64,000 bases of DNA from Tumebacillus lacus. Lineage in GTDB: Bacteria > Bacillota > Bacilli > Tumebacillales > Tumebacillaceae. The stretch covers positions 62,001 through 126,000 of the forward strand of contig NZ_JAPMLT010000005.1 in NCBI RefSeq assembly GCF_026410385.1. Reading direction: 5' to 3'. Made by a program: the position numbers and the translations under genes. The notes under the pieces were generated by a model, which made no database searches, was not told where the DNA came from, and saw only the letters and a list, made by a program, of their open reading frames with translations. This document shows positions 1 to 64,000 of this stretch, piece after piece. Each line of letters starts with the position of its first letter. The stretch's first letter is position 1.

Positions 1-14
1 GAACTGCATAACGG

Positions 15-54
15 AAAGGAGCCTGGCATCGCTTGACGCCAGGCTCCTTTTTTG
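15..54 (+). terminator. Rho-independent terminator of a gene left of the window
   Basis: A long GC-rich stem (GGAGCCTGGC pairing with GCCAGGCTCC) is followed by a run of seven T on the + strand. It would end a + strand gene lying left of the window. It also sits just past the end of the minus-strand gene at 57-281 and may serve both. Confidence 0.8.
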
Positions 55-56
55 AT

Positions 57-281
57 TCAATCATAGGTCACGGAGTAGGGGTGGTCATAGTCGCCGCCGT
101 AGACCGGCAAGCCGCCTCGGGACTCGATCTCTTTTAGGACGGCGTCGTAGATCTGACGACCGGAATCGTTGAGATAGCGGGACAATCGTTTCATGGTGTC
201 TTGGTGGTAGGCGAGTTCTTCGATGGTCCATTTTTCATACGGAATGTCGCGCAGGTTGTCGATGGTCCGTCCGACGTACAT
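57..281 (-). CDS. Small conserved-looking hypothetical protein (74 aa)
   Basis: A 74-residue acidic cytosolic protein with no signal peptide or membrane segment. I do not recognise the family. It is probably real because a strong GGAGG ribosome binding site lies 10 bases upstream of the ATG, and the frame is closed cleanly next to a terminator. The first 45 residues are predicted to be helical and charged (YEKWTIEELAYHQ, RLSRYLNDSGRQ), and the tail is Gly/Tyr-rich. It is divergent from the HesB-like gene at 356 across about 75 bases that must hold both promoters, so a shared control is possible but not shown. Confidence 0.6.
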   Translation of the reverse strand: MYVGRTIDNLRDIPYEKWTIEELAYHQDTMKRLSRYLNDSGRQIYDAVLKEIESRGGLPVYGGDYDHPYSVTYD

Positions 282-306
282 CAGTCAGCACCTCCCTCCT
301 GTTAGG

Positions 307-327
307 GTGTGCCGGGCTGATGCACAC
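307..327. promoter_or_regulatory. Inverted repeat in the divergent intergenic region
   Basis: GTGTGC and GCACAC are separated by nine bases, midway between the small minus-strand gene and the HesB-like gene. Its position suggests an operator, but no regulator is known and arms of six bases can occur by chance. Confidence 0.3.
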
Positions 328-355
328 TATCCGAAAAGAGGAGGGAGGTGAGACG

Positions 356-661
356 ATGATCAAACTGAGCGACAGTGCGCAGGCGGAGTTGACGACAGCT
401 CTCCCCGAGGGGGAGACAGTGACGGTGCGCTTTTATATCGAGATGGAAGGCGGTTGAAGCGCCACCTTCGACTACAACCTCGTTCTGGATGAACCGAGGG
501 CCGATGATGAAGTGTTCACATTTGACCGCGTGCAGGTGGTGGTGGATCGGGCGAGCCTGCTGTATGTGGATGATCCGATTACGATCGACTACGAGCCGGG
601 GGAGGGTGCGTACCGGCTCCGCGTGCCGACGCACGTGATACCGGATCGGTTTCGATTGTAA
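356..661 (+). CDS. HesB/IscA-like protein, probable selenoprotein (in-frame TGA at 455-457)
   Basis: Starting at the ATG at 356, five bases after a GGAGGTG site, the frame reads 33 codons, meets TGA, and continues without any break for 67 codons to TAA at 659. The joined product (101 aa, Sec at residue 34) has the length and layout of small HesB/IscA-like proteins. The TGA falls in EMEGG-Sec-SATFDYNLVLDE, where relatives carry the conserved Cys of a GG-C-S motif. After the TGA the protein keeps family features such as a long beta-rich segment (VVVDRASLLYVDD, ITIDYEPGEG). A compact hairpin lies just downstream (separate entry). HesB-like selenoproteins are a described family; that this is one is my inference. 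Alternatives are a nonsense pseudogene or a sequence error, but the absence of other lesions argues against decay. Role: presumably Fe-S or thiol/redox chemistry, cytosolic. Confidence 0.72.
478..499 (+). promoter_or_regulatory. Bacterial SECIS-like hairpin downstream of the in-frame TGA
   Basis: CCTCG (478-482) pairs with CGAGG (495-499) and TTC (483-485) with GAA (491-493), leaving one bulged C and a five-base apical loop TGGAT. The loop begins 28 bases after the TGA and has G in its second position. This matches the published bacterial SECIS pattern of a small loop with an early G, roughly 16-37 bases past the UGA. SelB recruitment here is inferred. Confidence 0.65.
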
Positions 662-665
662 AAAG

Positions 666-700
666 AAAAGAGAGAGGGGCAGATGCCCGTCTCTCTTTTT
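666..700. terminator. Bidirectional terminator between hesB-like gene and fabI
   Basis: AAAGAGAG/CTCTCTTT outer arms and GGGC/GCCC inner arms form a hairpin flanked by A-rich and T-rich ends, placed between two convergent genes. Confidence 0.75.
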
Positions 701-703
701 GAT

Positions 704-1474
704 TTAGCCCATGATGCTGTAGCCGGCGTCGACGTGGATCGTCTCGCCGGTGATGCCGCCGGACATGTGCGACGCGAGGAACAGCGCGGTGTTGGCCACG
801 TCGTCCTGCGTGACGTTGCGGCGCAGCGGAGCTTTCTCCGCGACGGTGGAGAGGATCGAGGTGAAGTTGCGCACGCCGCGTGCAGCCAAGGTGTTGATCG
901 GGCCAGCGGAGATCGCGTTGACGCGGATGCCGGACGGGCCGAGGTCGGCTGCCAAGTAGCGGACGCTGTGGTCGAGAGCCGCTTTGGCGACGCCCATGAC
1001 GTTGTAGTTGCCGATGACTTTCTCACCGCCGATGTAGGTCATCGTGATGATCGAGCCGCCTTCGGTCATCAGGTCTTTTGCGCGTTTTGCAACAGCGACC
1101 AGCGAGTAGGCGGAGATGTCGTGTGCCAGCAGGAAGCCGTCGCGGGACGTGTCGGAGAAATGACCTTCCAGCTCTTCCGATTTGGCAAACGCCAGCGAGT
1201 GGACGACGCCGTCCATCGTGCCCCATTGCTCTTTCAAAACGGCAAATGCCGAGTCCAGCTCTTCATCGCGGGTCACGTCGACGGAGATCATCGTCGAGCC
1301 CGGCATGGTCGATTCGACGAGCTTTTGAACACGAGATTCGAGACGTTCGCCCTGGTAGCTGAAGGCCAGCGTCGCTCCTGCGCCGTGCAGTGCCTTGGCG
1401 ATCGCCCACGCGATCGAACGGTCGTTGGCAACGCCCATGATCAGGAACTTTTTACCGGCTAACAATTGGTTCAT
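704..1474 (-). CDS. fabI: Enoyl-[acyl-carrier-protein] reductase [NADH] FabI
   Basis: Catalyses the last step of each fatty-acid elongation cycle, reducing enoyl-ACP with NADH in the cytosol. The 256-residue protein has the family's N-terminal nucleotide site variant (GVANDRSIAWAIA) and the ENR catalytic set Y147, Y157 and K164 (Y-x6-K, YNVMGVAK), one residue off E. coli numbering. I place the start at the ATG at 1474, eight bases after AAGGAG; an in-frame TTG two codons upstream is less likely. The gene is monocistronic between a terminator and a FapR-type operator, so it is probably repressed by FapR and induced through malonyl-CoA. The window also carries fabL at 7810, a second ENR. Confidence 0.97.
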   Translation of the reverse strand: MNQLLAGKKFLIMGVANDRSIAWAIAKALHGAGATLAFSYQGERLESRVQKLVESTMPGSTMISVDVTRDEELDSAFAVLKEQWGTMDGVVHSLAFAKSEELEGHFSDTSRDGFLLAHDISAYSLVAVAKRAKDLMTEGGSIITMTYIGGEKVIGNYNVMGVAKAALDHSVRYLAADLGPSGIRVNAISAGPINTLAARGVRNFTSILSTVAEKAPLRRNVTQDDVANTALFLASHMSGGITGETIHVDAGYSIMG

Positions 1475-1520
1475 GTCCAAAACTCCTTTTTGTACGGTTG
1501 AGTTGTATTATCACACAGTC

Positions 1521-1536
1521 TTAGTACCTAGTCCTA
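1521..1536 (-). promoter_or_regulatory. FapR operator upstream of fabI
   Basis: TTAGTACCTAGTCCTA differs by very little from the known Bacillus FapR box (TTAGTACCTAGTCTTA). It lies about 50 bases upstream of the fabI start, next to a GATAAT-type -10 on the minus strand, where bound FapR would block RNA polymerase. Confidence 0.85.
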
Positions 1537-1717
1537 TCTTCTCTTCTATCTTGGCGTATTTCGTCCTTGAGAGCAAGTCCATTTTTTCCGGCTTTTCCCG
1601 GCAAAGTTCGATGAATGCCGACAGAGTGATGGTGCAGGCTATAAAAAGAGTGAAACGCAACGCCCAGAGCGACGTATACCTTGATACAGAAACTTCGAGG
1701 GCAGGAGGAACTCACTC

Positions 1718-2242
1718 ATGGGCATTTTTGAGCGGATCAAAGGGATCTGGCGAGCCAATCAAGGCGACGGCACGTCGGTGCCAAAGCGTACGCTGACCAG
1801 CCTGCGCGTCGGCGATATCGTCAGCTATGATCTCAACGACTACACGGTTGAAGGGGTCACCACCTACCGCAACGGCGGGCAGCGCAAGATCGGCTACGTC
1901 CTCTTTGACGGGCTGCACACGCGCTATATGCTGGTCGACGACCGCGAGACGACGCGCGTGCAGGTGTTCGAAACGCTGGAGGCGAGACTGGAGAAGCCCG
2001 ACGAAATCAACCACGAGATGGTGTTTGAAAACGTCGCCTATTACGAGATCGCGCGCGGTGAATCGACGGTGGCGGTGCAAGGCAAAAGCGCATTTTCCCA
2101 GTATGACCCGGTGTACTGGTGGCTGCATCAAGCGCAAGGCGGCGGGCTCATGCTGTTCGAATGGCAACAAGGCGAGATCATCATCCGCGTCGGACAGGCG
2201 ATCAAACCGTACGAGGTGAACGTGCTGGCCGGCAGCGAGTAA
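1718..2242 (+). CDS. DUF4178 domain-containing protein
   Basis: A 174-residue soluble protein with one DUF4178-type beta-rich domain, recognisable from the segments LRVGDIVSYDLNDYTVEG near residue 30 and YYEIARGE plus a Trp/Tyr-rich stretch (YDPVYWWLHQ) near residue 130. The start at 1718 follows AGGAGG by nine bases. Function is unknown for the family. It heads a three-gene group with the DUF4247 lipoprotein 24 bases downstream and the YidC-like insertase, all on the same strand with short gaps. DUF4178 and DUF4247 genes often travel together, also with envelope-stress and polyamine-like genes (recalled, not checked), which suggests a role at the membrane. Confidence 0.8.
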   Translation: MGIFERIKGIWRANQGDGTSVPKRTLTSLRVGDIVSYDLNDYTVEGVTTYRNGGQRKIGYVLFDGLHTRYMLVDDRETTRVQVFETLEARLEKPDEINHEMVFENVAYYEIARGESTVAVQGKSAFSQYDPVYWWLHQAQGGGLMLFEWQQGEIIIRVGQAIKPYEVNVLAGSE

Positions 2243-2266
2243 AGGCAGCAAGGGGGTACTTGCGAC

Positions 2267-2857
2267 ATGACAGGGAAGGTCCAGCGTGTGCAGGGGCTCG
2301 CGGCCGTGCTGACAGTCTCCGTCCTGCTGGCCGGTTGCGGCGCGCAAAATGCGGCGGAGCAGGCGGTCCGCGAGCGTTATGTGCTCGAAGATGTGCAGGG
2401 AGCCGGTGACACGCAGCAAAAGGTGTATCGAGCGGAAAACCGCACGGTGCCCGACGTGGCGCAGGAGATCGCGGCGAACGACCGGCCTGACGAGATCTCG
2501 AAATCCAGCGAGGAGCGGATGTTCCTCGTCTACCCGAACCAGATGATCCATGTGCAGCAAGACCCGGAGAAAAAAACGGACGCGCTCGTCGAGGTCAACA
2601 CGAAGGAGTTTGTCCGTCAGCACTATGACCCGAGCTTTTTGCAAGGGTTTATCGCGGCCACGTTTCTCTCGACGATGTTTGGCAGCAACTGGCGCGCCTA
2701 TCCGCACGGCAGCTATACCGGATACGGCGACTACCGCCGCTACCGGGATCCGCGCACGTCGCCGACCTATCGCACGCCGACTGCGCCGACCCGGTCGCCG
2801 AGCTATACGCCGCCTGCATCCCGTCGGGGCACGGGCCGCGTGATTCGCAGACGATAA
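2267..2857 (+). CDS. DUF4247 domain-containing lipoprotein
   Basis: A 196-residue exported protein. The N-terminus has a basic segment, a hydrophobic core (GLAAVLTVSVLLAG) and lipobox LAGC, giving lipidation at Cys24 and an extracytoplasmic location. The central domain (VYRAENRTVPDVAQEI to VRQHYDPSFLQG) resembles DUF4247. The last 55 residues are Tyr/Arg/Pro/Thr-rich (YTGYGDYRRYRDP, TRSPSYTPPAS) and probably disordered and positively charged, suited to cell-wall polymer contact. It sits between the DUF4178 gene and the YidC-like gene and is likely cotranscribed with both. Molecular function unknown. Confidence 0.8.
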   Translation: MTGKVQRVQGLAAVLTVSVLLAGCGAQNAAEQAVRERYVLEDVQGAGDTQQKVYRAENRTVPDVAQEIAANDRPDEISKSSEERMFLVYPNQMIHVQQDPEKKTDALVEVNTKEFVRQHYDPSFLQGFIAATFLSTMFGSNWRAYPHGSYTGYGDYRRYRDPRTSPTYRTPTAPTRSPSYTPPASRRGTGRVIRRR

Positions 2858-2893
2858 GGGAACATCACCCACTCACAGAAAGCAGGATGAAAC

Positions 2894-3640
2894 ATGAGCA
2901 ATTGGGCTCCGATACTGTTTTTGGCCAATCTGTTGCGGCCGGTCCTCGAAGGGATCGAGTCGTTTGTGCATGACTACGGTCTGGCGGTGGTCTTGCTGAC
3001 CGTGCTGGTGCGTCTCGCGTTGTTCCCGTTCACGGTGAAGCAAGCGAGATTTGCTTACAAGAACCGCATTTTTATGAAAGCATACAAAGAGGTGCAGGCG
3101 AAGTTCAAGGACAAACCGGAGAAACTGAAAGAGGAAGCGGCCAAGCTGACTCTGGAGCATAAATTTAACCCGTTCTCGATGATGGGCACGATGATCTTGC
3201 AGATGCCGATCTTTGCGGCCGTGTATGCGGTGTTCTACCACTTTGGCACCGATATCACCACGTCGCTGATCCCGTGGGTGTCGTCGCTCGGGATGATGGA
3301 CCCGTCGCATGTGCTGCCGTTGTTGGTGGCCGGTCTCAGCGCAGCGGGGGTGCTGGTGCCGATGATCTCCCCGGAAGGCGCCGAAGGGGTGCAGCAGGCG
3401 GGCAAGATGATGCCGATCCTGATCATGTTCCCGGTGATGCTGTTCTTCCTGTGGAAAGCGCCGGTGGCGATCGCGCTCTATATGGGCGCCTCGTCGGTGT
3501 GGGGGATGGCCGAGCGCCTCTTCCTGCGCAGCCGGTTCGCGGTGCGCGCGCTCCGGCTGGACCCGGCGATGCAACCGGCGGTCGTCTCGCCTGCAGCAGC
3601 AGGAGAGAGCGGAGCGGACGGGGAAAGGAAACAAGCGTAG
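2894..3640 (+). CDS. yidC: YidC/Oxa1-family membrane protein insertase (divergent)
   Basis: A 248-residue polytopic protein with the five-helix core of YidC/Oxa1/Alb3. The first core helix ends in LLTVLVRLALFPFTVKQ, with R40 as the groove arginine, followed by a charged cytoplasmic coiled hairpin (KEVQAKFKDKPEKLKEE) and MGTMILQMPIFAAVYAVFY. Family members insert and fold membrane proteins. Unlike Bacillus SpoIIIJ and YqjG it lacks an N-terminal lipoprotein signal, and it sits in a DUF4178/DUF4247 group rather than next to rnpA or jag. It is therefore probably an accessory paralogue used with these envelope proteins, not the housekeeping insertase. The C-terminal tail is Ala/Pro-rich. Confidence 0.85.
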   Translation: MSNWAPILFLANLLRPVLEGIESFVHDYGLAVVLLTVLVRLALFPFTVKQARFAYKNRIFMKAYKEVQAKFKDKPEKLKEEAAKLTLEHKFNPFSMMGTMILQMPIFAAVYAVFYHFGTDITTSLIPWVSSLGMMDPSHVLPLLVAGLSAAGVLVPMISPEGAEGVQQAGKMMPILIMFPVMLFFLWKAPVAIALYMGASSVWGMAERLFLRSRFAVRALRLDPAMQPAVVSPAAAGESGADGERKQA

Positions 3641-3664
3641 CCGACGGGGCTGCGCTTGTTTTAT
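3630..3664 (+). terminator. Rho-independent terminator after the yidC-like gene
   Basis: ACAAGCG-T-AGCC pairs with GGCT-G-CGCTTGT, and four T follow. The left arm includes the stop codon of the insertase gene. Confidence 0.7.
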
Positions 3665-3702
3665 GGTGTGATGGAGCTGTCAACAGAGGGGAGGGGACGG
3701 GC

Positions 3703-4134
3703 ATGTCTTATACGGCGGTGCCGATCATTCGCGATGAGCCGCTGACGTTTGGCAGCGAGCACCTCGCGCTGGACGGAGCGGAAGGGGAAGCTTTTAAAAA
3801 AGCGATGCAAAGCCTGCATCCGCGTCTGTTGCCGCAATTGAAGGAAAGCGCGTTGCTGTCGGAGGAAGACAGCGCATTTTGCGTGGCAGGCGGGATCTTT
3901 GATTATCAGCGGGGGCAGGAATTGGTCTTTGACGGGGCAGACTATCGGTTGTCGCATTGTGCGGAGAACTTTTTTGATTTTTTGCTGACTCCGCAAGAAT
4001 GTTTGCAGATCCTGGAGGATTCGCGGGGGTCTTATGCGAACCTATTAGAGGGAGAAAAAGCGACCGGTCGGTTGGCTGTGCTCACTTCTTGGTGGGAACA
4101 GGGCTGCCGCGTGCTGCTGCTCCAACATGCGTAA
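3703..4134 (+). CDS. Hypothetical protein (143 aa)
   Basis: I do not recognise this 143-residue acidic, soluble protein. The start is chosen at the ATG at 3703, preceded by GAGGGGAGGGG, although the same frame stays open far upstream through the yidC gene. Visible features are a helical middle (AFKKAMQSLHPRLLPQLKESALL) and a C-terminal half with three Cys. It lies between the terminator of the yidC group and the aldehyde dehydrogenase gene, 26 bases upstream of the latter, so it could be cotranscribed with it. Confidence 0.6.
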   Translation: MSYTAVPIIRDEPLTFGSEHLALDGAEGEAFKKAMQSLHPRLLPQLKESALLSEEDSAFCVAGGIFDYQRGQELVFDGADYRLSHCAENFFDFLLTPQECLQILEDSRGSYANLLEGEKATGRLAVLTSWWEQGCRVLLLQHA

Positions 4135-4160
4135 GCGATATGAAAGGGAGGATGTTGTAC

Positions 4161-5600
4161 ATGACGACTGCAACGACTACCGGCAAACTCTACATAAACG
4201 GGGAATGGATCGAAACCGAATCCACGTTTGAAGTCATCAACCCGGCGAGCGGGGAAGTGATCGGCCACGTGGCGGACGCGACGTTTGAGCATGCGGAACA
4301 AGCGCTTGCCGCTGCGAGCAACGCGTTCAAGACCTGGTCGAAAACGCAAGCACACAAACGCGCGATGGCCCTGTACAAATGGTACGAACTGATCATGAAA
4401 AACCGCGACGAACTGGCGCACCTGATCACCGCGGAGAACGGCAAGCCGTTCCCGGAAGCGCGCGGCGAAGTGGTTCACTCCGCGACCTTCGTGCAATGGT
4501 ACGCAGAAGAAGCGAAGCGCGTCTACGGTGACACCGTCTCCTCGATGGAAGCGAACAAGCGCATCACCGTGCTGCGCCAACCGGTCGGCGTGGTCGCTGC
4601 GATCACCCCGTGGAACTTCCCGGCCGACATGGTCACCCGCAAGATCGCTCCGGCGATCGCAGCAGGCTGCACCGTGGTCCTGAAGCCGGCGGAACAGACG
4701 CCGCTGACCTCGCTGCGCCTCGTGGAACTGGCGCATGAAGCGGGCATCCCGGCCGGCGTCATCAACGTCCTGACCACCAAAGACCCGGTCGCGGTCGGCA
4801 CGATGATCACCACCGACAAGCGCGTGGCAAAAGTGACCTTCACCGGCTCCACCGAAGTCGGCAAGATCCTGTACCGCAACGCAGCTGACACGATCAAGCG
4901 CATCTCCTTCGAACTGGGCGGCCATGCGCCGTTCATCGTGTTCGAAGACGCGGACATCCCGGCTGCTGTCATGGGCCTGATCAACTCCAAGTACCGCAAC
5001 GCAGGCCAAACCTGCATCTGCACCAACCGCGTGTATGTTCACTCCTCCATCGCAGAAGCGTTCGCAGAGGAAGCGGCGAAAGCGGTTGCGGCGCTGAAAG
5101 TCGGCCCGGGCCATGAGAAAGGCAATGAAGTCGGTCCGGTGATCGAGCCGGAAGCACTGGCAAAAGTCGAGCGTCACGTGGCGGACGCGCTGGAAAAAGG
5201 CGCGAAGCTGCTCGCAGGCGGCAAGCGTTGGGGCGAAGTGGGTCACTTCTACGAGCCGACCCTGCTCGGCGGCTGCACCGAAGACATGCTGATCACCAAC
5301 GAAGAGACGTTTGGTCCGGTCGCTCCGATCATGACCTTCGAGACGGAAGAAGAAGTGCTGGAGCGTGCGAACAACTCCGACTACGGTCTGCAGGCATACG
5401 TCTACACCCGTGACCTCGGCCGTGCGATCCGCATGCAAGAGGGCCTCGAGTACGGCATGGTCGGCGTGAACGATCCGGTGCCGTCGATCTCCGTGCAAAC
5501 GCCGTTTGGCGGCATGAAGCAATCGGGCGTCGGTCGCGAAGGCGGCAAGTACGGCCTCGAAGGCTTCCTCGAGTACAAGTATGTGTCGACCGCTTTCTAA
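4161..5600 (+). CDS. gabD: NAD(P)-dependent succinate-semialdehyde dehydrogenase-like aldehyde dehydrogenase
   Basis: A 479-residue aldehyde dehydrogenase of the SSADH/GabD type, oxidising an aldehyde (probably succinate semialdehyde) to the acid in the cytosol. Visible motifs are the cofactor segment ITPWNFPADMVTRKIAPA, the catalytic Glu in FELGGHAPFIVF, and the catalytic Cys in NAGQTCICTNR. GabD proteins usually read GGNAPFIVF, so the His is a small deviation. GGGAGG lies nine bases before the ATG at 4161. Codon use is unusually uniform (AAC, CTG, GCG-rich), as in strongly expressed genes. No gabT is adjacent, so the substrate assignment rests on sequence type only. Confidence 0.88.
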   Translation: MTTATTTGKLYINGEWIETESTFEVINPASGEVIGHVADATFEHAEQALAAASNAFKTWSKTQAHKRAMALYKWYELIMKNRDELAHLITAENGKPFPEARGEVVHSATFVQWYAEEAKRVYGDTVSSMEANKRITVLRQPVGVVAAITPWNFPADMVTRKIAPAIAAGCTVVLKPAEQTPLTSLRLVELAHEAGIPAGVINVLTTKDPVAVGTMITTDKRVAKVTFTGSTEVGKILYRNAADTIKRISFELGGHAPFIVFEDADIPAAVMGLINSKYRNAGQTCICTNRVYVHSSIAEAFAEEAAKAVAALKVGPGHEKGNEVGPVIEPEALAKVERHVADALEKGAKLLAGGKRWGEVGHFYEPTLLGGCTEDMLITNEETFGPVAPIMTFETEEEVLERANNSDYGLQAYVYTRDLGRAIRMQEGLEYGMVGVNDPVPSISVQTPFGGMKQSGVGREGGKYGLEGFLEYKYVSTAF

Positions 5601-5637
5601 GATCTTTTAGAGGCAGAGGCGACATGCAAAACACACC

Positions 5638-6456
5638 CTACGCTGTGCGCAGAGTGTGAATGGTAAGTTCCGGTCGGGTGCCGAGTCGGACGTTGAGTCC
5701 GGCTTGGCCCAGCCCGTCGGAGATATAGACCGATTTGCCGTTGACGGTGTGCAGGCCGGAGATCACGTTTGCTTTCGGCAGCTCGCCCATCGGGAAGAGC
5801 TTGAACGCGCCCGGGATCTTGAATTGGCCGCCGTGCAGGTGGCCGGACAACAGCAGATCGACTTTGTGATGTTCTTCGAAGTGCAGCGCGATGTTCGGGT
5901 CGTGGGAGAGCACGAGGTTAAACATGCCTTCCTCCACGCCGCGGAAGGAGCGGTGAATGTCCGATTTGCCAAGGCAGAAATCATCGATGCCGATGATGTT
6001 CAGACGCTGGTCGCCGTGCAGGATCGAACCTGCTTCGTTGACGAGCACGTTGACGCCTTTGGCGCGGATCTTTTCTTCCAGCTCTTCGATGCGGTCGCCG
6101 AGGTAGTGGTCGTGGTTGCCCCAGACCATCCAGACGCCGTGTTTGGCGCCGACTGCGAGGATTTCATCGAGATATTTCATGAATTTATCCATGTTTTCGT
6201 ATTTGTCAAGGTAGTCACCGGTCATGACGATCAGGTCCGGAGACGCATCTTGGATCAGGCCGGCCAGACGGCACGGTTTGATCGACAGACGTTCCATATG
6301 CAGGTCGGAGAGCTGCACGATGCGCAGGTCCCCGTGTCCGCCACCCTGCGGCAGGGTCATCTCGACTTCACGGATGACCGGGCGGAACGTGTTGGAGTAG
6401 CTGTAGCCAAGAAGAGCAGCGACGAGGACAACAACGATCATCAGAGTCCAAAACAT
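5638..6456 (-). CDS. Membrane-anchored metallophosphoesterase (YkuE/YaeI type)
   Basis: A 272-residue calcineurin-like phosphoesterase with an N-terminal membrane anchor (LMIVVVLVAALLGYSY). All dinuclear-metal motifs are present in order: SDLH near residue 51, GDYLD near 81, GNHDHY near 114, SHDPN near 186 and GHLHGGQ near 207. Homologues act on phosphomonoesters or diesters at the membrane face; the substrate here is not evident. AAGGTG precedes the ATG. The gene is convergent with gabD and divergent from ntdP, so it stands alone. Confidence 0.9.
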   Translation of the reverse strand: MFWTLMIVVVLVAALLGYSYSNTFRPVIREVEMTLPQGGGHGDLRIVQLSDLHMERLSIKPCRLAGLIQDASPDLIVMTGDYLDKYENMDKFMKYLDEILAVGAKHGVWMVWGNHDHYLGDRIEELEEKIRAKGVNVLVNEAGSILHGDQRLNIIGIDDFCLGKSDIHRSFRGVEEGMFNLVLSHDPNIALHFEEHHKVDLLLSGHLHGGQFKIPGAFKLFPMGELPKANVISGLHTVNGKSVYISDGLGQAGLNVRLGTRPELTIHTLRTA

Positions 6457-6573
6457 CGAGAATCACCTTCTTTTCTTTTTTTGTTTTTTACGATCTTATG
6501 TCAACAAGATATGAGTCTAGCAGGGATACTCCGAGAATGCTACCCCTCAAATCTTGGCACGGGAGGGTCGCCG

Positions 6574-7089
6574 ATGAGAGAAGTGAAGATGCAAAGCTAC
6601 AAACACGACGGACGGGAGCACCGCCGCTGGGTGAAATTGTATGAATTGCCGGGTGAGCGCGGGGTGCTGGTGATCGACCCGGACACGCCGGTGGTGGAGA
6701 GCGACGGCAAGTCGTGGTCGAGTCCGTTTCCGGTGATCTACTGGGTGCATCCGGAAAAGTGGTACAACGTGGCGGTGCTGTGCCGGGAGACGGGCACGGC
6801 TTACTATTGCAACGTCGCGTCGCCGATCCGGTATGAGGAGGGAGAGTCGCTCTATACGTTTATCGACTATGACGTCGATCTGATCGTCAGCGAGGACGGG
6901 GTCGGCGAGATCGTCGATGAGGAAGAGTTGACGGAGCATGCGCATGCGATGCAGTACCCGCCCGACGTGCTGAATAAGATCGCCGAGGCGACGGCGGAGC
7001 TGGTCGCGATGCAGGAGGCGCAGGAAGGGCCGTTTGACCCCGATCTGGTGAGCCGTTGGTTGAAGGTGTGGGAGGAGTATGCCTCATAA
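6574..7089 (+). CDS. ntdP: Nucleoside tri-/diphosphatase, DUF402 family (NtdP-like)
   Basis: A 171-residue cytosolic protein closely resembling Bacillus YgaC/NtdP along its whole length: QSYKHDGREHRRW, VVESDGKSW, YYCNVASP, FIDYDVDLIV and HAMQYPPDVL all have direct counterparts in the version I recall. The family hydrolyses nucleoside tri- and diphosphates using a DUF402 fold with conserved Asp/Lys residues. The start is the ATG at 6574, six bases after GGGAGGG; the open frame extends far upstream antisense to the phosphoesterase gene and is not used. In Bacillus ntdP lies near fabL, and here fabL is 720 bases downstream, so this may be conserved gene order. Confidence 0.88.
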   Translation: MREVKMQSYKHDGREHRRWVKLYELPGERGVLVIDPDTPVVESDGKSWSSPFPVIYWVHPEKWYNVAVLCRETGTAYYCNVASPIRYEEGESLYTFIDYDVDLIVSEDGVGEIVDEEELTEHAHAMQYPPDVLNKIAEATAELVAMQEAQEGPFDPDLVSRWLKVWEEYAS

Positions 7090-7143
7090 GATTGGAAGAG
7101 GCAGGAAATACTTTTCTTGACATCAATCAAGAGGTGAATGCAG

Positions 7144-7647
7144 ATGACGAGGATGAAATGGATCGCGGGCGCGATGATCGCAGGTCTGATGCTAAGCGGC
7201 ACAGGATTTGCCTATGCAGCGGTGACAGAGCCGGTGCACAAGGGTCATCACCAACTGACCGACGAGCAAAAGCAGGCGATCAAAGACGCAGGCGTCGACC
7301 TGAAGGTGTTGAAAGACGGGCATCAGCAGATCCGCCAGTCGTTCAAGGCGTTGCATGAAAAAGGCGAGGCTCTGAAACAGGCGGTGCAGAACACGACCGA
7401 CGAAGAGCTGAAAAAGCAACTGAAAGCGGACATCTACGACATCCACGCCGGCCTCGACAAAGTCCACGCCCTGCACAAAGCCAACAAAGACCTCCGCCAC
7501 GAACTGAAAGCGGCCGTCGAAGCGAAAGACAGCGCGAAGATCAAGGAAGCGTATGAGAAGATGCTGGAGAATCAAAAGCAAGAGCTGGCCCTGATCGAGC
7601 AAGCAAACAAAGCGCTCGATGCCGAACTGGCGAAAGTGAAGAAGTAG
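7144..7647 (+). CDS. Exported helical protein of unknown function
   Basis: A 167-residue secreted protein. An N-terminal signal peptide (MKWIAGAMIAGLMLSGTGFAYA) is followed by a His/Lys/Glu-rich, almost entirely helical mature chain with heptad-like patterning (QQIRQSFKALHEKGEALKQA, YEKMLENQKQELALIEQA), suggesting a coiled-coil or helical bundle at the cell surface. I chose the ATG at 7144, seven bases after GAGGTG, over the in-frame ATG at 7138, which would sit only one base from that site. No family recognised. It is followed by its own terminator. Confidence 0.75.
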   Translation: MTRMKWIAGAMIAGLMLSGTGFAYAAVTEPVHKGHHQLTDEQKQAIKDAGVDLKVLKDGHQQIRQSFKALHEKGEALKQAVQNTTDEELKKQLKADIYDIHAGLDKVHALHKANKDLRHELKAAVEAKDSAKIKEAYEKMLENQKQELALIEQANKALDAELAKVKK

Positions 7648-7663
7648 CATCGATACGGAAAGA

Positions 7664-7692
7664 AACGGCCTGGAAAGCAGGGCCGTTTTTTC
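7664..7692 (+). terminator. Rho-independent terminator
   Basis: AACGGCC and GGCCGTT enclose a ten-base loop, and six T follow. It ends the exported helical protein gene. Confidence 0.85.
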
Positions 7693-7767
7693 GTGCTGGT
7701 GGGTGGAGTGGGTCTCTTGTTTTTTGTTGTACTCGTTGTGCCAACAACACATTTTTAGATGTGGTAG

Positions 7768-8568
<801 letters not shown>

Positions 8569-8634
8569 TTTGACCTCCTCTCCCGCGTCTTGTAAGATGA
8601 AGGTAATTCATTGGATAGGGAAGAGGTGCCACCT

Positions 8635-9003
8635 ATGTTGACGGAACAAATTTTTCGCAGCCAGGAATACATGGTCATCCAAGCGGCCATCGCCGCTACG
8701 AACTTTGCAATCGGCGCGTTTACGGTCGAACTGAAAGGCATGGAAGCGCTTGGCAACACCGAGATGGTCGAAAAGCTCAACAACGCGCTGAACAAAGCCA
8801 AAGCCGACCGCAAATTTGCCATGAGCCTGTTTGAAGTGCAGATGGAGGGCAACTTCAACTCCGACGAAGACTTCAAAAAGGTGCTCGATCTCGTACATAG
8901 CTACAACTCGCTGATCGACCACTCCTTGATCAACGGCCGCTCGGCCTTTCTGCCGCTCGGTGCTGTGCCGCACCTGCGCTTCGAGCGCTACGAGGAGCAA
9001 TAA
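8635..9003 (+). CDS. Hypothetical helical protein (122 aa)
   Basis: A 122-residue cytosolic, mostly helical protein of unknown function. The ATG at 8635 follows GAAGAGGTG at a good distance; the in-frame upstream codons lack such a site. Three amphipathic helices can be seen (YMVIQAAIAATNFAIGAF, TEMVEKLNNALNKAKAD, DEDFKKVLDLVHSYNSLIDH). It lies 66 bases after fabL and ends at a strong terminator, so it may be read with fabL. Confidence 0.7.
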   Translation: MLTEQIFRSQEYMVIQAAIAATNFAIGAFTVELKGMEALGNTEMVEKLNNALNKAKADRKFAMSLFEVQMEGNFNSDEDFKKVLDLVHSYNSLIDHSLINGRSAFLPLGAVPHLRFERYEEQ

Positions 9004-9017
9004 GATCGGACCCTTCA

Positions 9018-9048
9018 CCGCCTGTTTTTTCAAACAGGCGGTTTTTTT
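9018..9048 (+). terminator. Rho-independent terminator
   Basis: CCGCCTGTTT pairs with AAACAGGCGG around a short loop, and seven T follow. Confidence 0.9.
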
Positions 9049-9059
9049 CTGTCAACCAA

Positions 9060-9088
9060 TTGTGGAAACGGCAGGGGTTTGATACACT
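9060..9088 (+). promoter_or_regulatory. Sigma-A type promoter of the cobalamin operon
   Basis: TTGTGG and TACACT are separated by 17 bases, directly upstream of the cobalamin riboswitch. Transcription would begin near 9095. Confidence 0.7.
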
Positions 9089-9105
9089 GATTGAGGAATT
9101 TACTT

Positions 9106-9290
9106 TTATAGTGGTAGCCTCCATGACGAGGGAAAGCGGTGCAAATCCGCTGCAGCCCCCGCTACTGTAAACGGTTACGGCGTTCGCGTTTTCACCCATT
9201 GTGCCCGCAGCGGCATGAGAAGGGGCGGACGACCGGTTGGAGCCGTGAGCCAGGAGACCTGTTTTGGATGCCGCACCCAAGGACCCTTCG
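9106..9290 (+). ncRNA. Cobalamin (adenosylcobalamin-type) riboswitch
   Basis: The conserved core is clear: GGGAAAGCGGTGCAAATCCG at 9130, then GCAGCCCCCGCTACTGTAA at 9152, and the B12 box AGCCAGGAGACCTG at 9248. In the 424-base gap between 9004 and 9427 this element is flanked by a promoter and followed by an intrinsic terminator at 9360, so it should stop transcription of the downstream operon when cobalamin is plentiful. This ties all six genes up to 17137 to vitamin B12. Confidence 0.95.
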
Positions 9291-9359
9291 GCGGGAAGAG
9301 TTCGGGTAGAGCGACGCGGGTTTTTTGTGCCCGGTGTCTGCTGTGTCCGGAGAATAACG

Positions 9360-9391
9360 CTTCCAACCGCCTTTGGTTTGGAAGTTTTTTT
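9360..9391 (+). terminator. Riboswitch expression-platform terminator
   Basis: CTTCCAA and TTGGAAG enclose an 11-base loop and are followed by seven T, between the B12 aptamer and the first gene. It is the probable ligand-dependent terminator of the riboswitch. Confidence 0.8.
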
Positions 9392-9427
9392 GTTTTCGTC
9401 GAAATGGAGAGGAGAACGAACTCGGGT

Positions 9428-10744
9428 ATGAAGATGAAATGGATGAATTGGATGGTCTGCATGATGCTGATCATCTCGTTGCTGGTCCCGGCTGTGAGCG
9501 CGTCGGCAGCCGAGGACACCGCGTATGTAAAAGTCCGACTCGTCGGTCTTGGCGACGATGTGAAAGAATCCTGGCTGCCGGTGCGCGCGGGCTCGTACGT
9601 TAACACGGCAGGCGAGTCGGTCGCGCTCGACAAGCCGACGGCGATGGGCGCGCTGGTGCAGATCGCTCGCATGGAGCATCTCGACTACAAGGCCGAGACC
9701 ACGGCGTACGGCGTGTATGTCAAGCAAGTCGGCACCTATCAAGAGAAAAAGCCGACCGCCAACATGGGCTGGGGCGTCTGGGTCAACGGCAAAGCGCCGG
9801 GCGTCGGCGCGGAATCGGCGGAAATCAAATCGGGCGATGAGATCGTCTGGGGCTTCTACGATTGGGAAAAGACGCTCTACCCGCAGGTGGAGATGCCCAA
9901 ATACGTCAAGGCGGGCGTTCCGTTCGAAGTGAAAGTGACGGCGGAGCAGACCACGTATGATGCAGAGTTCAACCCGACGGTGACCACGGTCAACGTCGAA
10001 GGCGCGACGGTGAAACTGAAAAACACCGAAGCTGCGTTTGTCACCGATGCCAACGGCGTGGCGCAGATCACCTTGGCACATGCGGGTCTCGCACAACTGA
10101 CCGTCGAGAAGTTTAACACCGACGGCACGCCGCTCCTGCTGCGCTCCGGCGACGTGCAGGTGCTGGCTGCGTGGCAAACCAACACCTTTACCGATCTCGC
10201 AGGGTATGAATGGGCGACCGCATCGATTCAGCAACTGGCCGACAAAGGCATCGTCATCGGTGACGGCGCAGGCCATTTTGCTCCGGGTCGTTCGGTGAGC
10301 CGAGGCGAGCTGGCGAAGATCCTGTCGCTGAGCGGTGATCTGAACTTTGGTGTGAAGGGCGGATTTATGGATGTCGGCTCGACGCATCTCTTCAAAGACT
10401 ATGTGCAAAACGTGGCGTACAAAGGCTACATGAACGGCTATGCGGCAGGCGATCTGCAAGCTCCCGATTACCTGTTCAAGCCGGAGCAAGGACTGACCCG
10501 CGAAGAACTGGCCGTCGTGCTGGTGCGTGCAGCAGGTCTGCAACCGTCGAACACCAAAATGCTGCTGCCGTACTCCGACCGGGAGAGCGTGAAGGAGTAC
10601 GCGGTTCCGTATCTGCTGACCGCGTATCAAAACGGTCTGATGAAGGGCGACGCGGAAGGCACGTTCCGTCCGCAAGCGACGGTCAAACGCGCCGAAGCGG
10701 CAAAAGCGTTGGTCAACGTTCTCAGCAAGTACGACGTGAAGTAA
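9428..10744 (+). CDS. S-layer-anchored DUF4430 (transcobalamin beta-domain-like) protein
   Basis: A 438-residue exported surface protein. A signal peptide (MVCMMLIISLLVPAVSASA) is followed by a DUF4430-type domain, about residues 30-145, ending in the typical GWGVWVNGKAPG and KSGDEIVWGFYDWE. DUF4430 is related to the C-terminal beta domain of mammalian transcobalamin and intrinsic factor. A beta-sandwich segment follows, about residues 150-255. Three SLH modules fill the C-terminus (ATASIQQLADKGIVIGDG, FKDYVQNVAYKGYMNGY, AVPYLLTAYQNGLMKGDA), anchoring it to secondary cell-wall polymer. It is the first gene behind the cobalamin riboswitch, so I infer that it binds cobalamin or a corrinoid at the surface. 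The start at 9428 is a choice; an ATG at 9404 is also in frame, and the GGAGAGGAG site is rather far from 9428. Confidence 0.85.
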   Translation: MKMKWMNWMVCMMLIISLLVPAVSASAAEDTAYVKVRLVGLGDDVKESWLPVRAGSYVNTAGESVALDKPTAMGALVQIARMEHLDYKAETTAYGVYVKQVGTYQEKKPTANMGWGVWVNGKAPGVGAESAEIKSGDEIVWGFYDWEKTLYPQVEMPKYVKAGVPFEVKVTAEQTTYDAEFNPTVTTVNVEGATVKLKNTEAAFVTDANGVAQITLAHAGLAQLTVEKFNTDGTPLLLRSGDVQVLAAWQTNTFTDLAGYEWATASIQQLADKGIVIGDGAGHFAPGRSVSRGELAKILSLSGDLNFGVKGGFMDVGSTHLFKDYVQNVAYKGYMNGYAAGDLQAPDYLFKPEQGLTREELAVVLVRAAGLQPSNTKMLLPYSDRESVKEYAVPYLLTAYQNGLMKGDAEGTFRPQATVKRAEAAKALVNVLSKYDVK

Positions 10745-10822
10745 GATAAGGGATGGAAGACGGGGCTCCTCGCGTGAGTGAGCCTCGCTCTTTTTCCAAA
10801 GCGGGCAAAGGAGGAACTGGCG

Positions 10823-12097
10823 ATGAAATTGGCAAAAGGGCTTGGATTTTTCGTTGCGCTTGCCTTGGTGACGGCGGCGACCGGATGCGGGACGGAGAAA
10901 AACGCGGATACGCAACGCTCGGAACAACTGCCGGAGCAGGTCGTCGAACTGCCGGAGCAAGAAGCGGAGCAGAAGGAAGCGGAACAAAAAAACCAAGAGC
11001 TGACGGAGGAGGAAAAGGCGAAGCAGGCCGCGCAGGAGAAAGCTGGGGCGACCGATCCGAATACGCCGGTGTCGAACCAGCCGGGCGGAAAGAAAAACGC
11101 TTCGTCGGTCGGTGGCGGGTCAGCGACTTCCGGTCAGGGAGGCGGTTCGGCTGCGAATGGCGGCGGTTCGGCTGCGAACGGCGGGGGAGCGACTTCCGGC
11201 AACGGCGGTTCTGCGCAGCCGGAGAAGCAGATCGCCGGGAAGTATCAGCTGACGGTGACGGAGAATTTTGGCAAGCACGGGGTGTTTTCGCAGTCGGTCG
11301 GCTATACGAAGGATCAGATGGTCCTCGATGTGATGCGCGAACATTTGGAGATCGAGACGGAGTACGGCGGCGGATTTGTCAACTCGATCAACGGGACCAA
11401 GTCGGGCTATACGGACAGATCGATCTTTACCCGGAAACAGCGGGATTGGTTCTACTACGTCAACGGCAGCATCTCGGCGGTGGGATCGGACACGTATGCG
11501 GCGAAGAGCGGCGACGAGGTCTGGTGGGATTATCATGACTGGTCGGGGAGCGGCAGCACCCTGTCTGCGGTGATCGGGTCGTATCCCCGTCCGTTCACGG
11601 TCGGGTACAACGGAGCGACGCCGGGCACGGTAGTCTACTTCGGTGCCGGTCACGCGGAGGAAGCAAGCCGGGTGGCGAGCGCGTTGAAGGCGGCAGGTGC
11701 CGGGAATGTGAGCACTGCCGCGTACGGCAATCAGGATCTGATGGCGGCGGGGACGAACACGGTCCTCGTCGGTACGTGGTCGGAACTGAGCGGGCAGTCG
11801 AACATCGCCGATCTGTTTGCTTCGCCGCAGCGGTCGGGTCTGTATGCGGCGGTGAACGGGGACCGGATGACCGGGCTGACCTACAAAGGCAAAGGCACCG
11901 ACGCGTCGGGCGCAGGAGCGATCCTCGCCACCGCGACCGGCAGCGGCGACACGACCCCGACATGGCTCGTCATCGGCGCGACTGAGGCGGGGCTTGACAG
12001 CGCGGTGCACACGCTGGTCAACAACCCCGGCGCCCTGCGCGGCAAACTGGGCGCTCTGATCGAAGGCGGCACGGTGACCGGCGTACCGGTGGAGTAA
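10823..12097 (+). CDS. DUF4430-containing lipoprotein, probable cobalamin-capture protein
   Basis: A 424-residue lipoprotein: signal peptide with lipobox ATGC near residue 21, then a Glu/Gln-rich charged stretch (residues 25-80), then a Gly/Ser/Ala/Asn linker with repeated GGGSAANGGG-type units (about 95-145). A DUF4430-type domain (about 150-255) ends in DWFYYVNGSISAVG and SGDEVWWDYHDW. The last 170 residues form another domain with repeated Gly/Ala-rich strands (TVVYFGAGHAEEASRVASALK, WLVIGATEAGLDSAVHTLV) that I cannot name. Placed between the SLH-DUF4430 gene and the ECF transporter, it is well suited to hand a cobalamin from the wall-anchored protein to the membrane transporter. That role is inferred. 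Confidence 0.8.
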   Translation: MKLAKGLGFFVALALVTAATGCGTEKNADTQRSEQLPEQVVELPEQEAEQKEAEQKNQELTEEEKAKQAAQEKAGATDPNTPVSNQPGGKKNASSVGGGSATSGQGGGSAANGGGSAANGGGATSGNGGSAQPEKQIAGKYQLTVTENFGKHGVFSQSVGYTKDQMVLDVMREHLEIETEYGGGFVNSINGTKSGYTDRSIFTRKQRDWFYYVNGSISAVGSDTYAAKSGDEVWWDYHDWSGSGSTLSAVIGSYPRPFTVGYNGATPGTVVYFGAGHAEEASRVASALKAAGAGNVSTAAYGNQDLMAAGTNTVLVGTWSELSGQSNIADLFASPQRSGLYAAVNGDRMTGLTYKGKGTDASGAGAILATATGSGDTTPTWLVIGATEAGLDSAVHTLVNNPGALRGKLGALIEGGTVTGVPVE

Positions 12098-12110
12098 GGG
12101 CTGCAGGGAG

Positions 12111-12250
12111 GATGATCGTTGCGACGTCGTATGCGGCTGATGGCTGTATGAAGGGTGATCGTTTCGGCATCGTAAGCGGCTCTAAGTTTGATGGCAGTGT
12201 GAAGGATGATCGTTGCGACATCGTAAGCGATTCGATGTCTGATGGCTGTG
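12111..12250 (+). repeat. Three imperfect tandem repeats upstream of ecfT
   Basis: Units begin with GATGATCGTTGCGAC (12111), GGTGATCGTTTCGGC (12154) and GATGATCGTTGCGAC (12205). Each continues with a TCGTA(A/T)GCG segment and ends in TGATGGC(T/A)GT. Unit lengths are 43, 51 and about 46 bases, so the reading frame is not kept from copy to copy although a 49-codon frame happens to be open. They fill almost all of the 174-base gap inside the operon. Confidence 0.7.
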
Positions 12251-12271
12251 AATTTCGATAGAGGTGTTCTT

Positions 12272-13174
12272 ATGAACCGCAAGCTGTTTTCGTTTGGTTC
12301 TGGTCCGTTTTTCCGTTATCATGCAGCGACGTTGACGGTGTATCCGATGTTGTTGCTGTTTCTGGCGGTGGCGTTGCAGCATCCGATCTTTCTGTTGATG
12401 CTGCTGGCCGTTTCCGTTTTGGCCGTGTGGCGAGGCGGGGGGCTGTCTGCTTTCGGGACGATCTTGCGGTATGCGTGGCCGTTGTTGCTGTTGATCGTGG
12501 TGCTGAATGTGCTGGTGTCGAAGGACGGCGCGACGGTGCTGTGGATCGGGCCGAACCTGTTTCTGCTCGGCAAGATCCGTCTGACGATGGAGGCGTTGCT
12601 GTTTAGCGGCGTGATGGTGGTGCGGATGTTGATCGTGCTGGCAGCCGGTGCACTGTTTGTGGCGTGGCTGTCTCCGGACAGGTCGCTCGGTCTGCTGGGC
12701 CGGATCGCCCGCCGCTCCGCTGTCACGGCGATGATGACGACGCGCCTCGCACCCTATCTCGCCGAGCAGTCGGAGCAGATTGGCGACGTGCTGCGCACGC
12801 GCGGGGTGCGGCTCGATCAGGGCGGACCGGTGCAGCGCATCGCCGCCCGCAAGCCGATGGTGTCCGTGCTGTTGATCTCCGCGCTGGAAGGCTCGTGGCA
12901 GGTCGCCGAAGCGATGGAAGCTCGCGGCTACGGCATGGGTCGCCGCACCTCGTACACCCGGGAGCGGTGGTCCCGCCGCGACGGGCTGGCATGGGCGGCG
13001 ATGACGGCCGCCGTGTGGCTGACGGTGCAAAGTGCATGGTCCGGCTGGAGCGAGTTTGTATTTTACCCGCGTTTGATCGGTTGGCCGTTTGCGGGCGGGG
13101 CGTGGATCGCCGCGCTGGTGCTGGGCACGCTGTTGCTCGTGCCGCCGTTGTTTGCGAAAAGGAGTCGAAGATAG
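12272..13174 (+). CDS. ecfT: ECF transporter T component (EcfT/CbiQ-like)
   Basis: A 300-residue integral membrane protein that couples the ATPases to the substrate-binding S component. Four to six hydrophobic segments are visible (YPMLLLFLAVALQHPIFLLM, WPLLLLIVVLNVLV, VVRMLIVLAAGALFVAWL, WIAALVLGTLLLVPPL). The cytoplasmic coupling helices carry the Ala-Arg-Gly type motifs, TRG in DVLRTRGVRLD and ARG in AMEARGYGMG. The start is the ATG at 12272, five bases after GAGGTG; the longer frame from 12242 runs through the repeats. It abuts the ATPase gene. Confidence 0.9.
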   Translation: MNRKLFSFGSGPFFRYHAATLTVYPMLLLFLAVALQHPIFLLMLLAVSVLAVWRGGGLSAFGTILRYAWPLLLLIVVLNVLVSKDGATVLWIGPNLFLLGKIRLTMEALLFSGVMVVRMLIVLAAGALFVAWLSPDRSLGLLGRIARRSAVTAMMTTRLAPYLAEQSEQIGDVLRTRGVRLDQGGPVQRIAARKPMVSVLLISALEGSWQVAEAMEARGYGMGRRTSYTRERWSRRDGLAWAAMTAAVWLTVQSAWSGWSEFVFYPRLIGWPFAGGAWIAALVLGTLLLVPPLFAKRSRR

Positions 13175-14911
13175 ATGACCCGCTATGATCTGCAACTGGA
13201 ACAATTCACCTATCGCTATCCGGATGCCCCGCGCCTCACCCTCGACCGAATCGACTGGCAGGTGGAGCGAGGGGAATTTGTGTTGCTCGCCGGTCCCTCC
13301 GGCTGCGGCAAATCGACGCTGCTGCGCGCCCTGAACGGACTGGTGCCGGAGTTTTACGGCGGCGAGATCGGCGGACGTGCGCTGTTTCGCGGGCGACCTC
13401 TAGCGGAATTTCCCAACCGCTCGATCGCACGCCATGTCGGGATGGTCTTCCAAGATCCCGAGAAACAACTGGTGATGTCGGAGGTCGAGCGCGAGATCGC
13501 GTTCGGTTTGGAAAATCTGCTCGTGCCGGAGAGCGAGATGCGCCGCCGGGTGGCGGAGGTGATGTCGTTCTTTGACCTCACCGCACTCCGTCACCGCGCC
13601 ACCGCCGACCTGTCCGGCGGGGAAAAGCAAAAGGTCGCCATCGCCGCCGTCATGGCGTTGCAACCGGACGTTCTGCTGCTCGACGAACCGACGTCGCAGC
13701 TCGATCCGGGCGCGGCTCAGGAGATCCTCGACCTGATCAAGCGGATGAACGAGGAGCTCGGCCTGACCGTCGTGCTCGTCGAACAGCGGCTCGACCGCGT
13801 CCTGCATCTCGCCGACCGGATCGTCGCCATGCACGAAGGGCGCATCGACTATGACGGCGAACCGCAAGGATTTGCCCGCTACGCCTCGGAGCAACGCCCG
13901 GAATTGCTGCCGCCGGTGACGAAACTGTTCGCCGATGCGGGTCGCCCGGAACGCCCGCTGACGGTGAAAGCCGCCCGGCAAACGGTCGCGTCGCTCGCTG
14001 GCGTTCGTCCGGCTGCCGACCCGAATGGCGGTGAGTCTGACAAGCGGAGCCTGTCCCGATTTTTCCGAAACGTGCGGCGCATGTTTCGCGGCGGTGAGTC
14101 TGAAGGTGCGATGTTCGAAGCCCGCGATGTGCGATACGCCTACCCGGATGGGGAGGAAGTGCTGAAGGGACTGGATCTGGACATTCTCCCCGGCCGCCTC
14201 ACCGCGATCCTCGGGCCGAACGGGGCGGGCAAGAGCACGATGCTTCGCCACCTGATCGCGTTGCTCAAACCGCAGGAGGGGCGCGTCCGGATCGACGGGC
14301 AAGAGACGAGCTGTCTCGACCCGGCCGACCTCGCCGGAAAGGTGGGGTATCTCTCGCAATACCCGGCCGACTATCTGTTCCACGAGACGTTGCGGGCGGA
14401 GTGTGAGTTTTCGCGCCGCCTGATCGGACTGCCTGTCGGGACGGAAGAGGCGGAGCGGGAGATCGACGCGGTGCTCGACGGACTGGGCTTGCTCGCCGCC
14501 CGCGACCGCAACCCGCGCGATCTGAGCGGCGGCGAACGGCAACGGGCCGCGCTGGCCACCGTGCTCGTGCAGCGGCCGGATGCCTTGCTGCTCGATGAGC
14601 CGACACGCGGGCTGGACAGCGGACAAAAGGATCGGCTCGGCGCATGGCTCAGCCGTTTCGTCGAGGACGGCGGCACGGTGATCCTGATCACGCACGATGT
14701 GGAGTTTGCCGCCGAATACGCGCAGGAGGTCGTCCTGCTGGATGACGGGGAAGCGGTCGCTCACGGTGCACCGCAGGAGATGCTGGCCCGGGGCCTGTTC
14801 TTTGCCCCGCAGACCGGACGCGTGTTTCGCGGCGTGGACGACCGCATCGTCCGCCTCGCCGACGGGGTGGCCGCCCTGCGCAACCTCGCGGGTGAGGAGG
14901 AGTCCCGATGA
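13175..14911 (+). CDS. ecfA: ECF transporter ATPase, two fused ABC domains (A and A')
   Basis: A 578-residue ATPase with two complete ABC cassettes in one chain. The first has Walker A GPSGCGKST near residue 40, LSGGEKQK and Walker B VLLLDEPTS; the second has GPNGAGKST near 348, LSGGERQR and ALLLDEPTR. A linker of roughly 60 charged residues (about 250-310) joins them. It supplies the energy for the ECF transporter encoded on both sides, starting one base after the ecfT stop and overlapping the S-component gene by four bases (ATGA). General ECF modules usually encode two separate ATPases; the fused form is typical of dedicated single-operon ECF systems. Confidence 0.93.
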   Translation: MTRYDLQLEQFTYRYPDAPRLTLDRIDWQVERGEFVLLAGPSGCGKSTLLRALNGLVPEFYGGEIGGRALFRGRPLAEFPNRSIARHVGMVFQDPEKQLVMSEVEREIAFGLENLLVPESEMRRRVAEVMSFFDLTALRHRATADLSGGEKQKVAIAAVMALQPDVLLLDEPTSQLDPGAAQEILDLIKRMNEELGLTVVLVEQRLDRVLHLADRIVAMHEGRIDYDGEPQGFARYASEQRPELLPPVTKLFADAGRPERPLTVKAARQTVASLAGVRPAADPNGGESDKRSLSRFFRNVRRMFRGGESEGAMFEARDVRYAYPDGEEVLKGLDLDILPGRLTAILGPNGAGKSTMLRHLIALLKPQEGRVRIDGQETSCLDPADLAGKVGYLSQYPADYLFHETLRAECEFSRRLIGLPVGTEEAEREIDAVLDGLGLLAARDRNPRDLSGGERQRAALATVLVQRPDALLLDEPTRGLDSGQKDRLGAWLSRFVEDGGTVILITHDVEFAAEYAQEVVLLDDGEAVAHGAPQEMLARGLFFAPQTGRVFRGVDDRIVRLADGVAALRNLAGEEESR

Positions 14912-15627
14912 AGCGTCGTCTCTACTCCGCCTTGCTGATCTTGCTGACCGTCGCGCTGGCGTTCCTCGCCTACACGTACTGGCCGGACGGGGATCTGAAC
15001 TGGGCGTTGACCTCGCTGTTTCTGCTCCTGCTCGGCCTCGGCCTGTTTTATCTGCGCTACGAGCGGGCTGCTGTCACGTCGAAAGAGACGGCGGTGATCG
15101 CCTCGCTGGCAGCGGTGGCCATCGTCGGGCGCATCCTGTTTGCGCCGTTTCCAAACTTCAAACCGACGACCTACATCGTCCTGCTGGCCGGGTATGTGTT
15201 TGGCCCGCGTGCCGGGTTTATGGTCGGGGCGACGGCGGCTCTCGTGTCCAACTTATTTTTCGGGCAAGGTCCGTGGACGCCTTGGCAGATGCTGGCGTGG
15301 GGTCTGGTCGGCGTGACGGCCGGCTGGCTGGGACGCGTGCGCGGAGAGCGCGTGACGGCGTGGGAACTGGCCGGATTTGGCTTGATCTGGGGTTTTTTGT
15401 TCGGCTGGATCATGAACCTTTGGACGTGGCTCTCAACGATGTACCCGCTGAACTTCACGACGTGGTGGCTCACCAACGTGCGCTCTTTGCCGTTTGACAT
15501 CGCGCATGCGGCGGCCAATGTGTTGTTTGCCCTGTTGCTCACGAAAACGTTTCTGCCGATCCTGCTACGGTTCCGGCGCAAATTGACGACGACCACCTTG
15601 GAGGTGCTGACAGATGAAAAGCGTTAA
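14908..15627 (+). CDS. ECF transporter S component, probable cobalamin-specific
   Basis: A 239-residue membrane protein with about six hydrophobic segments (LILLTVALAFLAY, LTSLFLLLLGLGLFYL, TYIVLLAGYVFGPRAGFMVGA, AWGLVGVTAGWLG, WGFLFGWIMNLWTWL). The motif-like region GRILFAPFPNFKPTTYIVLLAGYVFGPR and SNLFFGQGPWTPWQM resembles the CbrT-type S components described for vitamin B12. The riboswitch upstream independently points to cobalamin or a precursor. It is the substrate-binding membrane subunit and overlaps both neighbours, so stoichiometric translation with the ATPase and the SLH protein is likely. Confidence 0.82.
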   Translation: MKRRLYSALLILLTVALAFLAYTYWPDGDLNWALTSLFLLLLGLGLFYLRYERAAVTSKETAVIASLAAVAIVGRILFAPFPNFKPTTYIVLLAGYVFGPRAGFMVGATAALVSNLFFGQGPWTPWQMLAWGLVGVTAGWLGRVRGERVTAWELAGFGLIWGFLFGWIMNLWTWLSTMYPLNFTTWWLTNVRSLPFDIAHAAANVLFALLLTKTFLPILLRFRRKLTTTTLEVLTDEKR

Positions 15628-17137
15628 GAGATGGACGGCGCTCGCCCTGACGGCTGCGCTCCTGCCGATTGGCGGCATCGCGCACGCAGCAGACAACGCG
15701 ACCCTGCAACAAAGCCGCGACAACGCGATGAACTACATGCACCAAGAGCTGAGCAAAAACCAGTTCCGCTACGTGCTCGACTGGCCCGCTCTGGCGATCT
15801 ATGCGGCGGGGGAGGATGTGACCGGGCCCAAGTGGAGCACCCTCGACGGCAAAAACGGCGTCAAATGGCGCGAGTCCGATCTGCTCAAACAGGTGAACAT
15901 CGGCGATGCCACCACCGATTTTGAAAGCACGCTGCTCGGCGCGTTGGCTGCACATCAAAACCCGCGTGCCTTCGGGAAAAAGGATCTCATCCAAGCGATT
16001 CTTTCCTCCCAGCAGGAAAACGGCAAATTTGCCGACACGATCTACGGCTGGGGCGAGGACCTGCTCAACGCGCATGTCTACGGCATCATCGCGCTGTACG
16101 CAGCGGGGCAGCCGATTCCCAAACAAGAGCTGGCGGCCTCCTATCTGCTCGGCAAACAGCATGCGGACGGCGGATTTAACTGGTCGTCGGATGCAATGTC
16201 CGACCCGGATATCACGGCGATGGCGTTGATCGCGATGAAGGCGTTGGACCTTGACGCGTCCCATCCGAACGTGCAAAAAGCACAGAACTATTTGAAAAAC
16301 ATCCAAAAGGACAACGGCGGATTTGTCGCGCTCGGGGTGGAAAACAGCGACACGTCTTCGATCATCATCGAAGCGCTGCTGATGCACAGCATCGACCCGG
16401 CAAGCTGGGACAAGAGCGGCGGCGACCCGGTCGACAACCTGCTCACCTATCAGACGGCGGGCGGCTCCTTCTCACACGTGCGCGGACAGACGGCATCCAA
16501 CCTGATGGCGACGCAAAACGCGGCGACGGCACTGTCCGGCCTGCTGACAGGCAAATCGGTCTACCAGCGCCTGCACGAGCAAAACGATGGTAAATCGTGG
16601 AGCTCCGCCTTCCCGGATCTCCCGTACTCGCACCCGTACTATGCGGAGGTGACCAAACTGGTCAACCTCGGCGTGCTTAACGGGCGCACCGACGGCACCT
16701 TCTCGCCGGAGGACCGCGTCACCCGCGAGCAGTTTGCCAAGATCCTCGTGCTGGGCGCGGGGCAGGGCGACGCAGTCGGACCGCGCACCTCGCAGTTTCG
16801 CGACCTCGACTACAACGGTTGGGCCAATCCGTACGTCAAGCTCGCCTTCGACCAAAAATGGATCGTCGGCACCTCGGCCGATACGTTCGCTCCGACCGGG
16901 CAGTTGACCGGCGCTCAGATCATGACCGTGCTCGTGCGCATGCTCGGTCTCGAATCGGCTGCCAAGGCGTATGAGACGCAGAGCGGTCAAGGCTGGCCGG
17001 CGGGGCACATGCACGTCGCCAAGGCGCAAGGTCTCTACTATCCGAACCTCGCCGCACACCAACCGGCCACCCGTGCCGAAGTGGGCTACGCATTTGTCCG
17101 CTACTATGAAGCGGCGATGAAACAAGTGGCGAACTAG
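15614..17137 (+). CDS. S-layer-anchored alpha/alpha-toroid protein (intrinsic-factor alpha-domain-like)
   Basis: A 507-residue exported protein with signal peptide (ALALTAALLPIGGIAHA). Residues about 30-315 form an alpha/alpha toroid of the prenyltransferase/terpene-cyclase type, seen as repeats of a GG-F turn followed by a helix: QQENGKFADT, KQHADGGFNWSSD, IQKDNGGFVALG, YQTAGGSFSHV, each with a TA-AL-AL type helix. Mammalian intrinsic factor and transcobalamin have this same fold as their N-terminal alpha domain. Three SLH modules follow (PYYAEVTKLVNLGVLNGR, NPYVKLAFDQKWIVG, and a weaker third). The gene overlaps the S-component gene by 14 bases and ends the cobalamin operon. With the DUF4430 proteins it could complete a two-part cobalamin-binding site on the cell surface (inference). 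No terpene-cyclase catalytic motif was seen. Confidence 0.82.
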   Translation: MKSVKRWTALALTAALLPIGGIAHAADNATLQQSRDNAMNYMHQELSKNQFRYVLDWPALAIYAAGEDVTGPKWSTLDGKNGVKWRESDLLKQVNIGDATTDFESTLLGALAAHQNPRAFGKKDLIQAILSSQQENGKFADTIYGWGEDLLNAHVYGIIALYAAGQPIPKQELAASYLLGKQHADGGFNWSSDAMSDPDITAMALIAMKALDLDASHPNVQKAQNYLKNIQKDNGGFVALGVENSDTSSIIIEALLMHSIDPASWDKSGGDPVDNLLTYQTAGGSFSHVRGQTASNLMATQNAATALSGLLTGKSVYQRLHEQNDGKSWSSAFPDLPYSHPYYAEVTKLVNLGVLNGRTDGTFSPEDRVTREQFAKILVLGAGQGDAVGPRTSQFRDLDYNGWANPYVKLAFDQKWIVGTSADTFAPTGQLTGAQIMTVLVRMLGLESAAKAYETQSGQGWPAGHMHVAKAQGLYYPNLAAHQPATRAEVGYAFVRYYEAAMKQVAN

Positions 17138-17171
17138 ACTAGACAGCGAGGGCTGTCGATGCAACGAAAAA

Positions 17172-17225
17172 AGAGAGTGTCCGTATGACATCCTGGGATG
17201 CAGCGGACACTCTCTGTTTTCTTTT
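17172..17225. terminator. Terminator between the cobalamin operon and rsfA
   Basis: AGAGAGTGTCCG pairs with CGGACACTCTCT around a 20-base loop. T-rich sequence follows on the + strand and A-rich sequence precedes it, so it can serve both convergent genes. Confidence 0.88.
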
Positions 17226-17245
17226 CGTGGATGGGGCGGCGAACG

Positions 17246-17860
17246 CTATTCGCTCACACGCTCCAGGTTGCCGTGATCGTCCATTTTAAAGCGGGGCGCT
17301 TTCACGCCTTGCTGCTCCATCTCCAGCAGTTTGCGGGCGCGGTCCATGATCTCCAGCAGCGCTTTCGAGTCTTCGCCGCCGAGCAGATCAGGCGCTTTGT
17401 CGTCGCCGACCTGATGGCGAAGGCGGGAGTTTTCATGCAGCACGGAGGAGAGCTGCGTCTCCAGCTCTGCGATGCGCTCTTCGAGCTGGCGGGATTTTTC
17501 TTGCAGGTTGTAGTATTCGCGCTCGTGATTTTTCAGTGCACGGATGATGCCGTCGATCGACGGGTCTTCGAGGTCCGGTCCGTAGGCGCGACGTTGCTTG
17601 GCCTGTTGACGCATGGAGAGCCGCTCTTTTTTCGCGAGCTTGGCATCTTTGATATGGTCTTCGTAGTGTTTGCGCACGACGCCGTTCCAGCGATAGCCGC
17701 ACGCGGCCGGGGTGCGGCCGAGCAGGTTGGCCGATTCGACGAACGCGTTCAGTTGCGTGCTGCCTTCTCGTATATGACGCAGGACGATCTCCGCCAGCTT
17801 TTGGTCATCATCCGCGGTCCACGCGTCGGAGCGGGTGGTCCAACGTTCAACAGTTTCCAT
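17246..17860 (-). CDS. rsfA: RsfA-type prespore transcription regulator
   Basis: A 204-residue DNA-binding protein. The N-terminal 60 residues form a Myb/SANT-like domain (RSDAWTADDDQKLAEIVL, SANLLGRTPAACGYRWNGVVR) as in Bacillus RsfA and related spore regulators. A basic linker and a coiled coil (YYNLQEKSRQLEERIAELETQLSSVL) follow. Family members act under sigma-F control to tune prespore gene expression. I use the ATG at 17860, seven bases after GGAGG; the adjacent ATG at 17863 would be too close. It is divergent from the HAD gene. Confidence 0.87.
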   Translation of the reverse strand: METVERWTTRSDAWTADDDQKLAEIVLRHIREGSTQLNAFVESANLLGRTPAACGYRWNGVVRKHYEDHIKDAKLAKKERLSMRQQAKQRRAYGPDLEDPSIDGIIRALKNHEREYYNLQEKSRQLEERIAELETQLSSVLHENSRLRHQVGDDKAPDLLGGEDSKALLEIMDRARKLLEMEQQGVKAPRFKMDDHGNLERVSE

Positions 17861-18023
17861 CATATCGCCTCCAAAATCGTATATTACCTTTATGTCCCCT
17901 AGTTGGGAGATTGATACACTTTCATCCACGAAATTTAGATGTCTGTAACATTCATATGAGAGAGTCCGCCCATTCTGTCACTTTTCCAGCTGAAAAATAG
18001 AGAAAAAGTTTGAAATTTTTTTC

Positions 18024-18052
18024 TTGACAGGTGTCTGAGACTCAGGTAAGAT
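18024..18052 (+). promoter_or_regulatory. Sigma-A promoter with a spacer palindrome, upstream of the HAD gene
   Basis: TTGACA and TAAGAT are 17 bases apart. The perfect palindrome CTGAGACTCAG (18035-18045) fills the spacer, a classic repressor position. Confidence 0.75.
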
Positions 18053-18084
18053 TCTTAAAACTTTCACCGGGAGGGGGACTGACC

Positions 18085-18900
18085 ATGAATCAAGCAGCTA
18101 AGAAACTGATCGCCATCGATTTGGACGGCACGACATTGACCCGTGAGAAGACCATCTCCAAGCGGACCAAGCGCGCCTTGCAAGCGGCGATGCAACAAGG
18201 ACATCACGTGGTCATCGCCACCGGACGGCCGCCGCGGGCGAGCCTCGCGTATTACCAGGAGCTCAGCCTGCGTTCGCCGATGATCAACTTCAACGGCGCG
18301 TTTGTGCATCACCACCACGATGAGACGTGGGGGCACCACCACTTCCCGATGGAGCGCGAGACGGCGTTTGCTGTGCTCGACGCGTGTGAGCGGCTCGACA
18401 TCTCGTCGATCATGGTGGAAGTCAAAGACAACTACTACCTCGGCAGCCATGATGATGGCTTGATCAAGTTCGCCGCGCACGACGGCCGCCCGCCGTCCGG
18501 GATCGGCAACCTGCGCGAACTGGTCACCGAGCATCCGACCAACGTGCTGATCTCCCCCGGCAAGCACCGCATGAACGACCTGCGCGCCTATCTGCACGAG
18601 CATCACGCCGACGTGATCGATCATCGCCTGTGGGGCGTGCCTTATCATGTGATCGAGGTCGTGCGCGCCGGGGTGAACAAAGGCTCGTCGCTGGCGTTGG
18701 TGGCGGAGAGTCTCGGTGTGGCCCGTGAGGATGTGATCGCGTTTGGCGACGAAGACAATGACACGGAGATGATCCGCTACGCAGGGCTTGGCGTCGCGAT
18801 GGGCAATGCCAATCCGATGCTCAAGTCGATTGCGGATCATATCACCGATACAAATGACAACGACGGCATCGCGATGGTGCTGGAACGAATGGTCTTGTAA
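18085..18900 (+). CDS. Cof-type HAD-IIB sugar-phosphate/flavin phosphatase
   Basis: A 271-residue cytosolic phosphatase of the Cof/YidA group. Motif I IDLDGTTLT has the nucleophile Asp, motif II is IATGRPP, the motif III Lys is in RAGVNKGSSLALV, and motif IV is AFGDEDNDTEMI. The C2-type cap domain lies between motifs II and III and is unusually His-rich (VHHHHDETWGHHHFP), which might bind metal but is more likely a local quirk. The substrate is unknown. The ATG at 18085 is near a GGGAGGGGG site, downstream of a strong promoter, and a terminator follows at once. Confidence 0.9.
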   Translation: MNQAAKKLIAIDLDGTTLTREKTISKRTKRALQAAMQQGHHVVIATGRPPRASLAYYQELSLRSPMINFNGAFVHHHHDETWGHHHFPMERETAFAVLDACERLDISSIMVEVKDNYYLGSHDDGLIKFAAHDGRPPSGIGNLRELVTEHPTNVLISPGKHRMNDLRAYLHEHHADVIDHRLWGVPYHVIEVVRAGVNKGSSLALVAESLGVAREDVIAFGDEDNDTEMIRYAGLGVAMGNANPMLKSIADHITDTNDNDGIAMVLERMVL

Positions 18901-18912
18901 GAGATGGAAAAC

Positions 18913-18943
18913 AGGCTCCCGCTGGTCGGGAGCCTATTTTCTT
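18913..18943 (+). terminator. Rho-independent terminator
   Basis: AGGCTCCCG and CGGGAGCCT enclose five bases, followed by ATTTTCTT. Confidence 0.85.
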
Positions 18944-19009
18944 GTCGATGGGTGTCCCTCTGGCGGGCGGGCGAATATCCTGCAATGACCAGAGGAGGTG
19001 GCACATCGC

Positions 19010-19477
19010 ATGTACGATGGATACTGGACACCGGCCGCGGGCGTGCGCAACCCGCACACGGAGGGATTTACCGACCGCACCCGGTTTTTGCAAAAGCTGC
19101 TCAAAGCGATCTACGACGAACGTGCCGCGCAACAGTTTTACCGGGTGATGTACGACCGGGCGATGACGATGTTTCAAAAGCGTTCGATCCAGCACGCATG
19201 GAACGATGAGATCAAACATGAGCGGATGTTGACGCATCTCTATCGGTCGCTGACCGGCAGCGAAGCGCAAGTGCCGATTCCCGGACCGCCGGAGATCGCC
19301 GATTTTGAACGGTCGGTCGAGCAGGCACTCGAAGACGAACTGGCAGCGGCGGAGCACTACCGGGAGATGTATAAAATGACGACGTTCCGCGAAGTGCGCG
19401 ACCTGTTGCTGGAACTGACGCTCGATGAGATGGAGCATGCTACCCGGTTTACGTACATCCGGGCTGCGATGCCTTGA
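19010..19477 (+). CDS. Ferritin-like diiron-domain protein
   Basis: A 155-residue four-helix-bundle protein of the ferritin/rubrerythrin superfamily. The diiron ligands can be read as two E...ExxH sets: ERAAQQF with DEIKHERM, and EDELAAAEHY with LDEMEHATRF. There is no rubredoxin-type Cys domain, so it is a bare ferritin-like domain, perhaps for iron or peroxide handling. The N-terminus is Gly/Tyr/Pro-rich. The ATG at 19010 is preferred over an in-frame GTG at 18998 that would overlap the AGGAGG site. Monocistronic, with its own terminator. Confidence 0.82.
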   Translation: MYDGYWTPAAGVRNPHTEGFTDRTRFLQKLLKAIYDERAAQQFYRVMYDRAMTMFQKRSIQHAWNDEIKHERMLTHLYRSLTGSEAQVPIPGPPEIADFERSVEQALEDELAAAEHYREMYKMTTFREVRDLLLELTLDEMEHATRFTYIRAAMP

Positions 19478-19480
19478 ACA

Positions 19481-19512
19481 AACACCGTGCTGCGAATTGG
19501 CACGGTGTTTTT
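19481..19512 (+). terminator. Rho-independent terminator
   Basis: AACACCGTGC pairs with GCACGGTGTT, with six T following. Confidence 0.88.
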
Positions 19513-19571
19513 TAAATTTTTAGAAAAAAAGATCTTGACAGCAGGAAAGTTTCCTCAACAATCGAATATAT

Positions 19572-19599
19572 TTGTTAATAAAATAGCAGCGTATATTAT
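19572..19599 (+). promoter_or_regulatory. Probable promoter of the sigO-rsoA pair
   Basis: TTGTTA and TATTAT are separated by 16 bases in the A/T-rich region before sigO. The palindrome AGGAAAGTTTCCT lies about 30 bases upstream, near 19542. The leader to the start codon is about 125 bases. Confidence 0.5.
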
Positions 19600-19730
19600 T
19601 TCCGATAAAGTTAGAGTCGTTCTTACAAATATTTTTTTACGAGAAGGGGGGACAAAGTTGTAGGAAAGGAAAAAAAAGGACATCTACAAGTAATCTGATT
19701 TTCCAGTGAAAAAAGGGAGGGACTCACACC

Positions 19731-20333
19731 ATGTCGCAAACGAAGTCGTCGCCCGTCGTGCCTTTTTTCAGCAATCCGCTTCTCCAGCGCTTCATGCAGG
19801 TCCCGGAAAATCACGAGTTGTTTTGCAACGTCTTGCTGCGTCAGGAGGAAGCAGATCGCTTGGAGCTGGAACGCCGCTTTGCGGAGTTTTACTACGAGAT
19901 GCGGTTTCTCGGATTTGTTCGCAAGCACATTCATTATGAAGCGTTGCATGTATTGCGCAAAGCCCGTCATCGTCAGTCCTTTGAAACGCTGGCTCTCAAC
20001 TCGCCGATTGGCGGGGAGGAGGGGGGCGGGATTGAGCGGATCGAGACGATCCGCGACCCGTACGTCTCGGTGGAGAACGAGGTGGTCGGCCGGACGCTCG
20101 ATTTGGACGACCTGGCTGCCGACCCGGCGTTGCATGAAGCGTTGCATGAGTTGACCGAGCGGCAGCAGCTGGTGCTCGACCTGTTGTATGTGCAACAGAT
20201 GACCGAACAGGAGGCGGCGACGGTACTCGGGGTGTCGCAGCAGTCGGTCAACAAACTGAAGAAACACAGCCTGAGCCGCATCCGCCGTCGTTTGAGCAAC
20301 GGCACGATGCAGGTGGAAGGGACGATGTCGTGA
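19731..20333 (+). CDS. sigO: Split sigma factor, region-4 subunit (SigO-like)
   Basis: A 200-residue protein whose C-terminus is a sigma region 4 helix-turn-helix (ELTERQQLVLDLLYVQQMT, EAATVLGVSQQSVNKLKKHS). The first 100 residues lack a normal region 2. In Bacillus the SigO (YvrI) sigma factor is the same size and works only with the small protein RsoA, which provides region 2 for core binding. Here the next gene has exactly that size and overlaps the stop codon, and YvrJ, a neighbour of SigO in Bacillus, is also present. SigO-RsoA drives an acid-stress regulon there; targets here are unknown. Confidence 0.82.
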   Translation: MSQTKSSPVVPFFSNPLLQRFMQVPENHELFCNVLLRQEEADRLELERRFAEFYYEMRFLGFVRKHIHYEALHVLRKARHRQSFETLALNSPIGGEEGGGIERIETIRDPYVSVENEVVGRTLDLDDLAADPALHEALHELTERQQLVLDLLYVQQMTEQEAATVLGVSQQSVNKLKKHSLSRIRRRLSNGTMQVEGTMS

Positions 20334-20581
20334 TGAAACACATCGAGTCGCTCCGTACGCTGCTCTTGCGCGCCAAATCGGGGGATGCGGCCGCCCAAAG
20401 TGAGATCATCGAGCGGTTTCGCCCGCTGATCAAAAAATATGCAAGACAAGCGGCGATCGAAGACGCCTATGACGTCGAACAGGAGCTGGTCCTGCGTTTG
20501 CTCTTGCTGATTCGTTCGTACCGAGAGGAGCTGCCGTATGGTTTTATGGAGTTGGTGGAGAGGGAGCGGACGACCCGCTAA
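20333..20581 (+). CDS. rsoA: Split sigma factor, region-2 subunit (RsoA-like)
   Basis: An 82-residue protein with a sigma region 2-like helical core (LLLRAKSGDAAAQSEIIERF, PLIKKYARQAA, AYDVEQELVLRLLLLIRSY), which would bind the RNA polymerase clamp and complement the SigO-like subunit. The start ATG overlaps the SigO stop as TGATG, so translation is probably coupled; a GTG one codon earlier is an alternative. A strong terminator follows, so the two genes form a closed operon. No anti-sigma gene is adjacent. Confidence 0.8.
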   Translation: MKHIESLRTLLLRAKSGDAAAQSEIIERFRPLIKKYARQAAIEDAYDVEQELVLRLLLLIRSYREELPYGFMELVERERTTR

Positions 20582-20612
20582 TCTGCCAAGACAAAAATAT
20601 ATAGGGAAAAGG

Positions 20613-20648
20613 TCGGCATACTCAGGGTGGGGAGTATGCCGATTTTTT
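20613..20648 (+). terminator. Rho-independent terminator after rsoA
   Basis: TCGGCATACTC pairs with GAGTATGCCGA, followed by six T. Confidence 0.9.
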
Positions 20649-20792
20649 GTGAGGGGCGGAGCTGTATGGGACAAGCTTTCCACGCATAAAGTAGTTTGAC
20701 ATGCCAAAAAAAGGCCGCTCGCTTCCGCTCTTTTGGCGAAAACGGCGACCTTCAGTGTGTATCTGGACGTGGGAGACGGATGTGCGGATTTG

Positions 20793-20933
20793 TCATTCGC
20801 TGATCTTCAGGGCCTCCGAGATGCGGGCGAGCAACGTCGAGACTTCTTCCAACTTTTGTTGCTGTTTGACGAGGAGGTAGAGGCTGACGACAATGGGAAA
20901 CCCGTAGTTGCTGACCAATTGTGCCCAATCCAT
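20793..20933 (-). CDS. yvrJ: YvrJ family small membrane protein (46 aa)
   Basis: The reading frame encodes 46 residues beginning MDWAQLVSNYGFPIVVSLYL: a short N-terminus, one membrane helix (GFPIVVSLYLLV) and a charged amphipathic tail (KQQQKLEEVSTLLARISEAL). This is the YvrJ family pattern of a GFP-IV-LYLL helix followed by Gln/Lys/Glu. GGGGG lies seven bases upstream of the ATG. In Bacillus yvrJ is in the sigO-rsoA neighbourhood, as here, which supports both calls. Function unknown; a membrane-linked input to the split sigma factor is a reasonable guess. Confidence 0.8.
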   Translation of the reverse strand: MDWAQLVSNYGFPIVVSLYLLVKQQQKLEEVSTLLARISEALKISE

Positions 20934-20973
20934 GTAAAGACCCCCTTGATATTGTTGGATTTGTCTTACCGTG

Positions 20974-21003
20974 TTGCTTTTTGATTGTGTTTCTTATTAT
21001 AAT
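20974..21003 (+). promoter_or_regulatory. Sigma-A promoter of the mgtC-like gene
   Basis: TTGCTT and TATAAT with an 18-base spacer, about 65 bases before the GTG start. Confidence 0.7.
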
Positions 21004-21069
21004 AGATGGATATTTCAGACGAATTGTACAACCGAAGTGTCAACTTTTTTTGGAACGGGGGATTGACAG

Positions 21070-21600
21070 GTGGGTGGCATTTGGGATGACATCCTGAGAG
21101 AGTTAGATATGATCGACGTGATCGCCGTTCGCTTGTTGATCGCCTTTGTTGCAGGTGCCATCATGGGGCTGGAACGGGAACGCAATTTGAAGATGGGACG
21201 ACAGGCCACCGGGGCCGGATTTCGCACTTATTCTTTGGTTTGCCTCGGATCTTGCATGTTCTCGCTCGCTTCGATGTACGGATTTCCCACCACCGGTGCC
21301 AACAATGACCCCGGCCGTATCGCGGCGCAGGTCGTGGCGGGCGTCGGCTTTCTCGGTGCGGGGACGATCATCAAGGACGGGCGCGGCTTTGTCCGCGGCT
21401 TGACTACGGCGGCCGGTCTCTGGGTCGCAGCAGCCATTGGGCTGATGATCGGTGCGGGTATGTATATCACCGGCATGCTGTCGGCGTTGCTGGCGTTTGT
21501 GATTCTCGACGCGCACCATCTGTTCCCGCGCCTGTTTGTGAAAAAGGAACGGGTCAGACAGGGCGCTGATGATGACGACGATGACGATCACCATGAGTGA
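21070..21600 (+). CDS. MgtC/SapB family membrane protein
   Basis: A 176-residue protein with the conserved MgtC/SapB N-terminal domain: RLLIAFVAGAIMGLERERNLK near residue 22, GFRTYSLVCLGSCMFSL near 50, DPGRIAAQVVAGVGFLGAGTIIKDG near 81 and GLTTAAGLWVAAAIGL near 110. Four to five membrane helices are expected. It lacks the MgtC C-terminal ACT-like domain and ends in an Asp-rich and His tail (ADDDDDDDHHE). The family is linked to Mg2+ limitation and to control of ATP synthase or PhoR in other bacteria. The start is a GTG, nine bases after GGGGG. Confidence 0.88.
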   Translation: MGGIWDDILRELDMIDVIAVRLLIAFVAGAIMGLERERNLKMGRQATGAGFRTYSLVCLGSCMFSLASMYGFPTTGANNDPGRIAAQVVAGVGFLGAGTIIKDGRGFVRGLTTAAGLWVAAAIGLMIGAGMYITGMLSALLAFVILDAHHLFPRLFVKKERVRQGADDDDDDDHHE

Positions 21601-21606
21601 CAGACT

Positions 21607-21638
21607 ACGGAACGAGAGCACCTCGTTCCGTTTTTTTG
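21607..21638 (+). terminator. Rho-independent terminator
   Basis: ACGGAACGAG pairs with CTCGTTCCGT, followed by six more T. Confidence 0.88.
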
Positions 21639-21664
21639 TGCGCGTTTTTAGACCGATCAGACGA

Positions 21665-21693
21665 TTGCCATGATTTGGGGAGGGTGGTACACT
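21665..21693 (+). promoter_or_regulatory. Promoter of the biotin operon
   Basis: TTGCCA and TACACT with a 17-base spacer, ending 12 bases before the BirA operator. Confidence 0.78.
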
Positions 21694-21705
21694 GTGTTTT
21701 AGATA

Positions 21706-21737
21706 TTGTTAACTCAGATGTTTGGACAAGTTGACAA
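21706..21737 (+). promoter_or_regulatory. BirA operator (biotin box)
   Basis: TTGTTAAC and GTTGACAA form an inverted repeat with a 16-base spacer, one base from the Gram-positive consensus TTGTTAAC/GTTAACAA. It overlaps the expected transcription start of bioW, so biotinyl-AMP-bound BirA would repress the operon. Confidence 0.88.
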
Positions 21738-21760
21738 AGGGACGTGAGGAGGAGTTGCGC

Positions 21761-22579
21761 ATGACTTGGTACAGCGTGCGGATGCGGGCGGCGGAAGGCG
21801 GTCCGCATGAGCAGGGCGGCGCGCACATCTCCGGCGGCGAGCGCATCGTCGGCGAGGAGGAGATCGAAGTCATGGTGCAACGCTTGCTGCGGCGGGCGAT
21901 GACGCATGAGAAGGGGCGGCCGGATTTTATTAATCTGACGGTGGAACGGGTGCCGGATGAGGGGATCGGGAGCTTGACTGCACTGCCGATCCGCACCCGT
22001 CCGGTCGCCGATCTGACGGAGGGGCGGGCCGTCGCTGTCGAACTGCTCGAAGCGTGCGGCATCGACAGCCGGATCGCACAGTACGCGGTCGACCTGATCG
22101 CCGGCGGTCCGGCACCGGACGGCGGCGCGATGCGGGGGGCGATCGTGCTGGATGCCGACACGGGCGAGCGGCTGGAAACAGACCCCGCGCGCGGCGTGCG
22201 GATCTCCAAGATCGACTGGGCCCCGGACGCGCTTGCAGCTTGGCGGGAACAGGTGGCGGCAAACGGCCTTGCCAATGAGCGGATCGCCGAAGCGGTGGCG
22301 CTGGCGACCAAGGTGACTTCGACGCCGGGCACGGTCGCCGAACTGTGCTGGTCGGATGATCCCGGCTATGTGGCGGGCTATGTCGCGTCACAGCGGCTCG
22401 GGTATGTGCGTATTCCCTATTTAAAACCCCTCGGCAGTCCGTTGGGCGGCCGGGTGTATCTTGTGCGCGGTGTGAGGGATGCGGCGGCGTACGAGCGCGA
22501 GTTGCAAGTGCCGGCGCTGGTGCAGGCCATTCCGCCGCAACCGTATCTCAATGAAGAAGGAGAGCTGTCCAAAAGATGA
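21761..22579 (+). CDS. bioW: 6-carboxyhexanoate-CoA ligase (pimeloyl-CoA synthetase) BioW
   Basis: Activates pimelate to pimeloyl-CoA with ATP, the entry step of Bacillus-type biotin synthesis. The 272-residue protein shows BioW signatures: [24 protein letters not shown]-like start, [23 protein letters not shown], and GGRVYLVRG near the C-terminus. GAGGAGGAG precedes the ATG at 21761. It is the first gene of a five-gene operon under the BirA box and overlaps the next gene by four bases. No bioI cytochrome is present, so free pimelate must come from elsewhere in the cell or from outside. Confidence 0.94.
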
Positions 22580-23970
22580 CGACCGACTACCAGACGCTCA
22601 GTGAGAAGAGTAAACAGTACCTCTGGAATCCGTTTACGCAGATGAAAGGCTACCACGAAGACCAGCCGCTGATCATCGAATCGGCGGAAGGCGTCAAATT
22701 GCGCGATGTCACCGGCCGGGAGTACTACGACGGCGTGTCGTCCGTGTGGCTGAACGTGCACGGTCATCGCGTGCCGGAGCTCGACGAAGCGATCAAGGAG
22801 CAACTGGGCAAGATCGCCCACTCCACGCTGCTCGGGATGGCGAACGTGCCGGCGATTGAGTTGGCGGAGCAGATCATCCGGGTGGCGCCGCAGGGGCTCC
22901 AGAAAGTCTTTTACTCCGACTCGGGCGCGACGTCGGTCGAGATCGCGATCAAGATGGCGTTCCAATATTGGCAACACAAAGGCAAGCCGGAAAAGCAGTC
23001 GTTTGTCACGATGAACAACGCCTATCACGGCGACACAATCGGCGCGGTGAGCGTCGGGGCGATCGACATCTATCACAAAGCGTATTCGAAACTGCTGTTC
23101 CGCTCGTACCGGGTGGATTATCCGTACTGCTACCGCTGTCCGGTCAGCCAAGAGCCTTCGTCGTGCGGATTTGCTTGTCTCGAACAGGTGGAGTCGCTGC
23201 TGACCGAAAAAGCCGGGGAGATCGCGGCGTTTATCATCGAGCCTGTCGTCCAAGGGGCGAGCGGGATCATCACGATGCCGTCCGGATTCCTCAAGGAGCT
23301 GCGGAAGTTGTGCACCGAGCATGACGTGCTGATGATCTGCGACGAGGTGGCGACCGGCTTTGGCCGCACGGGGGCGATGTTCGCCTGCGACCACGACGGG
23401 GTGACGCCCGATCTGATGTGCGTCGCCAAAGGGCTGACCGGCGGCTATCTGCCGGTGGCGGCGACGCTTGCGACCGATGAGGTGTACAACGCGTTTCTCG
23501 GAAGCTACGAGGAGAAAAAGACGTTTTTCCACGGCCACTCCTATACGGGCAATCAGCTCGGCTGCGCGGTGGCGTTGGCCAATCTGAAGTTGTTCCATGA
23601 CCGCGGCCTGGTCGCGGATGTGGCAGACAAGTCGGGTCATGTGGCGGAGCGTTTGGAGGCGTTTTCTTCTTTGAAATCTGTCGGTGACATCCGACAGCGC
23701 GGGTTTATGATCGGGATCGAACTGGTCAAGGACAAAGCGACGAAGGAAGAGTACGACTGGCAGGAAAAAATCGGTTTGCTCGTCTCCCGCCGGGCCTGCG
23801 AACTGGGCATGATCCTGCGCCCGCTGGGCAATGTGGTCGTGTTCATGCCGCCGCTCGGGTCGACGGTGGCGGAGCTAGATGAGATGATCGACATCCTCTA
23901 CAAAGCGATTGAGGACATCACCGAAAAAGGCGTGAAGACGCGCGGGGAGGGACTGCCGCATGGACTTTAA
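22576..23970 (+). CDS. bioA: DAPA aminotransferase (BioA/BioK)
   Basis: A 464-residue class III, PLP-dependent aminotransferase converting 8-amino-7-oxononanoate to 7,8-diaminopelargonate. Motifs include [10 protein letters not shown] at the N-terminus, [44 protein letters not shown] and the PLP Lys in [14 protein letters not shown]. The sequence is much closer to Bacillus BioA (also called BioK), which uses lysine as amino donor, than to the SAM-using E. coli enzyme. The donor is therefore probably lysine, which is inference from similarity. It overlaps bioW by 4 and bioF by 11 bases. Confidence 0.93.
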
Positions 23971-25117
23971 GAGCGAGCTCGACGAGATTCGCGAGGCCGG
24001 CCTCTATCGCAGTTTGCGGCGGATGGAGAGCGCGACGCAACGGGCGGTCACCGTGGAGGGACGGACGCTGCTGATGTGTGCGTCGAACAACTACCTGGGT
24101 CTGGCCAACGATCCGCGCGTGCAGGAAGCGTCGATCCGGGCGATCCGCGAGTACGGCACGGGGAGCGGCGGTTCCCGGCTGACGACGGGCAATACGGATC
24201 TGCATGAAAAGTTGGAAGAGGAGCTCGCCATTTTCAAACGGACGGAGGCGGCGTTGCTGTTCAACTCCGGCTATGCGGCCAATGTGGCGGCTCTGACCGC
24301 GCTGGTCGGCGAGGGAGACCTGATCCTGAGCGACGCGCTCAACCATGCCTCGCTGATCGACGGGGCACGGCTGTCGAAAGCGCAGCGGCAGGTCTACGGA
24401 CACGCCGATCTGACAGAGCTGGACGCGCTGCTGCGGGGGGCGCAGGGGCGGTATCGGCGCATCCTGATCGTCACCGACGGCGTGTTCAGCATGGACGGCG
24501 ACATCGCGCCGCTGCCGGCGATCTGCGACCTGGCGGAGCAATACGGCGCCGATGTGATGGTCGATGACGCGCACAGCACCGGTGTGCTCGGGCCGAACGG
24601 GGCCGGGACGGTCGATCACTTCGGGCTGTACGGCCGGGTGGCGGTGCAGATGGGCACGTTGTCCAAGGCGTTCGCAGCCGAGGGCGGCTACATCGCGGGC
24701 AGCCGCGACATGATCGACTATCTGGTCAACCGGGCACGACCGTTTATTTTCTCGACGGCGCTGAGTCCGGCGGTGATCGGCGCGGCGCGGGCTGCGTTGC
24801 AGATCGTCCGCGAAGAGCCGCACCGCCGCGAGCAGGTGTTGGCGCAGGCGGAGTGGCTGCGGTCGATGTTGCGCGGGGAAGGGTTTACTGTGTTTCCCAG
24901 CGAGACGCCGATCATCGGCGTGTTGATCGGCGAGGCGGAGGAGGCGGTCGCCTTTGCCAGACGGTTGGAGGAGGCCGGGGTGTACGCGCCGGCGATCCGT
25001 CCGCCGACCGTGCCGGCGGGCACGTCGCGCATCCGCCTGACGCTGACGGCGACGCACACCAACAGCGACGTGGACGCGATCCGGGAGGCGTTTGCCGTGG
25101 CGAGGGGGGCGGTGTGA
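23960..25117 (+). CDS. bioF: 8-amino-7-oxononanoate synthase BioF
   Basis: A 385-residue alpha-oxoamine synthase condensing pimeloyl-CoA with alanine, PLP-dependent and cytosolic. Typical segments are [48 protein letters not shown] and the PLP-binding Lys in [15 protein letters not shown]. Length and motifs are normal. The start overlaps the end of bioA and the stop overlaps the bioD start (TGATG), so translation is coupled. BioF can be mistaken for glycine C-acetyltransferase, but the operon settles it. Confidence 0.95.
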
Positions 25118-25818
25118 TGAGGTCCGCGTTTATCACCGCCACCGACACAGGCGTCGGCAAAACGCTCGTCACCGGGGCGCTGGCGTGGTGTCTGCGGGAG
25201 CGGGGCGAGGACGTCGGCTGCTACAAGCCGGTGCAGTCGGGCGACCTGCTGCACGACGAGACCGGCGACGTCTGCCGCCTGAAAGCGTTGAGCGGTCTGC
25301 CGGACCCGGTGGAGCGGATCGGCCGCTATGCGTTCGCCGAGCCGCTCGCCCCGCGGCTGGCGGCGGAGCGGGCCGGGTCGCCGCTGTTGCTCGCCGATCT
25401 GCTGGCCGCCTTTGACGAGGTGCGCGGGGATCACGCCCGCTGGCTGGTCGAAGGGGCGGGCGGCCTCGCCGTGCCGCTGACAACAGACGCGACCGTCGCC
25501 GATCTGGCCGCGCAGCTCGGGTATCCGTTGCTCATCGTCGCTCGCGCTCACCTTGGCACCGTCAACCACACCGTGCTGACCGTCCGCTATGCGGAGTCGC
25601 TCGGTCTGCGGGTGGCCGGCGTGATCCTGTCCGGCGGCAAGGGAGCCGCGCACGACCTTTCGGAGGCCTATAACGCCGCTTACATCGAAGAGTATGCGAA
25701 CGTGCCCGTTCTTGGGCACGTGCCGTGGCTCGGGGATCTGCCGTCCGTTCAGACGGTTCGGGACAGCGTCCGGGCGCATGTCGACCTGGATCGTGTCGAT
25801 TCTTGTATGAATTTCTAA
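25117..25818 (+). CDS. bioD: Dethiobiotin synthetase BioD
   Basis: A 233-residue ATP-dependent carboxylase that closes the ureido ring. The P-loop is ATDTGVGKTLVTGAL at residue 8, with YKPVQSG, VEGAGGLAVPL and ARAHLGTVNHTVLT following as in the family. The frame is open well upstream within bioF, and the true start is the ATG at 25117 overlapping the bioF stop. The C-terminus (VPWLGDLPSVQTVRDSV) is complete. G+C is very high in this gene compared with bioB. Confidence 0.95.
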   Translation: MRSAFITATDTGVGKTLVTGALAWCLRERGEDVGCYKPVQSGDLLHDETGDVCRLKALSGLPDPVERIGRYAFAEPLAPRLAAERAGSPLLLADLLAAFDEVRGDHARWLVEGAGGLAVPLTTDATVADLAAQLGYPLLIVARAHLGTVNHTVLTVRYAESLGLRVAGVILSGGKGAAHDLSEAYNAAYIEEYANVPVLGHVPWLGDLPSVQTVRDSVRAHVDLDRVDSCMNF

Positions 25819-25854
25819 ATTTCCACATATAGATCATCCTTGGGAGGTATATCA

Positions 25855-26850
25855 ATGTCCATCCAAACGAAAGTCAACTACCGCGAGCTGGCGGAAAAAG
25901 TCCTCGACGGCTATGTCGTCACCAAAGAAGAAGCGCTCGCGCTCGTGCAAGCGCCTGACGAAGACCTGCTCGACCTGATGAACGCCGCCTACCAGATCCG
26001 CAAGAAATACTACGGCAACAAGGTCAAGCTGAACATGATCATCAATGCGAAATCCGGTCTCTGCCCGGAAGACTGCGGCTACTGCTCCCAGTCGATCGCG
26101 GCCGACACCCCGGTTGAAAAATACGCGCTGCTGAACAAAGACTCGATCCTCGCAGGCGCGCAGGAAGCGATCAAACGCAAAGCGGGCACCTACTGCATCG
26201 TCGCGTCCGGCCGCCAGCCGTCGCCGCGCGAAGTGGATGCGGTCGTCGAAGCGGTCCAAGAGATCCGCGAGACCACCGATCTGAAGATCTGCTGCTGCCT
26301 GGGCTTCCTCAACGAAGACAGCGCAGCCAAACTGGCGGGAGCAGGCGTGCACCGCTACAACCACAACCTGAACACCTCCAAAGAAAACTACGACAACATC
26401 ACCACCACCCACAACTACGACGACCGCGTGGACACGGTGGAGAAAGTGAAAGAATCCGGCATGTCGCCTTGCTCGGGCGCGATCATGGGCATGGGGGAGA
26501 CGGACGAAGAGCTGGTCGACATCGCGTTTGCGCTGCATGCGCTCGATGCGGATTCGATCCCGGTCAACTTCCTGAACGCCATCGACGGCACCAAACTGGA
26601 AGGATATGACCACCTCAACCCGCGCAAGTGCCTGAAGGGCGTGGCGATGTTCCGCTTTGTCAACCCGACCAAGGAGATCCGTCTCTCCGGCGGCCGCGAG
26701 ATCAACCTGCGCTCCCTGCAAGCGATGGGGCTGTATGCGGCCAACTCGATCTTCGTCGGCGACTACCTGACGACGCAAGGGCAAGAGCCGACCTCCGATT
26801 GGGGCATGATTGAAGATCTCGGCTTTGAAATCGAAGAGTGCGCTCTGTAA
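25855..26850 (+). CDS. bioB: Biotin synthase BioB
   Basis: A 331-residue radical-SAM enzyme that inserts sulfur into dethiobiotin. The radical cluster ligands are C70, C74 and C77 (GLCPEDCGYCSQS), and CCCLGFLNEDSAAKL and YNHNLNTSKENY are family landmarks. The start at 25855 follows GGGAGG by nine bases, after a 36-base gap, the only gap in the operon. Codon choice here is more uniform (AAC, GAC, GCG) than in bioW-bioD, suggesting higher expression or a different history. Confidence 0.96.
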   Translation: MSIQTKVNYRELAEKVLDGYVVTKEEALALVQAPDEDLLDLMNAAYQIRKKYYGNKVKLNMIINAKSGLCPEDCGYCSQSIAADTPVEKYALLNKDSILAGAQEAIKRKAGTYCIVASGRQPSPREVDAVVEAVQEIRETTDLKICCCLGFLNEDSAAKLAGAGVHRYNHNLNTSKENYDNITTTHNYDDRVDTVEKVKESGMSPCSGAIMGMGETDEELVDIAFALHALDADSIPVNFLNAIDGTKLEGYDHLNPRKCLKGVAMFRFVNPTKEIRLSGGREINLRSLQAMGLYAANSIFVGDYLTTQGQEPTSDWGMIEDLGFEIEECAL

Positions 26851-26973
26851 GTGCGAATTACAGGTAAAAATGACGGATCGCCTCACTTGCCAGTCTGATC
26901 CCTTTGCCCTATTCTGGATAGAGTAGTGGCGAGTCGGAGTATTCAACCACGAGTGAGAGAAGGGAGCGAGCAC

Positions 26974-27333
26974 ATGGAAGCTGTGAAATCGGTATTGGCG
27001 TTGGTGACCAACCTGATGTTTTCCGTTAAGATCCGCGAAGTGGCCGCCACGATGGGCGGGCATCTCACCCTTGTGTCAAACAACGAGGAAATCCTGGAGA
27101 AGCTGGACATTCATCCGTCCTTGCTCATCCTCGATCTGACCGCCGTCGAGGACGGCTGGCAGAACGTCGTCGCCAAAGCGAAGGAAGCAGGTGTCCCTGT
27201 TCTCGCCTACGGTCCTCACGTCGAGGTTGATCTCCACGAAGCAGCCCGGGCAGCCGGTTGCGACGATGTCGTCGCCAACTCCAAGCTGAACATCGACCTG
27301 CCGAATCTGTTGGGGAAGTATTTGGGGAACTGA
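26974..27333 (+). CDS. Response-regulator receiver-like (CheY-fold) protein, unknown role
   Basis: A 119-residue single-domain protein with alternating hydrophobic strands and helices like a receiver domain: VLALVTNLMFSVKIREVA, HLTLVSNNEEILEKL, SLLILDLTA (the position of the phosphorylated Asp), VPVLAYGPH, DDVVANSKL. The acidic pair near the N-terminus of a true receiver is missing, so it may be a pseudo-receiver. The ATG at 26974 follows GGGAGC. It stands alone between bioB and a terminator, in the same direction. No partner kinase or output domain is near. Confidence 0.6.
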   Translation: MEAVKSVLALVTNLMFSVKIREVAATMGGHLTLVSNNEEILEKLDIHPSLLILDLTAVEDGWQNVVAKAKEAGVPVLAYGPHVEVDLHEAARAAGCDDVVANSKLNIDLPNLLGKYLGN

Positions 27334-27351
27334 ACATAGAGATGAAATGGA

Positions 27352-27385
27352 AAACAGCACCCGATCATGTCGGGTGCTGTTTTTG
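27352..27385. terminator. Terminator between convergent genes
   Basis: AACAGCACCCGA pairs with TCGGGTGCTGTT around five bases, followed by TTT on the + strand and preceded by AAA, so it works in both directions. Confidence 0.87.
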
Positions 27386-27402
27386 CGTGTATACCCGTGC
27401 TG

Positions 27403-27735
27403 TCAGTACTGGCTCGGGTGGTAGACTTCGGTGCAGACCATGTCTTCCATGCCGGTGTTGGTCATGCGGAAGTCGACGCCCGACGGGATGTAGACGATGG
27501 AGCCGGGCGCGACGTTGATCGCTTCTTCGCTGCCGTTGTTGAGGATGCATTGGCCTTCGCCTTGGTGGACGATGTAGACGTGGTCGCCGATGGCGGCCGA
27601 GGTCGCGTCGATCGTTTGGCCGGTTTTGCAATAGTAGGTGTTGGTGGTGAGGTCGGCTCCGGTGAAGTTGTTGACTTTGCCGACGCCGTTGTCGCCGTAG
27701 GACGGGTTGTTGAATACAGTTTCCGCGCGGTTCAT
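27403..27735 (-). CDS. Small cupin-domain protein
   Basis: A 110-residue single-domain beta-barrel protein. The cupin pattern is visible but with changed metal ligands: GDHVYIVHQGEGQCILN near residue 50 and APGSIVYIPSGVDFRMTN near 75, so only part of the usual His/Glu set remains. The substrate is unknown. I use the ATG at 27735; the GGGG site is 11 bases upstream. It is divergent from mug over a 68-base gap. Confidence 0.78.
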   Translation of the reverse strand: MNRAETVFNNPSYGDNGVGKVNNFTGADLTTNTYYCKTGQTIDATSAAIGDHVYIVHQGEGQCILNNGSEEAINVAPGSIVYIPSGVDFRMTNTGMEDMVCTEVYHPSQY

Positions 27736-27803
27736 GGTTGCGTGTGCCCCTTTCAAATCAGTATCATGGGACTAGTATGTGTCAACAGAGGGAGGAGCAT
27801 GTC

Positions 27804-28322
27804 ATGATACCGGACAGCATTTCCGAAGGGCTGAAGATCCTCTTTATCGGCTACAATCCATCCCTTCGCTCCGGCGAGGTGGGGCACAACTACGCAGGTC
27901 CCGGCAACCGATTCTGGAAACTCCTCCGTGACGCCGGGCTCACCGACCGCCTCGTGTCCCCGACGGAGGATCGCGACCTGATCCGCATCGGCTACGGCTT
28001 CACCAACATCGTCGCACGCCCGACCCGACGCGCAGATGAGATCACGAAAGAGGAGTATGCAGAAGGGCGGCTGTTGCTGGCAGAGAAACTGCGCCGCTAC
28101 CGCCCGAGGGTGGCGTGCTTCGTCGGCAAGGGCGTGTACGAGCAATATTCGGGTCGCAAGAAAATCGGGTGGGGTGTGCAACCGGAGCCGACCGTCGAGG
28201 GCGTGATCGACTTTGTCGCACCGTCTTCGAGTGGCTTGGTGACGATCCCGTATGAGGAGATCGCGAGGATTTATCGGGGGTTGATGAGCGTAGTTGATGG
28301 AAATGGAGAGTGCTCTGGATGA
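27804..28322 (+). CDS. mug: G/U mismatch-specific DNA glycosylase (Mug/TDG type)
   Basis: A 172-residue family-2 uracil-DNA glycosylase, excising U or alkylated bases opposite G. The catalytic/water motif GYNPSLRSGEVGHNYAGPGN (Asn in GYNPS) and the minor-groove wedge region near APSSSGLV are present. GGGAGG precedes the ATG at 27804, and another ATG at 27799 is out of frame. The stop codon overlaps the start of the next small gene (ATGA), implying coupled translation. Confidence 0.9.
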   Translation: MIPDSISEGLKILFIGYNPSLRSGEVGHNYAGPGNRFWKLLRDAGLTDRLVSPTEDRDLIRIGYGFTNIVARPTRRADEITKEEYAEGRLLLAEKLRRYRPRVACFVGKGVYEQYSGRKKIGWGVQPEPTVEGVIDFVAPSSSGLVTIPYEEIARIYRGLMSVVDGNGECSG

Positions 28323-28483
28323 GGCCGAACTATGAGTATGTGGCAAAAGGAGAAATGGCCCAAAGGATTTTGGATGATCTGAAAAGAGAGCATACGGAAC
28401 TTGAAGTCCAGCGGGTCTTGAAAGCTCAACAAAATCGGTTGGCACGTAGGTCTCCAACGAAAAAAGGAAAGCTCGCTGAGTGA
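28319..28483 (+). CDS. Small basic protein coupled to mug (54 aa)
   Basis: The frame begins MRPNYEYVAKGEMAQRILDD and continues as a single charged helix (LKREHTELEVQRVLKAQQN) with a Lys/Arg-rich tail. Its ATG overlaps the mug stop as ATGA, GGAG lies nine bases upstream, and the gene ends inside the left arm of a terminator, all signs of a real gene. No family recognised. The sequence is less G+C-rich than mug. Confidence 0.55.
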   Translation: MRPNYEYVAKGEMAQRILDDLKREHTELEVQRVLKAQQNRLARRSPTKKGKLAE

Positions 28484-28499
28484 GGAGCTTTCCTTTTTG
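28461..28499. terminator. Terminator between the mug pair and the barstar-like gene
   Basis: AAAGGAAAGCTC pairs with GAGCTTTCCTTT. A-run and T-run flank it on both sides of two convergent transcription units. Confidence 0.85.
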
Positions 28500-28505
28500 T
28501 ATAGT

Positions 28506-28928
28506 TCAAGTCTCAAGCAGGAAGATGAGCAGCTTGATTGGCTTAGGAAACCCATATTGCGTCGTGCTGACACTATCGATGATATCTTGGAAGCAGGTCA
28601 TGATTTTATGATAATCAATGGGTGAATGGCTTGCCATCCTGTCAGCATGATTCCATATAATCGCCTGACGGTCAGGGTATTTGTCATCATAGTCCTCAGT
28701 AAACGCAAGTCCGACACTGATTGAATCGATGAAGGCATCCAAACTCAAATAGCCTTCACGATTCAAGGGTGGATCTTGTGGCAGGTTCTTATTGATCGAA
28801 TCCCTGAAGGTGTTTCGATCAATAATGTTTTCACCATCTAGTTCGTAGACGTGGAAATCGTTCTCGGCCAGGTAACGCAGGATATCTGGTCGTTGTTCTT
28901 GAGAGAGATTTCGAATCAAGTTGTTCAT
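28506..28928 (-). CDS. Barstar-like protein (possible orphan RNase inhibitor)
   Basis: A 140-residue acidic protein. FHVYELDGENIIDRNTFRDS followed by EGYLSLDAFIDSI has the barstar pattern of a strand, an Asp/Gly turn, a helix, and a Tyr-Gly-x-Asn-Leu-Asp-Ala-type loop, here GYLSLDAF; a final strand KLLIFLLE is also present. Barstars inhibit barnase-type ribonucleases; no such RNase gene is adjacent. The start overlaps the stop of the SDR gene by four bases, so it is the second gene of that unit. It is clearly more A+T-rich than the gene upstream, suggesting a separate origin. Confidence in the fold is moderate. Confidence 0.6.
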   Translation of the reverse strand: MNNLIRNLSQEQRPDILRYLAENDFHVYELDGENIIDRNTFRDSINKNLPQDPPLNREGYLSLDAFIDSISVGLAFTEDYDDKYPDRQAIIWNHADRMASHSPIDYHKIMTCFQDIIDSVSTTQYGFPKPIKLLIFLLET

Positions 28929-29821
28929 AAATAATCCCGAATCCCTTCATCAAATGGTTGCAACGCCACATCAAAAGCCAGCGAATACGGCAGCGGGTCG
29001 CAGGTGTTGCCTTCCAGTAGCATGGTGAGTTGGGCGGTGGTCAGTGGGAAGAACGGGAATCCCTCCATCATCTTCACCACTGGCTTCACCAAAAACACTG
29101 GAACTGGCACCGTCACCACGCCTTTCTTCCCAATCGCGCGGGCGATGCGTTGGAGCATTTGGCGGTAGGGGATCGGCTCGGGGCCGCCGACTTCATATGC
29201 ACGGCCGATGGTCTCGGGGAGCTCCAGCGCTTTGACAAAACCGGCGGCGACGTTCTCCCGCGCCACCGGTTGCAGGGAGTAGCGGCCGCTGCCGAAGATC
29301 GGGAAGACGGGCGTTTTGCGCAGGACGTCGGCGAGCATGTTCACGAACTCGTCTCCGGGCCCGAAAATGACGGAGGGGCGAAATACGGTCCAGTTCAGGC
29401 CGCTGTTTCGTACGTACTCCTCCGCTTCCCATTTGGTTTTGTGGTACATCGAGACTGCATCCGGCCTCGCTCCCAGCGCGCTCATATGCACAAAGCGCGG
29501 CACTCCGACCGACTTGGCGACGTTGACCATGTTTTTCGTGCCTTGCACATGCACCCGCTCAAAAGTCACGCCTTTGCCCCGATGTTCCCGGATGATGCCG
29601 ACGAGGTGGATCACGGCGTCGGTGCCGGCCATCGCTTTCGGCAGAGTCGCGGTGTCGAGGATGTCGCCGTGGGCCAGTTCGACGCGCCCGGTCGCCATCC
29701 ATTTCTCCGGGAGCGCGGAATTTTTACGCAAGAGACATCTCACCTCATGTCCCGCCTCCAGCAGTCTTTCGAGGATGCCGTGCCCGACAAATCCTGTCGC
29801 GCCGGTCAGTAAGATTTTCAT
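28925..29821 (-). CDS. NAD(P)-binding atypical SDR (NDUFA9-like)
   Basis: A 298-residue Rossmann-fold protein of the atypical/extended SDR type related to the complex I NDUFA9 group and to NAD-dependent epimerases. The nucleotide motif is LTGATGFVGHGI at residue 4; LVGIIREHRG, MSALGA and YHKTKWEAEEYV (Y-x3-K) follow. Substrate unknown, often assigned to quinone or lipid-related redox. GGAGGTG lies nine bases before the ATG at 29821; the frame stays open upstream but without a ribosome site. The barstar-like gene follows with a four-base overlap. Confidence 0.85.
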   Translation of the reverse strand: MKILLTGATGFVGHGILERLLEAGHEVRCLLRKNSALPEKWMATGRVELAHGDILDTATLPKAMAGTDAVIHLVGIIREHRGKGVTFERVHVQGTKNMVNVAKSVGVPRFVHMSALGARPDAVSMYHKTKWEAEEYVRNSGLNWTVFRPSVIFGPGDEFVNMLADVLRKTPVFPIFGSGRYSLQPVARENVAAGFVKALELPETIGRAYEVGGPEPIPYRQMLQRIARAIGKKGVVTVPVPVFLVKPVVKMMEGFPFFPLTTAQLTMLLEGNTCDPLPYSLAFDVALQPFDEGIRDYL

Positions 29822-29892
29822 ACGAACGTTCACCTCCAGATACCCGTATTGTACCGGGAAGTAATTAAAATTTCCCATGGTATCAATTCACA

Positions 29893-29922
29893 TTGATTCG
29901 ATGATTTACGACATGATAGACT
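29893..29922 (+). promoter_or_regulatory. Promoter upstream of the c-di-AMP riboswitch
   Basis: TTGATT and TAGACT with an 18-base spacer, a few bases before the aptamer. Confidence 0.6.
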
Positions 29923-29934
29923 GCAAGCAAATCG

Positions 29935-30060
29935 AAAAATCAGCCGAATCTGACGAAAGGTGTCAGTACGGGGGACCACAGTATTTATGGGGTGAACCGC
30001 CACTGTGCGGAAGGGGACTCTCAACCCGAACCCGTCAACTAACCTCGGAGGCTTCAGGGA
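29935..30060 (+). ncRNA. c-di-AMP riboswitch (ydaO-yuaA type)
   Basis: The conserved pieces occur in order: GCCGAATCTGACG, ACGGGGGACCACAG, TGGGGTGAACCGCC, and the 3' block CCCGAACCCGTCAACTAACC with CTCGGAGGC. This is the ydaO/yuaA element, which senses c-di-AMP and typically controls cell-wall hydrolases and K+ transport. The ribosome site of the NlpC/P60 gene lies directly after the aptamer and no clear T-run terminator was seen, so control may be translational. Confidence 0.9.
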
Positions 30061-30072
30061 GGATTTGCTGCA

Positions 30073-30768
30073 GTGAAACGCATGGTACAAACGGCGTTTG
30101 TGACCGCAGCCGTCGCAATCACCGCGATCAGCATGGGTCATGACGCACAGGCAGCCGTCTCGTACGGCGATCCGATCCTCGGCACAGGATCGAAGAGCGG
30201 ACAAGTCTCCGCGTTGCAACAAGATCTGCGGGTGCTGGGCTATTTCACCTACCAGACCAACACCGGCTACTACGGCACCGTCACGGAAGCGGCAGTCAAG
30301 GCGTTTCAACGGTCGCACGGTCTGGCTGAGAACGGCAAGGTCGGACTGACCACCGGTCCGCTGATTGCAGCAGAAGCCGCGCAAAAGCTCGCCGCGCTGG
30401 CTCCGTCCTACCCGGAACAAGGCATTATCGCCACGGCCAAGCAGTACATCGGCGTCCCCTATCGTTGGGGAGGGACAACGCCGAGCGGCTTTGACTGCTC
30501 CGGGTTTCTCGGGTATGTGATGAATCAGCACAACATCGGTCTGCCGCGCACGGCGGCGCAGATGTACACCGTCGGCCAAGCGGTTTCAAACCCGCTCCCT
30601 GGCGACCTCGTGTTCTTCTCGACGTACGCGCCGGGTGCTTCCCACGCCGGGATCTTCCTTGGCAACAACGAGTTTATCTCCGCGACGTCTTCCAAAGGCG
30701 TGAAGATCGAGTCGATGAGCAACCCCTACTGGGGTCCCCGCTACGTCGGCGCCCGCAGCCTGCGTTAA
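30073..30768 (+). CDS. Secreted NlpC/P60 endopeptidase with peptidoglycan-binding domain
   Basis: A 231-residue exported cell-wall hydrolase. A signal peptide (FVTAAVAITAISMGHDAQA) is followed by a PG_binding_1 domain (QVSALQQDLRVLGYFT, YYGTVTEAAVKAFQRSHGL) and a C-terminal NlpC/P60 domain with catalytic Cys in FDCSGFLGYV and His in ASHAGIFLG. It cleaves D-Glu-diamino acid bonds in stem peptides in characterised relatives. A GTG start at 30073 fits the GGAGG site best; ATG at 30082 is possible. The riboswitch upstream links expression to c-di-AMP and so to turgor and wall stress. Confidence 0.92.
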   Translation: MKRMVQTAFVTAAVAITAISMGHDAQAAVSYGDPILGTGSKSGQVSALQQDLRVLGYFTYQTNTGYYGTVTEAAVKAFQRSHGLAENGKVGLTTGPLIAAEAAQKLAALAPSYPEQGIIATAKQYIGVPYRWGGTTPSGFDCSGFLGYVMNQHNIGLPRTAAQMYTVGQAVSNPLPGDLVFFSTYAPGASHAGIFLGNNEFISATSSKGVKIESMSNPYWGPRYVGARSLR

Positions 30769-30789
30769 CCGGTGCGGCCAATCAATCAC

Positions 30790-30828
30790 AAGGCATGTCT
30801 CCACTTCATTGTGTGAGCCATGCCCTTT
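30790..30828 (+). terminator. Possible terminator after the NlpC/P60 gene
   Basis: GGCATG and CATGCC form the outer stem of an imperfect hairpin followed by CTTTTCCC. The T-run is short. Confidence 0.45.
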
Positions 30829-30880
30829 TCCCATTCTCCGCATCGGTTATAATAGAAGAAAAAAAGGAGTCGAGCCGCTC

Positions 30881-31834
30881 ATGAAGACGTTGGTCACCAC
30901 CTGCCCGGTCAGCGACAAGCACCTGGCCAAGATCCGCGAGATCGCGCCGGATCTGGACATTCATGTGTTCCCGAGCATCGGCGACGCACAGGACATGCTC
31001 CCGTCGGCAGAGATTCTGATTACATACGGTGAAGATCTGACCCCTGAGCACATCGGGGTCTGCACGCAGTTAAAATGGATTCATGTGATCTCGGCGGGCC
31101 TTGAGTTGATGCCGTTCCCGGAGATCGCCGCCCGCGACATCCTCGTGACGAACGCGCGCGGCATTCACATCATCCCGATGGCGGAGTATACGCTCGGCAT
31201 GATCTTGATGTTTTCCCGCCGCTTTGCCGAACTGTACCGCAACCAACTCGACAGAAACTGGGACCGCACGATCCGCATCGATGAGCTGCACGGGCAGACG
31301 CTCGGCGTGATCGGCGCCGGTGCGATCGGCACGGAGATCGCCAAGCGGGCGCAGGCGTTTGGCATGAAGACGCTCGGTGTCGCCACGACCGCCCGCGAGC
31401 AGGAAGGGTTTGACGAGATGTTTGGCCGCGACGGGATGGACGAGGTCTTGCAACGGAGCGATTTCGCGGTCGTGATCGTGCCGCTGACCCCGGACACCGA
31501 CCGGCTGATCGACGAGCGGGAGATCGGGCTGATGAAATCGACCGCCGTGCTGATCAACATCTCGCGCGGCCGCGTTGTCGAGGAAGCAGCGCTGCTCGAC
31601 GCTCTGCAGACGGGCAAGATCCGCGGCGCGGGACTCGATGTGTTTGAGCAGGAGCCGCTGCAAAAAGACCATCCGTTCTGGGGGATGGACAACGTGGTGC
31701 TGACCCCGCACCTGTCCTCCCGCTCCCCGCACTATATGGAGCGGGCGCTGGCGATCTTCCGCCACAATTTGCGGGTGACACGCGCAGGCGAGGGCGATCT
31801 GCAAAACAAGATCGATCCGGTCAAAGGCTATTAG
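30881..31834 (+). CDS. D-2-hydroxyacid dehydrogenase
   Basis: A 317-residue NAD-dependent dehydrogenase of the D-isomer 2-hydroxyacid family. The Rossmann motif is GVIGAGAIGTEIAKRA near residue 143. The catalytic triad is readable as Arg in NISRGRVVEEAALL, Glu in DVFEQEPL and His in LTPHLSSRSPHY. There is no ACT domain, so it is not a full-length SerA; the substrate could be glyoxylate, hydroxypyruvate or a branched 2-keto acid. A TATAAT sequence at 30848 probably serves as -10. The ATG at 30881 follows AAAAGGAG. The DUF1054 gene follows after 34 bases. Confidence 0.9.
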   Translation: MKTLVTTCPVSDKHLAKIREIAPDLDIHVFPSIGDAQDMLPSAEILITYGEDLTPEHIGVCTQLKWIHVISAGLELMPFPEIAARDILVTNARGIHIIPMAEYTLGMILMFSRRFAELYRNQLDRNWDRTIRIDELHGQTLGVIGAGAIGTEIAKRAQAFGMKTLGVATTAREQEGFDEMFGRDGMDEVLQRSDFAVVIVPLTPDTDRLIDEREIGLMKSTAVLINISRGRVVEEAALLDALQTGKIRGAGLDVFEQEPLQKDHPFWGMDNVVLTPHLSSRSPHYMERALAIFRHNLRVTRAGEGDLQNKIDPVKGY

Positions 31835-31868
31835 ACGCGACAGATCAAGAGACAGCAGGAGTGTGGAG

Positions 31869-32504
31869 ATGAACTTTACAGGTTGGACAAATGAGGATTT
31901 TGACGTATTTGCCGTGGAAGGACTGGAGGAGCGCATGGCGGCGTTGATCGCCCATACGCGCGTCAAACTGACGCAGCTCGGCGAGGACTTCGCCCCGGTG
32001 CTGGCCGAGATCGCCGGCGAAGAGATGTTTGCGCACGTCGCCAAACATGCCCGCCGCAAAACCAACCCGCCGCACGACTCGTGGGTGGCGTGGAGCAAGA
32101 ACAAGCGCGGCTACAAGATGTACCCGCATTTTCAGATCGGCGCGTGGGGCACGCATGCGTTCGTGCAGTTCGGCATCATCTATGAGTCGCCGATGAAAGG
32201 CGTCTTTGCCGAGCAGATGGTGAAGCATCTCGATGAGATCCGCGCCACGGTGCCGGACGACTACATGTGGTATCCCGATCACATGAATCCCAAAGGCTAC
32301 CGCACGTCCGAGATGACCGATGAGGAGTTTCAACGCATCGCCCACCGCCTCGCCCATCAGAAAAACGGCGAGGTGATGATCGGCATCATCGTGCCTCGCG
32401 ACGAAGCGGTCGCGATGACGCCCGATCAATTTGCAGCAAAGGCGAAGCGTACGTTTGAAACGCTCGCACCTCTGTATAAAATGGCATTCTCGGTGGAAGA
32501 ATAA
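31869..32504 (+). CDS. DUF1054 (UPF0637, YktB-like) protein
   Basis: A 211-residue cytosolic protein of the DUF1054/YktB family: FTGWTNEDFDVFAVEGLEERM at the N-terminus, HDSWVAWSKNKRGYKMYPHF in the middle and a conserved DYMWYPDHMNPKG segment. Length equals that of Bacillus YktB. Function is not established. The ATG at 31869 is seven bases after AGGAG; GTG codons just upstream are weaker choices. Probably cotranscribed with the dehydrogenase and ended by the terminator at 32549. Confidence 0.88.
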   Translation: MNFTGWTNEDFDVFAVEGLEERMAALIAHTRVKLTQLGEDFAPVLAEIAGEEMFAHVAKHARRKTNPPHDSWVAWSKNKRGYKMYPHFQIGAWGTHAFVQFGIIYESPMKGVFAEQMVKHLDEIRATVPDDYMWYPDHMNPKGYRTSEMTDEEFQRIAHRLAHQKNGEVMIGIIVPRDEAVAMTPDQFAAKAKRTFETLAPLYKMAFSVEE

Positions 32505-32548
32505 CCGTTTTTTTGGAAGGAAAAAAACATGCAGTCGTTGAATTAGGT

Positions 32549-32590
32549 AAAGGACGCCCCCGTGTCGAAACGGTCAAGGGGCGTCCTTTT
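32549..32590 (+). terminator. Rho-independent terminator
   Basis: AAAGGACGCCCC pairs with GGGGCGTCCTTT around a 17-base loop, then T-rich. Confidence 0.85.
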
Positions 32591-32687
32591 CTGTCGAGAG
32601 GCAGTCGACAGCGAGATTGATAGATTTGTCGAATTAAATAGAACGGTAGGAAGTTTAGTCACATTGCACACAGTTAGCACGAATCTA

Positions 32688-32716
32688 TTGAATTGCCGAA
32701 TGCGAAGGATTATCAT
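32688..32716 (+). promoter_or_regulatory. Promoter of the Rap-like/peptide pair
   Basis: TTGAAT and TATCAT with a 17-base spacer, about 50 bases before the start codon. Confidence 0.6.
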
Positions 32717-32768
32717 GATACCAAGATACCCGATGAGAAATGGCCACGGAGAAAGGAGTGAGTGCTGG

Positions 32769-33863
32769 ATGGAACCGATCGTTTGCGAAGTTGCCGCGCA
32801 GATTCGCTATCAACTGGATCAGTTGGAGCAGTTGGCGCAGCGGGACAGCCGCAAAGCGTTGCAGAGCATCGGTGATCGACTCGCCGCCTGGGAAGGGATC
32901 GTCCGTCAGCACTCGCACGTGGAACTTGCTTTTCGCATCGGTCAAGTACTGGAAGACCTGCGTCAATATTGGCTCGCGCTGTCCTGGTACCAATGGATCG
33001 CCGATCTCGACCCGTCGAAGATCTCCCGGGAGGAGCAGACCCGTTCGATCCGCGCCAAAGGGCGAATGTGCATCAAGCTTGGTCTGAACCATGAGGCGTT
33101 GCGCTTCCTCAAAGAAGCGGAAGAACTCTTGCAACAAGCCGGCTCGTCCGATCTGACCGAACTGCCGGTGGTCTGGCAGAACATGGGATCCCTCCTTGAT
33201 CGACTGGAAAGCTGGGACGAGGCGCTGATGTACACGGAACGGGCGTTGACGGCGTTTCGAAGATTTGACGACCAGAAGCGCGTGTCGATTCTGTTGTTGA
33301 TGGTCGGGACCTATCAGTACAAACTGCAACGTTACGAGGATGCGTTTGACACGTTGTTGCAGGCGCGGGAGGGACTGGAGAAGTTTAAAGACTATTTTCA
33401 CCTCGCCCGTTGCTGGCATAACTACGCGGAGCTGATGCGTGACACCGGCCGCATGGAAGAGGCGATCGCAGCCTGGCGCATGTCGCTGGAGATGAAAAAG
33501 CGCACCGACGACCATGTCGGGCAGGTGAACACCTTGCTCTCGCTCACCGAGTACGTCTGCACGCAAAACGATTGGTACGGTGCACAGCGCTATGCCACGC
33601 AGGCCATCGCGCTGTGTCATGAGCATCGGCTGTACGATCAGGAGATCCTGTGCTTGAAGAGCTGGTCGAACATCCTGTTCGCGCTTGGGCGCTTCTCCGA
33701 GTTGGAAGTCTGCGCCGCGCGGGCGATGTATCTGGTGGAGAGCGTGACGGCGCAGGACCAGATCGGTCAACTGTTGCAAAAGATCGCCCAAGACTACAGC
33801 AAGATCGGCTACGAAGAACTGGCAATGCAATACAGCAAAAACGCAGTCCAAATACTCAGTTGA
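32769..33863 (+). CDS. Rap-like TPR protein (RRNPP type, no DNA-binding domain)
   Basis: A 364-residue helical protein. The first 75 residues form a charged helical bundle (IRYQLDQLEQLAQRDSRKAL), followed by about seven TPR-like units, for example LALSWYQWIADLDP, EALRFLKEAEELLQQ, EALMYTERALTAF, AFDTLLQAREGLEKF, AIAAWRMSLEMKK and AQRYATQAIALCHE. Size, N-terminal bundle and lack of an HTH match Rap phosphatases and similar peptide receptors rather than NprR. GAAAGGAG precedes the ATG at 32769, and the longer frame has no such site. Thirteen bases downstream is a gene for a small exported peptide, the arrangement of Rap-Phr quorum-sensing pairs. Whether it binds a response regulator is unknown. 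Confidence 0.72.
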   Translation: MEPIVCEVAAQIRYQLDQLEQLAQRDSRKALQSIGDRLAAWEGIVRQHSHVELAFRIGQVLEDLRQYWLALSWYQWIADLDPSKISREEQTRSIRAKGRMCIKLGLNHEALRFLKEAEELLQQAGSSDLTELPVVWQNMGSLLDRLESWDEALMYTERALTAFRRFDDQKRVSILLLMVGTYQYKLQRYEDAFDTLLQAREGLEKFKDYFHLARCWHNYAELMRDTGRMEEAIAAWRMSLEMKKRTDDHVGQVNTLLSLTEYVCTQNDWYGAQRYATQAIALCHEHRLYDQEILCLKSWSNILFALGRFSELEVCAARAMYLVESVTAQDQIGQLLQKIAQDYSKIGYEELAMQYSKNAVQILS

Positions 33864-33876
33864 GGGAGGAATTCCA

Positions 33877-34113
33877 ATGAGACGCAACATTTGGATCGGG
33901 TTTACGGTTGCAGGCTTGCTCGTTGCTTCTTTGATCACCTACAGCGCGCCGGGAGTGCCGGCACAAGGCACGTGGATCGGCGCGCATGATCCCATCGACC
34001 CGCTCGCACCCACAGAAGAGGTCGTGATCGCAACAGAGGACGGAAGTACTGACGATACGCAACAGGGGGTAGTGGTACCGATGGCGACCGATCCGGTCGA
34101 TCCGTGGGGGTAA
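33877..34113 (+). CDS. Small exported peptide precursor (Phr-like)
   Basis: A 78-residue product: a signal peptide (IWIGFTVAGLLVASLITYSAPGVPA) and a short acidic mature part of about 48 residues containing two similar motifs, HDPIDPLAP and TDPVDPWG, the second at the very C-terminus. GGGAGG lies seven bases before the ATG. Downstream of a TPR receptor this is the expected layout of a pro-signalling peptide; mature peptides of such systems are often C-terminal. The length is greater than a typical Phr (about 40-60 residues). The signalling role is inferred. Confidence 0.65.
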   Translation: MRRNIWIGFTVAGLLVASLITYSAPGVPAQGTWIGAHDPIDPLAPTEEVVIATEDGSTDDTQQGVVVPMATDPVDPWG

Positions 34114-34161
34114 GCCTCTCGCATATATTCAGAATGTTCGCAATTGAGAAAAATGGAGTCT

Positions 34162-34198
34162 AAAAAACAGAAGGGGGGAAACGCGTCCTTCTGTTTTT
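34162..34198. terminator. Terminator between the peptide gene and the cupin fusion gene
   Basis: AAAACAGAAGG pairs with CCTTCTGTTTT, with flanking A-run and T-run between convergent genes. Confidence 0.85.
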
Positions 34199-34216
34199 CG
34201 CTTTGTTCGGATGGAA

Positions 34217-35071
34217 TTAGAGAGGAAGCGGTTCGGCGAGAACGTGCTGGTCAAAAACGGTAGACAATTTTTCAAAGACGCTGGCTTCTTCAAAGACGGA
34301 GATCACGAGAATGGTTTCTTGCGTGAGATTGCGACAACCGTGGACGATGTTCTCCGAGAGGTGCACCAACTCCCAAGAATCTACGATCTGACTCTCGCTG
34401 CCGATATGGAGTTCCATACTCCCGTTGAGCAAGAAAAAATGTTCGGCGGCACTGTGAAAATGCTGCGGAATGTAGCCGCCCGGCTTCATGGAGACAAGAA
34501 AGATCTCGGTCTTGTCTTTTTTGTAAATCACCTGCAGATCGACCCCCCACTTGCGCATATACTCCTCATAGCGGGGTGACAGTTTTTGCGTGGCAAGCGG
34601 TTGGGTTTCAGACAAGGAGAGCGGAGGGCGATGGTAGCGCAGATGCAAGCGCAGCAACAGGAAGAAGATCGTCCAGTCAGCGAAGTAGGACATGGGGAGG
34701 CTCCAGAAGTATCGATGGACCATCCAGCCTTGGGTGAGGTAAAGAAATTCGATCAGGATCACTCCGGTCGTCCAAACGGTGAAGTAGAGCAATTGGCGGG
34801 AGATCGGTCGGTTCTTGGGGTAGTATTGAAGAAACAGATAGGTGACGACGGGGTAGATGCCGAAGTCATCGAGCAGACCCATCCAGAGCGGGCTGAGCCA
34901 ATTTTGGTGATCGTGATAGGACCAGAGCGGTAACTGAGTGACGAGCGAATCGGAAGCCAGACTCATGATCATTGCCAAGGCGACGGACGGATAAAACTCC
35001 CGCCATCGCCGTTTATCCGCAAACAGGAAAAAGGCAGTCCATGACAGAACGAAATTGACGACGAACGGCAT
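34217..35071 (-). CDS. CBO0543-like membrane protein fused to a cupin domain
   Basis: A 284-residue two-part protein. The first 150 residues have four or five membrane helices (FVVNFVLSWTAFFLFA, SVALAMIMSLASDSLV, FGIYPVVTYLFLQYY, YFTVWTTGVILIEFLYL, DWTIFFLLLRL) in the style of the CBO0543 family (DKRRWREFYPSVALAM). Residues about 170-284 are a cupin with MKPGGYIPQHFHSAAEHFFLLNG (two His and a Glu of the metal site) and ENIVHGCRN. Such cupins usually bind small molecules or metal; tethering one to a membrane module suggests a sensor or a membrane-local enzyme. Function unknown. AGGAGG precedes the ATG. Confidence 0.75.
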   Translation of the reverse strand: MPFVVNFVLSWTAFFLFADKRRWREFYPSVALAMIMSLASDSLVTQLPLWSYHDHQNWLSPLWMGLLDDFGIYPVVTYLFLQYYPKNRPISRQLLYFTVWTTGVILIEFLYLTQGWMVHRYFWSLPMSYFADWTIFFLLLRLHLRYHRPPLSLSETQPLATQKLSPRYEEYMRKWGVDLQVIYKKDKTEIFLVSMKPGGYIPQHFHSAAEHFFLLNGSMELHIGSESQIVDSWELVHLSENIVHGCRNLTQETILVISVFEEASVFEKLSTVFDQHVLAEPLPL

Positions 35072-35222
35072 GGCCGTGAACCTCCTAACCCTTTATGCCT
35101 AATCTATATTGCGCTTCACAATGATAACAGTTTTGCCAGCGGATTCATTTCCATGCGTGTGCGGGGAACAATCAGGTATGTTAGAATGAAAAAAATGAAG
35201 GACAGAAACGGGAGTGGGATGG

Positions 35223-36686
35223 ATGAGAGTCCACTTTTTCCATACGAACGATGTACATAGCCATTTTGAAGAGTATCTGCAGGTCGCGACCCAACTGCGC
35301 CGCCGCCGGGAACAGGCAACGGCTGACGGCGATGTGGTGTTCTCCTTTGACATCGGTGACAACGCCGACCGCAAGCGGATGGAGACGGAGGGCACGTTTG
35401 GCCGCACCAACGCCGCGTTGCTGGCTCAAGTCGGGTATGACGCGTGGACGTTCGGCAACAATGAAGGATTGACGCTGCCCAAGGACAGTTGGGCCGACTT
35501 GGTCAACGAGTCGAACACGCCGCTGCTCGTCGCCAATCTGTTCGATGATGAGTCGCGGGAGCCGTTCGGATGTTTTGAGCCGTATGTGATCCTTGAACGG
35601 AGCGGGCTGCGCGTGGCGGTGATCGGGCTCACGGTGCCTTTTTTTGATTTTTACAAAATGTTCGGTGTATGGGCCGAACATCCTCGCGACACGTTTGCCC
35701 GGCTTTTGCCGGAGATCCGCGAGCAAGGGGTGGATCTGGTCGTGCTGCTCTCCCATCTGGGCCTTGGCAGCGACCGGCAGATCGCCGAGGAGATCGAGGG
35801 CATCGACCTGATCCTCGGCGGGCATACGCACAACGTGCTGGAACAGCCGGAGCAGATCGGCCGTACGTGGATCGCGCAGGCAGGGTCGCACGGGTCGCAC
35901 CTTGGGCACTTGACGCTGGAATGGGATGATGCGGCACGCCGCATCGCGGCTGTCACAGGCGGTGCGGTGCCGCGCGACCGGTCGCTGGTGCCGGATCAGG
36001 ACTTGGCCGACCTGCTCGCTCATTGGCAGGAGCATGCGGCGATGCGGATGACCGAGGTGGTCGCACAGTTGGATCAGCCGCTGCTGCACCGTCTCTCCGG
36101 CGATTCGCCGCTCGCCCATCTGGTTGTCGACGGGATGCGGGCGCGCACCGGGGCGCAGATCGCGATGATCAACGGCGGGGTGTTCAACCACGGATTGATC
36201 GAAGGGCCGGTGACGCGCGCCGATCTGCTGACCTGCTTCCCAGGGCCGTCGATCACCTGCGTCGTGGAACTGACCGGAGGTCAGGTGCTCTCTTTGCTGG
36301 AGAAGTCGCTCGACCCGGCCTACGCGGAGCAGGTGGGCAAAGGCTACGGATTTCGCGGCTATCGGGTCGGCGGGCTGCAGGTGTCCGGCCTGACGGTGAA
36401 CGTGACGCGGCAGACGGACGGCCGCACGGTGATCGACGCAAGGCATGACGGGAAAGCGATCGACCCGGAGCGGGTGTATGAGGTGGCGGGCATCGACTAT
36501 CTGTATTTCTCGCCGGTCTATGCGGAGTTTAAAGAGGGGCGCAGCGTGCGGTTCCAACTTCCGTTCGTGCGCCAGTTGCTCGGCGAGGTGTTGGCACAGA
36601 CGGGGGAAGCGGACATCGAGTCGCCCCGTTGGATGTTTGCCGGTTTCGAGCCGCATACTGATCAAGAGGAGCAGGAGGAACTGTAA
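35223..36686 (+). CDS. 5'-nucleotidase-like metallophosphatase (YunD/YfkN type), cytosolic
   Basis: A 487-residue two-domain enzyme of the UshA/5'-nucleotidase superfamily. The N-terminal calcineurin-like domain has FHTNDVHSHFEE, DIGDNADR, GNNEG in the position of GNHE, LLSHLG and GGHTHNVLEQ. The C-terminal 5'-nucleotidase domain has AMINGGVFNHGLIEG and YLYFSPVYAEF. The usual catalytic His of GNHE(F/D) is replaced by Asn (FGNNEG), which deserves attention. There is no signal peptide, so it is intracellular as for Bacillus YunD. The ATG at 35223 is eight bases after GGGAG. nth follows directly. Confidence 0.85.
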   Translation: MRVHFFHTNDVHSHFEEYLQVATQLRRRREQATADGDVVFSFDIGDNADRKRMETEGTFGRTNAALLAQVGYDAWTFGNNEGLTLPKDSWADLVNESNTPLLVANLFDDESREPFGCFEPYVILERSGLRVAVIGLTVPFFDFYKMFGVWAEHPRDTFARLLPEIREQGVDLVVLLSHLGLGSDRQIAEEIEGIDLILGGHTHNVLEQPEQIGRTWIAQAGSHGSHLGHLTLEWDDAARRIAAVTGGAVPRDRSLVPDQDLADLLAHWQEHAAMRMTEVVAQLDQPLLHRLSGDSPLAHLVVDGMRARTGAQIAMINGGVFNHGLIEGPVTRADLLTCFPGPSITCVVELTGGQVLSLLEKSLDPAYAEQVGKGYGFRGYRVGGLQVSGLTVNVTRQTDGRTVIDARHDGKAIDPERVYEVAGIDYLYFSPVYAEFKEGRSVRFQLPFVRQLLGEVLAQTGEADIESPRWMFAGFEPHTDQEEQEEL

Positions 36687-36689
36687 GGC

Positions 36690-37424
36690 ATGACAGAGAA
36701 AAAACGCACCACGACACGTACCAAGGAAGCGGTGGCTCTGCCCCGCGTTCCGACGACGAAGATACTCGACGCGCTGTATGAACTGTATCCGGACGCGCAC
36801 TGCGAGCTGAATTTCCAGACGCCGTTTCAACTGTTGATCGCGACGATCCTCTCCGCGCAGGCGACCGACAAAAAGGTCAACGAGGTGACGGAGGGGTTGT
36901 TCCGGCGCTATCCGACAGCCGAGGCGATGGCTTTGCTCACCCAAGAGCAGATGGAGCAGGAGATCAAGGAGATCGGCCTCTATAAAAACAAGGCGAAAAA
37001 CATCCTCGCCACCTGTCAGATCCTGCTCGATCAGTACGGCGGCGAGGTGCCCGCCTCGATGGAGCGGTTGGTTGAATTGCCGGGCGTGGGACGCAAGACG
37101 GCGAACGTCGTGCTCTCGAACGCGTTCGGCGTGCCGGCGATGGCGGTGGATACGCATGTGCATCGCGTATCAAACCGGATCGGGCTGGCATTGTCGGACG
37201 ATCCGGTGGAGATCGAACGCCAACTGTGCAAGCGCATCCCGAAAAGCAAGTGGACGGACGCCCATCACTGGCTGATCTGGCACGGACGCCGCGTCTGCGA
37301 CGCGCGCAAGCCGAAGTGCGAGGTCTGCACGCTCAACCCGCACTGCCGTCACTTCAAGGCGGCAAGCAAAGCCGCGCGGAAAACTGTACAGGCGTCCACA
37401 AGAAAAAAGACCAACGTCGACTAG
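36690..37424 (+). CDS. nth: Endonuclease III
   Basis: A 244-residue DNA glycosylase/AP lyase removing oxidised pyrimidines. The HhH motif with the catalytic Lys is LPGVGRKTANVVLSNAFG, the catalytic Asp is in VDTHVHRVSNRIGL, and the 4Fe-4S cluster loop is C-x6-C-x2-C-x5-C (VCDARKPKCEVCTLNPHCRH). The N-terminus has an extra basic stretch of 20 residues (EKKRTTTRTKEA) and the C-terminus another (KAARKTVQASTRKKT). It starts three bases after the upstream gene and ends within a terminator. Confidence 0.95.
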   Translation: MTEKKRTTTRTKEAVALPRVPTTKILDALYELYPDAHCELNFQTPFQLLIATILSAQATDKKVNEVTEGLFRRYPTAEAMALLTQEQMEQEIKEIGLYKNKAKNILATCQILLDQYGGEVPASMERLVELPGVGRKTANVVLSNAFGVPAMAVDTHVHRVSNRIGLALSDDPVEIERQLCKRIPKSKWTDAHHWLIWHGRRVCDARKPKCEVCTLNPHCRHFKAASKAARKTVQASTRKKTNVD

Positions 37425-37440
37425 ACGAGGTCTTTTTCTC
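37404..37440. terminator. Terminator between nth and the YgzB-like gene
   Basis: AAAAAGACC pairs with GGTCTTTTT, with an inner CGTC/GACG stem. The left arm overlaps the nth stop region. Confidence 0.85.
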
Positions 37441-37459
37441 ATATCCATAGAGTCAGGGC

Positions 37460-37783
37460 TTATTTTTGCGGAGCAGTGCCGGCGACGGCGTACAGTTCGC
37501 CTTCCTCGTCGAGCTCCACGCGGATCGGACCGCGGCAGTGCATGCAGCCGTCCTCGACGCCGAGGACCTTGGTGTATTTATGGCAGTGCGGACATTCGAG
37601 CGTCGGGATCTTCATCGACATCGCGCCCACGCGCAGGTAGATGAAGACGGAGACGAGGATCATGATCGTCCCGATCACGAGCGTGATCGGCAGCAACCAG
37701 TCGATGAACACGCCGAAGTACATCAGTAAGAACGCGCCGAAGATCAGACCCAGCGCGAGGTTGCGCATCCGGTTCAGTTTCAC
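37460..37783 (-). CDS. YgzB-like (UPF0295) membrane protein with zinc ribbon
   Basis: A 107-residue protein with two membrane helices (LALGLIFGAFLLMYFGVFIDW and LPITLVIGTIMILVSVFIYL) and a C-terminal zinc ribbon (ECPHCHKYTKVLGVEDGCMHC). The layout and the sequence KVLG-x3-CMHCR-P match Bacillus YgzB as I recall it. I place the start at the GTG at 37783, seven bases after GAGGG, since this aligns with the N-terminus of YgzB; the ATG at 37807 would add eight residues and lacks a site. Function unknown. Confidence 0.8.
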   Translation of the reverse strand: MKLNRMRNLALGLIFGAFLLMYFGVFIDWLLPITLVIGTIMILVSVFIYLRVGAMSMKIPTLECPHCHKYTKVLGVEDGCMHCRGPIRVELDEEGELYAVAGTAPQK

Positions 37784-37825
37784 AGGCAATCCCTCTTTGC
37801 TATACATAATAGACTTTCACTGTCC

Positions 37826-38479
37826 ATGCTACCCGATTTGACTCCAAAGAGCAATCTGGAAAAGGAGGCGTTTCCGATCGCACGTTCTCAATCGACAAAG
37901 TCCGTTTTCAGCGACCGCTGGCGTGTGGCTTTCCTGGCCTTGGCCCTGCTGGTCCTCATCGCGCTGCTCGCCCTCTGGGGCGCGTGGGTGTCGCTGACCA
38001 ACCCCGCCCCGCGCGTGCCGGTGACGCCGCCAGCAAGCGCCGAGTCAGTGCCGGTGGAAGCGAGCGTGTCGCTCGACGCGATCAACCGCTATGTGGCGAT
38101 GCAATTGACGAAAAAGGAAACTCCCGTGCAAAAAGCCACGTTCGCGCTGGAAAAGCAGATGCTGCGCGCCGACGCGTCCTTGTATTTCTTTGGCCGGGCA
38201 GCCAATCTGGCCATCTGGATGAAGCCGGAGATCCAGCCGAACGGCGATCTGCGCCTCGTCGCGCAGGATGTGGAGATGGGCCATTTCTCGCTGCCGCTCA
38301 AGACGCTGTTCGCCGTGCTGGAAGGCATGCCGTGGCCGCCGTGGGTGCATGTGCTGTCCGAACAATACACGCTCGATCTGAAGTTTTCCGAACAGACGAG
38401 CCAGGACTTCCGCTATCAGATCAAAAAGATCGACTGGGCAGAGGAGCGCATTCAACTGGAAATCGACCTCATGAAATAG
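37826..38479 (+). CDS. ypmS: YpmS-family (DUF2140) membrane-anchored protein
   Basis: A protein of up to 217 residues: a basic N-terminus, one membrane helix (WRVAFLALALLVLIALLALWGAW) and an extracytoplasmic domain with DUF2140 features (ASVSLDAINRYVAMQL, AIWMKPEIQPNGDLRLVAQDVEMGHFSLPLKTLFAVL). Function is unknown. The start is uncertain: the ATG at 37826 has no ribosome site, whereas AAAGGAGG lies eight bases before an in-frame ATC at 37877, which would give 200 residues and leave 17 residues before the helix. I keep the ATG coordinates and flag the conflict in the findings. Confidence 0.78.
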   Translation: MLPDLTPKSNLEKEAFPIARSQSTKSVFSDRWRVAFLALALLVLIALLALWGAWVSLTNPAPRVPVTPPASAESVPVEASVSLDAINRYVAMQLTKKETPVQKATFALEKQMLRADASLYFFGRAANLAIWMKPEIQPNGDLRLVAQDVEMGHFSLPLKTLFAVLEGMPWPPWVHVLSEQYTLDLKFSEQTSQDFRYQIKKIDWAEERIQLEIDLMK

Positions 38480-38481
38480 GC

Positions 38482-38510
38482 TTGAAAAATGCGAACATAT
38501 GTGCTATTCT
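38482..38510 (+). promoter_or_regulatory. Promoter with a LexA-box-like operator, lysis cassette
   Basis: TTGAAA and TATTCT with a 17-base spacer. The spacer contains CGAACATATGTGCT (38492-38505), which matches the Gram-positive SOS box CGAACRNRYGTTYG at 12 of 14 positions. The next gene starts 38 bases downstream. Confidence 0.6.
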
Positions 38511-38548
38511 ATAGATGTAAAGGATACCTTATGTGAGGGATCGTCTAA

Positions 38549-38758
38549 ATGAAAACAAACAGTACCCATTCCCCGATCAACACCACGGTGCAACAGTTGG
38601 TGCGGGTGGACGACGGGCCGAAGCTGATCCTCGTGGACCGCGGCAGAATTTTGGACGAGATCAAGCTCGGCGACTTCGACACCCGCGTGATCAAAACGCA
38701 CCAAGGTCAGATCATCTCGGTGATGACCGAGGCGACGACCTACTACCGCAACAAATAA
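38549..38758 (+). CDS. Small protein, possibly XtrA/YqaO-like (69 aa)
   Basis: A 69-residue protein: a polar N-terminus, then PKLILVDRGRILDEIKLGDF and VIKTHQGQIISVMTEATTYY. The last part resembles the small phage proteins XtrA/YqaO of PBSX-like and skin elements (a basic IKTHQGK-type segment), but the likeness is short and I am not sure. GAGGGA lies eight bases before the ATG. It is the first gene behind the SOS-box-like promoter and is followed by two amidase genes and a holin gene on the same strand. Confidence 0.6.
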   Translation: MKTNSTHSPINTTVQQLVRVDDGPKLILVDRGRILDEIKLGDFDTRVIKTHQGQIISVMTEATTYYRNK

Positions 38759-38802
38759 AACCCAATTACATGGTCCGACCGAGACCCGGAGGACGTCATC
38801 GA

Positions 38803-39516
38803 GTGTACCGCAGCAGAGCATACGCGGCGCTCCATGGCGTCTTTTTGTTGTGCTTGTTTGTACTTTTCCCTACATGTGCTGACTATCAGAGGAGCGTGAC
38901 TGAACATATGAAAAAGAAGAGACTTGTAGTGCTGGACCCGCGACATGGCGGTATGGACAGCGGCTTGCGCACGGCCGACGGCTTGCTGGAGAAAGAGGTC
39001 AACCTGATCGTCTGTCAGGAGATCAAACAGCGCCTTGGTGACGTGGGTGTCGACGTGATGCTCACTCGTGACGGCGACTACGAGGTCGAATCGATGTCGC
39101 GGGCGGCGCTGGCGAACGGACGCGGGGCCGACCTGTTCGTCTCGTGGGCGTGCGACATGCTGGACGATGACAAAGTGCGCGGCGTTTCGCTGTGGTTGCA
39201 CGACTCGTTCCGCGAGGTGAAAGGCGTCCGGGGCATCAGCGAACAAGTGACCAAACTGATCCGCTTCGAACGGGTCGGTGAACGGCTGGCCGGCATGAGC
39301 GGGCAGGTGATGCTCGGCGTGTTCCAGGAGCCGGACGACGTGCTGTCGCTGGTCGATGCGCCGGCGGTCAAGATCAAAGGCGCGTTTCTCTCCAACGAGA
39401 CGGAGCGCAAACTGTGCCAGAAAGACGTGTTCTTGCATGCGCAGGCCCGCGGGGCAGCGTTTGGCATCTTGGAGATGCTGCATGAGCAGGAGCGGCTGCA
39501 ACGCGCGGCTCAATAA
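38803..39516 (+). CDS. Amidase_3-like pseudoenzyme, membrane-anchored
   Basis: A 237-residue protein with an N-acetylmuramoyl-L-alanine amidase (Amidase_3) fold: VLDPRHGGMDSG, LLEKEVNLIVCQEI, VDVMLTRDGD, GVSLWLHDS. Two active-site parts are lost. The second zinc His is gone (VSWACDM where the neighbouring gene has VSWHYDA), and the catalytic Glu region reads KIKGAFLS instead of LIEGGF. It is therefore probably inactive. I start at the GTG at 38803, ten bases after GGAGG; this adds a basic, hydrophobic N-terminus (AALHGVFLLCLFVLFP) that would anchor or export it. An ATG at 38908, immediately before the fold, is the alternative. Confidence 0.7.
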   Translation: MYRSRAYAALHGVFLLCLFVLFPTCADYQRSVTEHMKKKRLVVLDPRHGGMDSGLRTADGLLEKEVNLIVCQEIKQRLGDVGVDVMLTRDGDYEVESMSRAALANGRGADLFVSWACDMLDDDKVRGVSLWLHDSFREVKGVRGISEQVTKLIRFERVGERLAGMSGQVMLGVFQEPDDVLSLVDAPAVKIKGAFLSNETERKLCQKDVFLHAQARGAAFGILEMLHEQERLQRAAQ

Positions 39517-39579
39517 AAGATCCATGTCCCGGAACGGGGACGTTGGTTGCATAGAGAGAGACGAGGAGGAGATGTTGAG

Positions 39580-40224
39580 ATGCCGATTATCGTATTGGAC
39601 CCCGGTCACGGGGGTCGTGACCCAGGGGCGCGAGGGAACGTGCTGACCGAGAAAGCGGTCAATTTACAGGCCTGTTTGATCCTGCGCGATCTGCTGCAAC
39701 AGTCAGGCGTCACGGTGCTGATGACGCGGGAGGCGGATCGCGAGTGCGTGCCTGGCGTCGCGGAACATGTGGATTTAAAAGCGCGGGCGATGCTCGCCAA
39801 CGCGGAAAGGGCGGATCTGTACGTGTCGTGGCACTATGATGCCAGCCACGACCCGAACGTGCACGGCGTCTCGGTGTGGATTCATCCGTCGCAGCGGGGG
39901 CAGTCGGCCTATTACAAAGCCGATCTGCTCGCCTATAAGATCGCGGCGAACACCGGGCAGAAAAATCGCGGCGTCTACCTCGGCGATTTCCAAGTTTTGC
40001 GGGAGACGATGATGGATGCACTGCTGATCGAGGGCGGATTTATCACCTCGCCTCAAGAAGAGGGGCAACTGGTCAGCGAAGCGTTTTTGCGTCGGCAGGC
40101 GGAGGGAGCGGCGATGGCGATCTGTCAGATCGTCGGCGTTGCGTATGCGGTACACGACGGCGTGGAACCGATGGCTGTGCTGTTCCAAGGTGCGGAGATT
40201 GCGGAGGTGAGCCGGCATGCTTGA
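39580..40224 (+). CDS. N-acetylmuramoyl-L-alanine amidase (Amidase_3), endolysin-like
   Basis: A 214-residue zinc amidase that cuts the bond between muramic acid and the stem peptide. All expected residues are visible: first zinc His in LDPGHGGRDPG, Glu in LTEKAVNLQ, second zinc His in VSWHYDASHD, and catalytic Glu in LLIEGGFITS. The chain starts directly with the fold (MPIIVLDPGHGG) and has no signal peptide or wall-binding repeats, as expected of an endolysin released by a holin. The holin gene follows with an eight-base overlap. GAGGAGGAG precedes the ATG. Confidence 0.88.
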   Translation: MPIIVLDPGHGGRDPGARGNVLTEKAVNLQACLILRDLLQQSGVTVLMTREADRECVPGVAEHVDLKARAMLANAERADLYVSWHYDASHDPNVHGVSVWIHPSQRGQSAYYKADLLAYKIAANTGQKNRGVYLGDFQVLRETMMDALLIEGGFITSPQEEGQLVSEAFLRRQAEGAAMAICQIVGVAYAVHDGVEPMAVLFQGAEIAEVSRHA

Positions 40225-40579
40225 GGCGGTGACGGGAGTTTCCTTGCAGGATCTGTTGCTGGTCGTGTTGGAAGGCGTGCTGTTGTGGGGCGTGATCGCG
40301 TTGCGCGGGGTCCGCCGCAACGCGACCGCCTATTATGACGCACGGGCGACGCTCAAACAGCGCGAGTGGCTGCGGCTGGTCGGCGAAGAGGCGTACCATT
40401 TTGCCGAGCGGGCGTACGGCGGTCACGAGAGCGAGGCCAAACGCTATCAAGCCAGCCGCTATGTGCGCGACCGTGCGGAAGAACTGGGGGTCGAGCTGAC
40501 GAACAGCGAGATCCGCGCATCGATTGAACGGGCGTGGCTGGAACGGCAGCAACCGATGCAAACGGTCAAACCTTCATAG
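40217..40579 (+). CDS. Phage holin, LLH-type
   Basis: A 120-residue protein with one N-terminal membrane helix (LQDLLLVVLEGVLLWGVIAL) and a charged cytoplasmic part. The tail pattern REWLRLVGEEAYHFAERAYGG, SEAKRYQASRYVRDRAEELG and LTNSEIRASIERAWLE matches LL-H-type phage holins, which have a WL-x-A-EAAE, GG-E, YV-LG and IEAAV pattern. It would let the amidase reach the wall. The start overlaps the amidase gene and a strong terminator ends the unit. No capsid, tail or integrase genes are near. Confidence 0.78.
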   Translation: MLEAVTGVSLQDLLLVVLEGVLLWGVIALRGVRRNATAYYDARATLKQREWLRLVGEEAYHFAERAYGGHESEAKRYQASRYVRDRAEELGVELTNSEIRASIERAWLERQQPMQTVKPS

Positions 40580-40581
40580 CC

Positions 40582-40632
40582 AAAAAAGGACAGGCTCTGC
40601 CGGGATCGCGGCAGGAGACCTGTCCTTTTTTG
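40582..40632. terminator. Terminator after the lysis cassette
   Basis: AAAAAAGGACAGG pairs with CCTGTCCTTTTTT, with an inner CTGCC/GGCAG stem, between convergent genes. Confidence 0.9.
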
Positions 40633-40652
40633 TGTTCCTGCTGTGTGGACTG

Positions 40653-41318
40653 CTACTGCTTGCTGACTTCGCGGGAGATGAAGGTCAGGAAGCGGTTCAT
40701 GTGCGGACGCATGTCGCCGCCGCGGGCGATGTACGCCCGATAGCCGCTGAGTTCCTGCACCTGTTCGATCTTGCCGGTGACATAGACGTTTTTTACGCCA
40801 GGCACGCCTTTGCGGACGATGTCGGCGACTTTTTGCTTGTCTTCGGCGGAGAGGTTGCCGATGGTCGTGGAGTACGGACCGTCTTGCACGGCCGCGTCCG
40901 GCAAGCCTTCTTTTGCCAGTTCCTGCACGGTCATGCCCGTCGCCGACTTGGGCTCGGACTGGGTGCCGTACGGCATGTCGTTCCACGTATCACCCGACTG
41001 GATGGCTGCATCCGGCCCGTTGGCTTTCTCCGGACCGATGCGGGTAAATCCGACATAGGCGTTGCCGTTGTACATCAGCACCGTCGCGTTGCGGAAGCCG
41101 TCCATTTTGTTCACAGCCGTCGCCAAATCGTTGCGCACGGCGATGCCTTGGCTTTGCCGATTGGGCATGCTGGTCATGTCTTCGTGCGTGATGTGCGGCC
41201 CCTTCAGATTGCCGCCGTTCTGCCCTTGTTGTTGCGCTTGCGGGGTGCAGCCTGCGAAACTGGCCGCCAGCAGGGCAGTGACGAGCAGGGAAGAGGACAG
41301 TTTCAGCCGATTCAACAT
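40653..41318 (-). CDS. YhcN/YlaJ family sporulation lipoprotein
   Basis: A 221-residue lipoprotein with signal peptide and lipobox FAGC at residue 24. Its domain has YhcN/YlaJ features: NDLATAVNKMDGFRNATVLMYNGNAYVGF near residue 62, an insert rich in Gly/Asp/Thr, then AEDKQKVADIVRKGVPGVKNVYVTG near 155. Proteins of this type are found in the spore inner membrane. GAGGAGGG precedes the ATG. Likely sporulation-controlled, though I could not assign a sigma-E or sigma-G promoter. Confidence 0.88.
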   Translation of the reverse strand: MLNRLKLSSSLLVTALLAASFAGCTPQAQQQGQNGGNLKGPHITHEDMTSMPNRQSQGIAVRNDLATAVNKMDGFRNATVLMYNGNAYVGFTRIGPEKANGPDAAIQSGDTWNDMPYGTQSEPKSATGMTVQELAKEGLPDAAVQDGPYSTTIGNLSAEDKQKVADIVRKGVPGVKNVYVTGKIEQVQELSGYRAYIARGGDMRPHMNRFLTFISREVSKQ

Positions 41319-41366
41319 AGGATTCCCTCCTCTGCTTCGGGTGCGGGTAGAGTTCGCGACTTGGGT

Positions 41367-42578
41367 TTAGTGTGCGGCAGGAGCGGGTTCCTTTATGAGC
41401 GGTAGTTTTTTGGAGATCGCCTCGCAGATGCGGTCGATGCCTTTTTTCACATTTTCATAGTCGGTCGTCAGCGAGATGCGGACATAGCCTTCTCCCGTCG
41501 TACCAAAGGCGGTGCCGGGGGCGACGACGACGCGATACTCATCGAGCAGGTAGTTTGTAAACTCCAGCGAGGTCATTCCCTTCGGCACCGGCACCCACAG
41601 GTAGACGGTGGCATCCGGTTTGCGCACGTCCCAGCCAATCGTTTCAAACCGGGAGATCGCGTAGTCACGGCGGCGTTGATACTCGGCGCGAGACTCTTCG
41701 AGAAAACCGCTCTTGGCCACCTCTTCGAGCGCGGTCACCCCGGCGAACTGGATCGGGGCAAACACGCCGGAGTTGATATGGCTTTGCACGACCAGCAGCG
41801 AATGGATCACGTCCGCGTTGCCGACCGCAGCTCCGAGCCGCCAACCAGCCATGTTGAACGTTTTGGAGAAAGTCATGAATTCGACGCCGACGTCTTTGCC
41901 GCCCTCGTATTCCAGCAGCGAGCGGGGCTTGTTGTTGTCAAAATAAGTCTCGGCGTAGGCGTGGTCATAGCAGAGCAAGACCTCGTGCTCCTTGCAGAAC
42001 CGGATGGCCTTTTCCATATACTCGGGCGGTGCCGTCACGCCGGTCGGGTTGTTCGGGTAGTTGAGAAAGAGCAGTTTGGCCCGACGGCGCGTCTCGTCGT
42101 CCAAGGAGTCGAGATCGGGCAGAAAGTGGTTTGCCCGGGTCAGCGGCATCCGCAGCACTTCCGCACCGGCGAAAAACACGCCGTCATTGTAAGCCGGGAA
42201 GGACGGGTCGGGGATCAGGCCGATGTCGCCTGGGCGCAGATAGGCCAGGGAGATGTGGAACAGCCCTTCCTTGGAGCCGAGCAAGGTGATGATCTCCGTC
42301 TCCGGGTCGACGTCGACGCCAAAGCGCTCTTTGTAATATTTCGCGACGTGCTCGCGAAAATAGAGCGACCCTTTGAATGCCGGGTAGTGGTGATTTTCCG
42401 GATCGGCCGCCGTCTCTTGCAACCGTTTGACGATCGGTTCAGGCGTGGCGTGGTCCGGGTCCGCTTTGCCGAAATCGATGATGTCGGTGATGCCCTGTTC
42501 GCGCAATTGATACACGCGCTCATCGAGTTGAGCAAATATGTAGGGAGGCTGTCCGGCCAATTTTTCCGCTTTCAACAT
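41367..42578 (-). CDS. Class I/II aminotransferase (LL-DAP aminotransferase-like)
   Basis: A 403-residue PLP enzyme of fold type I: PAFKGSLYFREHVAKYYKER, NYPNNPTGVTAPPEYM, CYDHAYAETYFD and the PLP Lys in FSKTFNMAGWRLGAAVG. It resembles DapL/AspC-like enzymes of Firmicutes; the true amino acid substrate cannot be told from motifs, so diaminopimelate, aspartate or aromatic substrates remain open. The ATG at 42578 follows AAGGAG by a longish spacer. The reading frame is open far upstream antisense to the ABC ATPase gene, and that extension is not coding. Divergent from the ABC genes. Confidence 0.88.
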   Translation of the reverse strand: MLKAEKLAGQPPYIFAQLDERVYQLREQGITDIIDFGKADPDHATPEPIVKRLQETAADPENHHYPAFKGSLYFREHVAKYYKERFGVDVDPETEIITLLGSKEGLFHISLAYLRPGDIGLIPDPSFPAYNDGVFFAGAEVLRMPLTRANHFLPDLDSLDDETRRRAKLLFLNYPNNPTGVTAPPEYMEKAIRFCKEHEVLLCYDHAYAETYFDNNKPRSLLEYEGGKDVGVEFMTFSKTFNMAGWRLGAAVGNADVIHSLLVVQSHINSGVFAPIQFAGVTALEEVAKSGFLEESRAEYQRRRDYAISRFETIGWDVRKPDATVYLWVPVPKGMTSLEFTNYLLDEYRVVVAPGTAFGTTGEGYVRISLTTDYENVKKGIDRICEAISKKLPLIKEPAPAAH

Positions 42579-42719
42579 CGTGGGGTCACGCTCCTTCCGC
42601 AGTATCAGGAGTAGTATTTCCGAAACCGGCCCTTGAAAAGAATGGCAGATCGTGTTATTTTTGATTAGACAGTTAGATGATTTTCTAAATAACGAAATGA
42701 GCGGGGAGATGAGACCGGG

Positions 42720-43616
42720 ATGATCGTGGCAGAGGGTGTGCAAAAGAGTTTTCAGGGTCGGACGATCCTGAGCGATATGAGTTTTGGGGTCAAGGAAGGC
42801 GAGATCGTCGGGCTGCTCGGACCGAACGGGGCGGGCAAGACGACGACCGTCCGGCTGCTCAACGGCGTGATCCGGCCGGATGCGGGCACGATCCGCGTCG
42901 GCGGGCTCGACCCGGTGACCGAAGGCGATCCGGTGCGGGCGATGAGCGGGATCTTGACGGAGGGAGCCGGGCTGTATCACGAGATGAGCGCGGTGGAGAA
43001 CCTGCGCTTTTTTGCCAAGCTGTACGGGGTGAAACGGGCGGACAGTCGCATCCACGATCTGCTCCGGCAATTTGATCTGCAAGCTCATCGCGACAAGGCG
43101 GTCGGGCAGTTCAGCACGGGCATGAAAAAGCGGCTGGGGCTGGCCAAGGCGTTGCTGCACGAGCCGAAACTGCTGTTTCTCGACGAGCCGACCAACGGGC
43201 TGGACCCGGACGGCATCCGCGAAGTCATGGGCTATCTGAAAGAGCTCAACCGGGAGTTTGGCACGACGATCTTGCTGTGCTCGCATGTGCTGCATCAGAT
43301 CGAGGAGGTCTGCACCCGCTATGTCTTTTTGGACGGCGGCCGGGTGATCGAGGACGGCACGCTGGCAGAGATCGAGGCGAAGTATCTGCGCACGGTGACG
43401 TTGCGCGTGGAGACCGACCTGATCGTCGCGGGCGGGCAGTATGCAGGCTATGAAGCGGTGCGGCAGGAGCAGGCGGTGGAGTTTGCTCTGCCGTCGAAGG
43501 ACGTGATCCCGGGGCTGTTGCGTCAGATCCTGCAGGAGGCGAGCGTGTACACGGCGGAGATCGTCAATCGCGATCTGGAGACGCTGTATTTTCAGGTCAG
43601 GAGGGAACACCAATGA
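42720..43616 (+). CDS. ABC transporter ATP-binding protein (NatA-type)
   Basis: A 298-residue ATPase of an ABC-2 exporter. Walker A is GPNGAGKTT near residue 38, the signature is FSTGMKKRLGLAKAL, Walker B is LLFLDEPTNGLDPDG, and the switch His is in LCSHVL. The C-terminal 80 residues are the extension typical of NatA-like subunits. GGGGAG precedes the ATG. The permease gene follows with a four-base overlap. Substrate unknown; NatAB exports Na+ in Bacillus, but this group also includes drug and peptide exporters. Confidence 0.92.
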   Translation: MIVAEGVQKSFQGRTILSDMSFGVKEGEIVGLLGPNGAGKTTTVRLLNGVIRPDAGTIRVGGLDPVTEGDPVRAMSGILTEGAGLYHEMSAVENLRFFAKLYGVKRADSRIHDLLRQFDLQAHRDKAVGQFSTGMKKRLGLAKALLHEPKLLFLDEPTNGLDPDGIREVMGYLKELNREFGTTILLCSHVLHQIEEVCTRYVFLDGGRVIEDGTLAEIEAKYLRTVTLRVETDLIVAGGQYAGYEAVRQEQAVEFALPSKDVIPGLLRQILQEASVYTAEIVNRDLETLYFQVRREHQ

Positions 43617-44446
43617 AGAGAAGCGTCATCTGGGCGATCGCCCAAAAGGACATGAAGATGATCACATCCAATCTCCAGATCTGGCTGCCGATGATCATTC
43701 TGCCGTTGATGCTCGGCGTGGTCCTGCCGACGGCGTTGCTGATTGCGCTGAAAAGCTCCGATCTGAGCTCCGTCAAAGGGATCGAGACATTTCTGAACGT
43801 GGTCAATCAACTGCCGAGCGGCGCGTTGCAAGACAAATTTGACACGCTGCCGACAACCAATCACAAGCTGATCTATCTGCTGACCAACTACACGCTGGCG
43901 CCGATTTTCTTGCTGATCCCGGTGATGGTGTGCTCGCTGGTGGCGGCGAACTCCTTTGTCGGGGAAAAAGAGCGGCGGACGCTGGAAAGCCTGCTGTTCG
44001 CTCCGGTGACGGTGAAGGAATTGTTTGTGGCCAAAGTGTTGGCGGCGTTGCTTCCGGCGTTGGCGTTGACACTGGCGACCTTTTTGATCTATGGGGTGAT
44101 CGTCGATGCATTGACCTATAGCTTGTTTGGCGGTCTGATCTTCCCGAACTGGAACTGGGTCGTGCTGATCCTGTGGGTGGTGCCGGCGATCTCGCTGTGC
44201 ACGATCTTGATCTCGGTGCTGATCTCGGCTCGAGTGAAAGGTTTCCAAGAAGCGCAGCAACTCGCCGGGGTGATCGTACTGCCGGTGGTGGCGCTGGTGG
44301 TCGGTCAAGGGACGGGGCTCTTGTTTTTGACGCCGCTGTTGATGGGAGTCATCGGGGCGGTGCTGTATGCGGTGTGCGCTGTGGTGTTGCCGCGCATCGC
44401 CAAGCTGAACGACCGCGAGCTTTTGTTTGAGCGGCAGGTGCATTAG
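43613..44446 (+). CDS. ABC-2 type permease (NatB-like)
   Basis: A 277-residue membrane protein, partner of the ATPase just upstream. Six hydrophobic segments can be read (LPMIILPLMLGVVLPTALLIAL, IFLLIPVMVCSLVAANSF, VLAALLPALALTLATFLIYG, WVVLILWVVPAISLCTILISVLIS, VIVLPVVALVVGQGTGLLFL, VIGAVLYAVCAVVL). The extracellular loop after the first helix is long. The motif GEKERRTLESLLFAPVTVKELF is typical of the ABC-2 family's cytosolic loop. Confidence 0.9.
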   Translation: MKRSVIWAIAQKDMKMITSNLQIWLPMIILPLMLGVVLPTALLIALKSSDLSSVKGIETFLNVVNQLPSGALQDKFDTLPTTNHKLIYLLTNYTLAPIFLLIPVMVCSLVAANSFVGEKERRTLESLLFAPVTVKELFVAKVLAALLPALALTLATFLIYGVIVDALTYSLFGGLIFPNWNWVVLILWVVPAISLCTILISVLISARVKGFQEAQQLAGVIVLPVVALVVGQGTGLLFLTPLLMGVIGAVLYAVCAVVLPRIAKLNDRELLFERQVH

Positions 44447-44501
44447 CCTCCGACAGAGAACCTTATATCCAGCACATCATGAGGAGAGAGGTTTTCAAAC
44501 G

Positions 44502-44936
44502 ATGCAAGAAGTGATCATCTACACCGATGGAGCGTGCTCGGGCAACCCCGGACGCGGCGGGTGGGGGGCTGTGCTGATGTACGGCGAGCATCTCAAGGAG
44601 ATCTCCGGCGGCGACAGTCAGACCACCAACCAGCGGATGGAGTTGCAGGCGGCGGTCGAGGCGCTCAAGCTGCTCAAAAAGCCGTGCAAGGTCAAACTGC
44701 ACAGCGACAGCGCCTATCTGATCAACTGCTTCAAATCGCGCTGGTATGTGTCCTGGGAGAAGAACGGCTGGGTGAATTCCAAAAAAGAACCGGTGGCCAA
44801 CCGCGATCTCTGGGAGCCGCTGATCGAGATGTACCGGATGCACAAGATCGAATGGGTGAAAGTCAAAGGGCATGCCGGCGTAAAATGGAACGAGCGATGT
44901 GACGAACTCGCCCGCGCCGCCGTGCCATCGAAATAG
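44502..44936 (+). CDS. rnhA: Ribonuclease HI
   Basis: A 144-residue type 1 RNase H cutting RNA in RNA-DNA hybrids. The catalytic acid set is present: Asp in IIYTDGACSGNPGRGGWG, Glu in TNQRMELQAAVEAL, Asp in LHSDSAYLINCF, and the final Asp/His region KVKGHAGVKWNERCDELA. The basic loop (KSRWYVSWEKNGWVNSKK) of E. coli-type RNase HI is also there, which is less common in Bacillus. GAGAGG is about nine bases before the ATG. queG follows after 17 bases. Confidence 0.95.
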   Translation: MQEVIIYTDGACSGNPGRGGWGAVLMYGEHLKEISGGDSQTTNQRMELQAAVEALKLLKKPCKVKLHSDSAYLINCFKSRWYVSWEKNGWVNSKKEPVANRDLWEPLIEMYRMHKIEWVKVKGHAGVKWNERCDELARAAVPSK

Positions 44937-44953
44937 ACAGGACGTGACAACGG

Positions 44954-46096
44954 ATGCGCTACGAGATCGACAACGAGACGATTCAGCGAATCGGCGAGGA
45001 ACTCGGCATCGACGGCATCGGCGTGACGACGGCCGAGCCGTTTGCCGAGACGGCCGAGCATTTGCAGATGTATCACGAGATGGGGCATGCGTCCGGCTTT
45101 GAACATGATGTGATCGAGGAGCGGATCGATCCGCGCACCTGGTTTCCGGCCGCGCAGTCGATTATCGCGATCGCCATCGCCTACCGCACGGAAAAGCACG
45201 TCGGGCAGAAAAAGCCGGAGGGACTGCGCGGGCAGATGTCGGTGTATGCGTGGGGGATGGACTATCACCTTGTGCTAAAAGCCAAATTGGAGGAGTTGGC
45301 CCGCCGGTTGGAACAGGAGGTCGGACGGCCGATTGAGGTGCACAACTCGGTTGACACAGGTCCGCTCGTCGACCGCGCGGTGGCACAGCGGGCGGGGATC
45401 GGCTGGATCGGCAAGAACTGCTCGGTGATCACCGAAAAGCACGGGTCATGGGTGTTTTTGGGGCAACTCGTCACCGACGTCGCCATCGAGCCGAACGAAC
45501 CGGCGCCGCCGCCGCAGTGCGCCGACTGTCCGGATCTGTGCATGAAAGCCTGTCCGACCAAGGCGCTGGTCCATCCGTTTCAGACCGATTCGTCGAAGTG
45601 TCTGTCGTATATCACACAGATGAAAGGCATGATCCCGGTCGAGTACCGGGCCAAACTGGGACGGCGACTGTGGGGCTGTGACACCTGTCAGGTGGCCTGC
45701 CCGAAAAACCGCGAGGCGGCGTTTGGCACGACGGTGGAGTTTGACCCGGAGCCGGAGTATGCGTTTCCCGATCTGCTCAAACTGCTCGATCTCTCCAACC
45801 GCCAGTTTCGCAAGGAATACGGCGCTTCGGCAGCCGCATGGCGAGGCGTGCGTGTCATGCAGCGCAACGCGGTGATCGCGCTGGGCAACATGAAGGAGCA
45901 GCGGGCGGTGCCGCGCCTGTTGGAGCTGTTGCAGGACGACCGAGCGGATATTCGCGGGACGACCGCGTGGGCGTTGCGCAAGATCGACGCAGATGCGACC
46001 CGCGATGCGGTCGCACAAGCGCATAAAAAAGAGCAAGACCCGGAAGCAAAAGCAGAGATGGCCTGGGCCGTATCGAAGGAGATGTTTGCTCAATGA
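44954..46096 (+). CDS. queG: Epoxyqueuosine reductase QueG
   Basis: A 380-residue iron-sulfur and cobalamin-dependent enzyme for the last step of queuosine tRNA modification. The N-terminal part has the QueG segments HASGFEHDVIEERIDPRTWFPAA and AQRAGIGWIGKNCSVITEKHGSW. Two 4Fe-4S motifs follow (CADCPDLCMKACPTKAL and GCDTCQVACPKNREA). The C-terminus carries HEAT-like repeats (NAVIALGNMKEQRAVPRLLEL). QueG uses cobalamin, so this enzyme is a plausible local consumer of the B12 taken up by the 9-17 kb system. Confidence 0.94.
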   Translation: MRYEIDNETIQRIGEELGIDGIGVTTAEPFAETAEHLQMYHEMGHASGFEHDVIEERIDPRTWFPAAQSIIAIAIAYRTEKHVGQKKPEGLRGQMSVYAWGMDYHLVLKAKLEELARRLEQEVGRPIEVHNSVDTGPLVDRAVAQRAGIGWIGKNCSVITEKHGSWVFLGQLVTDVAIEPNEPAPPPQCADCPDLCMKACPTKALVHPFQTDSSKCLSYITQMKGMIPVEYRAKLGRRLWGCDTCQVACPKNREAAFGTTVEFDPEPEYAFPDLLKLLDLSNRQFRKEYGASAAAWRGVRVMQRNAVIALGNMKEQRAVPRLLELLQDDRADIRGTTAWALRKIDADATRDAVAQAHKKEQDPEAKAEMAWAVSKEMFAQ

Positions 46097-46548
46097 AAGT
46101 CATCAGCGCATGCCTGATCGGATGCCACTGCCGCTATGACGGCAATGCCAAAGCGGTGGACCGATTTACTCGGATGGTCGAGCGCGGCGAGGCGGTCTTT
46201 GTCTGCCCGGAGCAACTCGGCGGCCTGTCCACCCCGCGCCCGCCGGCCCAGATCGTCGGCGGCACCGGGGAAGACGTGCTGGACGGCCGCGCCAAGGTGG
46301 TCACCGACGGGGGCGTCGATGTCACCGACTCCTTTATCAAAGGCGCACAGGAAGCGCTCCGTCTGGCGCAGCTCGCCGGAGCGAAAGTGGCCGTGCTCAA
46401 AGAGCGCAGCCCGTCCTGCGGCTCGTCGCTGATCTACGACGGCTCGTTTTCCGGCGGCAAGAGACCCGGCAACGGCGTGACCGCCGCTTTGCTGAAGCGG
46501 CACGGGATCGAGGTCTACTCGGAAGAAACATACCCCGGCGACGCGTAA
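46093..46548 (+). CDS. DUF523 (YbbK-like) protein
   Basis: A 151-residue cytosolic protein of DUF523: ISACLIGCHCRYDGNAK at the N-terminus, VFVCPEQLGGLSTPRPPAQI, and KERSPSCGSSLIYDGSFSG. The conserved Cys residues could hold metal or a redox site. The family is often fused to or near DUF1722 and thiouridine-like functions, but its role is not established. It overlaps the queG stop by four bases. Its stop codon lies in a perfect GC-rich hairpin (ATACCCCGG/CCGGGGTAT, 46530-46563) without a T-run, at the meeting point with cotS. Confidence 0.87.
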   Translation: MKVISACLIGCHCRYDGNAKAVDRFTRMVERGEAVFVCPEQLGGLSTPRPPAQIVGGTGEDVLDGRAKVVTDGGVDVTDSFIKGAQEALRLAQLAGAKVAVLKERSPSCGSSLIYDGSFSGGKRPGNGVTAALLKRHGIEVYSEETYPGDA

Positions 46549-46562
46549 TCGTCACCGGGGTA

Positions 46563-47969
46563 TTAGCCCATCCGGTCGATCTGACGGGCAAATCGCGCCA
46601 AAAACGCTTGCCGTTTCGCCTCTTCCGCCTCACAGAGTTGGAAATAGCCGAGGTGATGCGGATCATGCCCGATGTCGTAGTGTTCATAGGCGATCCGCCA
46701 GAAGCGATGCGGAAAGGTCAACAGCCCGAGCACGATCCGATACTCCGCCCGGTTCAGCATCCGCAGCGCGTTGTAGTTGACGAGGCAATGCCACGCCACG
46801 TCCTCGTTCCATTCCTGCCGCTGCAGGGCGCGACGCATCAGATGCGCGAGGTCGAGCGTGCGCGGACCATAGGTGCAAAAGTCGAGATCGATCAGCGCGA
46901 CCTGCCGATTGTGCGTGAACACCATGTTGTACGGCGTCAGGTCGAGGTGACAGAGGCAGGGGTCCTCCTCTTCAAACAGCAGTTGAGCGCGGATCTCCGG
47001 TCTTCTCAGCATCGCAAGGGCGCGGTCACACTGACCCAGATACAGATCGACATGTTGCAAAAAGAACTCATCGACGCCGTCCGGGCGTCTTTTTTGTTTG
47101 GCCCGCTGCTTCCACTCGATCAGCTCTTCCCGGCGGTCGGCAAAGCGGTCGACCATGTCAAAGATCGCGGGCGGACGCTGGCTGGGCGCATACCCCCGCG
47201 ACGCTTCGTGAAACTCCGCCAACGTGCGCGAGGCCATCGCCAACTGCGGAAAGGAGCGAAAATCAACCTCCTGTCCGCGCAACCAACGGGTGGCATAATA
47301 GGTCTCGCCGCCGACCATGCCGTACGGCTGGCCGTCAGCCGTCTGCAGGAAAGGGGCGAATTTGGTGAACTGATTGCCTTCCAGATGGTGAAAGGCACCG
47401 TTCAGGAACTGAATTTGTTTGGGGGAAAGGTGGGTTTTTTTCAAGGCGATCAGGCCTTGATTGGTCCGCAAGCGCAACACCGGGCCGAACGGTTCGACCT
47501 TGGTCGCGGTCAAGCCGTACTGTTTGAGCACGTTCGGGGCAAAACCGTGACGGCGAATCTGCGAGTGGATCTGCGACAGCGCCTCCGGGGCTTTGCTGCC
47601 GACATCGCCCCGGCTTTTGGAGATCGGGACGGGGCTGCTTTTGCGGGTCGGCTTGCGGGAGCCGGCCGCTTTTGTGCGGGCTCGCGAACCGGTGGCACGA
47701 TGTGCGTCCGGTCGGGACGGGCGCCGCTGGCGGTGTTTGCGCCGGGGCACGCCGTCCGACTGGGACCAGGACCACCAGGAGGGAGGCTGACGCTTCCTCG
47801 GCTTTTTCGAAGCGTCAGCCTCCTCCTTTTTTCCGTCCTCCTTCTTTTCATTGCCGCTGCCGGGCTTTTGCACATGGGCCCAGCGCGGCGGTTTCGTCAG
47901 CTCTTTCCACAGTTCATTCATAAACCCGCCGACTTTTGGCTTGTTGTTGCCGCCTTTGTTGTCAGCCAT
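46563..47969 (-). CDS. CotS-type spore coat kinase-like protein
   Basis: A 468-residue protein with a disordered basic N-terminus (residues 1-130, KKPRKRQPPSWWSWSQSD, RRKHRQRRPSRPD) and a C-terminal aminoglycoside-phosphotransferase-like kinase fold. The kinase Brenner-type motif is CHLDLTPYNMVF and the metal motif LIDLDFCTYGPRTLDLAHLM. YYATRWLRGQEV is the hinge region. This is the CotS/YutH spore coat family; members such as CotI and CotH-like kinases modify or assemble coat layers. The Arg/Lys/Ser-rich extension is longer than usual and could itself be a target. GGAGGTG precedes the ATG. Confidence 0.87.
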   Translation of the reverse strand: MADNKGGNNKPKVGGFMNELWKELTKPPRWAHVQKPGSGNEKKEDGKKEEADASKKPRKRQPPSWWSWSQSDGVPRRKHRQRRPSRPDAHRATGSRARTKAAGSRKPTRKSSPVPISKSRGDVGSKAPEALSQIHSQIRRHGFAPNVLKQYGLTATKVEPFGPVLRLRTNQGLIALKKTHLSPKQIQFLNGAFHHLEGNQFTKFAPFLQTADGQPYGMVGGETYYATRWLRGQEVDFRSFPQLAMASRTLAEFHEASRGYAPSQRPPAIFDMVDRFADRREELIEWKQRAKQKRRPDGVDEFFLQHVDLYLGQCDRALAMLRRPEIRAQLLFEEEDPCLCHLDLTPYNMVFTHNRQVALIDLDFCTYGPRTLDLAHLMRRALQRQEWNEDVAWHCLVNYNALRMLNRAEYRIVLGLLTFPHRFWRIAYEHYDIGHDPHHLGYFQLCEAEEAKRQAFLARFARQIDRMG

Positions 47970-48050
47970 AAAGGGTCACCTCCGTTTCTTGGCTGTCCTT
48001 TCTGCCAGCATATGAAACGGGAGGGAAGGGTGCGCGTTATCGAGGGGAAA

Positions 48051-48917
48051 TCAGGCAGCCCGAACGCTGAGTGCGTCGCGGGCGGCGGCGAGATGGAGGC
48101 GGGAAGCGGCGATGCCGTCCGGATCGTCGAGAAACTCGAAAAATTTTAAAGCGCGTTCAAAGCAGGCGATGGCAGCCTGCCATTTTTTTTGCCGGGATTT
48201 GATCTGGCCGAGCGTGGTCAGCAGATGGCCGCCGCATTCGTAGATGCCCGTTTTTTCACCGAGAAACATCGCTTGCCGGGTATATTGGATCGCACGGTGG
48301 AGGGAGCCGAGCGCGAGGTGCTGGTGGGAGAGGCGGGAGAGCAGGTGGATATGAATGCGCGGATCGGGAGGGAAGATCAGGGTCAGCTCTTCAGCCTGCT
48401 GCAGGCAGTCGAGCGCGAGGTGAGGGTCTCCCAGTTCGGCATGAACGCTTCCGAGGTGGGTCAAGGCGGAGATGCGCTGCGGGATCAGGCAGGACTGCTC
48501 GGCGATGCGGGCGGCGGCGGCAAACTGTTCGCGCGCCTCGTGACAGCGCTTTTGGTGGTACAGGCCGAGTCCGAGCAGGCGCAGACAGTCGAGATGCGCA
48601 AGCGGCTCCGATTGGATCTGTTTGCGGCGGAGGATCTCCTTGCTCTGGCGGATCAGCGCTTCGTAGTCTTTGTAGGCGAGCAGTTCGTGCAGATGGTCGA
48701 GTTGGGTGGAGGTGTCGTCTCGGGCGGCCGGGCTGTCGTGGATGTCGCGCAGCGTCACGCCGAGGCGAGCACAGAGCTTTTTTAGCAGATCAAGGGATGG
48801 AAGCGTGCGTCCTGTCTCGATATGACTGAGCATGCTGCGGGAGCAGATGCCGCTGCTGGCAGCATCCTGTGACATATTTTTTTGCAATCTGAGCGTGCGA
48901 ATCTTTTCCCCAAGCAT
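48051..48917 (-). CDS. HTH-TPR transcription regulator (RRNPP-like)
   Basis: A 288-residue regulator. Residues 1-65 are a Cro/C1-type helix-turn-helix (LGEKIRTLRLQKNMSQDAA, CSRSMLSHIETGRTLPSLD). The rest is built from TPR-like helical pairs (AREQFAAAARIAEQ, LTHLGSVHAELGDPHLALDCL, AIQYTRQAMFLGEK, AAIACFERALKFFEF). This is the layout of peptide-responsive regulators such as PlcR, PrgX and NprR, though shorter. The ATG at 48917 follows GGAGG by nine bases. It is divergent from a gene for a small secreted protein across 255 bases. Confidence 0.82.
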   Translation of the reverse strand: MLGEKIRTLRLQKNMSQDAASSGICSRSMLSHIETGRTLPSLDLLKKLCARLGVTLRDIHDSPAARDDTSTQLDHLHELLAYKDYEALIRQSKEILRRKQIQSEPLAHLDCLRLLGLGLYHQKRCHEAREQFAAAARIAEQSCLIPQRISALTHLGSVHAELGDPHLALDCLQQAEELTLIFPPDPRIHIHLLSRLSHQHLALGSLHRAIQYTRQAMFLGEKTGIYECGGHLLTTLGQIKSRQKKWQAAIACFERALKFFEFLDDPDGIAASRLHLAAARDALSVRAA

Positions 48918-49040
48918 AGAATCAGGCCTCCATTCAATCGAAATGTTAGTGTCGCTCACTTTTGCTGAGAACCCCGATGAATCCCCCTAGTAGTGAGATT
49001 CTATCAGGACACAATGAACTGTCATAAGTGCTAATAGTCT

Positions 49041-49069
49041 TTGTTTGTTATGAATTATTACAGTATAAA
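49041..49069 (+). promoter_or_regulatory. Promoter of the small secreted protein gene
   Basis: TTGTTT and TATAAA with a 17-base spacer, about 100 bases before the ATG, in the region divergent from the HTH-TPR gene. Confidence 0.6.
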
Positions 49070-49076
49070 TGAGTCA

Positions 49077-49141
49077 GGAGGCAGGGTTCGAAGGACACGG
49101 ACAGAAACGGCGCGTCTGTTACGGAAGACCTGTGGGCCTCC
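49077..49141 (+). ncRNA. Structured 5' leader element, unassigned
   Basis: Nested arms GGAGGC/GCCTCC (49077-49082, 49136-49141), AGG/CCT (49083-49085, 49129-49131) and ACAGA/TCTGT (49101-49105, 49115-49119) fold into one long bulged hairpin starting near +1 of the transcript. I do not recognise a known riboswitch class. Confidence 0.4.
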
Positions 49142-49172
49142 GCCAATAGACCTCAAAAAGGAGAGATGAAAG

Positions 49173-49535
49173 ATGAAGAAGATCCTGATTTCTGGACTGG
49201 CAGCTGCAATGATGATGGGTGGCTCGGCCTATGCGGTGACCTCGTCTGTGTCGATCAGCTCCACCTCGTCCGGTGTAGACGGCAACATCATCTCGGCCGA
49301 CTATGGCACGATCCAGTCGCAAGGCACCAACAACGCCTCCTCGACCAACGTGCTCTGGAGCGAACTGTACCAGAGCATCACCGGCCCGGACACCCGCGTC
49401 GGCGGCGTCGCGTTGAGCCCTGGTGCGACCCAGTCGTTCTCCAACTCGGTGGCGGCAGGAAACTTCTATCACCACCTCGATCCGGACGGTGCGTATGCGA
49501 CCGGATGCAACGGCAGCGGGTATTCCGTCTATTAA
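49173..49535 (+). CDS. Small secreted Ser/Asn-rich protein
   Basis: A 120-residue product with a signal peptide (ILISGLAAAMMMGGSAYA) and a mature chain of about 98 residues rich in Ser, Gly, Asn and Thr (SSVSISSTSSGVDGNIIS). It ends NFYHHLDPDGAYATGCNGSGYSVY, with one Cys. There is no membrane helix and no recognised domain. GGAGAG lies seven bases before the ATG. It is divergent from the HTH-TPR regulator, and its leader is structured. It might be a secreted target or a peptide precursor of that regulator; both ideas are inference. Confidence 0.65.
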   Translation: MKKILISGLAAAMMMGGSAYAVTSSVSISSTSSGVDGNIISADYGTIQSQGTNNASSTNVLWSELYQSITGPDTRVGGVALSPGATQSFSNSVAAGNFYHHLDPDGAYATGCNGSGYSVY

Positions 49536-49650
49536 TGCGTAATTCGTGACAGACACGAGTGCTTTGAAATAGAGGGCAGAAGAAACGAACGGAAAGAGAG
49601 GAGTGGGCAAGGGGGCTTCTCTCTTTCTCACTTCAAAGGAGGGACGCATC

Positions 49651-51708
49651 ATGGGAAAAGGGACCCGTTCATGGATCAGTTCATGGAAGATTGAATTACG
49701 GCTCATCACGCGCAGCAGGTGGACATGGATCATGCTCGCTCTCGGGCTGGCGATGGTCGGAATTCAGTTTTTCAGCCGGATGGGGACAGACGATCCGGGC
49801 CTCGCGTTGCACGCGACCGCCTTTATCGTCGCAGGCGGGATCTTCGTCTCACTGGTGGCAGGTCTCGCGTTGATCCGGCGGGAGCAGGCCGATGCGGCGG
49901 AGGAAGTGTTTGGCGTCCTGCCTGCGGGACCGAGCAGCAAGGCGGGCGGGAAAGTGCTTGCTCTGCTGACGATGGTGGCAGCTTTTCTCGCGCTGTCGCT
50001 GTGGGCGGTGTTTGCATTGTTTGCTTGGCGGGAGGTGCCGGGCGTGTTTTACGGGCGAGCGACAGCGTATCTGCTGTTGTACTGGGCGGTGCCGTTTGTG
50101 ATCGCGGGGCTGATCGGGATGGCCGTCGGGATCTGGGTCAAGTCGCGGCTGGTGTATCTGCTCTTCGCCGCGATCTGGGTGCTGATCGGGCCGTTCAATC
50201 TGTCGCTGATGGAACAGGCGATGGTGACGTTTGCCGTCGATCTCACCGCGCCGCTCGCGTGGCTCAACCTCGGGCAGACCGATCCGAACGCGCCGTATGA
50301 TCCGGTGTACGGGCTGCCGATGGAGATCCGCCGCTGGGTGCAAAAAGGGGTGTGGTTGCTGGTTGCGGTGTGCCTGCTGCTGCTCGCCTTGAAGCGACGG
50401 GGCGCGGTGCTGCTCGTGCCGCTGGTGCTGGCCATTCCGTTGCTCGTGCTGTACAACCAGGAGTCGCAGGTGGTGAACACGAGATATGAAGCGGATTCGG
50501 TGCAACGAAACGACTGGCTGTACTACCGGGATCACGGGCAGCCGGCGTTTGCGGCGGACGACTCGTACCGGATCACGGCGTATGACATCGATCTGCGGAC
50601 ACATCGGCTGTTGCAGGCCGATGTGACGATGGAAGTGGTGCCGGAGCGTGCGGTGCGCGAGATCGTGTTTACGCTCTATCATCAGTTGCGGGTGCGGGAC
50701 GTGAAGGTGCAAGGGAAGGCGGCCGCGTTTGAGCAGCGGGAGGATCAGGTGCGGGTGACGTTTGCAGAGACGGTGGCGGAGGGGCAGGTGCAGAACGTGC
50801 GAGTGTCGTATGCGGGGATCTCGTCTCCGGCGTTTTTTGCCAACGAGCAGGCGGTGCTCCTCCCGGCGTATTTTCCGTGGTATCCGCAGGAAGGGTCGCG
50901 ACAGGCGATGACGCTTCGGGGAGCGGATCTGATTCGTAACGGGCCAGACGAGCTGTACGGGCAGGCTCCGGAGCGGGAGGTCTCCTACTCGTTGCGCTAT
51001 GACGGGCCACAGCCGATGTATACCAACCTCACCGGGAGCGGCAAGGCTCCGAACGGGTTGACGGTGACGGCCGGGCCGCTGACGGAGCGGATGGTCGGCG
51101 GGACGCGGGTGGTGCTGCCCGATTCGTTTTATCGGGGGGCCGCGCAGGTGCCCGGCTTTTTGCGGGACCAAGCGGCATATCGGAGTGAGATCGAACGGGA
51201 CCTCGGCCTGCCTGAACGGGAGGCGGCGTCGCAGGTGTTCTTTCTCTCTGTGCCCCGCGAGACGGTGTCCGACCCGGATCTGGAGTGGCACCTCGGGGAT
51301 CACAGCATCGTCAGCGTGACGCAGATGTTCAACCACGGGGGGCTGTTTGCCGACCGGTATCTGATCGCTTCGTCCGCTCTGAACGAAGCGGTGCGCACGC
51401 CCGAGTATCTGGCGCAGAGCGGCGAGATGCGGATGCTGTTTCAACGGGCGTATCTGTATGGGTACGGGACGAGGAACGGGTGGTATCGGGCGAACGACAG
51501 ACCGCCCCTCAAGATTGTAGCAGAAGACGATCTGCGGGTGAAAAACAAAGAAGGCTCAGAAAATACGCGGAAATTGATCAGCTATCTCGATCAACACATG
51601 CACGACCGAGCGGAGATGCAAGCCTTTTTCCGCGCCTGGCTGGCGGAGATGAACGGCGGCACGCCGGTGGACTGGCCGCGCATGCTCGGTCTGCTGGAGA
51701 AAAAATAG
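49651..51708 (+). CDS. ABC-2 permease fused to an M1-peptidase-like domain lacking the zinc motif
   Basis: A 685-residue protein. The first 270 residues hold about seven membrane helices (WIMLALGLAMVGIQFF, ATAFIVAGGIFVSLVAGLALI, LLTMVAAFLALSLWAVFALFAW, YLLLYWAVPFVIAGLIGMAVGIW, LVYLLFAAIWVLIGPF, GVWLLVAVCLLLLAL). After residue 300 comes an extracytoplasmic part like the N-terminal domain of M1 aminopeptidases (YRITAYDIDLRTHRLLQADVTMEV). The region where HExxH should follow reads DRYLIASSALNEAV with no HExxH anywhere, so proteolysis is unlikely. The ATPase gene is 17 bases downstream. GGAGGG precedes the ATG. Confidence 0.8.
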   Translation: MGKGTRSWISSWKIELRLITRSRWTWIMLALGLAMVGIQFFSRMGTDDPGLALHATAFIVAGGIFVSLVAGLALIRREQADAAEEVFGVLPAGPSSKAGGKVLALLTMVAAFLALSLWAVFALFAWREVPGVFYGRATAYLLLYWAVPFVIAGLIGMAVGIWVKSRLVYLLFAAIWVLIGPFNLSLMEQAMVTFAVDLTAPLAWLNLGQTDPNAPYDPVYGLPMEIRRWVQKGVWLLVAVCLLLLALKRRGAVLLVPLVLAIPLLVLYNQESQVVNTRYEADSVQRNDWLYYRDHGQPAFAADDSYRITAYDIDLRTHRLLQADVTMEVVPERAVREIVFTLYHQLRVRDVKVQGKAAAFEQREDQVRVTFAETVAEGQVQNVRVSYAGISSPAFFANEQAVLLPAYFPWYPQEGSRQAMTLRGADLIRNGPDELYGQAPEREVSYSLRYDGPQPMYTNLTGSGKAPNGLTVTAGPLTERMVGGTRVVLPDSFYRGAAQVPGFLRDQAAYRSEIERDLGLPEREAASQVFFLSVPRETVSDPDLEWHLGDHSIVSVTQMFNHGGLFADRYLIASSALNEAVRTPEYLAQSGEMRMLFQRAYLYGYGTRNGWYRANDRPPLKIVAEDDLRVKNKEGSENTRKLISYLDQHMHDRAEMQAFFRAWLAEMNGGTPVDWPRMLGLLEKK

Positions 51709-51725
51709 GAGGGGGATGCTTACCG

Positions 51726-52586
51726 ATGGACAACCTGATCATCGACCGACTGGTTAAAAAATACGACAAACACACCGCGCTGAACGATGTCTCGCTGGAG
51801 ATCACACCTGGCATGTACGGGCTGCTCGGCCCAAACGGTGCGGGAAAGACGACGTTGATGCGCGTCCTGACCACGCTGCTCCCGGCGACGGAAGGTGAGA
51901 TTCGCCTCGGGTCGGTCAGTTGGAAGCAGGCCGACGATGTGCGGCGGATCACAGGATATCTCCCGCAAAAATTTGCCCTGTACAAACACATCCGCGTCGA
52001 GGAGGTGCTGGATCACGTCGCCGTGCTCAAAGGGGTGGGTGACCGCAGACGGGAGATCGAGACGATCCTCGAACAGGTCAACCTGACGGAGCACCGCAAG
52101 AAAAAAATGGGGCAGCTCTCCGGCGGCATGGTGCGCCGCGTCGGCATCGCCCAAGCGCTGCTCGGCGATCCGCGGCTCGTCGTCGTCGACGAACCGACAG
52201 CGGGGCTTGACCCGGAGGAGCGCATTCGGTTTCGCCGTCTCCTGCGCTCCCTCGGACGGGACAAGATCGTGCTGATCTCCACCCATATCGTCGAGGACAT
52301 CGAAGCGACTTGCGACCGGGCCGCGATCCTCCACAAAGGGCGGCTGGTGGAACAGGGGAGCATCGACCGTCTCGGCGGATTGGCGACGGGCAAAGTATGG
52401 GTGCTGACCGTGCCGCAGCAGGACTTCTATGAAGTCGCGGAGGCGTACGACGTGATCGCCTCCCATCGCCTCGGCGACCGCTACCGCCTGCGCATCCTCG
52501 CCGACACGCCGCCGCCGGGAGCGGTCTGCGCGGCTCCGACGCTGGAGGACGGCTATCTGTACGCGATGAGGCGGGATGCGTCATGA
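51726..52586 (+). CDS. ABC transporter ATP-binding protein
   Basis: A 286-residue ATPase: Walker A GPNGAGKTT near residue 36, Q-loop in GYLPQKFALYKHI, signature LSGGMVRRVGIAQAL, Walker B RLVVVDEPTAGLDPEE and His in LISTHIVEDIE. The ATG at 51726 follows GGAGGGGG; the longer frame overlaps the permease gene and is not used. It works with the large M1-like permease upstream and the small permease downstream, which overlaps it by four bases. Confidence 0.92.
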   Translation: MDNLIIDRLVKKYDKHTALNDVSLEITPGMYGLLGPNGAGKTTLMRVLTTLLPATEGEIRLGSVSWKQADDVRRITGYLPQKFALYKHIRVEEVLDHVAVLKGVGDRRREIETILEQVNLTEHRKKKMGQLSGGMVRRVGIAQALLGDPRLVVVDEPTAGLDPEERIRFRRLLRSLGRDKIVLISTHIVEDIEATCDRAAILHKGRLVEQGSIDRLGGLATGKVWVLTVPQQDFYEVAEAYDVIASHRLGDRYRLRILADTPPPGAVCAAPTLEDGYLYAMRRDAS

Positions 52587-53212
52587 GAACGGCGATGCGG
52601 TTTGATCTGCGCTTCGACTGGCGCGTCATGGGTACCGCCGCCTATGTTCCGCTGATCGTCGCCGTCGTGATGACGCTGTTCGAGCCGCTGATGAGGGGCT
52701 CGCTGAGGCAGTTGATCCCGGCGTTGGAGTTCATCTGGCCGCTGTTTGCAGCATGGTGGAGCATCTTTCTCTTCCAAGACGTGCTGGAAGAGCCGGGCGG
52801 GGAGACGATTTTCTCCTACCCGGTGTCGCGGTTCTCCCTCGGCATCGCACGGGCGGCCGTCTTTTTCCTCGGCTATGCGATGCTGACGGCGTGGGTCGTC
52901 GGTGTGATCGACTTTTCGCTGTCGCTGTTTGTGCAACTGCTCGCAGAATGCTATTTCTACGCGGGTCTCGGCTTTTTCGCGATGACCCTCCTCCGTCGCA
53001 CCGGCTGGTCGCTCAGCGTCGCGTTCTGCTACGCGGGGATGCAGATCTTGACGGGCGGGAAGTTGATCCCGTTGTTGAACGTGTACCTGTTTAACCAAGA
53101 GCTGTTGCCGCTCGATCTCGTCCTGCAACACTCGCTCCCGACGCTCGTTATGGGCACTGTGCTTTGGGGGATGGGGCAGTGGAGTTTTCAAAAGAGTGGG
53201 GCGTATCATTAA
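52583..53212 (+). CDS. ABC transporter membrane subunit
   Basis: A 209-residue membrane protein with about six hydrophobic segments (VPLIVAVVMTLFEPLM, FIWPLFAAWWSIFLF, RAAVFFLGYAMLTAWVVGVIDF, LFVQLLAECYFYAGLGFFAM, VAFCYAGMQIL, LVMGTVLWGMGQW). It is the second permease of the three-gene ABC unit. SYPVSRFSLGIARA is like the cytosolic coupling segment of ABC-2 permeases. It ends at a terminator. Confidence 0.82.
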   Translation: MRTAMRFDLRFDWRVMGTAAYVPLIVAVVMTLFEPLMRGSLRQLIPALEFIWPLFAAWWSIFLFQDVLEEPGGETIFSYPVSRFSLGIARAAVFFLGYAMLTAWVVGVIDFSLSLFVQLLAECYFYAGLGFFAMTLLRRTGWSLSVAFCYAGMQILTGGKLIPLLNVYLFNQELLPLDLVLQHSLPTLVMGTVLWGMGQWSFQKSGAYH

Positions 53213-53214
53213 CA

Positions 53215-53242
53215 AAAAACCTGAGCCTTGGCTCAGGTTTTC
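53215..53242 (+). terminator. Rho-independent terminator of the ABC operon
   Basis: AAAACCTGAGCC pairs with GGCTCAGGTTTT around two bases. Confidence 0.85.
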
Positions 53243-53249
53243 AAATTTA

Positions 53250-53279
53250 TTGACAAGATTATCGAAGGAGTAGTAAAAT
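53250..53279 (+). promoter_or_regulatory. Promoter of the putative toxin/immunity pair
   Basis: TTGACA and TAAAAT with an 18-base spacer, 47 bases before the GTG start of the next gene. Confidence 0.65.
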
Positions 53280-53326
53280 GACGATTAATTCCACCTATAA
53301 CAAAATTATCCTAAAGGGGGATCATC

Positions 53327-54697
53327 GTGTTTGATTTGAGGAGTATGCCAAGAATTTCAGCCGACAAAGGAATTGTAACGAACATCGGTCATTCATCCAG
53401 CAAGTCGTCAAACAGTGCTAGTTCGGCAAATACTGCGATCACGAAATCTACCCAAAAGACAACCCCAACTCCCACGTCTGTTTCAGCCGCAAAAACGTCA
53501 GCGGTCGTGATCCTTACGATTAGCGAGAAGGCAAGGATCGCAGCCGCTACCTCTTCGGCGACTACATCATTACACAAGGGTCAGTATATGGCACCAGACA
53601 AGGGAAAGGTTTATGCTCACGAAGTTACGGATGGGTACTCGCCTTCTTACAAGCCTCCAGTAAATCCACCGCGAATCTCGAACATGCCCGACTCGGAAGT
53701 TCGATATGTGAATCAGAACAGTACACCTGAAGTTTCAGGCAACAAATCAACGGGGCAGATCACTTATAAAAGCGGCAACACAACACAGGTGATATCGGAC
53801 CGTGACCCATACAAAGCGGCTGTCACCGGGAAGTATGATCAGCTTAAAGACAATGAGGCTGTCAGCAAGGCATTTAATAAGCAGGACAAGCAAGCGCTCA
53901 ACGAAGCAGTGGTTGCAATGAAAGAGGTCTATGCGGATGCAGTGAAAAATGGGGACACTGCGAGACGGGATGCTGCAGCAAAAATGGCTGATGATCTCAG
54001 ATGGAGGGGGGCTTCGATTGGAGCGGACGTCACACTTGATGAAGCGAGAAAGATCGTGCAACAAAGCAAATCGACATATTCTGATGCAATAAAAGGATTG
54101 ATCCCGACTGCTACCCAAAGCCCCTTGCAACATACGGGTTACAGTTTTATTACTCAGCAACGCGGGGCATCTGTATTAGAAATCAGGGATGACCTTGCTG
54201 GACGAAAAGATAAGGTCACGGGGGCACCGAAAGGGGATTGGGCATTCCGGGTAGATTCCCCTCATAAGGGGGCAGATTATTATCACTTCAATGCAAATAC
54301 TAATCTGCACCCAGGCAATCGGCTGGTCAGTGACTTCGATCATAAACCCATCTCTGAGAACACATATAACGCTGCGAAAAATGCAAGTCAAATTGCAAAC
54401 GGTATTTCTACTGGAGGTAAAGTGCTTGGCAGTGTCGGGATTGTGATGGATGCCGCGAATATCTATAATGGTTTCGAGGCTGACGGAGGAAAAGTAGGCA
54501 CTCAAACTGTTAAGGCAACAACAGCCGCCGCCGCTGGTTGGGCAGGTGCTTATGCCGGAGCGGAGGTTGGCGCTTGGGCGGGAGGTTCCGTAGGGACTGC
54601 GGTGTTCCCGGGACCAGGCACAGCGGTAGGTGGGTTTGTAGGCGGGATAGTTGGCGGAGTTGCAGGTGCTGTTGGACTCAGTAGGTTATTAAAATAG
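53327..54697 (+). CDS. Putative secreted/polymorphic toxin-like protein with glycine-zipper C-terminus
   Basis: A 456-residue protein of unknown family. The N-terminal 90 residues are Ser/Thr/Ala-rich and probably disordered (HSSSKSSNSASSANTAIT). The middle is hydrophilic and helical (AVVAMKEVYADAVKNGDTARR), followed by a compact segment GDWAFRVDSPHKGADYYHFN. The last 85 residues alternate Gly and Ala with small hydrophobics (GAYAGAEVGAWAGGSVGTAV, GFVGGIVGGVAGAVGLSRLL), a glycine-zipper membrane-inserting pattern seen in pore-forming bacteriocins and effector tails. It has no classical signal peptide. The GTG start follows AAAGGGGG. The pair is visibly poorer in G+C than its surroundings. Confidence 0.55.
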   Translation: MFDLRSMPRISADKGIVTNIGHSSSKSSNSASSANTAITKSTQKTTPTPTSVSAAKTSAVVILTISEKARIAAATSSATTSLHKGQYMAPDKGKVYAHEVTDGYSPSYKPPVNPPRISNMPDSEVRYVNQNSTPEVSGNKSTGQITYKSGNTTQVISDRDPYKAAVTGKYDQLKDNEAVSKAFNKQDKQALNEAVVAMKEVYADAVKNGDTARRDAAAKMADDLRWRGASIGADVTLDEARKIVQQSKSTYSDAIKGLIPTATQSPLQHTGYSFITQQRGASVLEIRDDLAGRKDKVTGAPKGDWAFRVDSPHKGADYYHFNANTNLHPGNRLVSDFDHKPISENTYNAAKNASQIANGISTGGKVLGSVGIVMDAANIYNGFEADGGKVGTQTVKATTAAAAGWAGAYAGAEVGAWAGGSVGTAVFPGPGTAVGGFVGGIVGGVAGAVGLSRLLK

Positions 54698-54721
54698 GCA
54701 GAGCAGAGCAGGTGATCCGTT

Positions 54722-55243
54722 TTGAACAGAGAGTCTTTGCAGGAAATACGTAAAGTAATGATTCGGAATAACAGAGAAAAACGCATGCTGGAAGTCTCTT
54801 TGCCGATGCTTTTAAAATACTTTAACAATCGCCGAATATGGGATAATCTGTTGATGGAATTGTTGAACCGGTTGCAGAAAGGCAAAAAAACTTTCTATCG
54901 TATCAATGATGAAAGGGAGGCACATGCATATGCGTCTTATCCGGGGGCTTCTCATCTATTAGAAAACGGGGTACTTACTATCACATACCCGTACTCGGAA
55001 GAACTGTTTGATGATCTTTTTTCCAGTGTCTGGAGTTATGATGGAATCTTAAAGATCTTCTGTTGCACGGATCCTGTGACGATTGAAAGTTATACGAGTA
55101 ATTGCCTGTTTACAATCGCTCCGTATAATGACGGAGAGTCGATTGAAATCGGTTATTCATCGGATGAGATCGCCGAGCAATTGATTGAAAAGATTGTAGC
55201 AGTGATTCAATCTTTTGGACTTGCTACGGAGACAGAAATGTAA
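54722..55243 (+). CDS. Hypothetical protein, possible immunity partner
   Basis: A 173-residue soluble, mildly acidic protein, 24 bases after the toxin-like gene. It opens with a basic helix (LQEIRKVMIRNNREKRMLEV), then LPMLLKYFNNRRIWDNLLMELLNRL, then strand-rich sequence (AYASYPGASHLLENGVLTITYPYSEE, GILKIFCCTDPVTIESY). No family recognised. A TTG start at 54722 fits the AGGTG site; the first ATG is deep in the gene. Its A+T-rich codon use matches the gene upstream, so the two came together. An immunity role is inferred from the layout. Confidence 0.6.
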   Translation: MNRESLQEIRKVMIRNNREKRMLEVSLPMLLKYFNNRRIWDNLLMELLNRLQKGKKTFYRINDEREAHAYASYPGASHLLENGVLTITYPYSEELFDDLFSSVWSYDGILKIFCCTDPVTIESYTSNCLFTIAPYNDGESIEIGYSSDEIAEQLIEKIVAVIQSFGLATETEM

Positions 55244-55284
55244 AAAACGCCCAGCTTCTATATAGGAGCCGGGCGTTTCTATTT
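55244..55284. terminator. Terminator between convergent units
   Basis: AAACGCCC pairs with GGGCGTTT with inner GCTTC/GGAGC pairing, A-run before and T-rich sequence after. Confidence 0.82.
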
Positions 55285-55295
55285 CTTAAGCTCAA

Positions 55296-56372
55296 TTACG
55301 CCAGCGCTTTCCAAACTTCGAGTTTGGTTTTGATGCGGCGGATGACTTCGTCGGTGAAGTCGGTGGTGGAAGCGGAGCCGCCGAGGTCGGCGGTGCGGAC
55401 GCCTTCGACGATCGCTTCGAGGGTGGATTCGTAGATCGCGCGGGATGCGAGGTCTGCTTGCTTGTCGTTGAAGAAGGTCAGCATCGACGCAGCAGCCAGG
55501 ATCATCGCCATCGGGTTCGCGACGTTTTTGCCGAACAGACCCGGTGCGGTGCCGTGCGGTGCTTCCGCCATGACGGTCTTGACGTTTTCGTTCTCGTCAA
55601 ACGCCAGCAGCAGGGACTCGGAACCTGCGATGGAGCCGTACATTTGCAGGACGAGGTCGGACAGGCAGTCACCGTCGCGGTTCAGTGCCGGGATGACCAG
55701 CGGCTCACCGGTGGTGTTCAGGAGCAGCGCGTAGGTCGCGTCGATCAACTGCGGGTCGTATTTCACGTCCGCGTAGTTTTTCGCTGCGAGGTCCATCTCT
55801 TCTTTCAGCATGCCTTCATACACCGGGGAGACGGTGAACTTCGGGCCGCCGAACACTTTCGCATTCATTTTGCGCGCCTGTTGGAACGCGTAGTCGGCCA
55901 CGCCGCGGCAGACTTTGCGGGAGATCTTTTCGGTGCGGTACGCGATCTCGTCGGTGCCTTCGCCTTCGCGCCATTCTTTCGCGCCGTAAGCATCGTCAAC
56001 CGCCATGCGGACGACGCAGATCGGAGCGTATACGCCTGCGACCGGCGTGATGCCCGGGATGCGGCGGCCGGTGCGGACGATGACCGTGCCGTCGATGCCT
56101 TTGCGCAGAATCGCGTTCGGAGAGCCGACGTCGCCTTTTACTTCCGGCGTGATGGTCGCCGCTTTGTAGCCGAAGCCATGCTCGACCATTGCTGCAGCCG
56201 CTTCATGTACGACTTCGTTTTTGGTCGCGCGGCGGTTTTCCAGCGACAGGTCGAAGCGCAGGAATTCTACGTTGACGCCGGTCAGGGCCGGGTCGAGTAC
56301 GCGCAGGCCTTCTTCCAGCAGTTCTTGTCCGGTTTGGTCGCCTTCCATGACGACGATCGTTTTCTTTTCCAT
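55296..56372 (-). CDS. Isocitrate/isopropylmalate-type dehydrogenase
   Basis: A 358-residue NAD(P)-dependent beta-decarboxylating dehydrogenase. The N-terminus reads VVMEGDQTGQELLEEGLRVL in place of the usual GDGIGPE motif. The substrate region has SPNAILRKGIDGTVIVRTGRRIPG, the metal Asp region is NRDGDCLSDLVLQMYGSIAGSESLL, and the cofactor loop is EAPHGTAPGLFGKNVANPMAMILAAASML. It is not clearly LeuB or Icd; the shorter length and Asp/Gln changes suggest a paralogue for isocitrate, homoisocitrate or a malate analogue. The ATG at 56372 is eight bases after GAGG. The IclR gene upstream may control it. Confidence 0.85.
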   Translation of the reverse strand: MEKKTIVVMEGDQTGQELLEEGLRVLDPALTGVNVEFLRFDLSLENRRATKNEVVHEAAAAMVEHGFGYKAATITPEVKGDVGSPNAILRKGIDGTVIVRTGRRIPGITPVAGVYAPICVVRMAVDDAYGAKEWREGEGTDEIAYRTEKISRKVCRGVADYAFQQARKMNAKVFGGPKFTVSPVYEGMLKEEMDLAAKNYADVKYDPQLIDATYALLLNTTGEPLVIPALNRDGDCLSDLVLQMYGSIAGSESLLLAFDENENVKTVMAEAPHGTAPGLFGKNVANPMAMILAAASMLTFFNDKQADLASRAIYESTLEAIVEGVRTADLGGSASTTDFTDEVIRRIKTKLEVWKALA

Positions 56373-56512
56373 GATGGTCACCTCTTCGAAAAAATAAGTG
56401 CAGTTGTGTGGAGTCTCAGGTGCGGGGTACAGGTCGCCTGCGGTGCGAGAACGGCTATGTAACCGAGCCAGATAGCGCTTCTTCTCTCTACTGTGCCCTA
56501 ACTTTGCACAGA

Positions 56513-57268
56513 TTAGTGAGACAGCATCTTGGTCAGCATCTCGGCGGATTTGCGCACTTCCTGGGCGAATCGCTCGACCGCTTCCGGTGTGAAGCGGTCG
56601 ACCGGGCCGGAGATCGAGAGGGCGGCGACGGCCTCGCCGTTGCGTCCCCGGATCGGGGCGGCGACGGCAGCTGCGCCAGGTTCGCGCTCTTCGATGGAGA
56701 CCGCGTAGCCCGACTCGCGCACTTGCTGCAGCGCGTGGCGGAACTCATCGCGGCTCAACTCCGGCGGCCAAGAGGAATCGGTCATCAATTCTTCGAGCAG
56801 CTCCTCGGAGGAGTAGGCGAGCAGAACTTTGCCGGACGCTCCCACATACAGCGGCAACCGTCGACCGACGTTGGCGACGCGGCGGACCGGCTGCTTGCTT
56901 TCGATCGCTTGGATGCGGATGCGCTCGATACCGGAGAGGACGTACAAAGAGATCGTCTCCCCCAACAGGTCGCGCAGCCGGGTCATCTCCGGCGAGACGA
57001 TGGAGGAGAGGTCATCCGACTGGTAGACGTTCGACACAAGTTCCAGCACACTCCAGCCGAGGCGGTATTTTTCCGTCTGCGGGTGACGCCTGATGAACCC
57101 TTTGCTTTCGAGGGAGGCAAGCAGGCGATGAACGGTGCTCTTGTGCAAGCCGATGCGCTTGGCGATATCGGACAGTCCCAGTTCCGTTTCACTTCCCGCA
57201 AAGCAGAGCAGGATGTCCAACGCGCGTTCCACGGCGCGCACTGTGCCTTTTTCTTGTTCACCGGCCAT
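56513..57268 (-). CDS. IclR-family transcription regulator
   Basis: A 251-residue regulator. The winged HTH is at residues 10-75 (RALDILLCFAGSETELGLSD, GLHKSTVHRLLASLESKGFI), and the C-terminal effector domain has VGRRLPLYVGASGKVLLAY, SIEEREPGAAAVAAPIRGRNG and ALSISGPVDRF. Family members bind small metabolites such as acetate, pyruvate or aromatic acids. The ATG at 57268 follows AAGGGG. An inverted repeat lies over its promoter, suggesting autoregulation. It lies about 140 bases upstream of the dehydrogenase gene on the same strand. Confidence 0.92.
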   Translation of the reverse strand: MAGEQEKGTVRAVERALDILLCFAGSETELGLSDIAKRIGLHKSTVHRLLASLESKGFIRRHPQTEKYRLGWSVLELVSNVYQSDDLSSIVSPEMTRLRDLLGETISLYVLSGIERIRIQAIESKQPVRRVANVGRRLPLYVGASGKVLLAYSSEELLEELMTDSSWPPELSRDEFRHALQQVRESGYAVSIEEREPGAAAVAAPIRGRNGEAVAALSISGPVDRFTPEAVERFAQEVRKSAEMLTKMLSH

Positions 57269-57289
57269 TGTCAACCACCCCTTCGATGG

Positions 57290-57320
57290 GTTTCATTAGG
57301 TGAAACCACGTTTCATTATA
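57290..57320 (-). promoter_or_regulatory. IclR gene promoter and inverted-repeat operator
   Basis: GTTTCA and TGAAAC flank TTAGG (57290-57306), a perfect inverted repeat. A third GTTTCA half-site (57310-57315) touches a minus-strand TATAAT (57315-57320) with a weak TTTCCG -35 upstream. The operator covers -10 to +1, as expected of an autorepressor. Confidence 0.6.
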
Positions 57321-57419
57321 TAGTATACCACGGGTGTCGGAAAGGTAAAAGGGGGTAAGGCATAGGGTAGGGAGGAGAACGCGGGCGCGCATTTGCCCAT
57401 CAAAGGAGGGACCCTCCCC

Positions 57420-58382
57420 GTGAACCAGTCTGAGTGGCTGAAGACCGTTCAGCATTTTTTTAAGGAGAAAAACCACGCTTGGCTGACCGACGCCGACGAT
57501 GTGCTGCTCGCTTATCTGGCGGGCACGCCGGCCGACTGTGCTTCCTATCAAGAGGTGCGATCTCTGCGCCGTGCGCTGCCGCATCGCCAAGCCAAATTTT
57601 GCAAAGCGAAGACGCACGTGCGCATCCTGTCGGCCGAGTGGGATGCAGTTCGGGAGCGGGCGGTGATCGACGCGCTGGAGACGGTACGCTTTTATTATGA
57701 ACAAGGAGGCGAGCTTGATCACGAATCCCGGCAAACGCTGCATCGTCTGACGTTGATCCCGTTCGGCGGCAAATGGCGGATCGTCGAGGATCTCGTCAAC
57801 CGCGAGACGGCCGCCCCGGCTTTGCAACGGCAGGAGGAGGTGGCGGTGCCGGAGAGCGGGGCAGAGCCGGACGCCCGCGAGTTTCGCGGTCGCTATGACC
57901 GGGTGCGCGCCTTCAAGTACGCGGAGCTGTGGTGGAACGGATACAACCCGCAATATAAAAAGATGGAGGGCAACGACTGCACCAACTACATCTCGCAGGT
58001 GCTCCACGCAGGCGGTCTGCCGATGATCGGCTCGCAAAGCCGGTCGTCCGGCTGGTGGTACCGCTGGCAGGGCCAAACCCACAACTGGAGCTACTCGTGG
58101 ACGGTGGCGCACTCGCTGGCCCTCGCCTTGCCGCGGGACTTGAAAGCGGTGCAGGTGAGCGACCCGCGCCAGCTGAAGGTGGGGGATATCATCTGCTACG
58201 ACTGGGACGGCGACAATCGCTGGCAGCACAACACGGTGGTCGTCGATTTTGACTACTACGGCCGCCCGCTGGTCAACGCGCACACGATTGCCAGCCATCG
58301 CCGCTATTGGGATTATCGCGACTCCTACGCGTTTACGCCGCGCACGCAGTATCTGTTCTTCCAACTCCCGGACACCTTCTAA
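57420..58382 (+). CDS. Amidase_6-domain protein
   Basis: A 320-residue protein. The first 165 residues are a charged helical part without signal peptide. The C-terminal 150 residues are a cysteine-type putative amidase domain (Amidase_6/NlpC-like fold): YNPQYKKMEGNDCTNYISQVLHAGG with the Cys, SSGWWYRW, WQHNTVVVDFDYYGRP with the His, and NAHTIASHRR. Similar domains are found in spore-cortex or wall proteins and in some secreted hydrolases. A GTG start at 57420 is set ten bases after GGAGG; an in-frame TTG at 57393 precedes that site. Divergent from the IclR gene. Confidence 0.78.
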   Translation: MNQSEWLKTVQHFFKEKNHAWLTDADDVLLAYLAGTPADCASYQEVRSLRRALPHRQAKFCKAKTHVRILSAEWDAVRERAVIDALETVRFYYEQGGELDHESRQTLHRLTLIPFGGKWRIVEDLVNRETAAPALQRQEEVAVPESGAEPDAREFRGRYDRVRAFKYAELWWNGYNPQYKKMEGNDCTNYISQVLHAGGLPMIGSQSRSSGWWYRWQGQTHNWSYSWTVAHSLALALPRDLKAVQVSDPRQLKVGDIICYDWDGDNRWQHNTVVVDFDYYGRPLVNAHTIASHRRYWDYRDSYAFTPRTQYLFFQLPDTF

Positions 58383-58481
58383 GTTTCGTAATTTTCTTAT
58401 AAAAAAGAAGGAATCCGGTGGCTCCTCTGCGAAATTTAACGGTTAAGTCTACAGGCAGAAATCGTGGGGGGGCGAATAGAT

Positions 58482-59306
58482 GTGAGGAGATCACGAGGGT
58501 GGTATGGGGTCGCCGGATTCCTCGCGGGGACGGGACTTGGCGCACTGACGGTCGCATTGAAAGGGACGGTTCTCTATCCGGGGCCTGTGCTGGCACCGAT
58601 TGCGCACGGGGTGATCGGCGCGGCGTTCGGGCTGGCGTTGCATGCGGCGGTCGACAGCAGACGTCGGATGTTTCGCTCGTATTCCGGCTCGCTCAATGCG
58701 CTGGCAAACGCAGTCGCCGCCAAGGACGACGAAACGAACGGACATTGCAAGCGCGTGGTGCAGTACTCGCTGTTGATGGGACGACGGATGGGGCTGAACA
58801 AACGTTTGTTGCAGCAGTTGGAATGGGGTGCGCTGCTGCACGACATCGGCAAGATCGCCGTGCCGGACTCGATTTTGAAAAAGCCGGGCCCGCTGACCGA
58901 TGAAGAGTGGGTGATCATGAAGGAGCACGCCCACATGGGCTGGCTGATGGTCAAAGACATCTCGTTCCTGCAAGAAGGCGGGGATGTGGTGCTCTCGCAT
59001 CATGAGCGATGGGACGGACGAGGTTATCCGAATGAATATCGCGGCGAAGAGATCCCGCTCTTGGCCCGCATCTTTGCGATCGCCGACACGTTCGACGCGA
59101 TCACGTCCGATCGGCCGTATCGGGCGGCGAGACCGATCTCGTTTGCCCGAGAAGAGATCGAGAAATACAAAGGGACGCAGTTTTGCCCGAAATGCGTCGA
59201 GGTGTTTTTACAGATACCGGAAAGCGATCTCGAACGGGTGCAGGAAGAAGCGAAGATATTAGACTATGAAGCTCTGCAGTTGCAGAAATTTAAGCATATC
59301 TCTTAA
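58482..59306 (+). CDS. Membrane-bound HD-GYP c-di-GMP phosphodiesterase
   Basis: A 274-residue protein with two N-terminal membrane helices (GVAGFLAGTGLGALTVAL and VLAPIAHGVIGAAFGLALHA) and a full HD-GYP domain. The HD pair is LLHDIGKIAVP, the middle is HAHMGWLMV, the signature HHERWDGRGYP is intact (HHExxxGxGYP), and DTFDAITSDRPYR follows. It should hydrolyse cyclic di-GMP. It ends with a Cys pair (FCPKCVEVF). The GTG at 58482 is the best start given the GGGGGGG tract nine bases before; the GTG at 58464 is possible. Confidence 0.9.
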   Translation: MRRSRGWYGVAGFLAGTGLGALTVALKGTVLYPGPVLAPIAHGVIGAAFGLALHAAVDSRRRMFRSYSGSLNALANAVAAKDDETNGHCKRVVQYSLLMGRRMGLNKRLLQQLEWGALLHDIGKIAVPDSILKKPGPLTDEEWVIMKEHAHMGWLMVKDISFLQEGGDVVLSHHERWDGRGYPNEYRGEEIPLLARIFAIADTFDAITSDRPYRAARPISFAREEIEKYKGTQFCPKCVEVFLQIPESDLERVQEEAKILDYEALQLQKFKHIS

Positions 59307-59327
59307 AATGTTCACAAGTTGATTCAT

Positions 59328-59366
59328 AAAGGGACGCCTTACCCTTGCGGTGGGCGTTCCCTTTTT
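59328..59366 (+). terminator. Rho-independent terminator
   Basis: AAAGGGACGCC pairs with GGCGTTCCCTTT, then five T in all. Confidence 0.85.
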
Positions 59367-59420
59367 GTATGCTATTATCTTAGAGTGTGTTCAAAGAGCC
59401 GTATGAGGAGGAGTCCTGAT

Positions 59421-59879
59421 ATGCACATCGTACTCGTCGAACCAGAGATCCCGGCAAACACAGGCAACGTTTCACGGACTTGCTCTTGCACAGGCATTAC
59501 GTTGCATCTGGTACGCCCGCTCGGATTTTCAGTGGATGACAAACAGCTGAAGCGAGCCGGGCTTGATTATTGGCATCTGCTCGACCTGCACTATCACGAC
59601 AGTTTTGCGGACCTGCAGGCGAAGTATCCGGAGGGACGATTTTTCTATGCCACGACCAAGGCGGAAAAGTCGTACACGGAGTTTGAGTACGGGCCGAACG
59701 ATTTTTTCGTGTTTGGCAAAGAGACGCGGGGCTTGCCGGATGAGCTGATCGACGCCAATCTGGACACGGCGATCCGCATCCCGATCTTGCCGGATGCCCG
59801 CTCGCTCAACCTGTCCAATGCGGTCGCCATCGTCGTGTTCGAAGCACTGCGCCAACAAGGTTTCCCCGGCCTTACATAA
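59421..59879 (+). CDS. trmL: tRNA (cytidine/uridine(34)-2'-O)-methyltransferase TrmL
   Basis: A 152-residue SPOUT-class methyltransferase modifying the wobble base of leucine tRNAs. The trefoil-knot motifs are PEIPANTGNVSRTC near residue 9, FFVFGKETRGLPDEL near 95 and IPILPDARSLNLSNAVAIVV near 117. Length is that of the family. GAGGAG precedes the ATG; a longer in-frame extension to 59319 passes through the terminator and is not used. The HAD gene follows after 27 bases. Confidence 0.95.
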   Translation: MHIVLVEPEIPANTGNVSRTCSCTGITLHLVRPLGFSVDDKQLKRAGLDYWHLLDLHYHDSFADLQAKYPEGRFFYATTKAEKSYTEFEYGPNDFFVFGKETRGLPDELIDANLDTAIRIPILPDARSLNLSNAVAIVVFEALRQQGFPGLT

Positions 59880-59906
59880 GCAAAAGAAAAGAGGAGTTGA
59901 ACGCAA

Positions 59907-60650
59907 GTGAGTACCGTTACGACTTTGCTGTTTGACCTCGACGGCACGCTGCTGCCGATGGATAATGACACCTTCACAAAAGGTTATTTTAAAAAGCTGA
60001 TCCCGCACGTCGCGCACTTGATGGCCCCGGAGCCGTTCATCGCCCAACTGTGGCGTTCGACGGAGGCGATGGTCAAAAATGACGACCCGTCGCTGACCAA
60101 CGAGGCGGTGTTCAAAAAGCATTTCCTCGAAGCGGTCAACGCCCGCGAAGAAGACTTTTTCCCGCTGGTGGAGCAGTTTTACGCCGGTGAGTTTGGCGAG
60201 CTGTCTCACCTCTCCGAGCCGACACCGCTGGCCCGCGAGATCGTGCAGGCGGCTGTCGACAAAGGCTACCGCGTCGTTTTGGCGACCAACCCGCTGTTTC
60301 CCCGCCCGGCCACCGAGCACCGGATGCGTTGGGCCGGCGTGGACGGTCTGCCGTTCGAACTGGTGACGACGTATGAAAACAGCCACTTCTGCAAGCCAAA
60401 TCCAAATTATTATCTGGAGATCGTACAGAAAATCGGCGTGACGCCCGAATCATGTTTAATGATCGGTAATGATGCGTTTGAGGATCTCATTGCTGGTAAA
60501 ATAGGGATGGAAACGTATTGGGTTACCGATTGTGCGATTCAAGAAAAAGCGGAGACTTCCGGCAAGGAGCAGCTGCCGTTCGATCATCAAGGCACGTTGC
60601 AAGACTTGCTGCGCTATATCCGTGAAGAACTGCCCGCATTGCGATCGTGA
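59907..60650 (+). CDS. HAD-superfamily hydrolase
   Basis: A 247-residue HAD hydrolase with a helical C1 cap. Motif I is LLFDLDGTLLPMD at residue 7, motif II is VLATNP, the motif III Lys is in HFCKPNPNYYLEI, and motif IV is LMIGNDAFEDLIAG. The cap (about residues 20-95) should set specificity, which cannot be read here. The GTG start is ten bases after GAGGAG. A terminator follows. Confidence 0.9.
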   Translation: MSTVTTLLFDLDGTLLPMDNDTFTKGYFKKLIPHVAHLMAPEPFIAQLWRSTEAMVKNDDPSLTNEAVFKKHFLEAVNAREEDFFPLVEQFYAGEFGELSHLSEPTPLAREIVQAAVDKGYRVVLATNPLFPRPATEHRMRWAGVDGLPFELVTTYENSHFCKPNPNYYLEIVQKIGVTPESCLMIGNDAFEDLIAGKIGMETYWVTDCAIQEKAETSGKEQLPFDHQGTLQDLLRYIREELPALRS

Positions 60651-60662
60651 CAGACCGGACCG

Positions 60663-60690
60663 GACTGTGCCAAAATGCGCACAGTCTTTT
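60663..60690 (+). terminator. Rho-independent terminator
   Basis: GACTGTGC pairs with GCACAGTC around an eight-base loop, followed by TTTTCTCTT. Confidence 0.8.
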
Positions 60691-60774
60691 CTCTTCTCTT
60701 AACTGTTAATGAATGCCAATCTGCACCCGCGACGAATTTTCTGGTCTATTAATGGATATTCAGGTATAGAATGA

Positions 60775-60789
60775 ATTAACTCAGTTAAT
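60775..60789. promoter_or_regulatory. 15-base palindrome upstream of the NprR-like gene
   Basis: ATTAACT-C-AGTTAAT is a perfect inverted repeat just downstream of a TATAGAAT -10-like sequence (near 60765). It is about 100 bases before the start of an HTH regulator gene, a likely site for autoregulation. Confidence 0.5.
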
Positions 60790-60892
60790 AATGTTCGGGT
60801 AAAGAGGGCATAAATCCGCAGACATCGACAACAACACTCGTTTTGAGACAAAGAAACCACCGCAAACTCTGATTGCGAGAGGAGAGATTTAC

Positions 60893-62185
60893 ATGCCAGC
60901 GACACTTGGACAAAAGATAAAAGAACTTCGGATTCAAAAAGGGCTGACACAAAGTGATCTCGGGGCCGGGATGGTCACCCCGAGCATGATTTCCCAGATC
61001 GAAGCGGACAAGGCAAACCCGTCGCACAAACTGCTGCAGGCGATCGCTGAAAAGCTGGAGACTCCGATTGAATATTTCCTGACCGATATGCAGATGCAAA
61101 TCGAGCAGATCGCCACGTATAAGGTGGCGAGGGCGATGATGGAGGCGGAGGAGTATACGGACGCCATCCCGATCTTGCAAGACCTGATGGAAGACTCGAT
61201 TCCGCAGTTGCATTCGGCGGAGATTCAGTATGACCTCGCCGTCTGCCAGTTGGAACTGGGCCGACTGGATGAGGCGATGGACGGTTTTGATAAAGTCTTG
61301 TCCTCTGCTGCCACTCGCAAAGACCTCTACATGCAGATCCTCGCGCTGAAAAACCTCGGCATCGCCGAAGAGCGCCGTCACAACTACCCGCTCGCGATCT
61401 ACCATTGGCAAAAAGCGCTCGACCTGCTGGAGAAGCTCGACAAGCGCGATCCGTTCCTTGCGGCGGAGATCCTGCGCATGATCGGTCAGGTATACTCCTA
61501 CCTCGGCGAGCAAAAAGACGCGCTGCAAAGCTACGAGAAGGCGCACAAGCACCTGGAAGGCACGGCGAACTTCAAGAAGATTGCCGACCTGTACCGCCAT
61601 CTCGGCCAGACCTATAAGGAGATGGGCGAGTTTGACCGGGCGAGCGAATATTCGCAGCATGCGATCTCGCTGTATCGCGGTTTGAAGAACATCAAACTGT
61701 CGATTGAAGTGAAAGAAAACTACGGCATCGTCAAAGGCGAGAGCGGCGAGTTGAAAGATGCGCTGACCACGCTGGCCGAGTGCCTCACCGAGTACCAAGA
61801 GTACGGCTACGCGGAGAAGATGGCGCATACGCACGGCGAGATGGCGCGCATCCACCTCGCGAACAAATCGTACGACGACGCGGCGCATCACTGCGAAGAG
61901 GCGCTCAAACTGCTCAAGGAAGAGGATCTGGAGCGCGGCTATGTCCTGCGTACCTACTCGATGATCCGCAAGGAGCAAGGCGACTTTGCGGCGGCGATCC
62001 ACTTTATGGAGCAGTCGGTGAAAACGTTCGAGATCGCCGACCTGCCCCGCGAGATCGCCAAGTCGTACTCGCTGCTCGGCGACATATACAAGGATCAAGG
62101 CGACCTGCAAAAGGCGATTCACTCGCTGGAGCAGATGAAGCGTGCGATGGAGAGCAACCTGAAAGAGCGCGGCATCGTGCTGTAA
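60893..62185 (+). CDS. HTH-TPR transcription regulator (NprR/RRNPP-like)
   Basis: A 430-residue regulator. Residues 1-65 are a Cro/C1-type helix-turn-helix (LGQKIKELRIQKGLTQSDLG, VTPSMISQIEADKANPSHKL), joined to at least eight TPR units (AIPILQDLMEDS, AMDGFDKVLSSA, AIYHWQKALDLLEKLD, ALQSYEKAHKHLE, ASEYSQHAISLYRG, ALTTLAECLTEYQEYG, AAHHCEEALKLLKEE, AIHFMEQSVKTFE). Size and layout fit NprR-like peptide-binding regulators. No gene for a small exported peptide follows; the next gene is on the other strand. The ATG at 60893 follows GAGGAGAG. A palindrome upstream suggests self-control. Confidence 0.85.
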   Translation: MPATLGQKIKELRIQKGLTQSDLGAGMVTPSMISQIEADKANPSHKLLQAIAEKLETPIEYFLTDMQMQIEQIATYKVARAMMEAEEYTDAIPILQDLMEDSIPQLHSAEIQYDLAVCQLELGRLDEAMDGFDKVLSSAATRKDLYMQILALKNLGIAEERRHNYPLAIYHWQKALDLLEKLDKRDPFLAAEILRMIGQVYSYLGEQKDALQSYEKAHKHLEGTANFKKIADLYRHLGQTYKEMGEFDRASEYSQHAISLYRGLKNIKLSIEVKENYGIVKGESGELKDALTTLAECLTEYQEYGYAEKMAHTHGEMARIHLANKSYDDAAHHCEEALKLLKEEDLERGYVLRTYSMIRKEQGDFAAAIHFMEQSVKTFEIADLPREIAKSYSLLGDIYKDQGDLQKAIHSLEQMKRAMESNLKERGIVL

Positions 62186-62201
62186 AGGGAAGCGACAGAG
62201 A

Positions 62202-62232
62202 AAAAGACCTCCGAGACGTCGGGGGTCTTTTT
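62202..62232 (+). terminator. Rho-independent terminator
   Basis: AAAGACCTCCGA pairs with TCGGGGGTCTTT around four bases, then T. Confidence 0.85.
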
Positions 62233-62240
62233 GCGCATAA

Positions 62241-62274
62241 GGAAAACCCCCGAATCGATGAGATGCGGGGGTCC
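62241..62274 (-). terminator. Terminator of the YhgE/Pip gene
   Basis: On the minus strand CCCCCG and CGGGGG enclose about 13 bases and are followed by TTTTCC, 27 bases past the stop codon. Confidence 0.7.
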
Positions 62275-62300
62275 TTTGCGTGTGAACGTTTTGTTTTGGA

Positions 62301-64000
62301 TTATGCCGTCACGGCGGCCTCTGCCTGAGTGCCCGGATGGCGACGCCAGGTGAACAGCGAGGTCACAGCCAGCGTGCCGATCAGGAATAGGAGCAGCCAG
62401 GAGACATTGGTCGTGATCAGAGCGGCATCGCCGTTTGAGATCACCGCTTTCAGTCCGGCTACGGTGTAGGTCATCGGCAGGTACGGATTGAGCACTTGGA
62501 AGAACGTCGGGCTCAGTTCCAGCGGGAAGGTGCCAGCGCTGGAGGTGAGTTGCAGCATCAGGATGACGATCGCCAGGAAGCGGCCCGGTTCGCCGAGCAA
62601 GGAGATCAGGCCTTGGATCAGCGCGACGAACGTCAGCGACGTCAGGATGCACATCAGGTAGAAGCCGGGGACATTTTCCACCGTCAGGCCGAGACCGACC
62701 TGCAAGGAGAATGCCACGACGAGCGCCTGCAAGATCCCGAACAGGCCGTACAGCGAGAATTTCCCGAACAGCCACGCGGTGCCGCGCTTTGGCAAGGCGG
62801 CCACCTGATGCACATCGAGGATGATGAACAGGAGCAGCGCGCCCACGAACAACGCCAGCGAGATGAAGTACGGGGAGAAGCCTGTGCCGTAGTTGGGCAC
62901 CGGGTGCAGTTTCGACGTCTCCAGATCGACCGGATCGGCGATCATGTCCGCTTTGGCATCGGTGGCGACGAGGTTGGCCTGAACTTCCTCTGCGCCGTCG
63001 CCGAGCTTTTGCGCCAGTTCTTGCGAGCCGTCCCGCAGTTTGACGACGCCGTCCGAGAGTTTGGCGGTGCCGTCGGCCAGTCGGGTCGTGCCGCCGACCA
63101 GCGTGTTCAGACCGTTGTGCACAGCGGTCGCACCTGCATCGATGCGCGCGGCTCCGTCGAGCAGCTGGCCTTGTGCGGTCGCAAGTTTTGCGGCTCCCGC
63201 TTGCGATTGGGACACGCCGCCGACGTAGGCCGTTACGCCTTCGCTCAGCTTGCCGCTGCCTGCTGCCAGTTGGCCCATCGAGCCGTTCAGGGTGTTCAGG
63301 TGACCGGAGAGGGTGGTGACCGCGCCGTCCAGTTTCGGGAGCGATGCGTTGACCGCGCCGAGTTGCTGAGCCAGCGCTTTTGCTTCCGGCTGCCCGAGCA
63401 GCTCCGGATTTTTCTCCAGCAGGGCTTGCCAAGTAGCGGCTGCAGCGGAGGAGAGGCCGGTGACCTGATGCAGGCCCGCGCCTGTCTCGCTCAGTTTGGG
63501 CGCGAGCGAGGCGACGGCGCCGCTGGCCTTTTGGATACCGCCGGAGAGCTGCGCAGTGGAGTTTTGCAGGAGGTTGCCTTTTTCCTGCAGCGTGGTGAGT
63601 CCGGCATGCAGTTGCTCGGAGCCGGATCGGGATTGTTGCAGCCCGGAGACCAGTTGCCCGGTGCCGGTTTTCAATTGAGCGGCGCCGTCGGAGAGCTTGA
63701 CCGCACCGCTGGATAGGTCGGCGGTGCCGGATTGCAACTGAGCCGCGCCATCTTCTGCGGTGACGAGGCCGTCTTTCAGTTGGGAGGCACCGTCAGCCGC
63801 TTCCCCGAGTCCGTTGCCTGTTTCGGCGATTTTTTCAAAGAGAGTGTCGGCGTACGTTTCGGTCATTTTGCGCTGCAGTTCATTGCGCAGCGTCTCCATC
63901 GCCCGCTCGCCGATCTGCGCGGAGAGCATGTTGAGGCTCTCGTTCGGAACGTAGAGGATCTTCGACCGGGCGGGCGACGCGTCGGAGACGCTGGCCGCCT
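62301..64000 (-). CDS. YhgE/Pip family membrane protein, partial (5' end outside the window)
   Basis: The visible 566 residues are the C-terminal part; the frame remains open to base 64000, and the N-terminal membrane helix of the family lies beyond. A long extracytoplasmic region of repeated short helices (QLKDGLVTAEDGAAQLQSG, GAVKLSDGAAQLKTGTGQL, TRLADGTAKLSDGVVKLRDG) is typical of YhgE/Pip proteins. Five or six C-terminal membrane helices follow (YFISLALFVGALLLFIILDV, FSLYGLFGILQALVVAFSLQ, YLMCILTSLTFVALIQGL, FLAIVILMLQLTSSAGTF, WLLLFLIGTLAVTSLF). Family members include the phage-infection protein Pip and the type VII secretion component EsaA; the function here is not evident. Confidence 0.9.
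   Translation of the reverse strand, partial: AASVSDASPARSKILYVPNESLNMLSAQIGERAMETLRNELQRKMTETYADTLFEKIAETGNGLGEAADGASQLKDGLVTAEDGAAQLQSGTADLSSGAVKLSDGAAQLKTGTGQLVSGLQQSRSGSEQLHAGLTTLQEKGNLLQNSTAQLSGGIQKASGAVASLAPKLSETGAGLHQVTGLSSAAAATWQALLEKNPELLGQPEAKALAQQLGAVNASLPKLDGAVTTLSGHLNTLNGSMGQLAAGSGKLSEGVTAYVGGVSQSQAGAAKLATAQGQLLDGAARIDAGATAVHNGLNTLVGGTTRLADGTAKLSDGVVKLRDGSQELAQKLGDGAEEVQANLVATDAKADMIADPVDLETSKLHPVPNYGTGFSPYFISLALFVGALLLFIILDVHQVAALPKRGTAWLFGKFSLYGLFGILQALVVAFSLQVGLGLTVENVPGFYLMCILTSLTFVALIQGLISLLGEPGRFLAIVILMLQLTSSAGTFPLELSPTFFQVLNPYLPMTYTVAGLKAVISNGDAALITTNVSWLLLFLIGTLAVTSLFTWRRHPGTQAEAAVTA

Follow-up and report, generated by a model that had tools for sequence, protein, structure and literature searches.

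We asked whether an operon in a 64,000-nucleotide stretch of the Tumebacillus lacus genome (hereafter the window) encodes a surface system for the capture of vitamin B12, and how such a system might be related to animal intrinsic factor and transcobalamin. A sequence-only reading had described here a B12-riboswitch operon with six named genes, and this arrangement proved real, as judged by the riboswitch score, the Pfam and NCBIfam matches and the conserved gene order (Table 1). In order, the genes encode an SLH-anchored DUF4430 protein (D1), a DUF4430 lipoprotein (D2), EcfT, a fused EcfA-A', a CbrT-family S component and an SLH-anchored toroid protein, with gaps of 33, 144 and 0 bp followed by overlaps of 4 and 14 bp. 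The operon is set apart from the upstream gene by a strong terminator-like site (9017-9042). Within 8900-17400, the scan listed neither a sigma-70-like promoter on the + strand nor a terminator-like site after 17137. The identical six-gene order was found in all five complete loci of the same family and in one locus cut by a contig end, and all six loci are preceded by RF00174. Because this order recurs behind the same riboswitch, the operon is more than a chance arrangement.

Table 1. Features of the operon and its downstream boundary (positions in the window)
Feature	Coordinates	Strand	Evidence
Cobalamin riboswitch aptamer	9092..9280	+	RF00174, 93.2 bits (gathering score 31.5), E 7.1e-22, full-length, model positions 1-189
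Probable intrinsic terminator of the riboswitch expression platform	9359..9393	+	Hairpin, then run of T
D1, SLH-anchored DUF4430 protein	9428..10744	+	DUF4430 39.8 bits (Pfam cut-off 23.8); SLH 102.2 bits, three stretches
D2, DUF4430 lipoprotein	10778..12097	+	Pfam DUF4430 58.7 bits (cut-off 23.8); DUF4430 at ~11318-11536
Unannotated conserved C-terminal domain of D2	11558..12094	+	Alignment A6
EcfT transmembrane coupling subunit	12242..13174	+	PF02361 CbiQ 50.3 bits, over cut-off
Fused ECF ATPases EcfA-A'	13175..14911	+	Two ABC_tran stretches; TIGR04520 366.3 and TIGR04521 363.6 bits, over cut-off
CbrT-family S component	14908..15627	+	6fnp_A, E 9.2e-9 (single sequence), 6.8e-28 (25-row profile)
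SLH-anchored alpha/alpha-toroid protein	15614..17137	+	Pfam Prenyltrans 38.4 bits, SLH 58.3 bits
Convergent Myb-like gene	17246..17929	-	Next gene downstream; operon boundary, outside the operon

Downstream of the aptamer, the stem at 9359-9393 is present in both the MFE and the centroid fold of 9281-9427 (z -2.15; 7 of 200 shuffles were equally stable), and it is absent from the listing of the consensus terminator scan. Riboswitches of other ligands, which the sequence-only reading had named as evidence against itself, were sought in all-Rfam scans of 37 loci. The only such elements were an FMN (L054) and a TPP (L045) riboswitch, which by position belong to other genes. The host's other cobalamin riboswitch precedes a B12 synthesis operon, and scavenging is therefore not obviously essential to the host. 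The CobT gene is located before this second riboswitch, not behind it.

The ECF module in the operon is complete, with EcfT, two ECF ATPase stretches and an S component homologous to CbrT. Residues 62-225 of the S component align to the 6FNP chain and about 60 extra residues lie N-terminal to them; this chain carries the name 'Membrane protein', and we take it to be the CbrT of ECF-CbrT. The sole other PDB match of the S component was 4hzu_S (E 0.21 with the single sequence, 9.4e-7 with the profile). Pfam and NCBIfam label it generically, with ECF-ribofla_trS over the cut-off and the folT family under it, and its alignment (A1) contains the motif SNxFFGQGPWTPWQM. The assignment of the S component to the CbrT type is thus supported by the 6FNP chain matches. 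ECF-CbrT is a demonstrated importer of cobalamin and cobinamide (PDB 6FNP; PMC5997447, excerpts).

PF14478 (DUF4430; transcobalamin-like SLBB clade) is above its curated cut-off in both D1 and D2. D1 consists of a signal peptide (assigned by eye), DUF4430 at ~9638-9856, an Ig/MG-like stretch (MG4, below cut-off) and the three SLH stretches. SLH anchoring usually requires PS_pyruv_trans, and the host genome has one such gene. For D2, the ATG at 10823 is a likelier start than position 10778, and the N-terminus is lipobox-like by pattern in the window protein and its orthologues. The same pattern fits 51 of 103 stand-alone DUF4430 ORFs, a crude count because the ORF starts are uncurated and at least one locus was counted twice (L071 = L147). 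The C-terminal domain of D2 was found in 29 ORFs of the fetched loci, every one of them a stand-alone DUF4430 ORF; against Pfam it retrieved only BcsB (E 0.41), and against the PDB its best match was an antibody (E 0.11). In the same-family locus L058, the lipoprotein gene reads in two frames.

On the DUF4430 tree, surface and stand-alone types need 7 changes, as against 40.6 in shuffles. D2 is placed among stand-alone ORFs. D1 falls within a set of 33 rows (support 84), 23 of which come from toroid-bearing ORFs and 3 from stand-alone ones. Beyond the family, the rows nearest to D1 are of both types (stand-alone, toroid-bearing, stand-alone, stand-alone), with a support of 66 for the closest enclosing fork.

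Structure prediction gave a confident toroid for the last gene of the operon (pLDDT 91.8, pTM 0.92), with the toroid domain at ~15695-16594 and SLH beginning at ~16610. In structure it was most similar to the beta subunits of prenyltransferases and to squalene cyclases (Z 23.6, rmsd 3.2 and 267 aligned for squalene-hopene cyclase); transcobalamin and intrinsic factor were absent from the 50 matches listed and could rank below them. The model supports the toroid fold, whereas the identification of the window toroid as specifically an intrinsic-factor domain was rejected. PF01122, the animal alpha-domain family, was matched neither by the toroid and DUF4430 proteins of the window (E up to 0.1) nor by 10 relatives (E up to 0.01). 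The class II terpene cyclase motif is DXDD. It was not found in the window toroid, where the aligned stretch in alignment A3 reads DPDITAM (D-P-D-I); D172, the residue at the second D position of this stretch, is kept in 56 of 56 rows. The window toroid protein also matches a fused toroid/DUF4430 ORF that lacks SLH (L035, E 2e-31).

A clearer link to the animal proteins came from a relative at the same operon position in which toroid and DUF4430 are fused. Its model (pLDDT 91.4) retrieved as its 14 best PDB matches only transcobalamin, haptocorrin or intrinsic factor, over both domains, at E 5.7e-10 to 5.4e-7, the next family following at 1.4e-5. Because of these matches, the link to intrinsic factor and transcobalamin is stronger than the word 'analogue' conveys. 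The proposed Gram-positive analogue of intrinsic factor is thus partly supported: the B12-regulated uptake operon has both modules of intrinsic factor and transcobalamin, whereas the window toroid by itself does not point to intrinsic factor in particular. Domain placement in the ligand-free fused model differs from that in the crystal structures (rmsd ~19 A over the whole chain), and by VIA-align its toroid is closer to terpene cyclases (Z 20.4) than to transcobalamin-type structures (17.5). Sequence profiles against the PDB reached transcobalamin only at an insignificant E of 0.17-0.91, with unrelated chains ranked above: with the fused profile A2, squalene-hopene cyclases ranked highest and the beta domain of transcobalamin-2 had E 0.69, the DUF4430 profile A4 gave transcobalamin-1 at 0.53 and transcobalamin-2 at 0.91, and A5 gave transcobalamin-2 at 0.17. 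The order of toroid followed by beta domain in one chain was found in relatives such as L122 (Paenibacillus tengchongensis) and L151 (P. eucommiae). It does not occur in the window (15614-17137 versus 9428-10744 and 10778-12097), and the split of the two halves onto separate SLH proteins, as had been claimed, is real in the window's family.

To place the operon among its relatives, 68 DUF4430 genomes were surveyed, 38 with a listed cobalamin riboswitch and 30 without. In the 38 same-class genomes with both, a cobalamin riboswitch lies no more than 20 kb upstream of 79 of the 87 DUF4430 domains, and the linkage holds in 32 of the 38, with ~1% expected by position. The remaining eight domains are not so placed, each in a different genome: G066 (23.5 kb), G073, G110, G112, G125, G143, G149 and G170. 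A second set comprised 80 S-component loci from GTDB records; DUF4430 is present in 74 and a toroid in 66, and in 53 both modules share one ORF. A cobalamin riboswitch lies upstream of at least 60 of the 80, and of at least 53 of the 59 with 9 kb or more of upstream sequence. The figure of 60 combines 53 position matches (52 upheld by motif check, L132 by reading) with seven from direct Rfam scans (L088, L090, L097, L098, L101, L103 and L106; L101, at 34.1 bits, is barely over threshold). These scans took in 16 of the 22 loci without an initial match, six short loci being left out. Assignments by coordinate match only for L078, L080, L086, L091 and L105 were rejected by the motif check. The association of DUF4430, toroid and CbrT-family genes extends over many Bacillota and contigs labelled Actinomycetota, Armatimonadetes and Euryarchaeota; both surveys bear out the co-occurrence that the sequence-only reading had proposed to look for, and the predicted capture system is widespread.

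A general equation of DUF4430 with B12 was rejected, since no B12 signal was seen at some DUF4430 genes. Each of the 30 genomes without a listed cobalamin riboswitch, three of which have a weak match (G028, G047, G157), has one small DUF4430 protein of 131-188 aa. All-Rfam scans were made of ten loci with such unlinked DUF4430 genes or neighbouring them. In L052 (G143), an AdoCbl riboswitch (RF01482) lies directly before DUF4430 and S; seven of the ten showed no riboswitch, including a complete relative operon (L046).

We consider it probable that the operon genes capture and import corrinoid, a predicted function in B12 scavenging, and B12 binding, hand-over to the transporter and import by the operon products are what we infer. 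Low cellular B12 would cause the riboswitch to allow transcription through its terminator, and the two wall-held SLH proteins, one of DUF4430 type and one an alpha/alpha toroid, would capture corrinoids at the surface. The CbrT-family S component may then receive the ligand from D2, whose C-terminal domain is a candidate docking part, and EcfT/EcfA-A' would power import. That the substrate is instead another tetrapyrrole or cobalt compound (a cobinamide precursor, or heme-like), with B12 status serving only for regulation, is improbable. Such a substrate would fit the uptake of cobinamide by CbrT (PMC5997447, excerpts) and a DUF4430 + S pair (L047) that showed no riboswitch in the all-Rfam scan, but the CbrT kinship of the S component and the cobalamin riboswitches across the survey argue against it.

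How the surface proteins would hold a corrinoid is less certain. The likeliest single mode would be that they clamp the corrin in the manner of intrinsic factor and transcobalamin, in trans in this operon and, in many relatives, in cis. That the toroid and DUF4430 halves clamp corrinoid in trans is a tentative proposal, held at somewhat under even chances. The fuller version, a two-part intrinsic factor closing in trans on one corrinoid, with D2 serving the ECF transporter as a dedicated extracellular substrate-binding protein, is put forward with the same reserve. The surface proteins could also bind corrinoid singly, to give avidity or to act as a buffer at the wall; the SLH pair would then be parallel receptors that form no clamp in trans. 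We regard this as rather doubtful: D1 and the toroid protein each have their own SLH anchor, and in many relatives multiple copies of DUF4430 and additional toroids occur on different chains, but both modules of transcobalamin touch its ligand (PMC1796856) and most S-component loci hold both modules in one ORF. It is unlikely that DUF4430 proteins and the ECF transporter perform B12 uptake while toroid-SLH is otherwise employed, for example in wall-bound glycan or lipid binding or as an enzyme, so that this lineage has no clamp. The structural matches of the window toroid alone are in keeping with such a role, as are L038 and L041, in which a cobalamin riboswitch precedes a pair of DUF4430 and S genes and the fetched stretch has no toroid. 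Against it stand the frequency of the toroid and of its fusion to DUF4430 across the S-component loci, its retention in all five complete same-family relatives, and the D-P-D-I reading in place of the cyclase motif.

The core idea is not new, its outline having been predicted by Burroughs, Balaji, Iyer and Aravind in 2007, who described Gram-positive toroid/transcobalamin-like surface proteins beside CbiO/CbiQ as B12 scavengers and proposed that animals acquired transcobalamin-like proteins from low-GC Gram-positives (PMC1796856, excerpts). Their SLBB proteins share with the operon the transcobalamin-type beta-grasp domain, the alpha/alpha toroid (in bacteria fused at the N- or C-terminal end) and the CbiO/CbiQ operons, whereas the window's family splits the modules over separate SLH proteins. 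The host also encodes B12 synthesis, unlike the bacteria of that account, which are said there usually to lack key enzymes. The paper does not contain the word 'riboswitch', and it predates the CbrT work. What is added here is the connection to the riboswitch and to CbrT, the structural match over both domains, the observation that this family is split, and the unannotated lipoprotein domain. Animal intrinsic factor, transcobalamin and haptocorrin (2PMV, 3KQ4, 8IXU, 4KKI) likewise combine an alpha/alpha toroid with a C-terminal beta domain, both matched by the fused relative; they differ in sequence (13-18% identity), in modelled domain placement, and from the window in its split modules, SLH anchors and predicted B12 binding. 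ECF-CbrT of Lactobacillus delbrueckii (PDB 6FNP) has EcfT, two ATPases and an S component that by sequence belongs to the same family, whereas in the window the ATPases are fused, the S component is longer at its N-terminus and extracellular capture proteins share the operon (PMC5997447, excerpts).

The survey joins DUF4430, toroid and CbrT-family transporter by regulation and gene order, and it points to named organisms and single-gene constructs with which the 2007 proposal on the origin of animal intrinsic factor and transcobalamin could be tested. For the question whether both halves must share one chain, the split family offers a natural experiment. If the two-part reading is true, animal intrinsic factor would be a soluble descendant of a bacterial surface machine, and the role of D2 would be notable in an ECF class described with a membrane S component as binding protein. 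Extracellular B12 capture in Gram-positives is little documented in the open-licence literature, though B12 is competed for, and among open-licence papers that mention DUF4430 none on a bacterial B12 system was evident. The Bacteroides lipoproteins BtuG and BtuH differ in fold from toroid and DUF4430. They resemble the predicted system in catching B12 at the surface ahead of the transporter, and differ in serving outer-membrane BtuB systems (PMC6143338, PMC10404256, PMC8941943). According to the BtuH paper, Firmicutes are less well understood in this respect, and one btuH homologue lies near a predicted ECF-like transporter (PMC8941943).

The riboswitch operon with DUF4430, ECF and toroid genes described in the sequence-only reading was confirmed by the RF00174 match and by the Pfam and NCBIfam content of its genes. 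The host genome (4.18 Mb, 26 contigs, 95.7% complete; the window is 64 kb of contig C22) holds two RF00174 riboswitches and two DUF4430 genes, both of the latter in this operon. Six same-strand genes follow the riboswitch, the first three intervals between them being 33, 144 and 0 bp and the last two junctions short overlaps. Pfam assigned them, in order, DUF4430 with SLH (D1), DUF4430 (the lipoprotein D2), CbiQ (EcfT), two ABC ATPase domains, an ECF S component, and a Prenyltrans toroid with SLH; the fused ATPase scored above the cut-offs of both NCBIfam ECF ATPase models. The promoter/terminator scan of the operon region listed no sigma-70-like promoter on the operon strand. The operon is real, conserved and B12-regulated, with a predicted role in capture and import. 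Elsewhere in the window lie a c-di-AMP riboswitch (RF00379, 29932-30066, +, 76.2 bits) and biotin-operon-like genes (22576-26850, +; bioA, bioF, bioD and bioB by eye).

Features of the operon and its borders, in window coordinates
Feature	Position	Strand	Remark
Terminator-like site closing the upstream gene	9017-9042		
Cobalamin riboswitch (RF00174)	9092-9280	+	93.2 bits
Hairpin and run of T, 3' of the riboswitch	about 9359-9393	+	fits a transcription terminator
Unannotated C-terminal domain of D2	11558-12094		about 175 residues
Convergent Myb-like gene, next downstream of the operon	17246-17929		

A bacterial system of this kind was predicted in 2007. In the consulted parts of Burroughs et al. 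2007 (PMC1796856), the SLBB superfamily is defined with the transcobalamin C-terminal domain included, bacterial fusions of a transcobalamin-like SLBB domain to either side of a toroid and operons with CbiO, CbiQ and a second SLBB protein are noted, B12 scavenging is predicted for these bacterial proteins, and transfer from low-GC Gram-positives to animals is proposed; the word 'riboswitch' is absent from the whole text of that paper. The consulted part of PMC4350170 mentions a C-terminal DUF4430 domain and likens it to that of TCN proteins. The window operon is a split variant of the 2007 system; a clamp in trans, relay by the lipoprotein and B12 binding itself are predicted for it. A literature search, with subscription journals mostly outside its reach, found no B12-binding test of a bacterial DUF4430 or toroid protein.

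The co-occurrence of DUF4430 with cobalamin riboswitches was borne out in a sample of 200 genomes from the host's class. DUF4430 was present in 68, all covered by the riboswitch search, which matched in 41; the matches listed comprise at least 150 places in 38 genomes. In these 38 genomes, 79 of 87 DUF4430 domains lie on the same strand and at most 20 kb downstream of a listed riboswitch (32 genomes have a domain so placed), where position alone would give roughly 1% (about four riboswitches per 4-5 Mb genome). In all seven sampled genomes of the window's family, that of the host among them, the two DUF4430 genes lie about 0.35 and 2 kb downstream of the riboswitch. The remaining 30 DUF4430 genomes encode one small DUF4430 protein each, RF00174 being absent among the matches listed. 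One of the eight exceptional domains (locus L052) has the AdoCbl riboswitch RF01482 in place of RF00174; a DUF4430 and small S component gene pair (6393-7534, -) comes immediately after it, and no toroid was found within the fetched stretch. At L047, in a 2.1 Mb genome that is streptococcus-like by eye, a small S component gene overlaps a DUF4430 lipoprotein gene (6869-7742, +), the locus scan found no riboswitch, and the substrate is possibly other than B12. At L054, a lone DUF4430 lipoprotein gene (7069-7476, +) lies between cytidylate-kinase-like and S1-like genes (by eye), with no S component adjoining.

The assignment of the S component to the CbrT type also held. Against the PDB, the single sequence matched the 'Membrane protein' chain of 6FNP (E 9.2e-9, residues 62-225), as did a 25-row profile (6.8e-28). 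According to the consulted part of PMC5997447, 6FNP is ECF-CbrT, a demonstrated importer of cobalamin and cobinamide, and we take this chain to be CbrT; unlike CbrT, the window protein has about 60 additional N-terminal residues. Its best Pfam name is ECF-ribofla_trS, and the NCBIfam folT match is below its cut-off. A second survey comprised the best 80 of 588 confirmed S-component places in titled GTDB records, by title mostly Bacillota (Paenibacillus, Clostridium, Desulfotomaculum, Moorella, Bacillus and others) and including MAG contigs labelled Actinomycetota, Armatimonadetes, Deltaproteobacteria and Euryarchaeota; it shares at least one genome with the first (L071 and L147 denote one locus). 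Among these best 80, DUF4430 occurs in 74, a toroid in 66 and either in 75, the other five being short loci that begin shortly before S; in 53, a single ORF holds toroid and DUF4430 side by side. Of the 80 loci, 60 have a cobalamin riboswitch upstream of S, as do 53 of the 59 with at least 9 kb of upstream sequence.

Many relatives carry toroid and DUF4430 on one polypeptide, often with SLH repeats added. At 18 places in the 80 loci, a near-complete toroid has a near-complete DUF4430 as the next domain after it, at a spacing of 37 to 252 residues, the domain order of intrinsic factor. One such stretch of 370 residues, from L122 (Paenibacillus tengchongensis), was aligned to 12 further ones, and its model reached pLDDT 91.4 and pTM 0.85. 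In Foldseek, ranks 1-14 in the PDB were only transcobalamin, haptocorrin and intrinsic factor (E 5.7e-10 to 5.4e-7; 398-435 alignment columns, 13-18% identity), with terpene cyclases next, from 1.4e-5. The rmsd is about 19-20 A, showing that relative domain placement differs from that in the PDB structures. VIA-align put terpene cyclases on top, on the toroid (Z 20.4, rmsd 2.9, 229 aligned), and gave intrinsic factor 3kq4_A Z 17.5 (rmsd 19.8, 317 aligned, residues 1-365).

The sequence-only reading had placed two intrinsic-factor halves on separate wall-anchored proteins. The separation stood: modules are distributed over DUF4430-SLH, DUF4430 lipoprotein and toroid-SLH proteins in the window and in all five complete same-family loci (L055, L056, L058, L059 and L060; L057 is truncated by a contig end, and the L058 lipoprotein reads in two frames), and RF00174 precedes all six same-family loci, L057 included. 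The toroid fold also stood (pLDDT 91.8), but the nearest structures to the window toroid are prenyltransferase beta subunits in Foldseek (E 9.3e-8) and squalene-hopene cyclase in VIA-align (Z 23.6, rmsd 3.2, 267 aligned), not intrinsic factor. By sequence, the toroid is akin to the fused toroids of relatives, the window protein matching L035, a fused toroid/DUF4430 ORF without SLH, at 2e-31. The toroid protein (15614-17137) also matches the NCBIfam SCO2321 membrane protein family, at 43.7 bits and so far below the cut-off of 300, which hints at related toroids in Streptomyces.

In a DUF4430 tree (121 of 225 domains, 84 columns; 60 of 118 inner branches open), surface and stand-alone types required 7 changes, against 40.6 in shuffles; D1 was labelled surface because of its SLH repeats. 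With only toroid-bearing and stand-alone ORFs compared, D1 and its orthologues fall in a 33-row set with 23 toroid-bearing and 3 stand-alone members (SH-aLRT 84), their nearest neighbours being mixed (fork support 66). D2 falls in a mostly stand-alone set, and many relatives also have a separate DUF4430 lipoprotein adjoining EcfT. This fits, without proving it, an origin of D1 and the toroid protein by the splitting of one formerly fused protein, with D2 as a separate lipoprotein.

The C-terminal domain of D2 is present in 29 ORFs across the fetched loci, with one locus entering the count two times; all are stand-alone DUF4430 ORFs, and some lie in contigs labelled Clostridia, Actinomycetota and Euryarchaeota. 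Its best matches were only BcsB in Pfam (E 0.41) and an antibody in the PDB (0.11). From gene company, we would guess it to be a candidate docking part for the S component. A W-D-Y-H/Q type motif closes DUF4430 in 26 of 103 stand-alone ORFs (pattern match); in D2 it reads WWDYHDW (about 11522-11542), and its conserved His could be a candidate cobalt contact.

The second cobalamin riboswitch of the host (contig C12, minus strand) has cobalamin synthesis genes behind it, with matches to CbiH, CbiJ, CbiD, CbiET, CbiL, CbiF, CobB/CbiA, CobA and CbiC, a CbiG match below its models' cut-offs, and a CobT gene just before it. The B12-binding cut-off is exceeded at ten places in the genome. The host probably both makes and scavenges corrinoids, whereas bacteria with toroid/transcobalamin-like proteins usually lack key B12 enzymes, according to the consulted part of Burroughs et al. 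2007 (PMC1796856). At the same locus (L168), a CbiX-like ORF (by eye; 8495-9871, -) ends in a lengthy tail of His/Asp-rich repeats that might serve to store cobalt.
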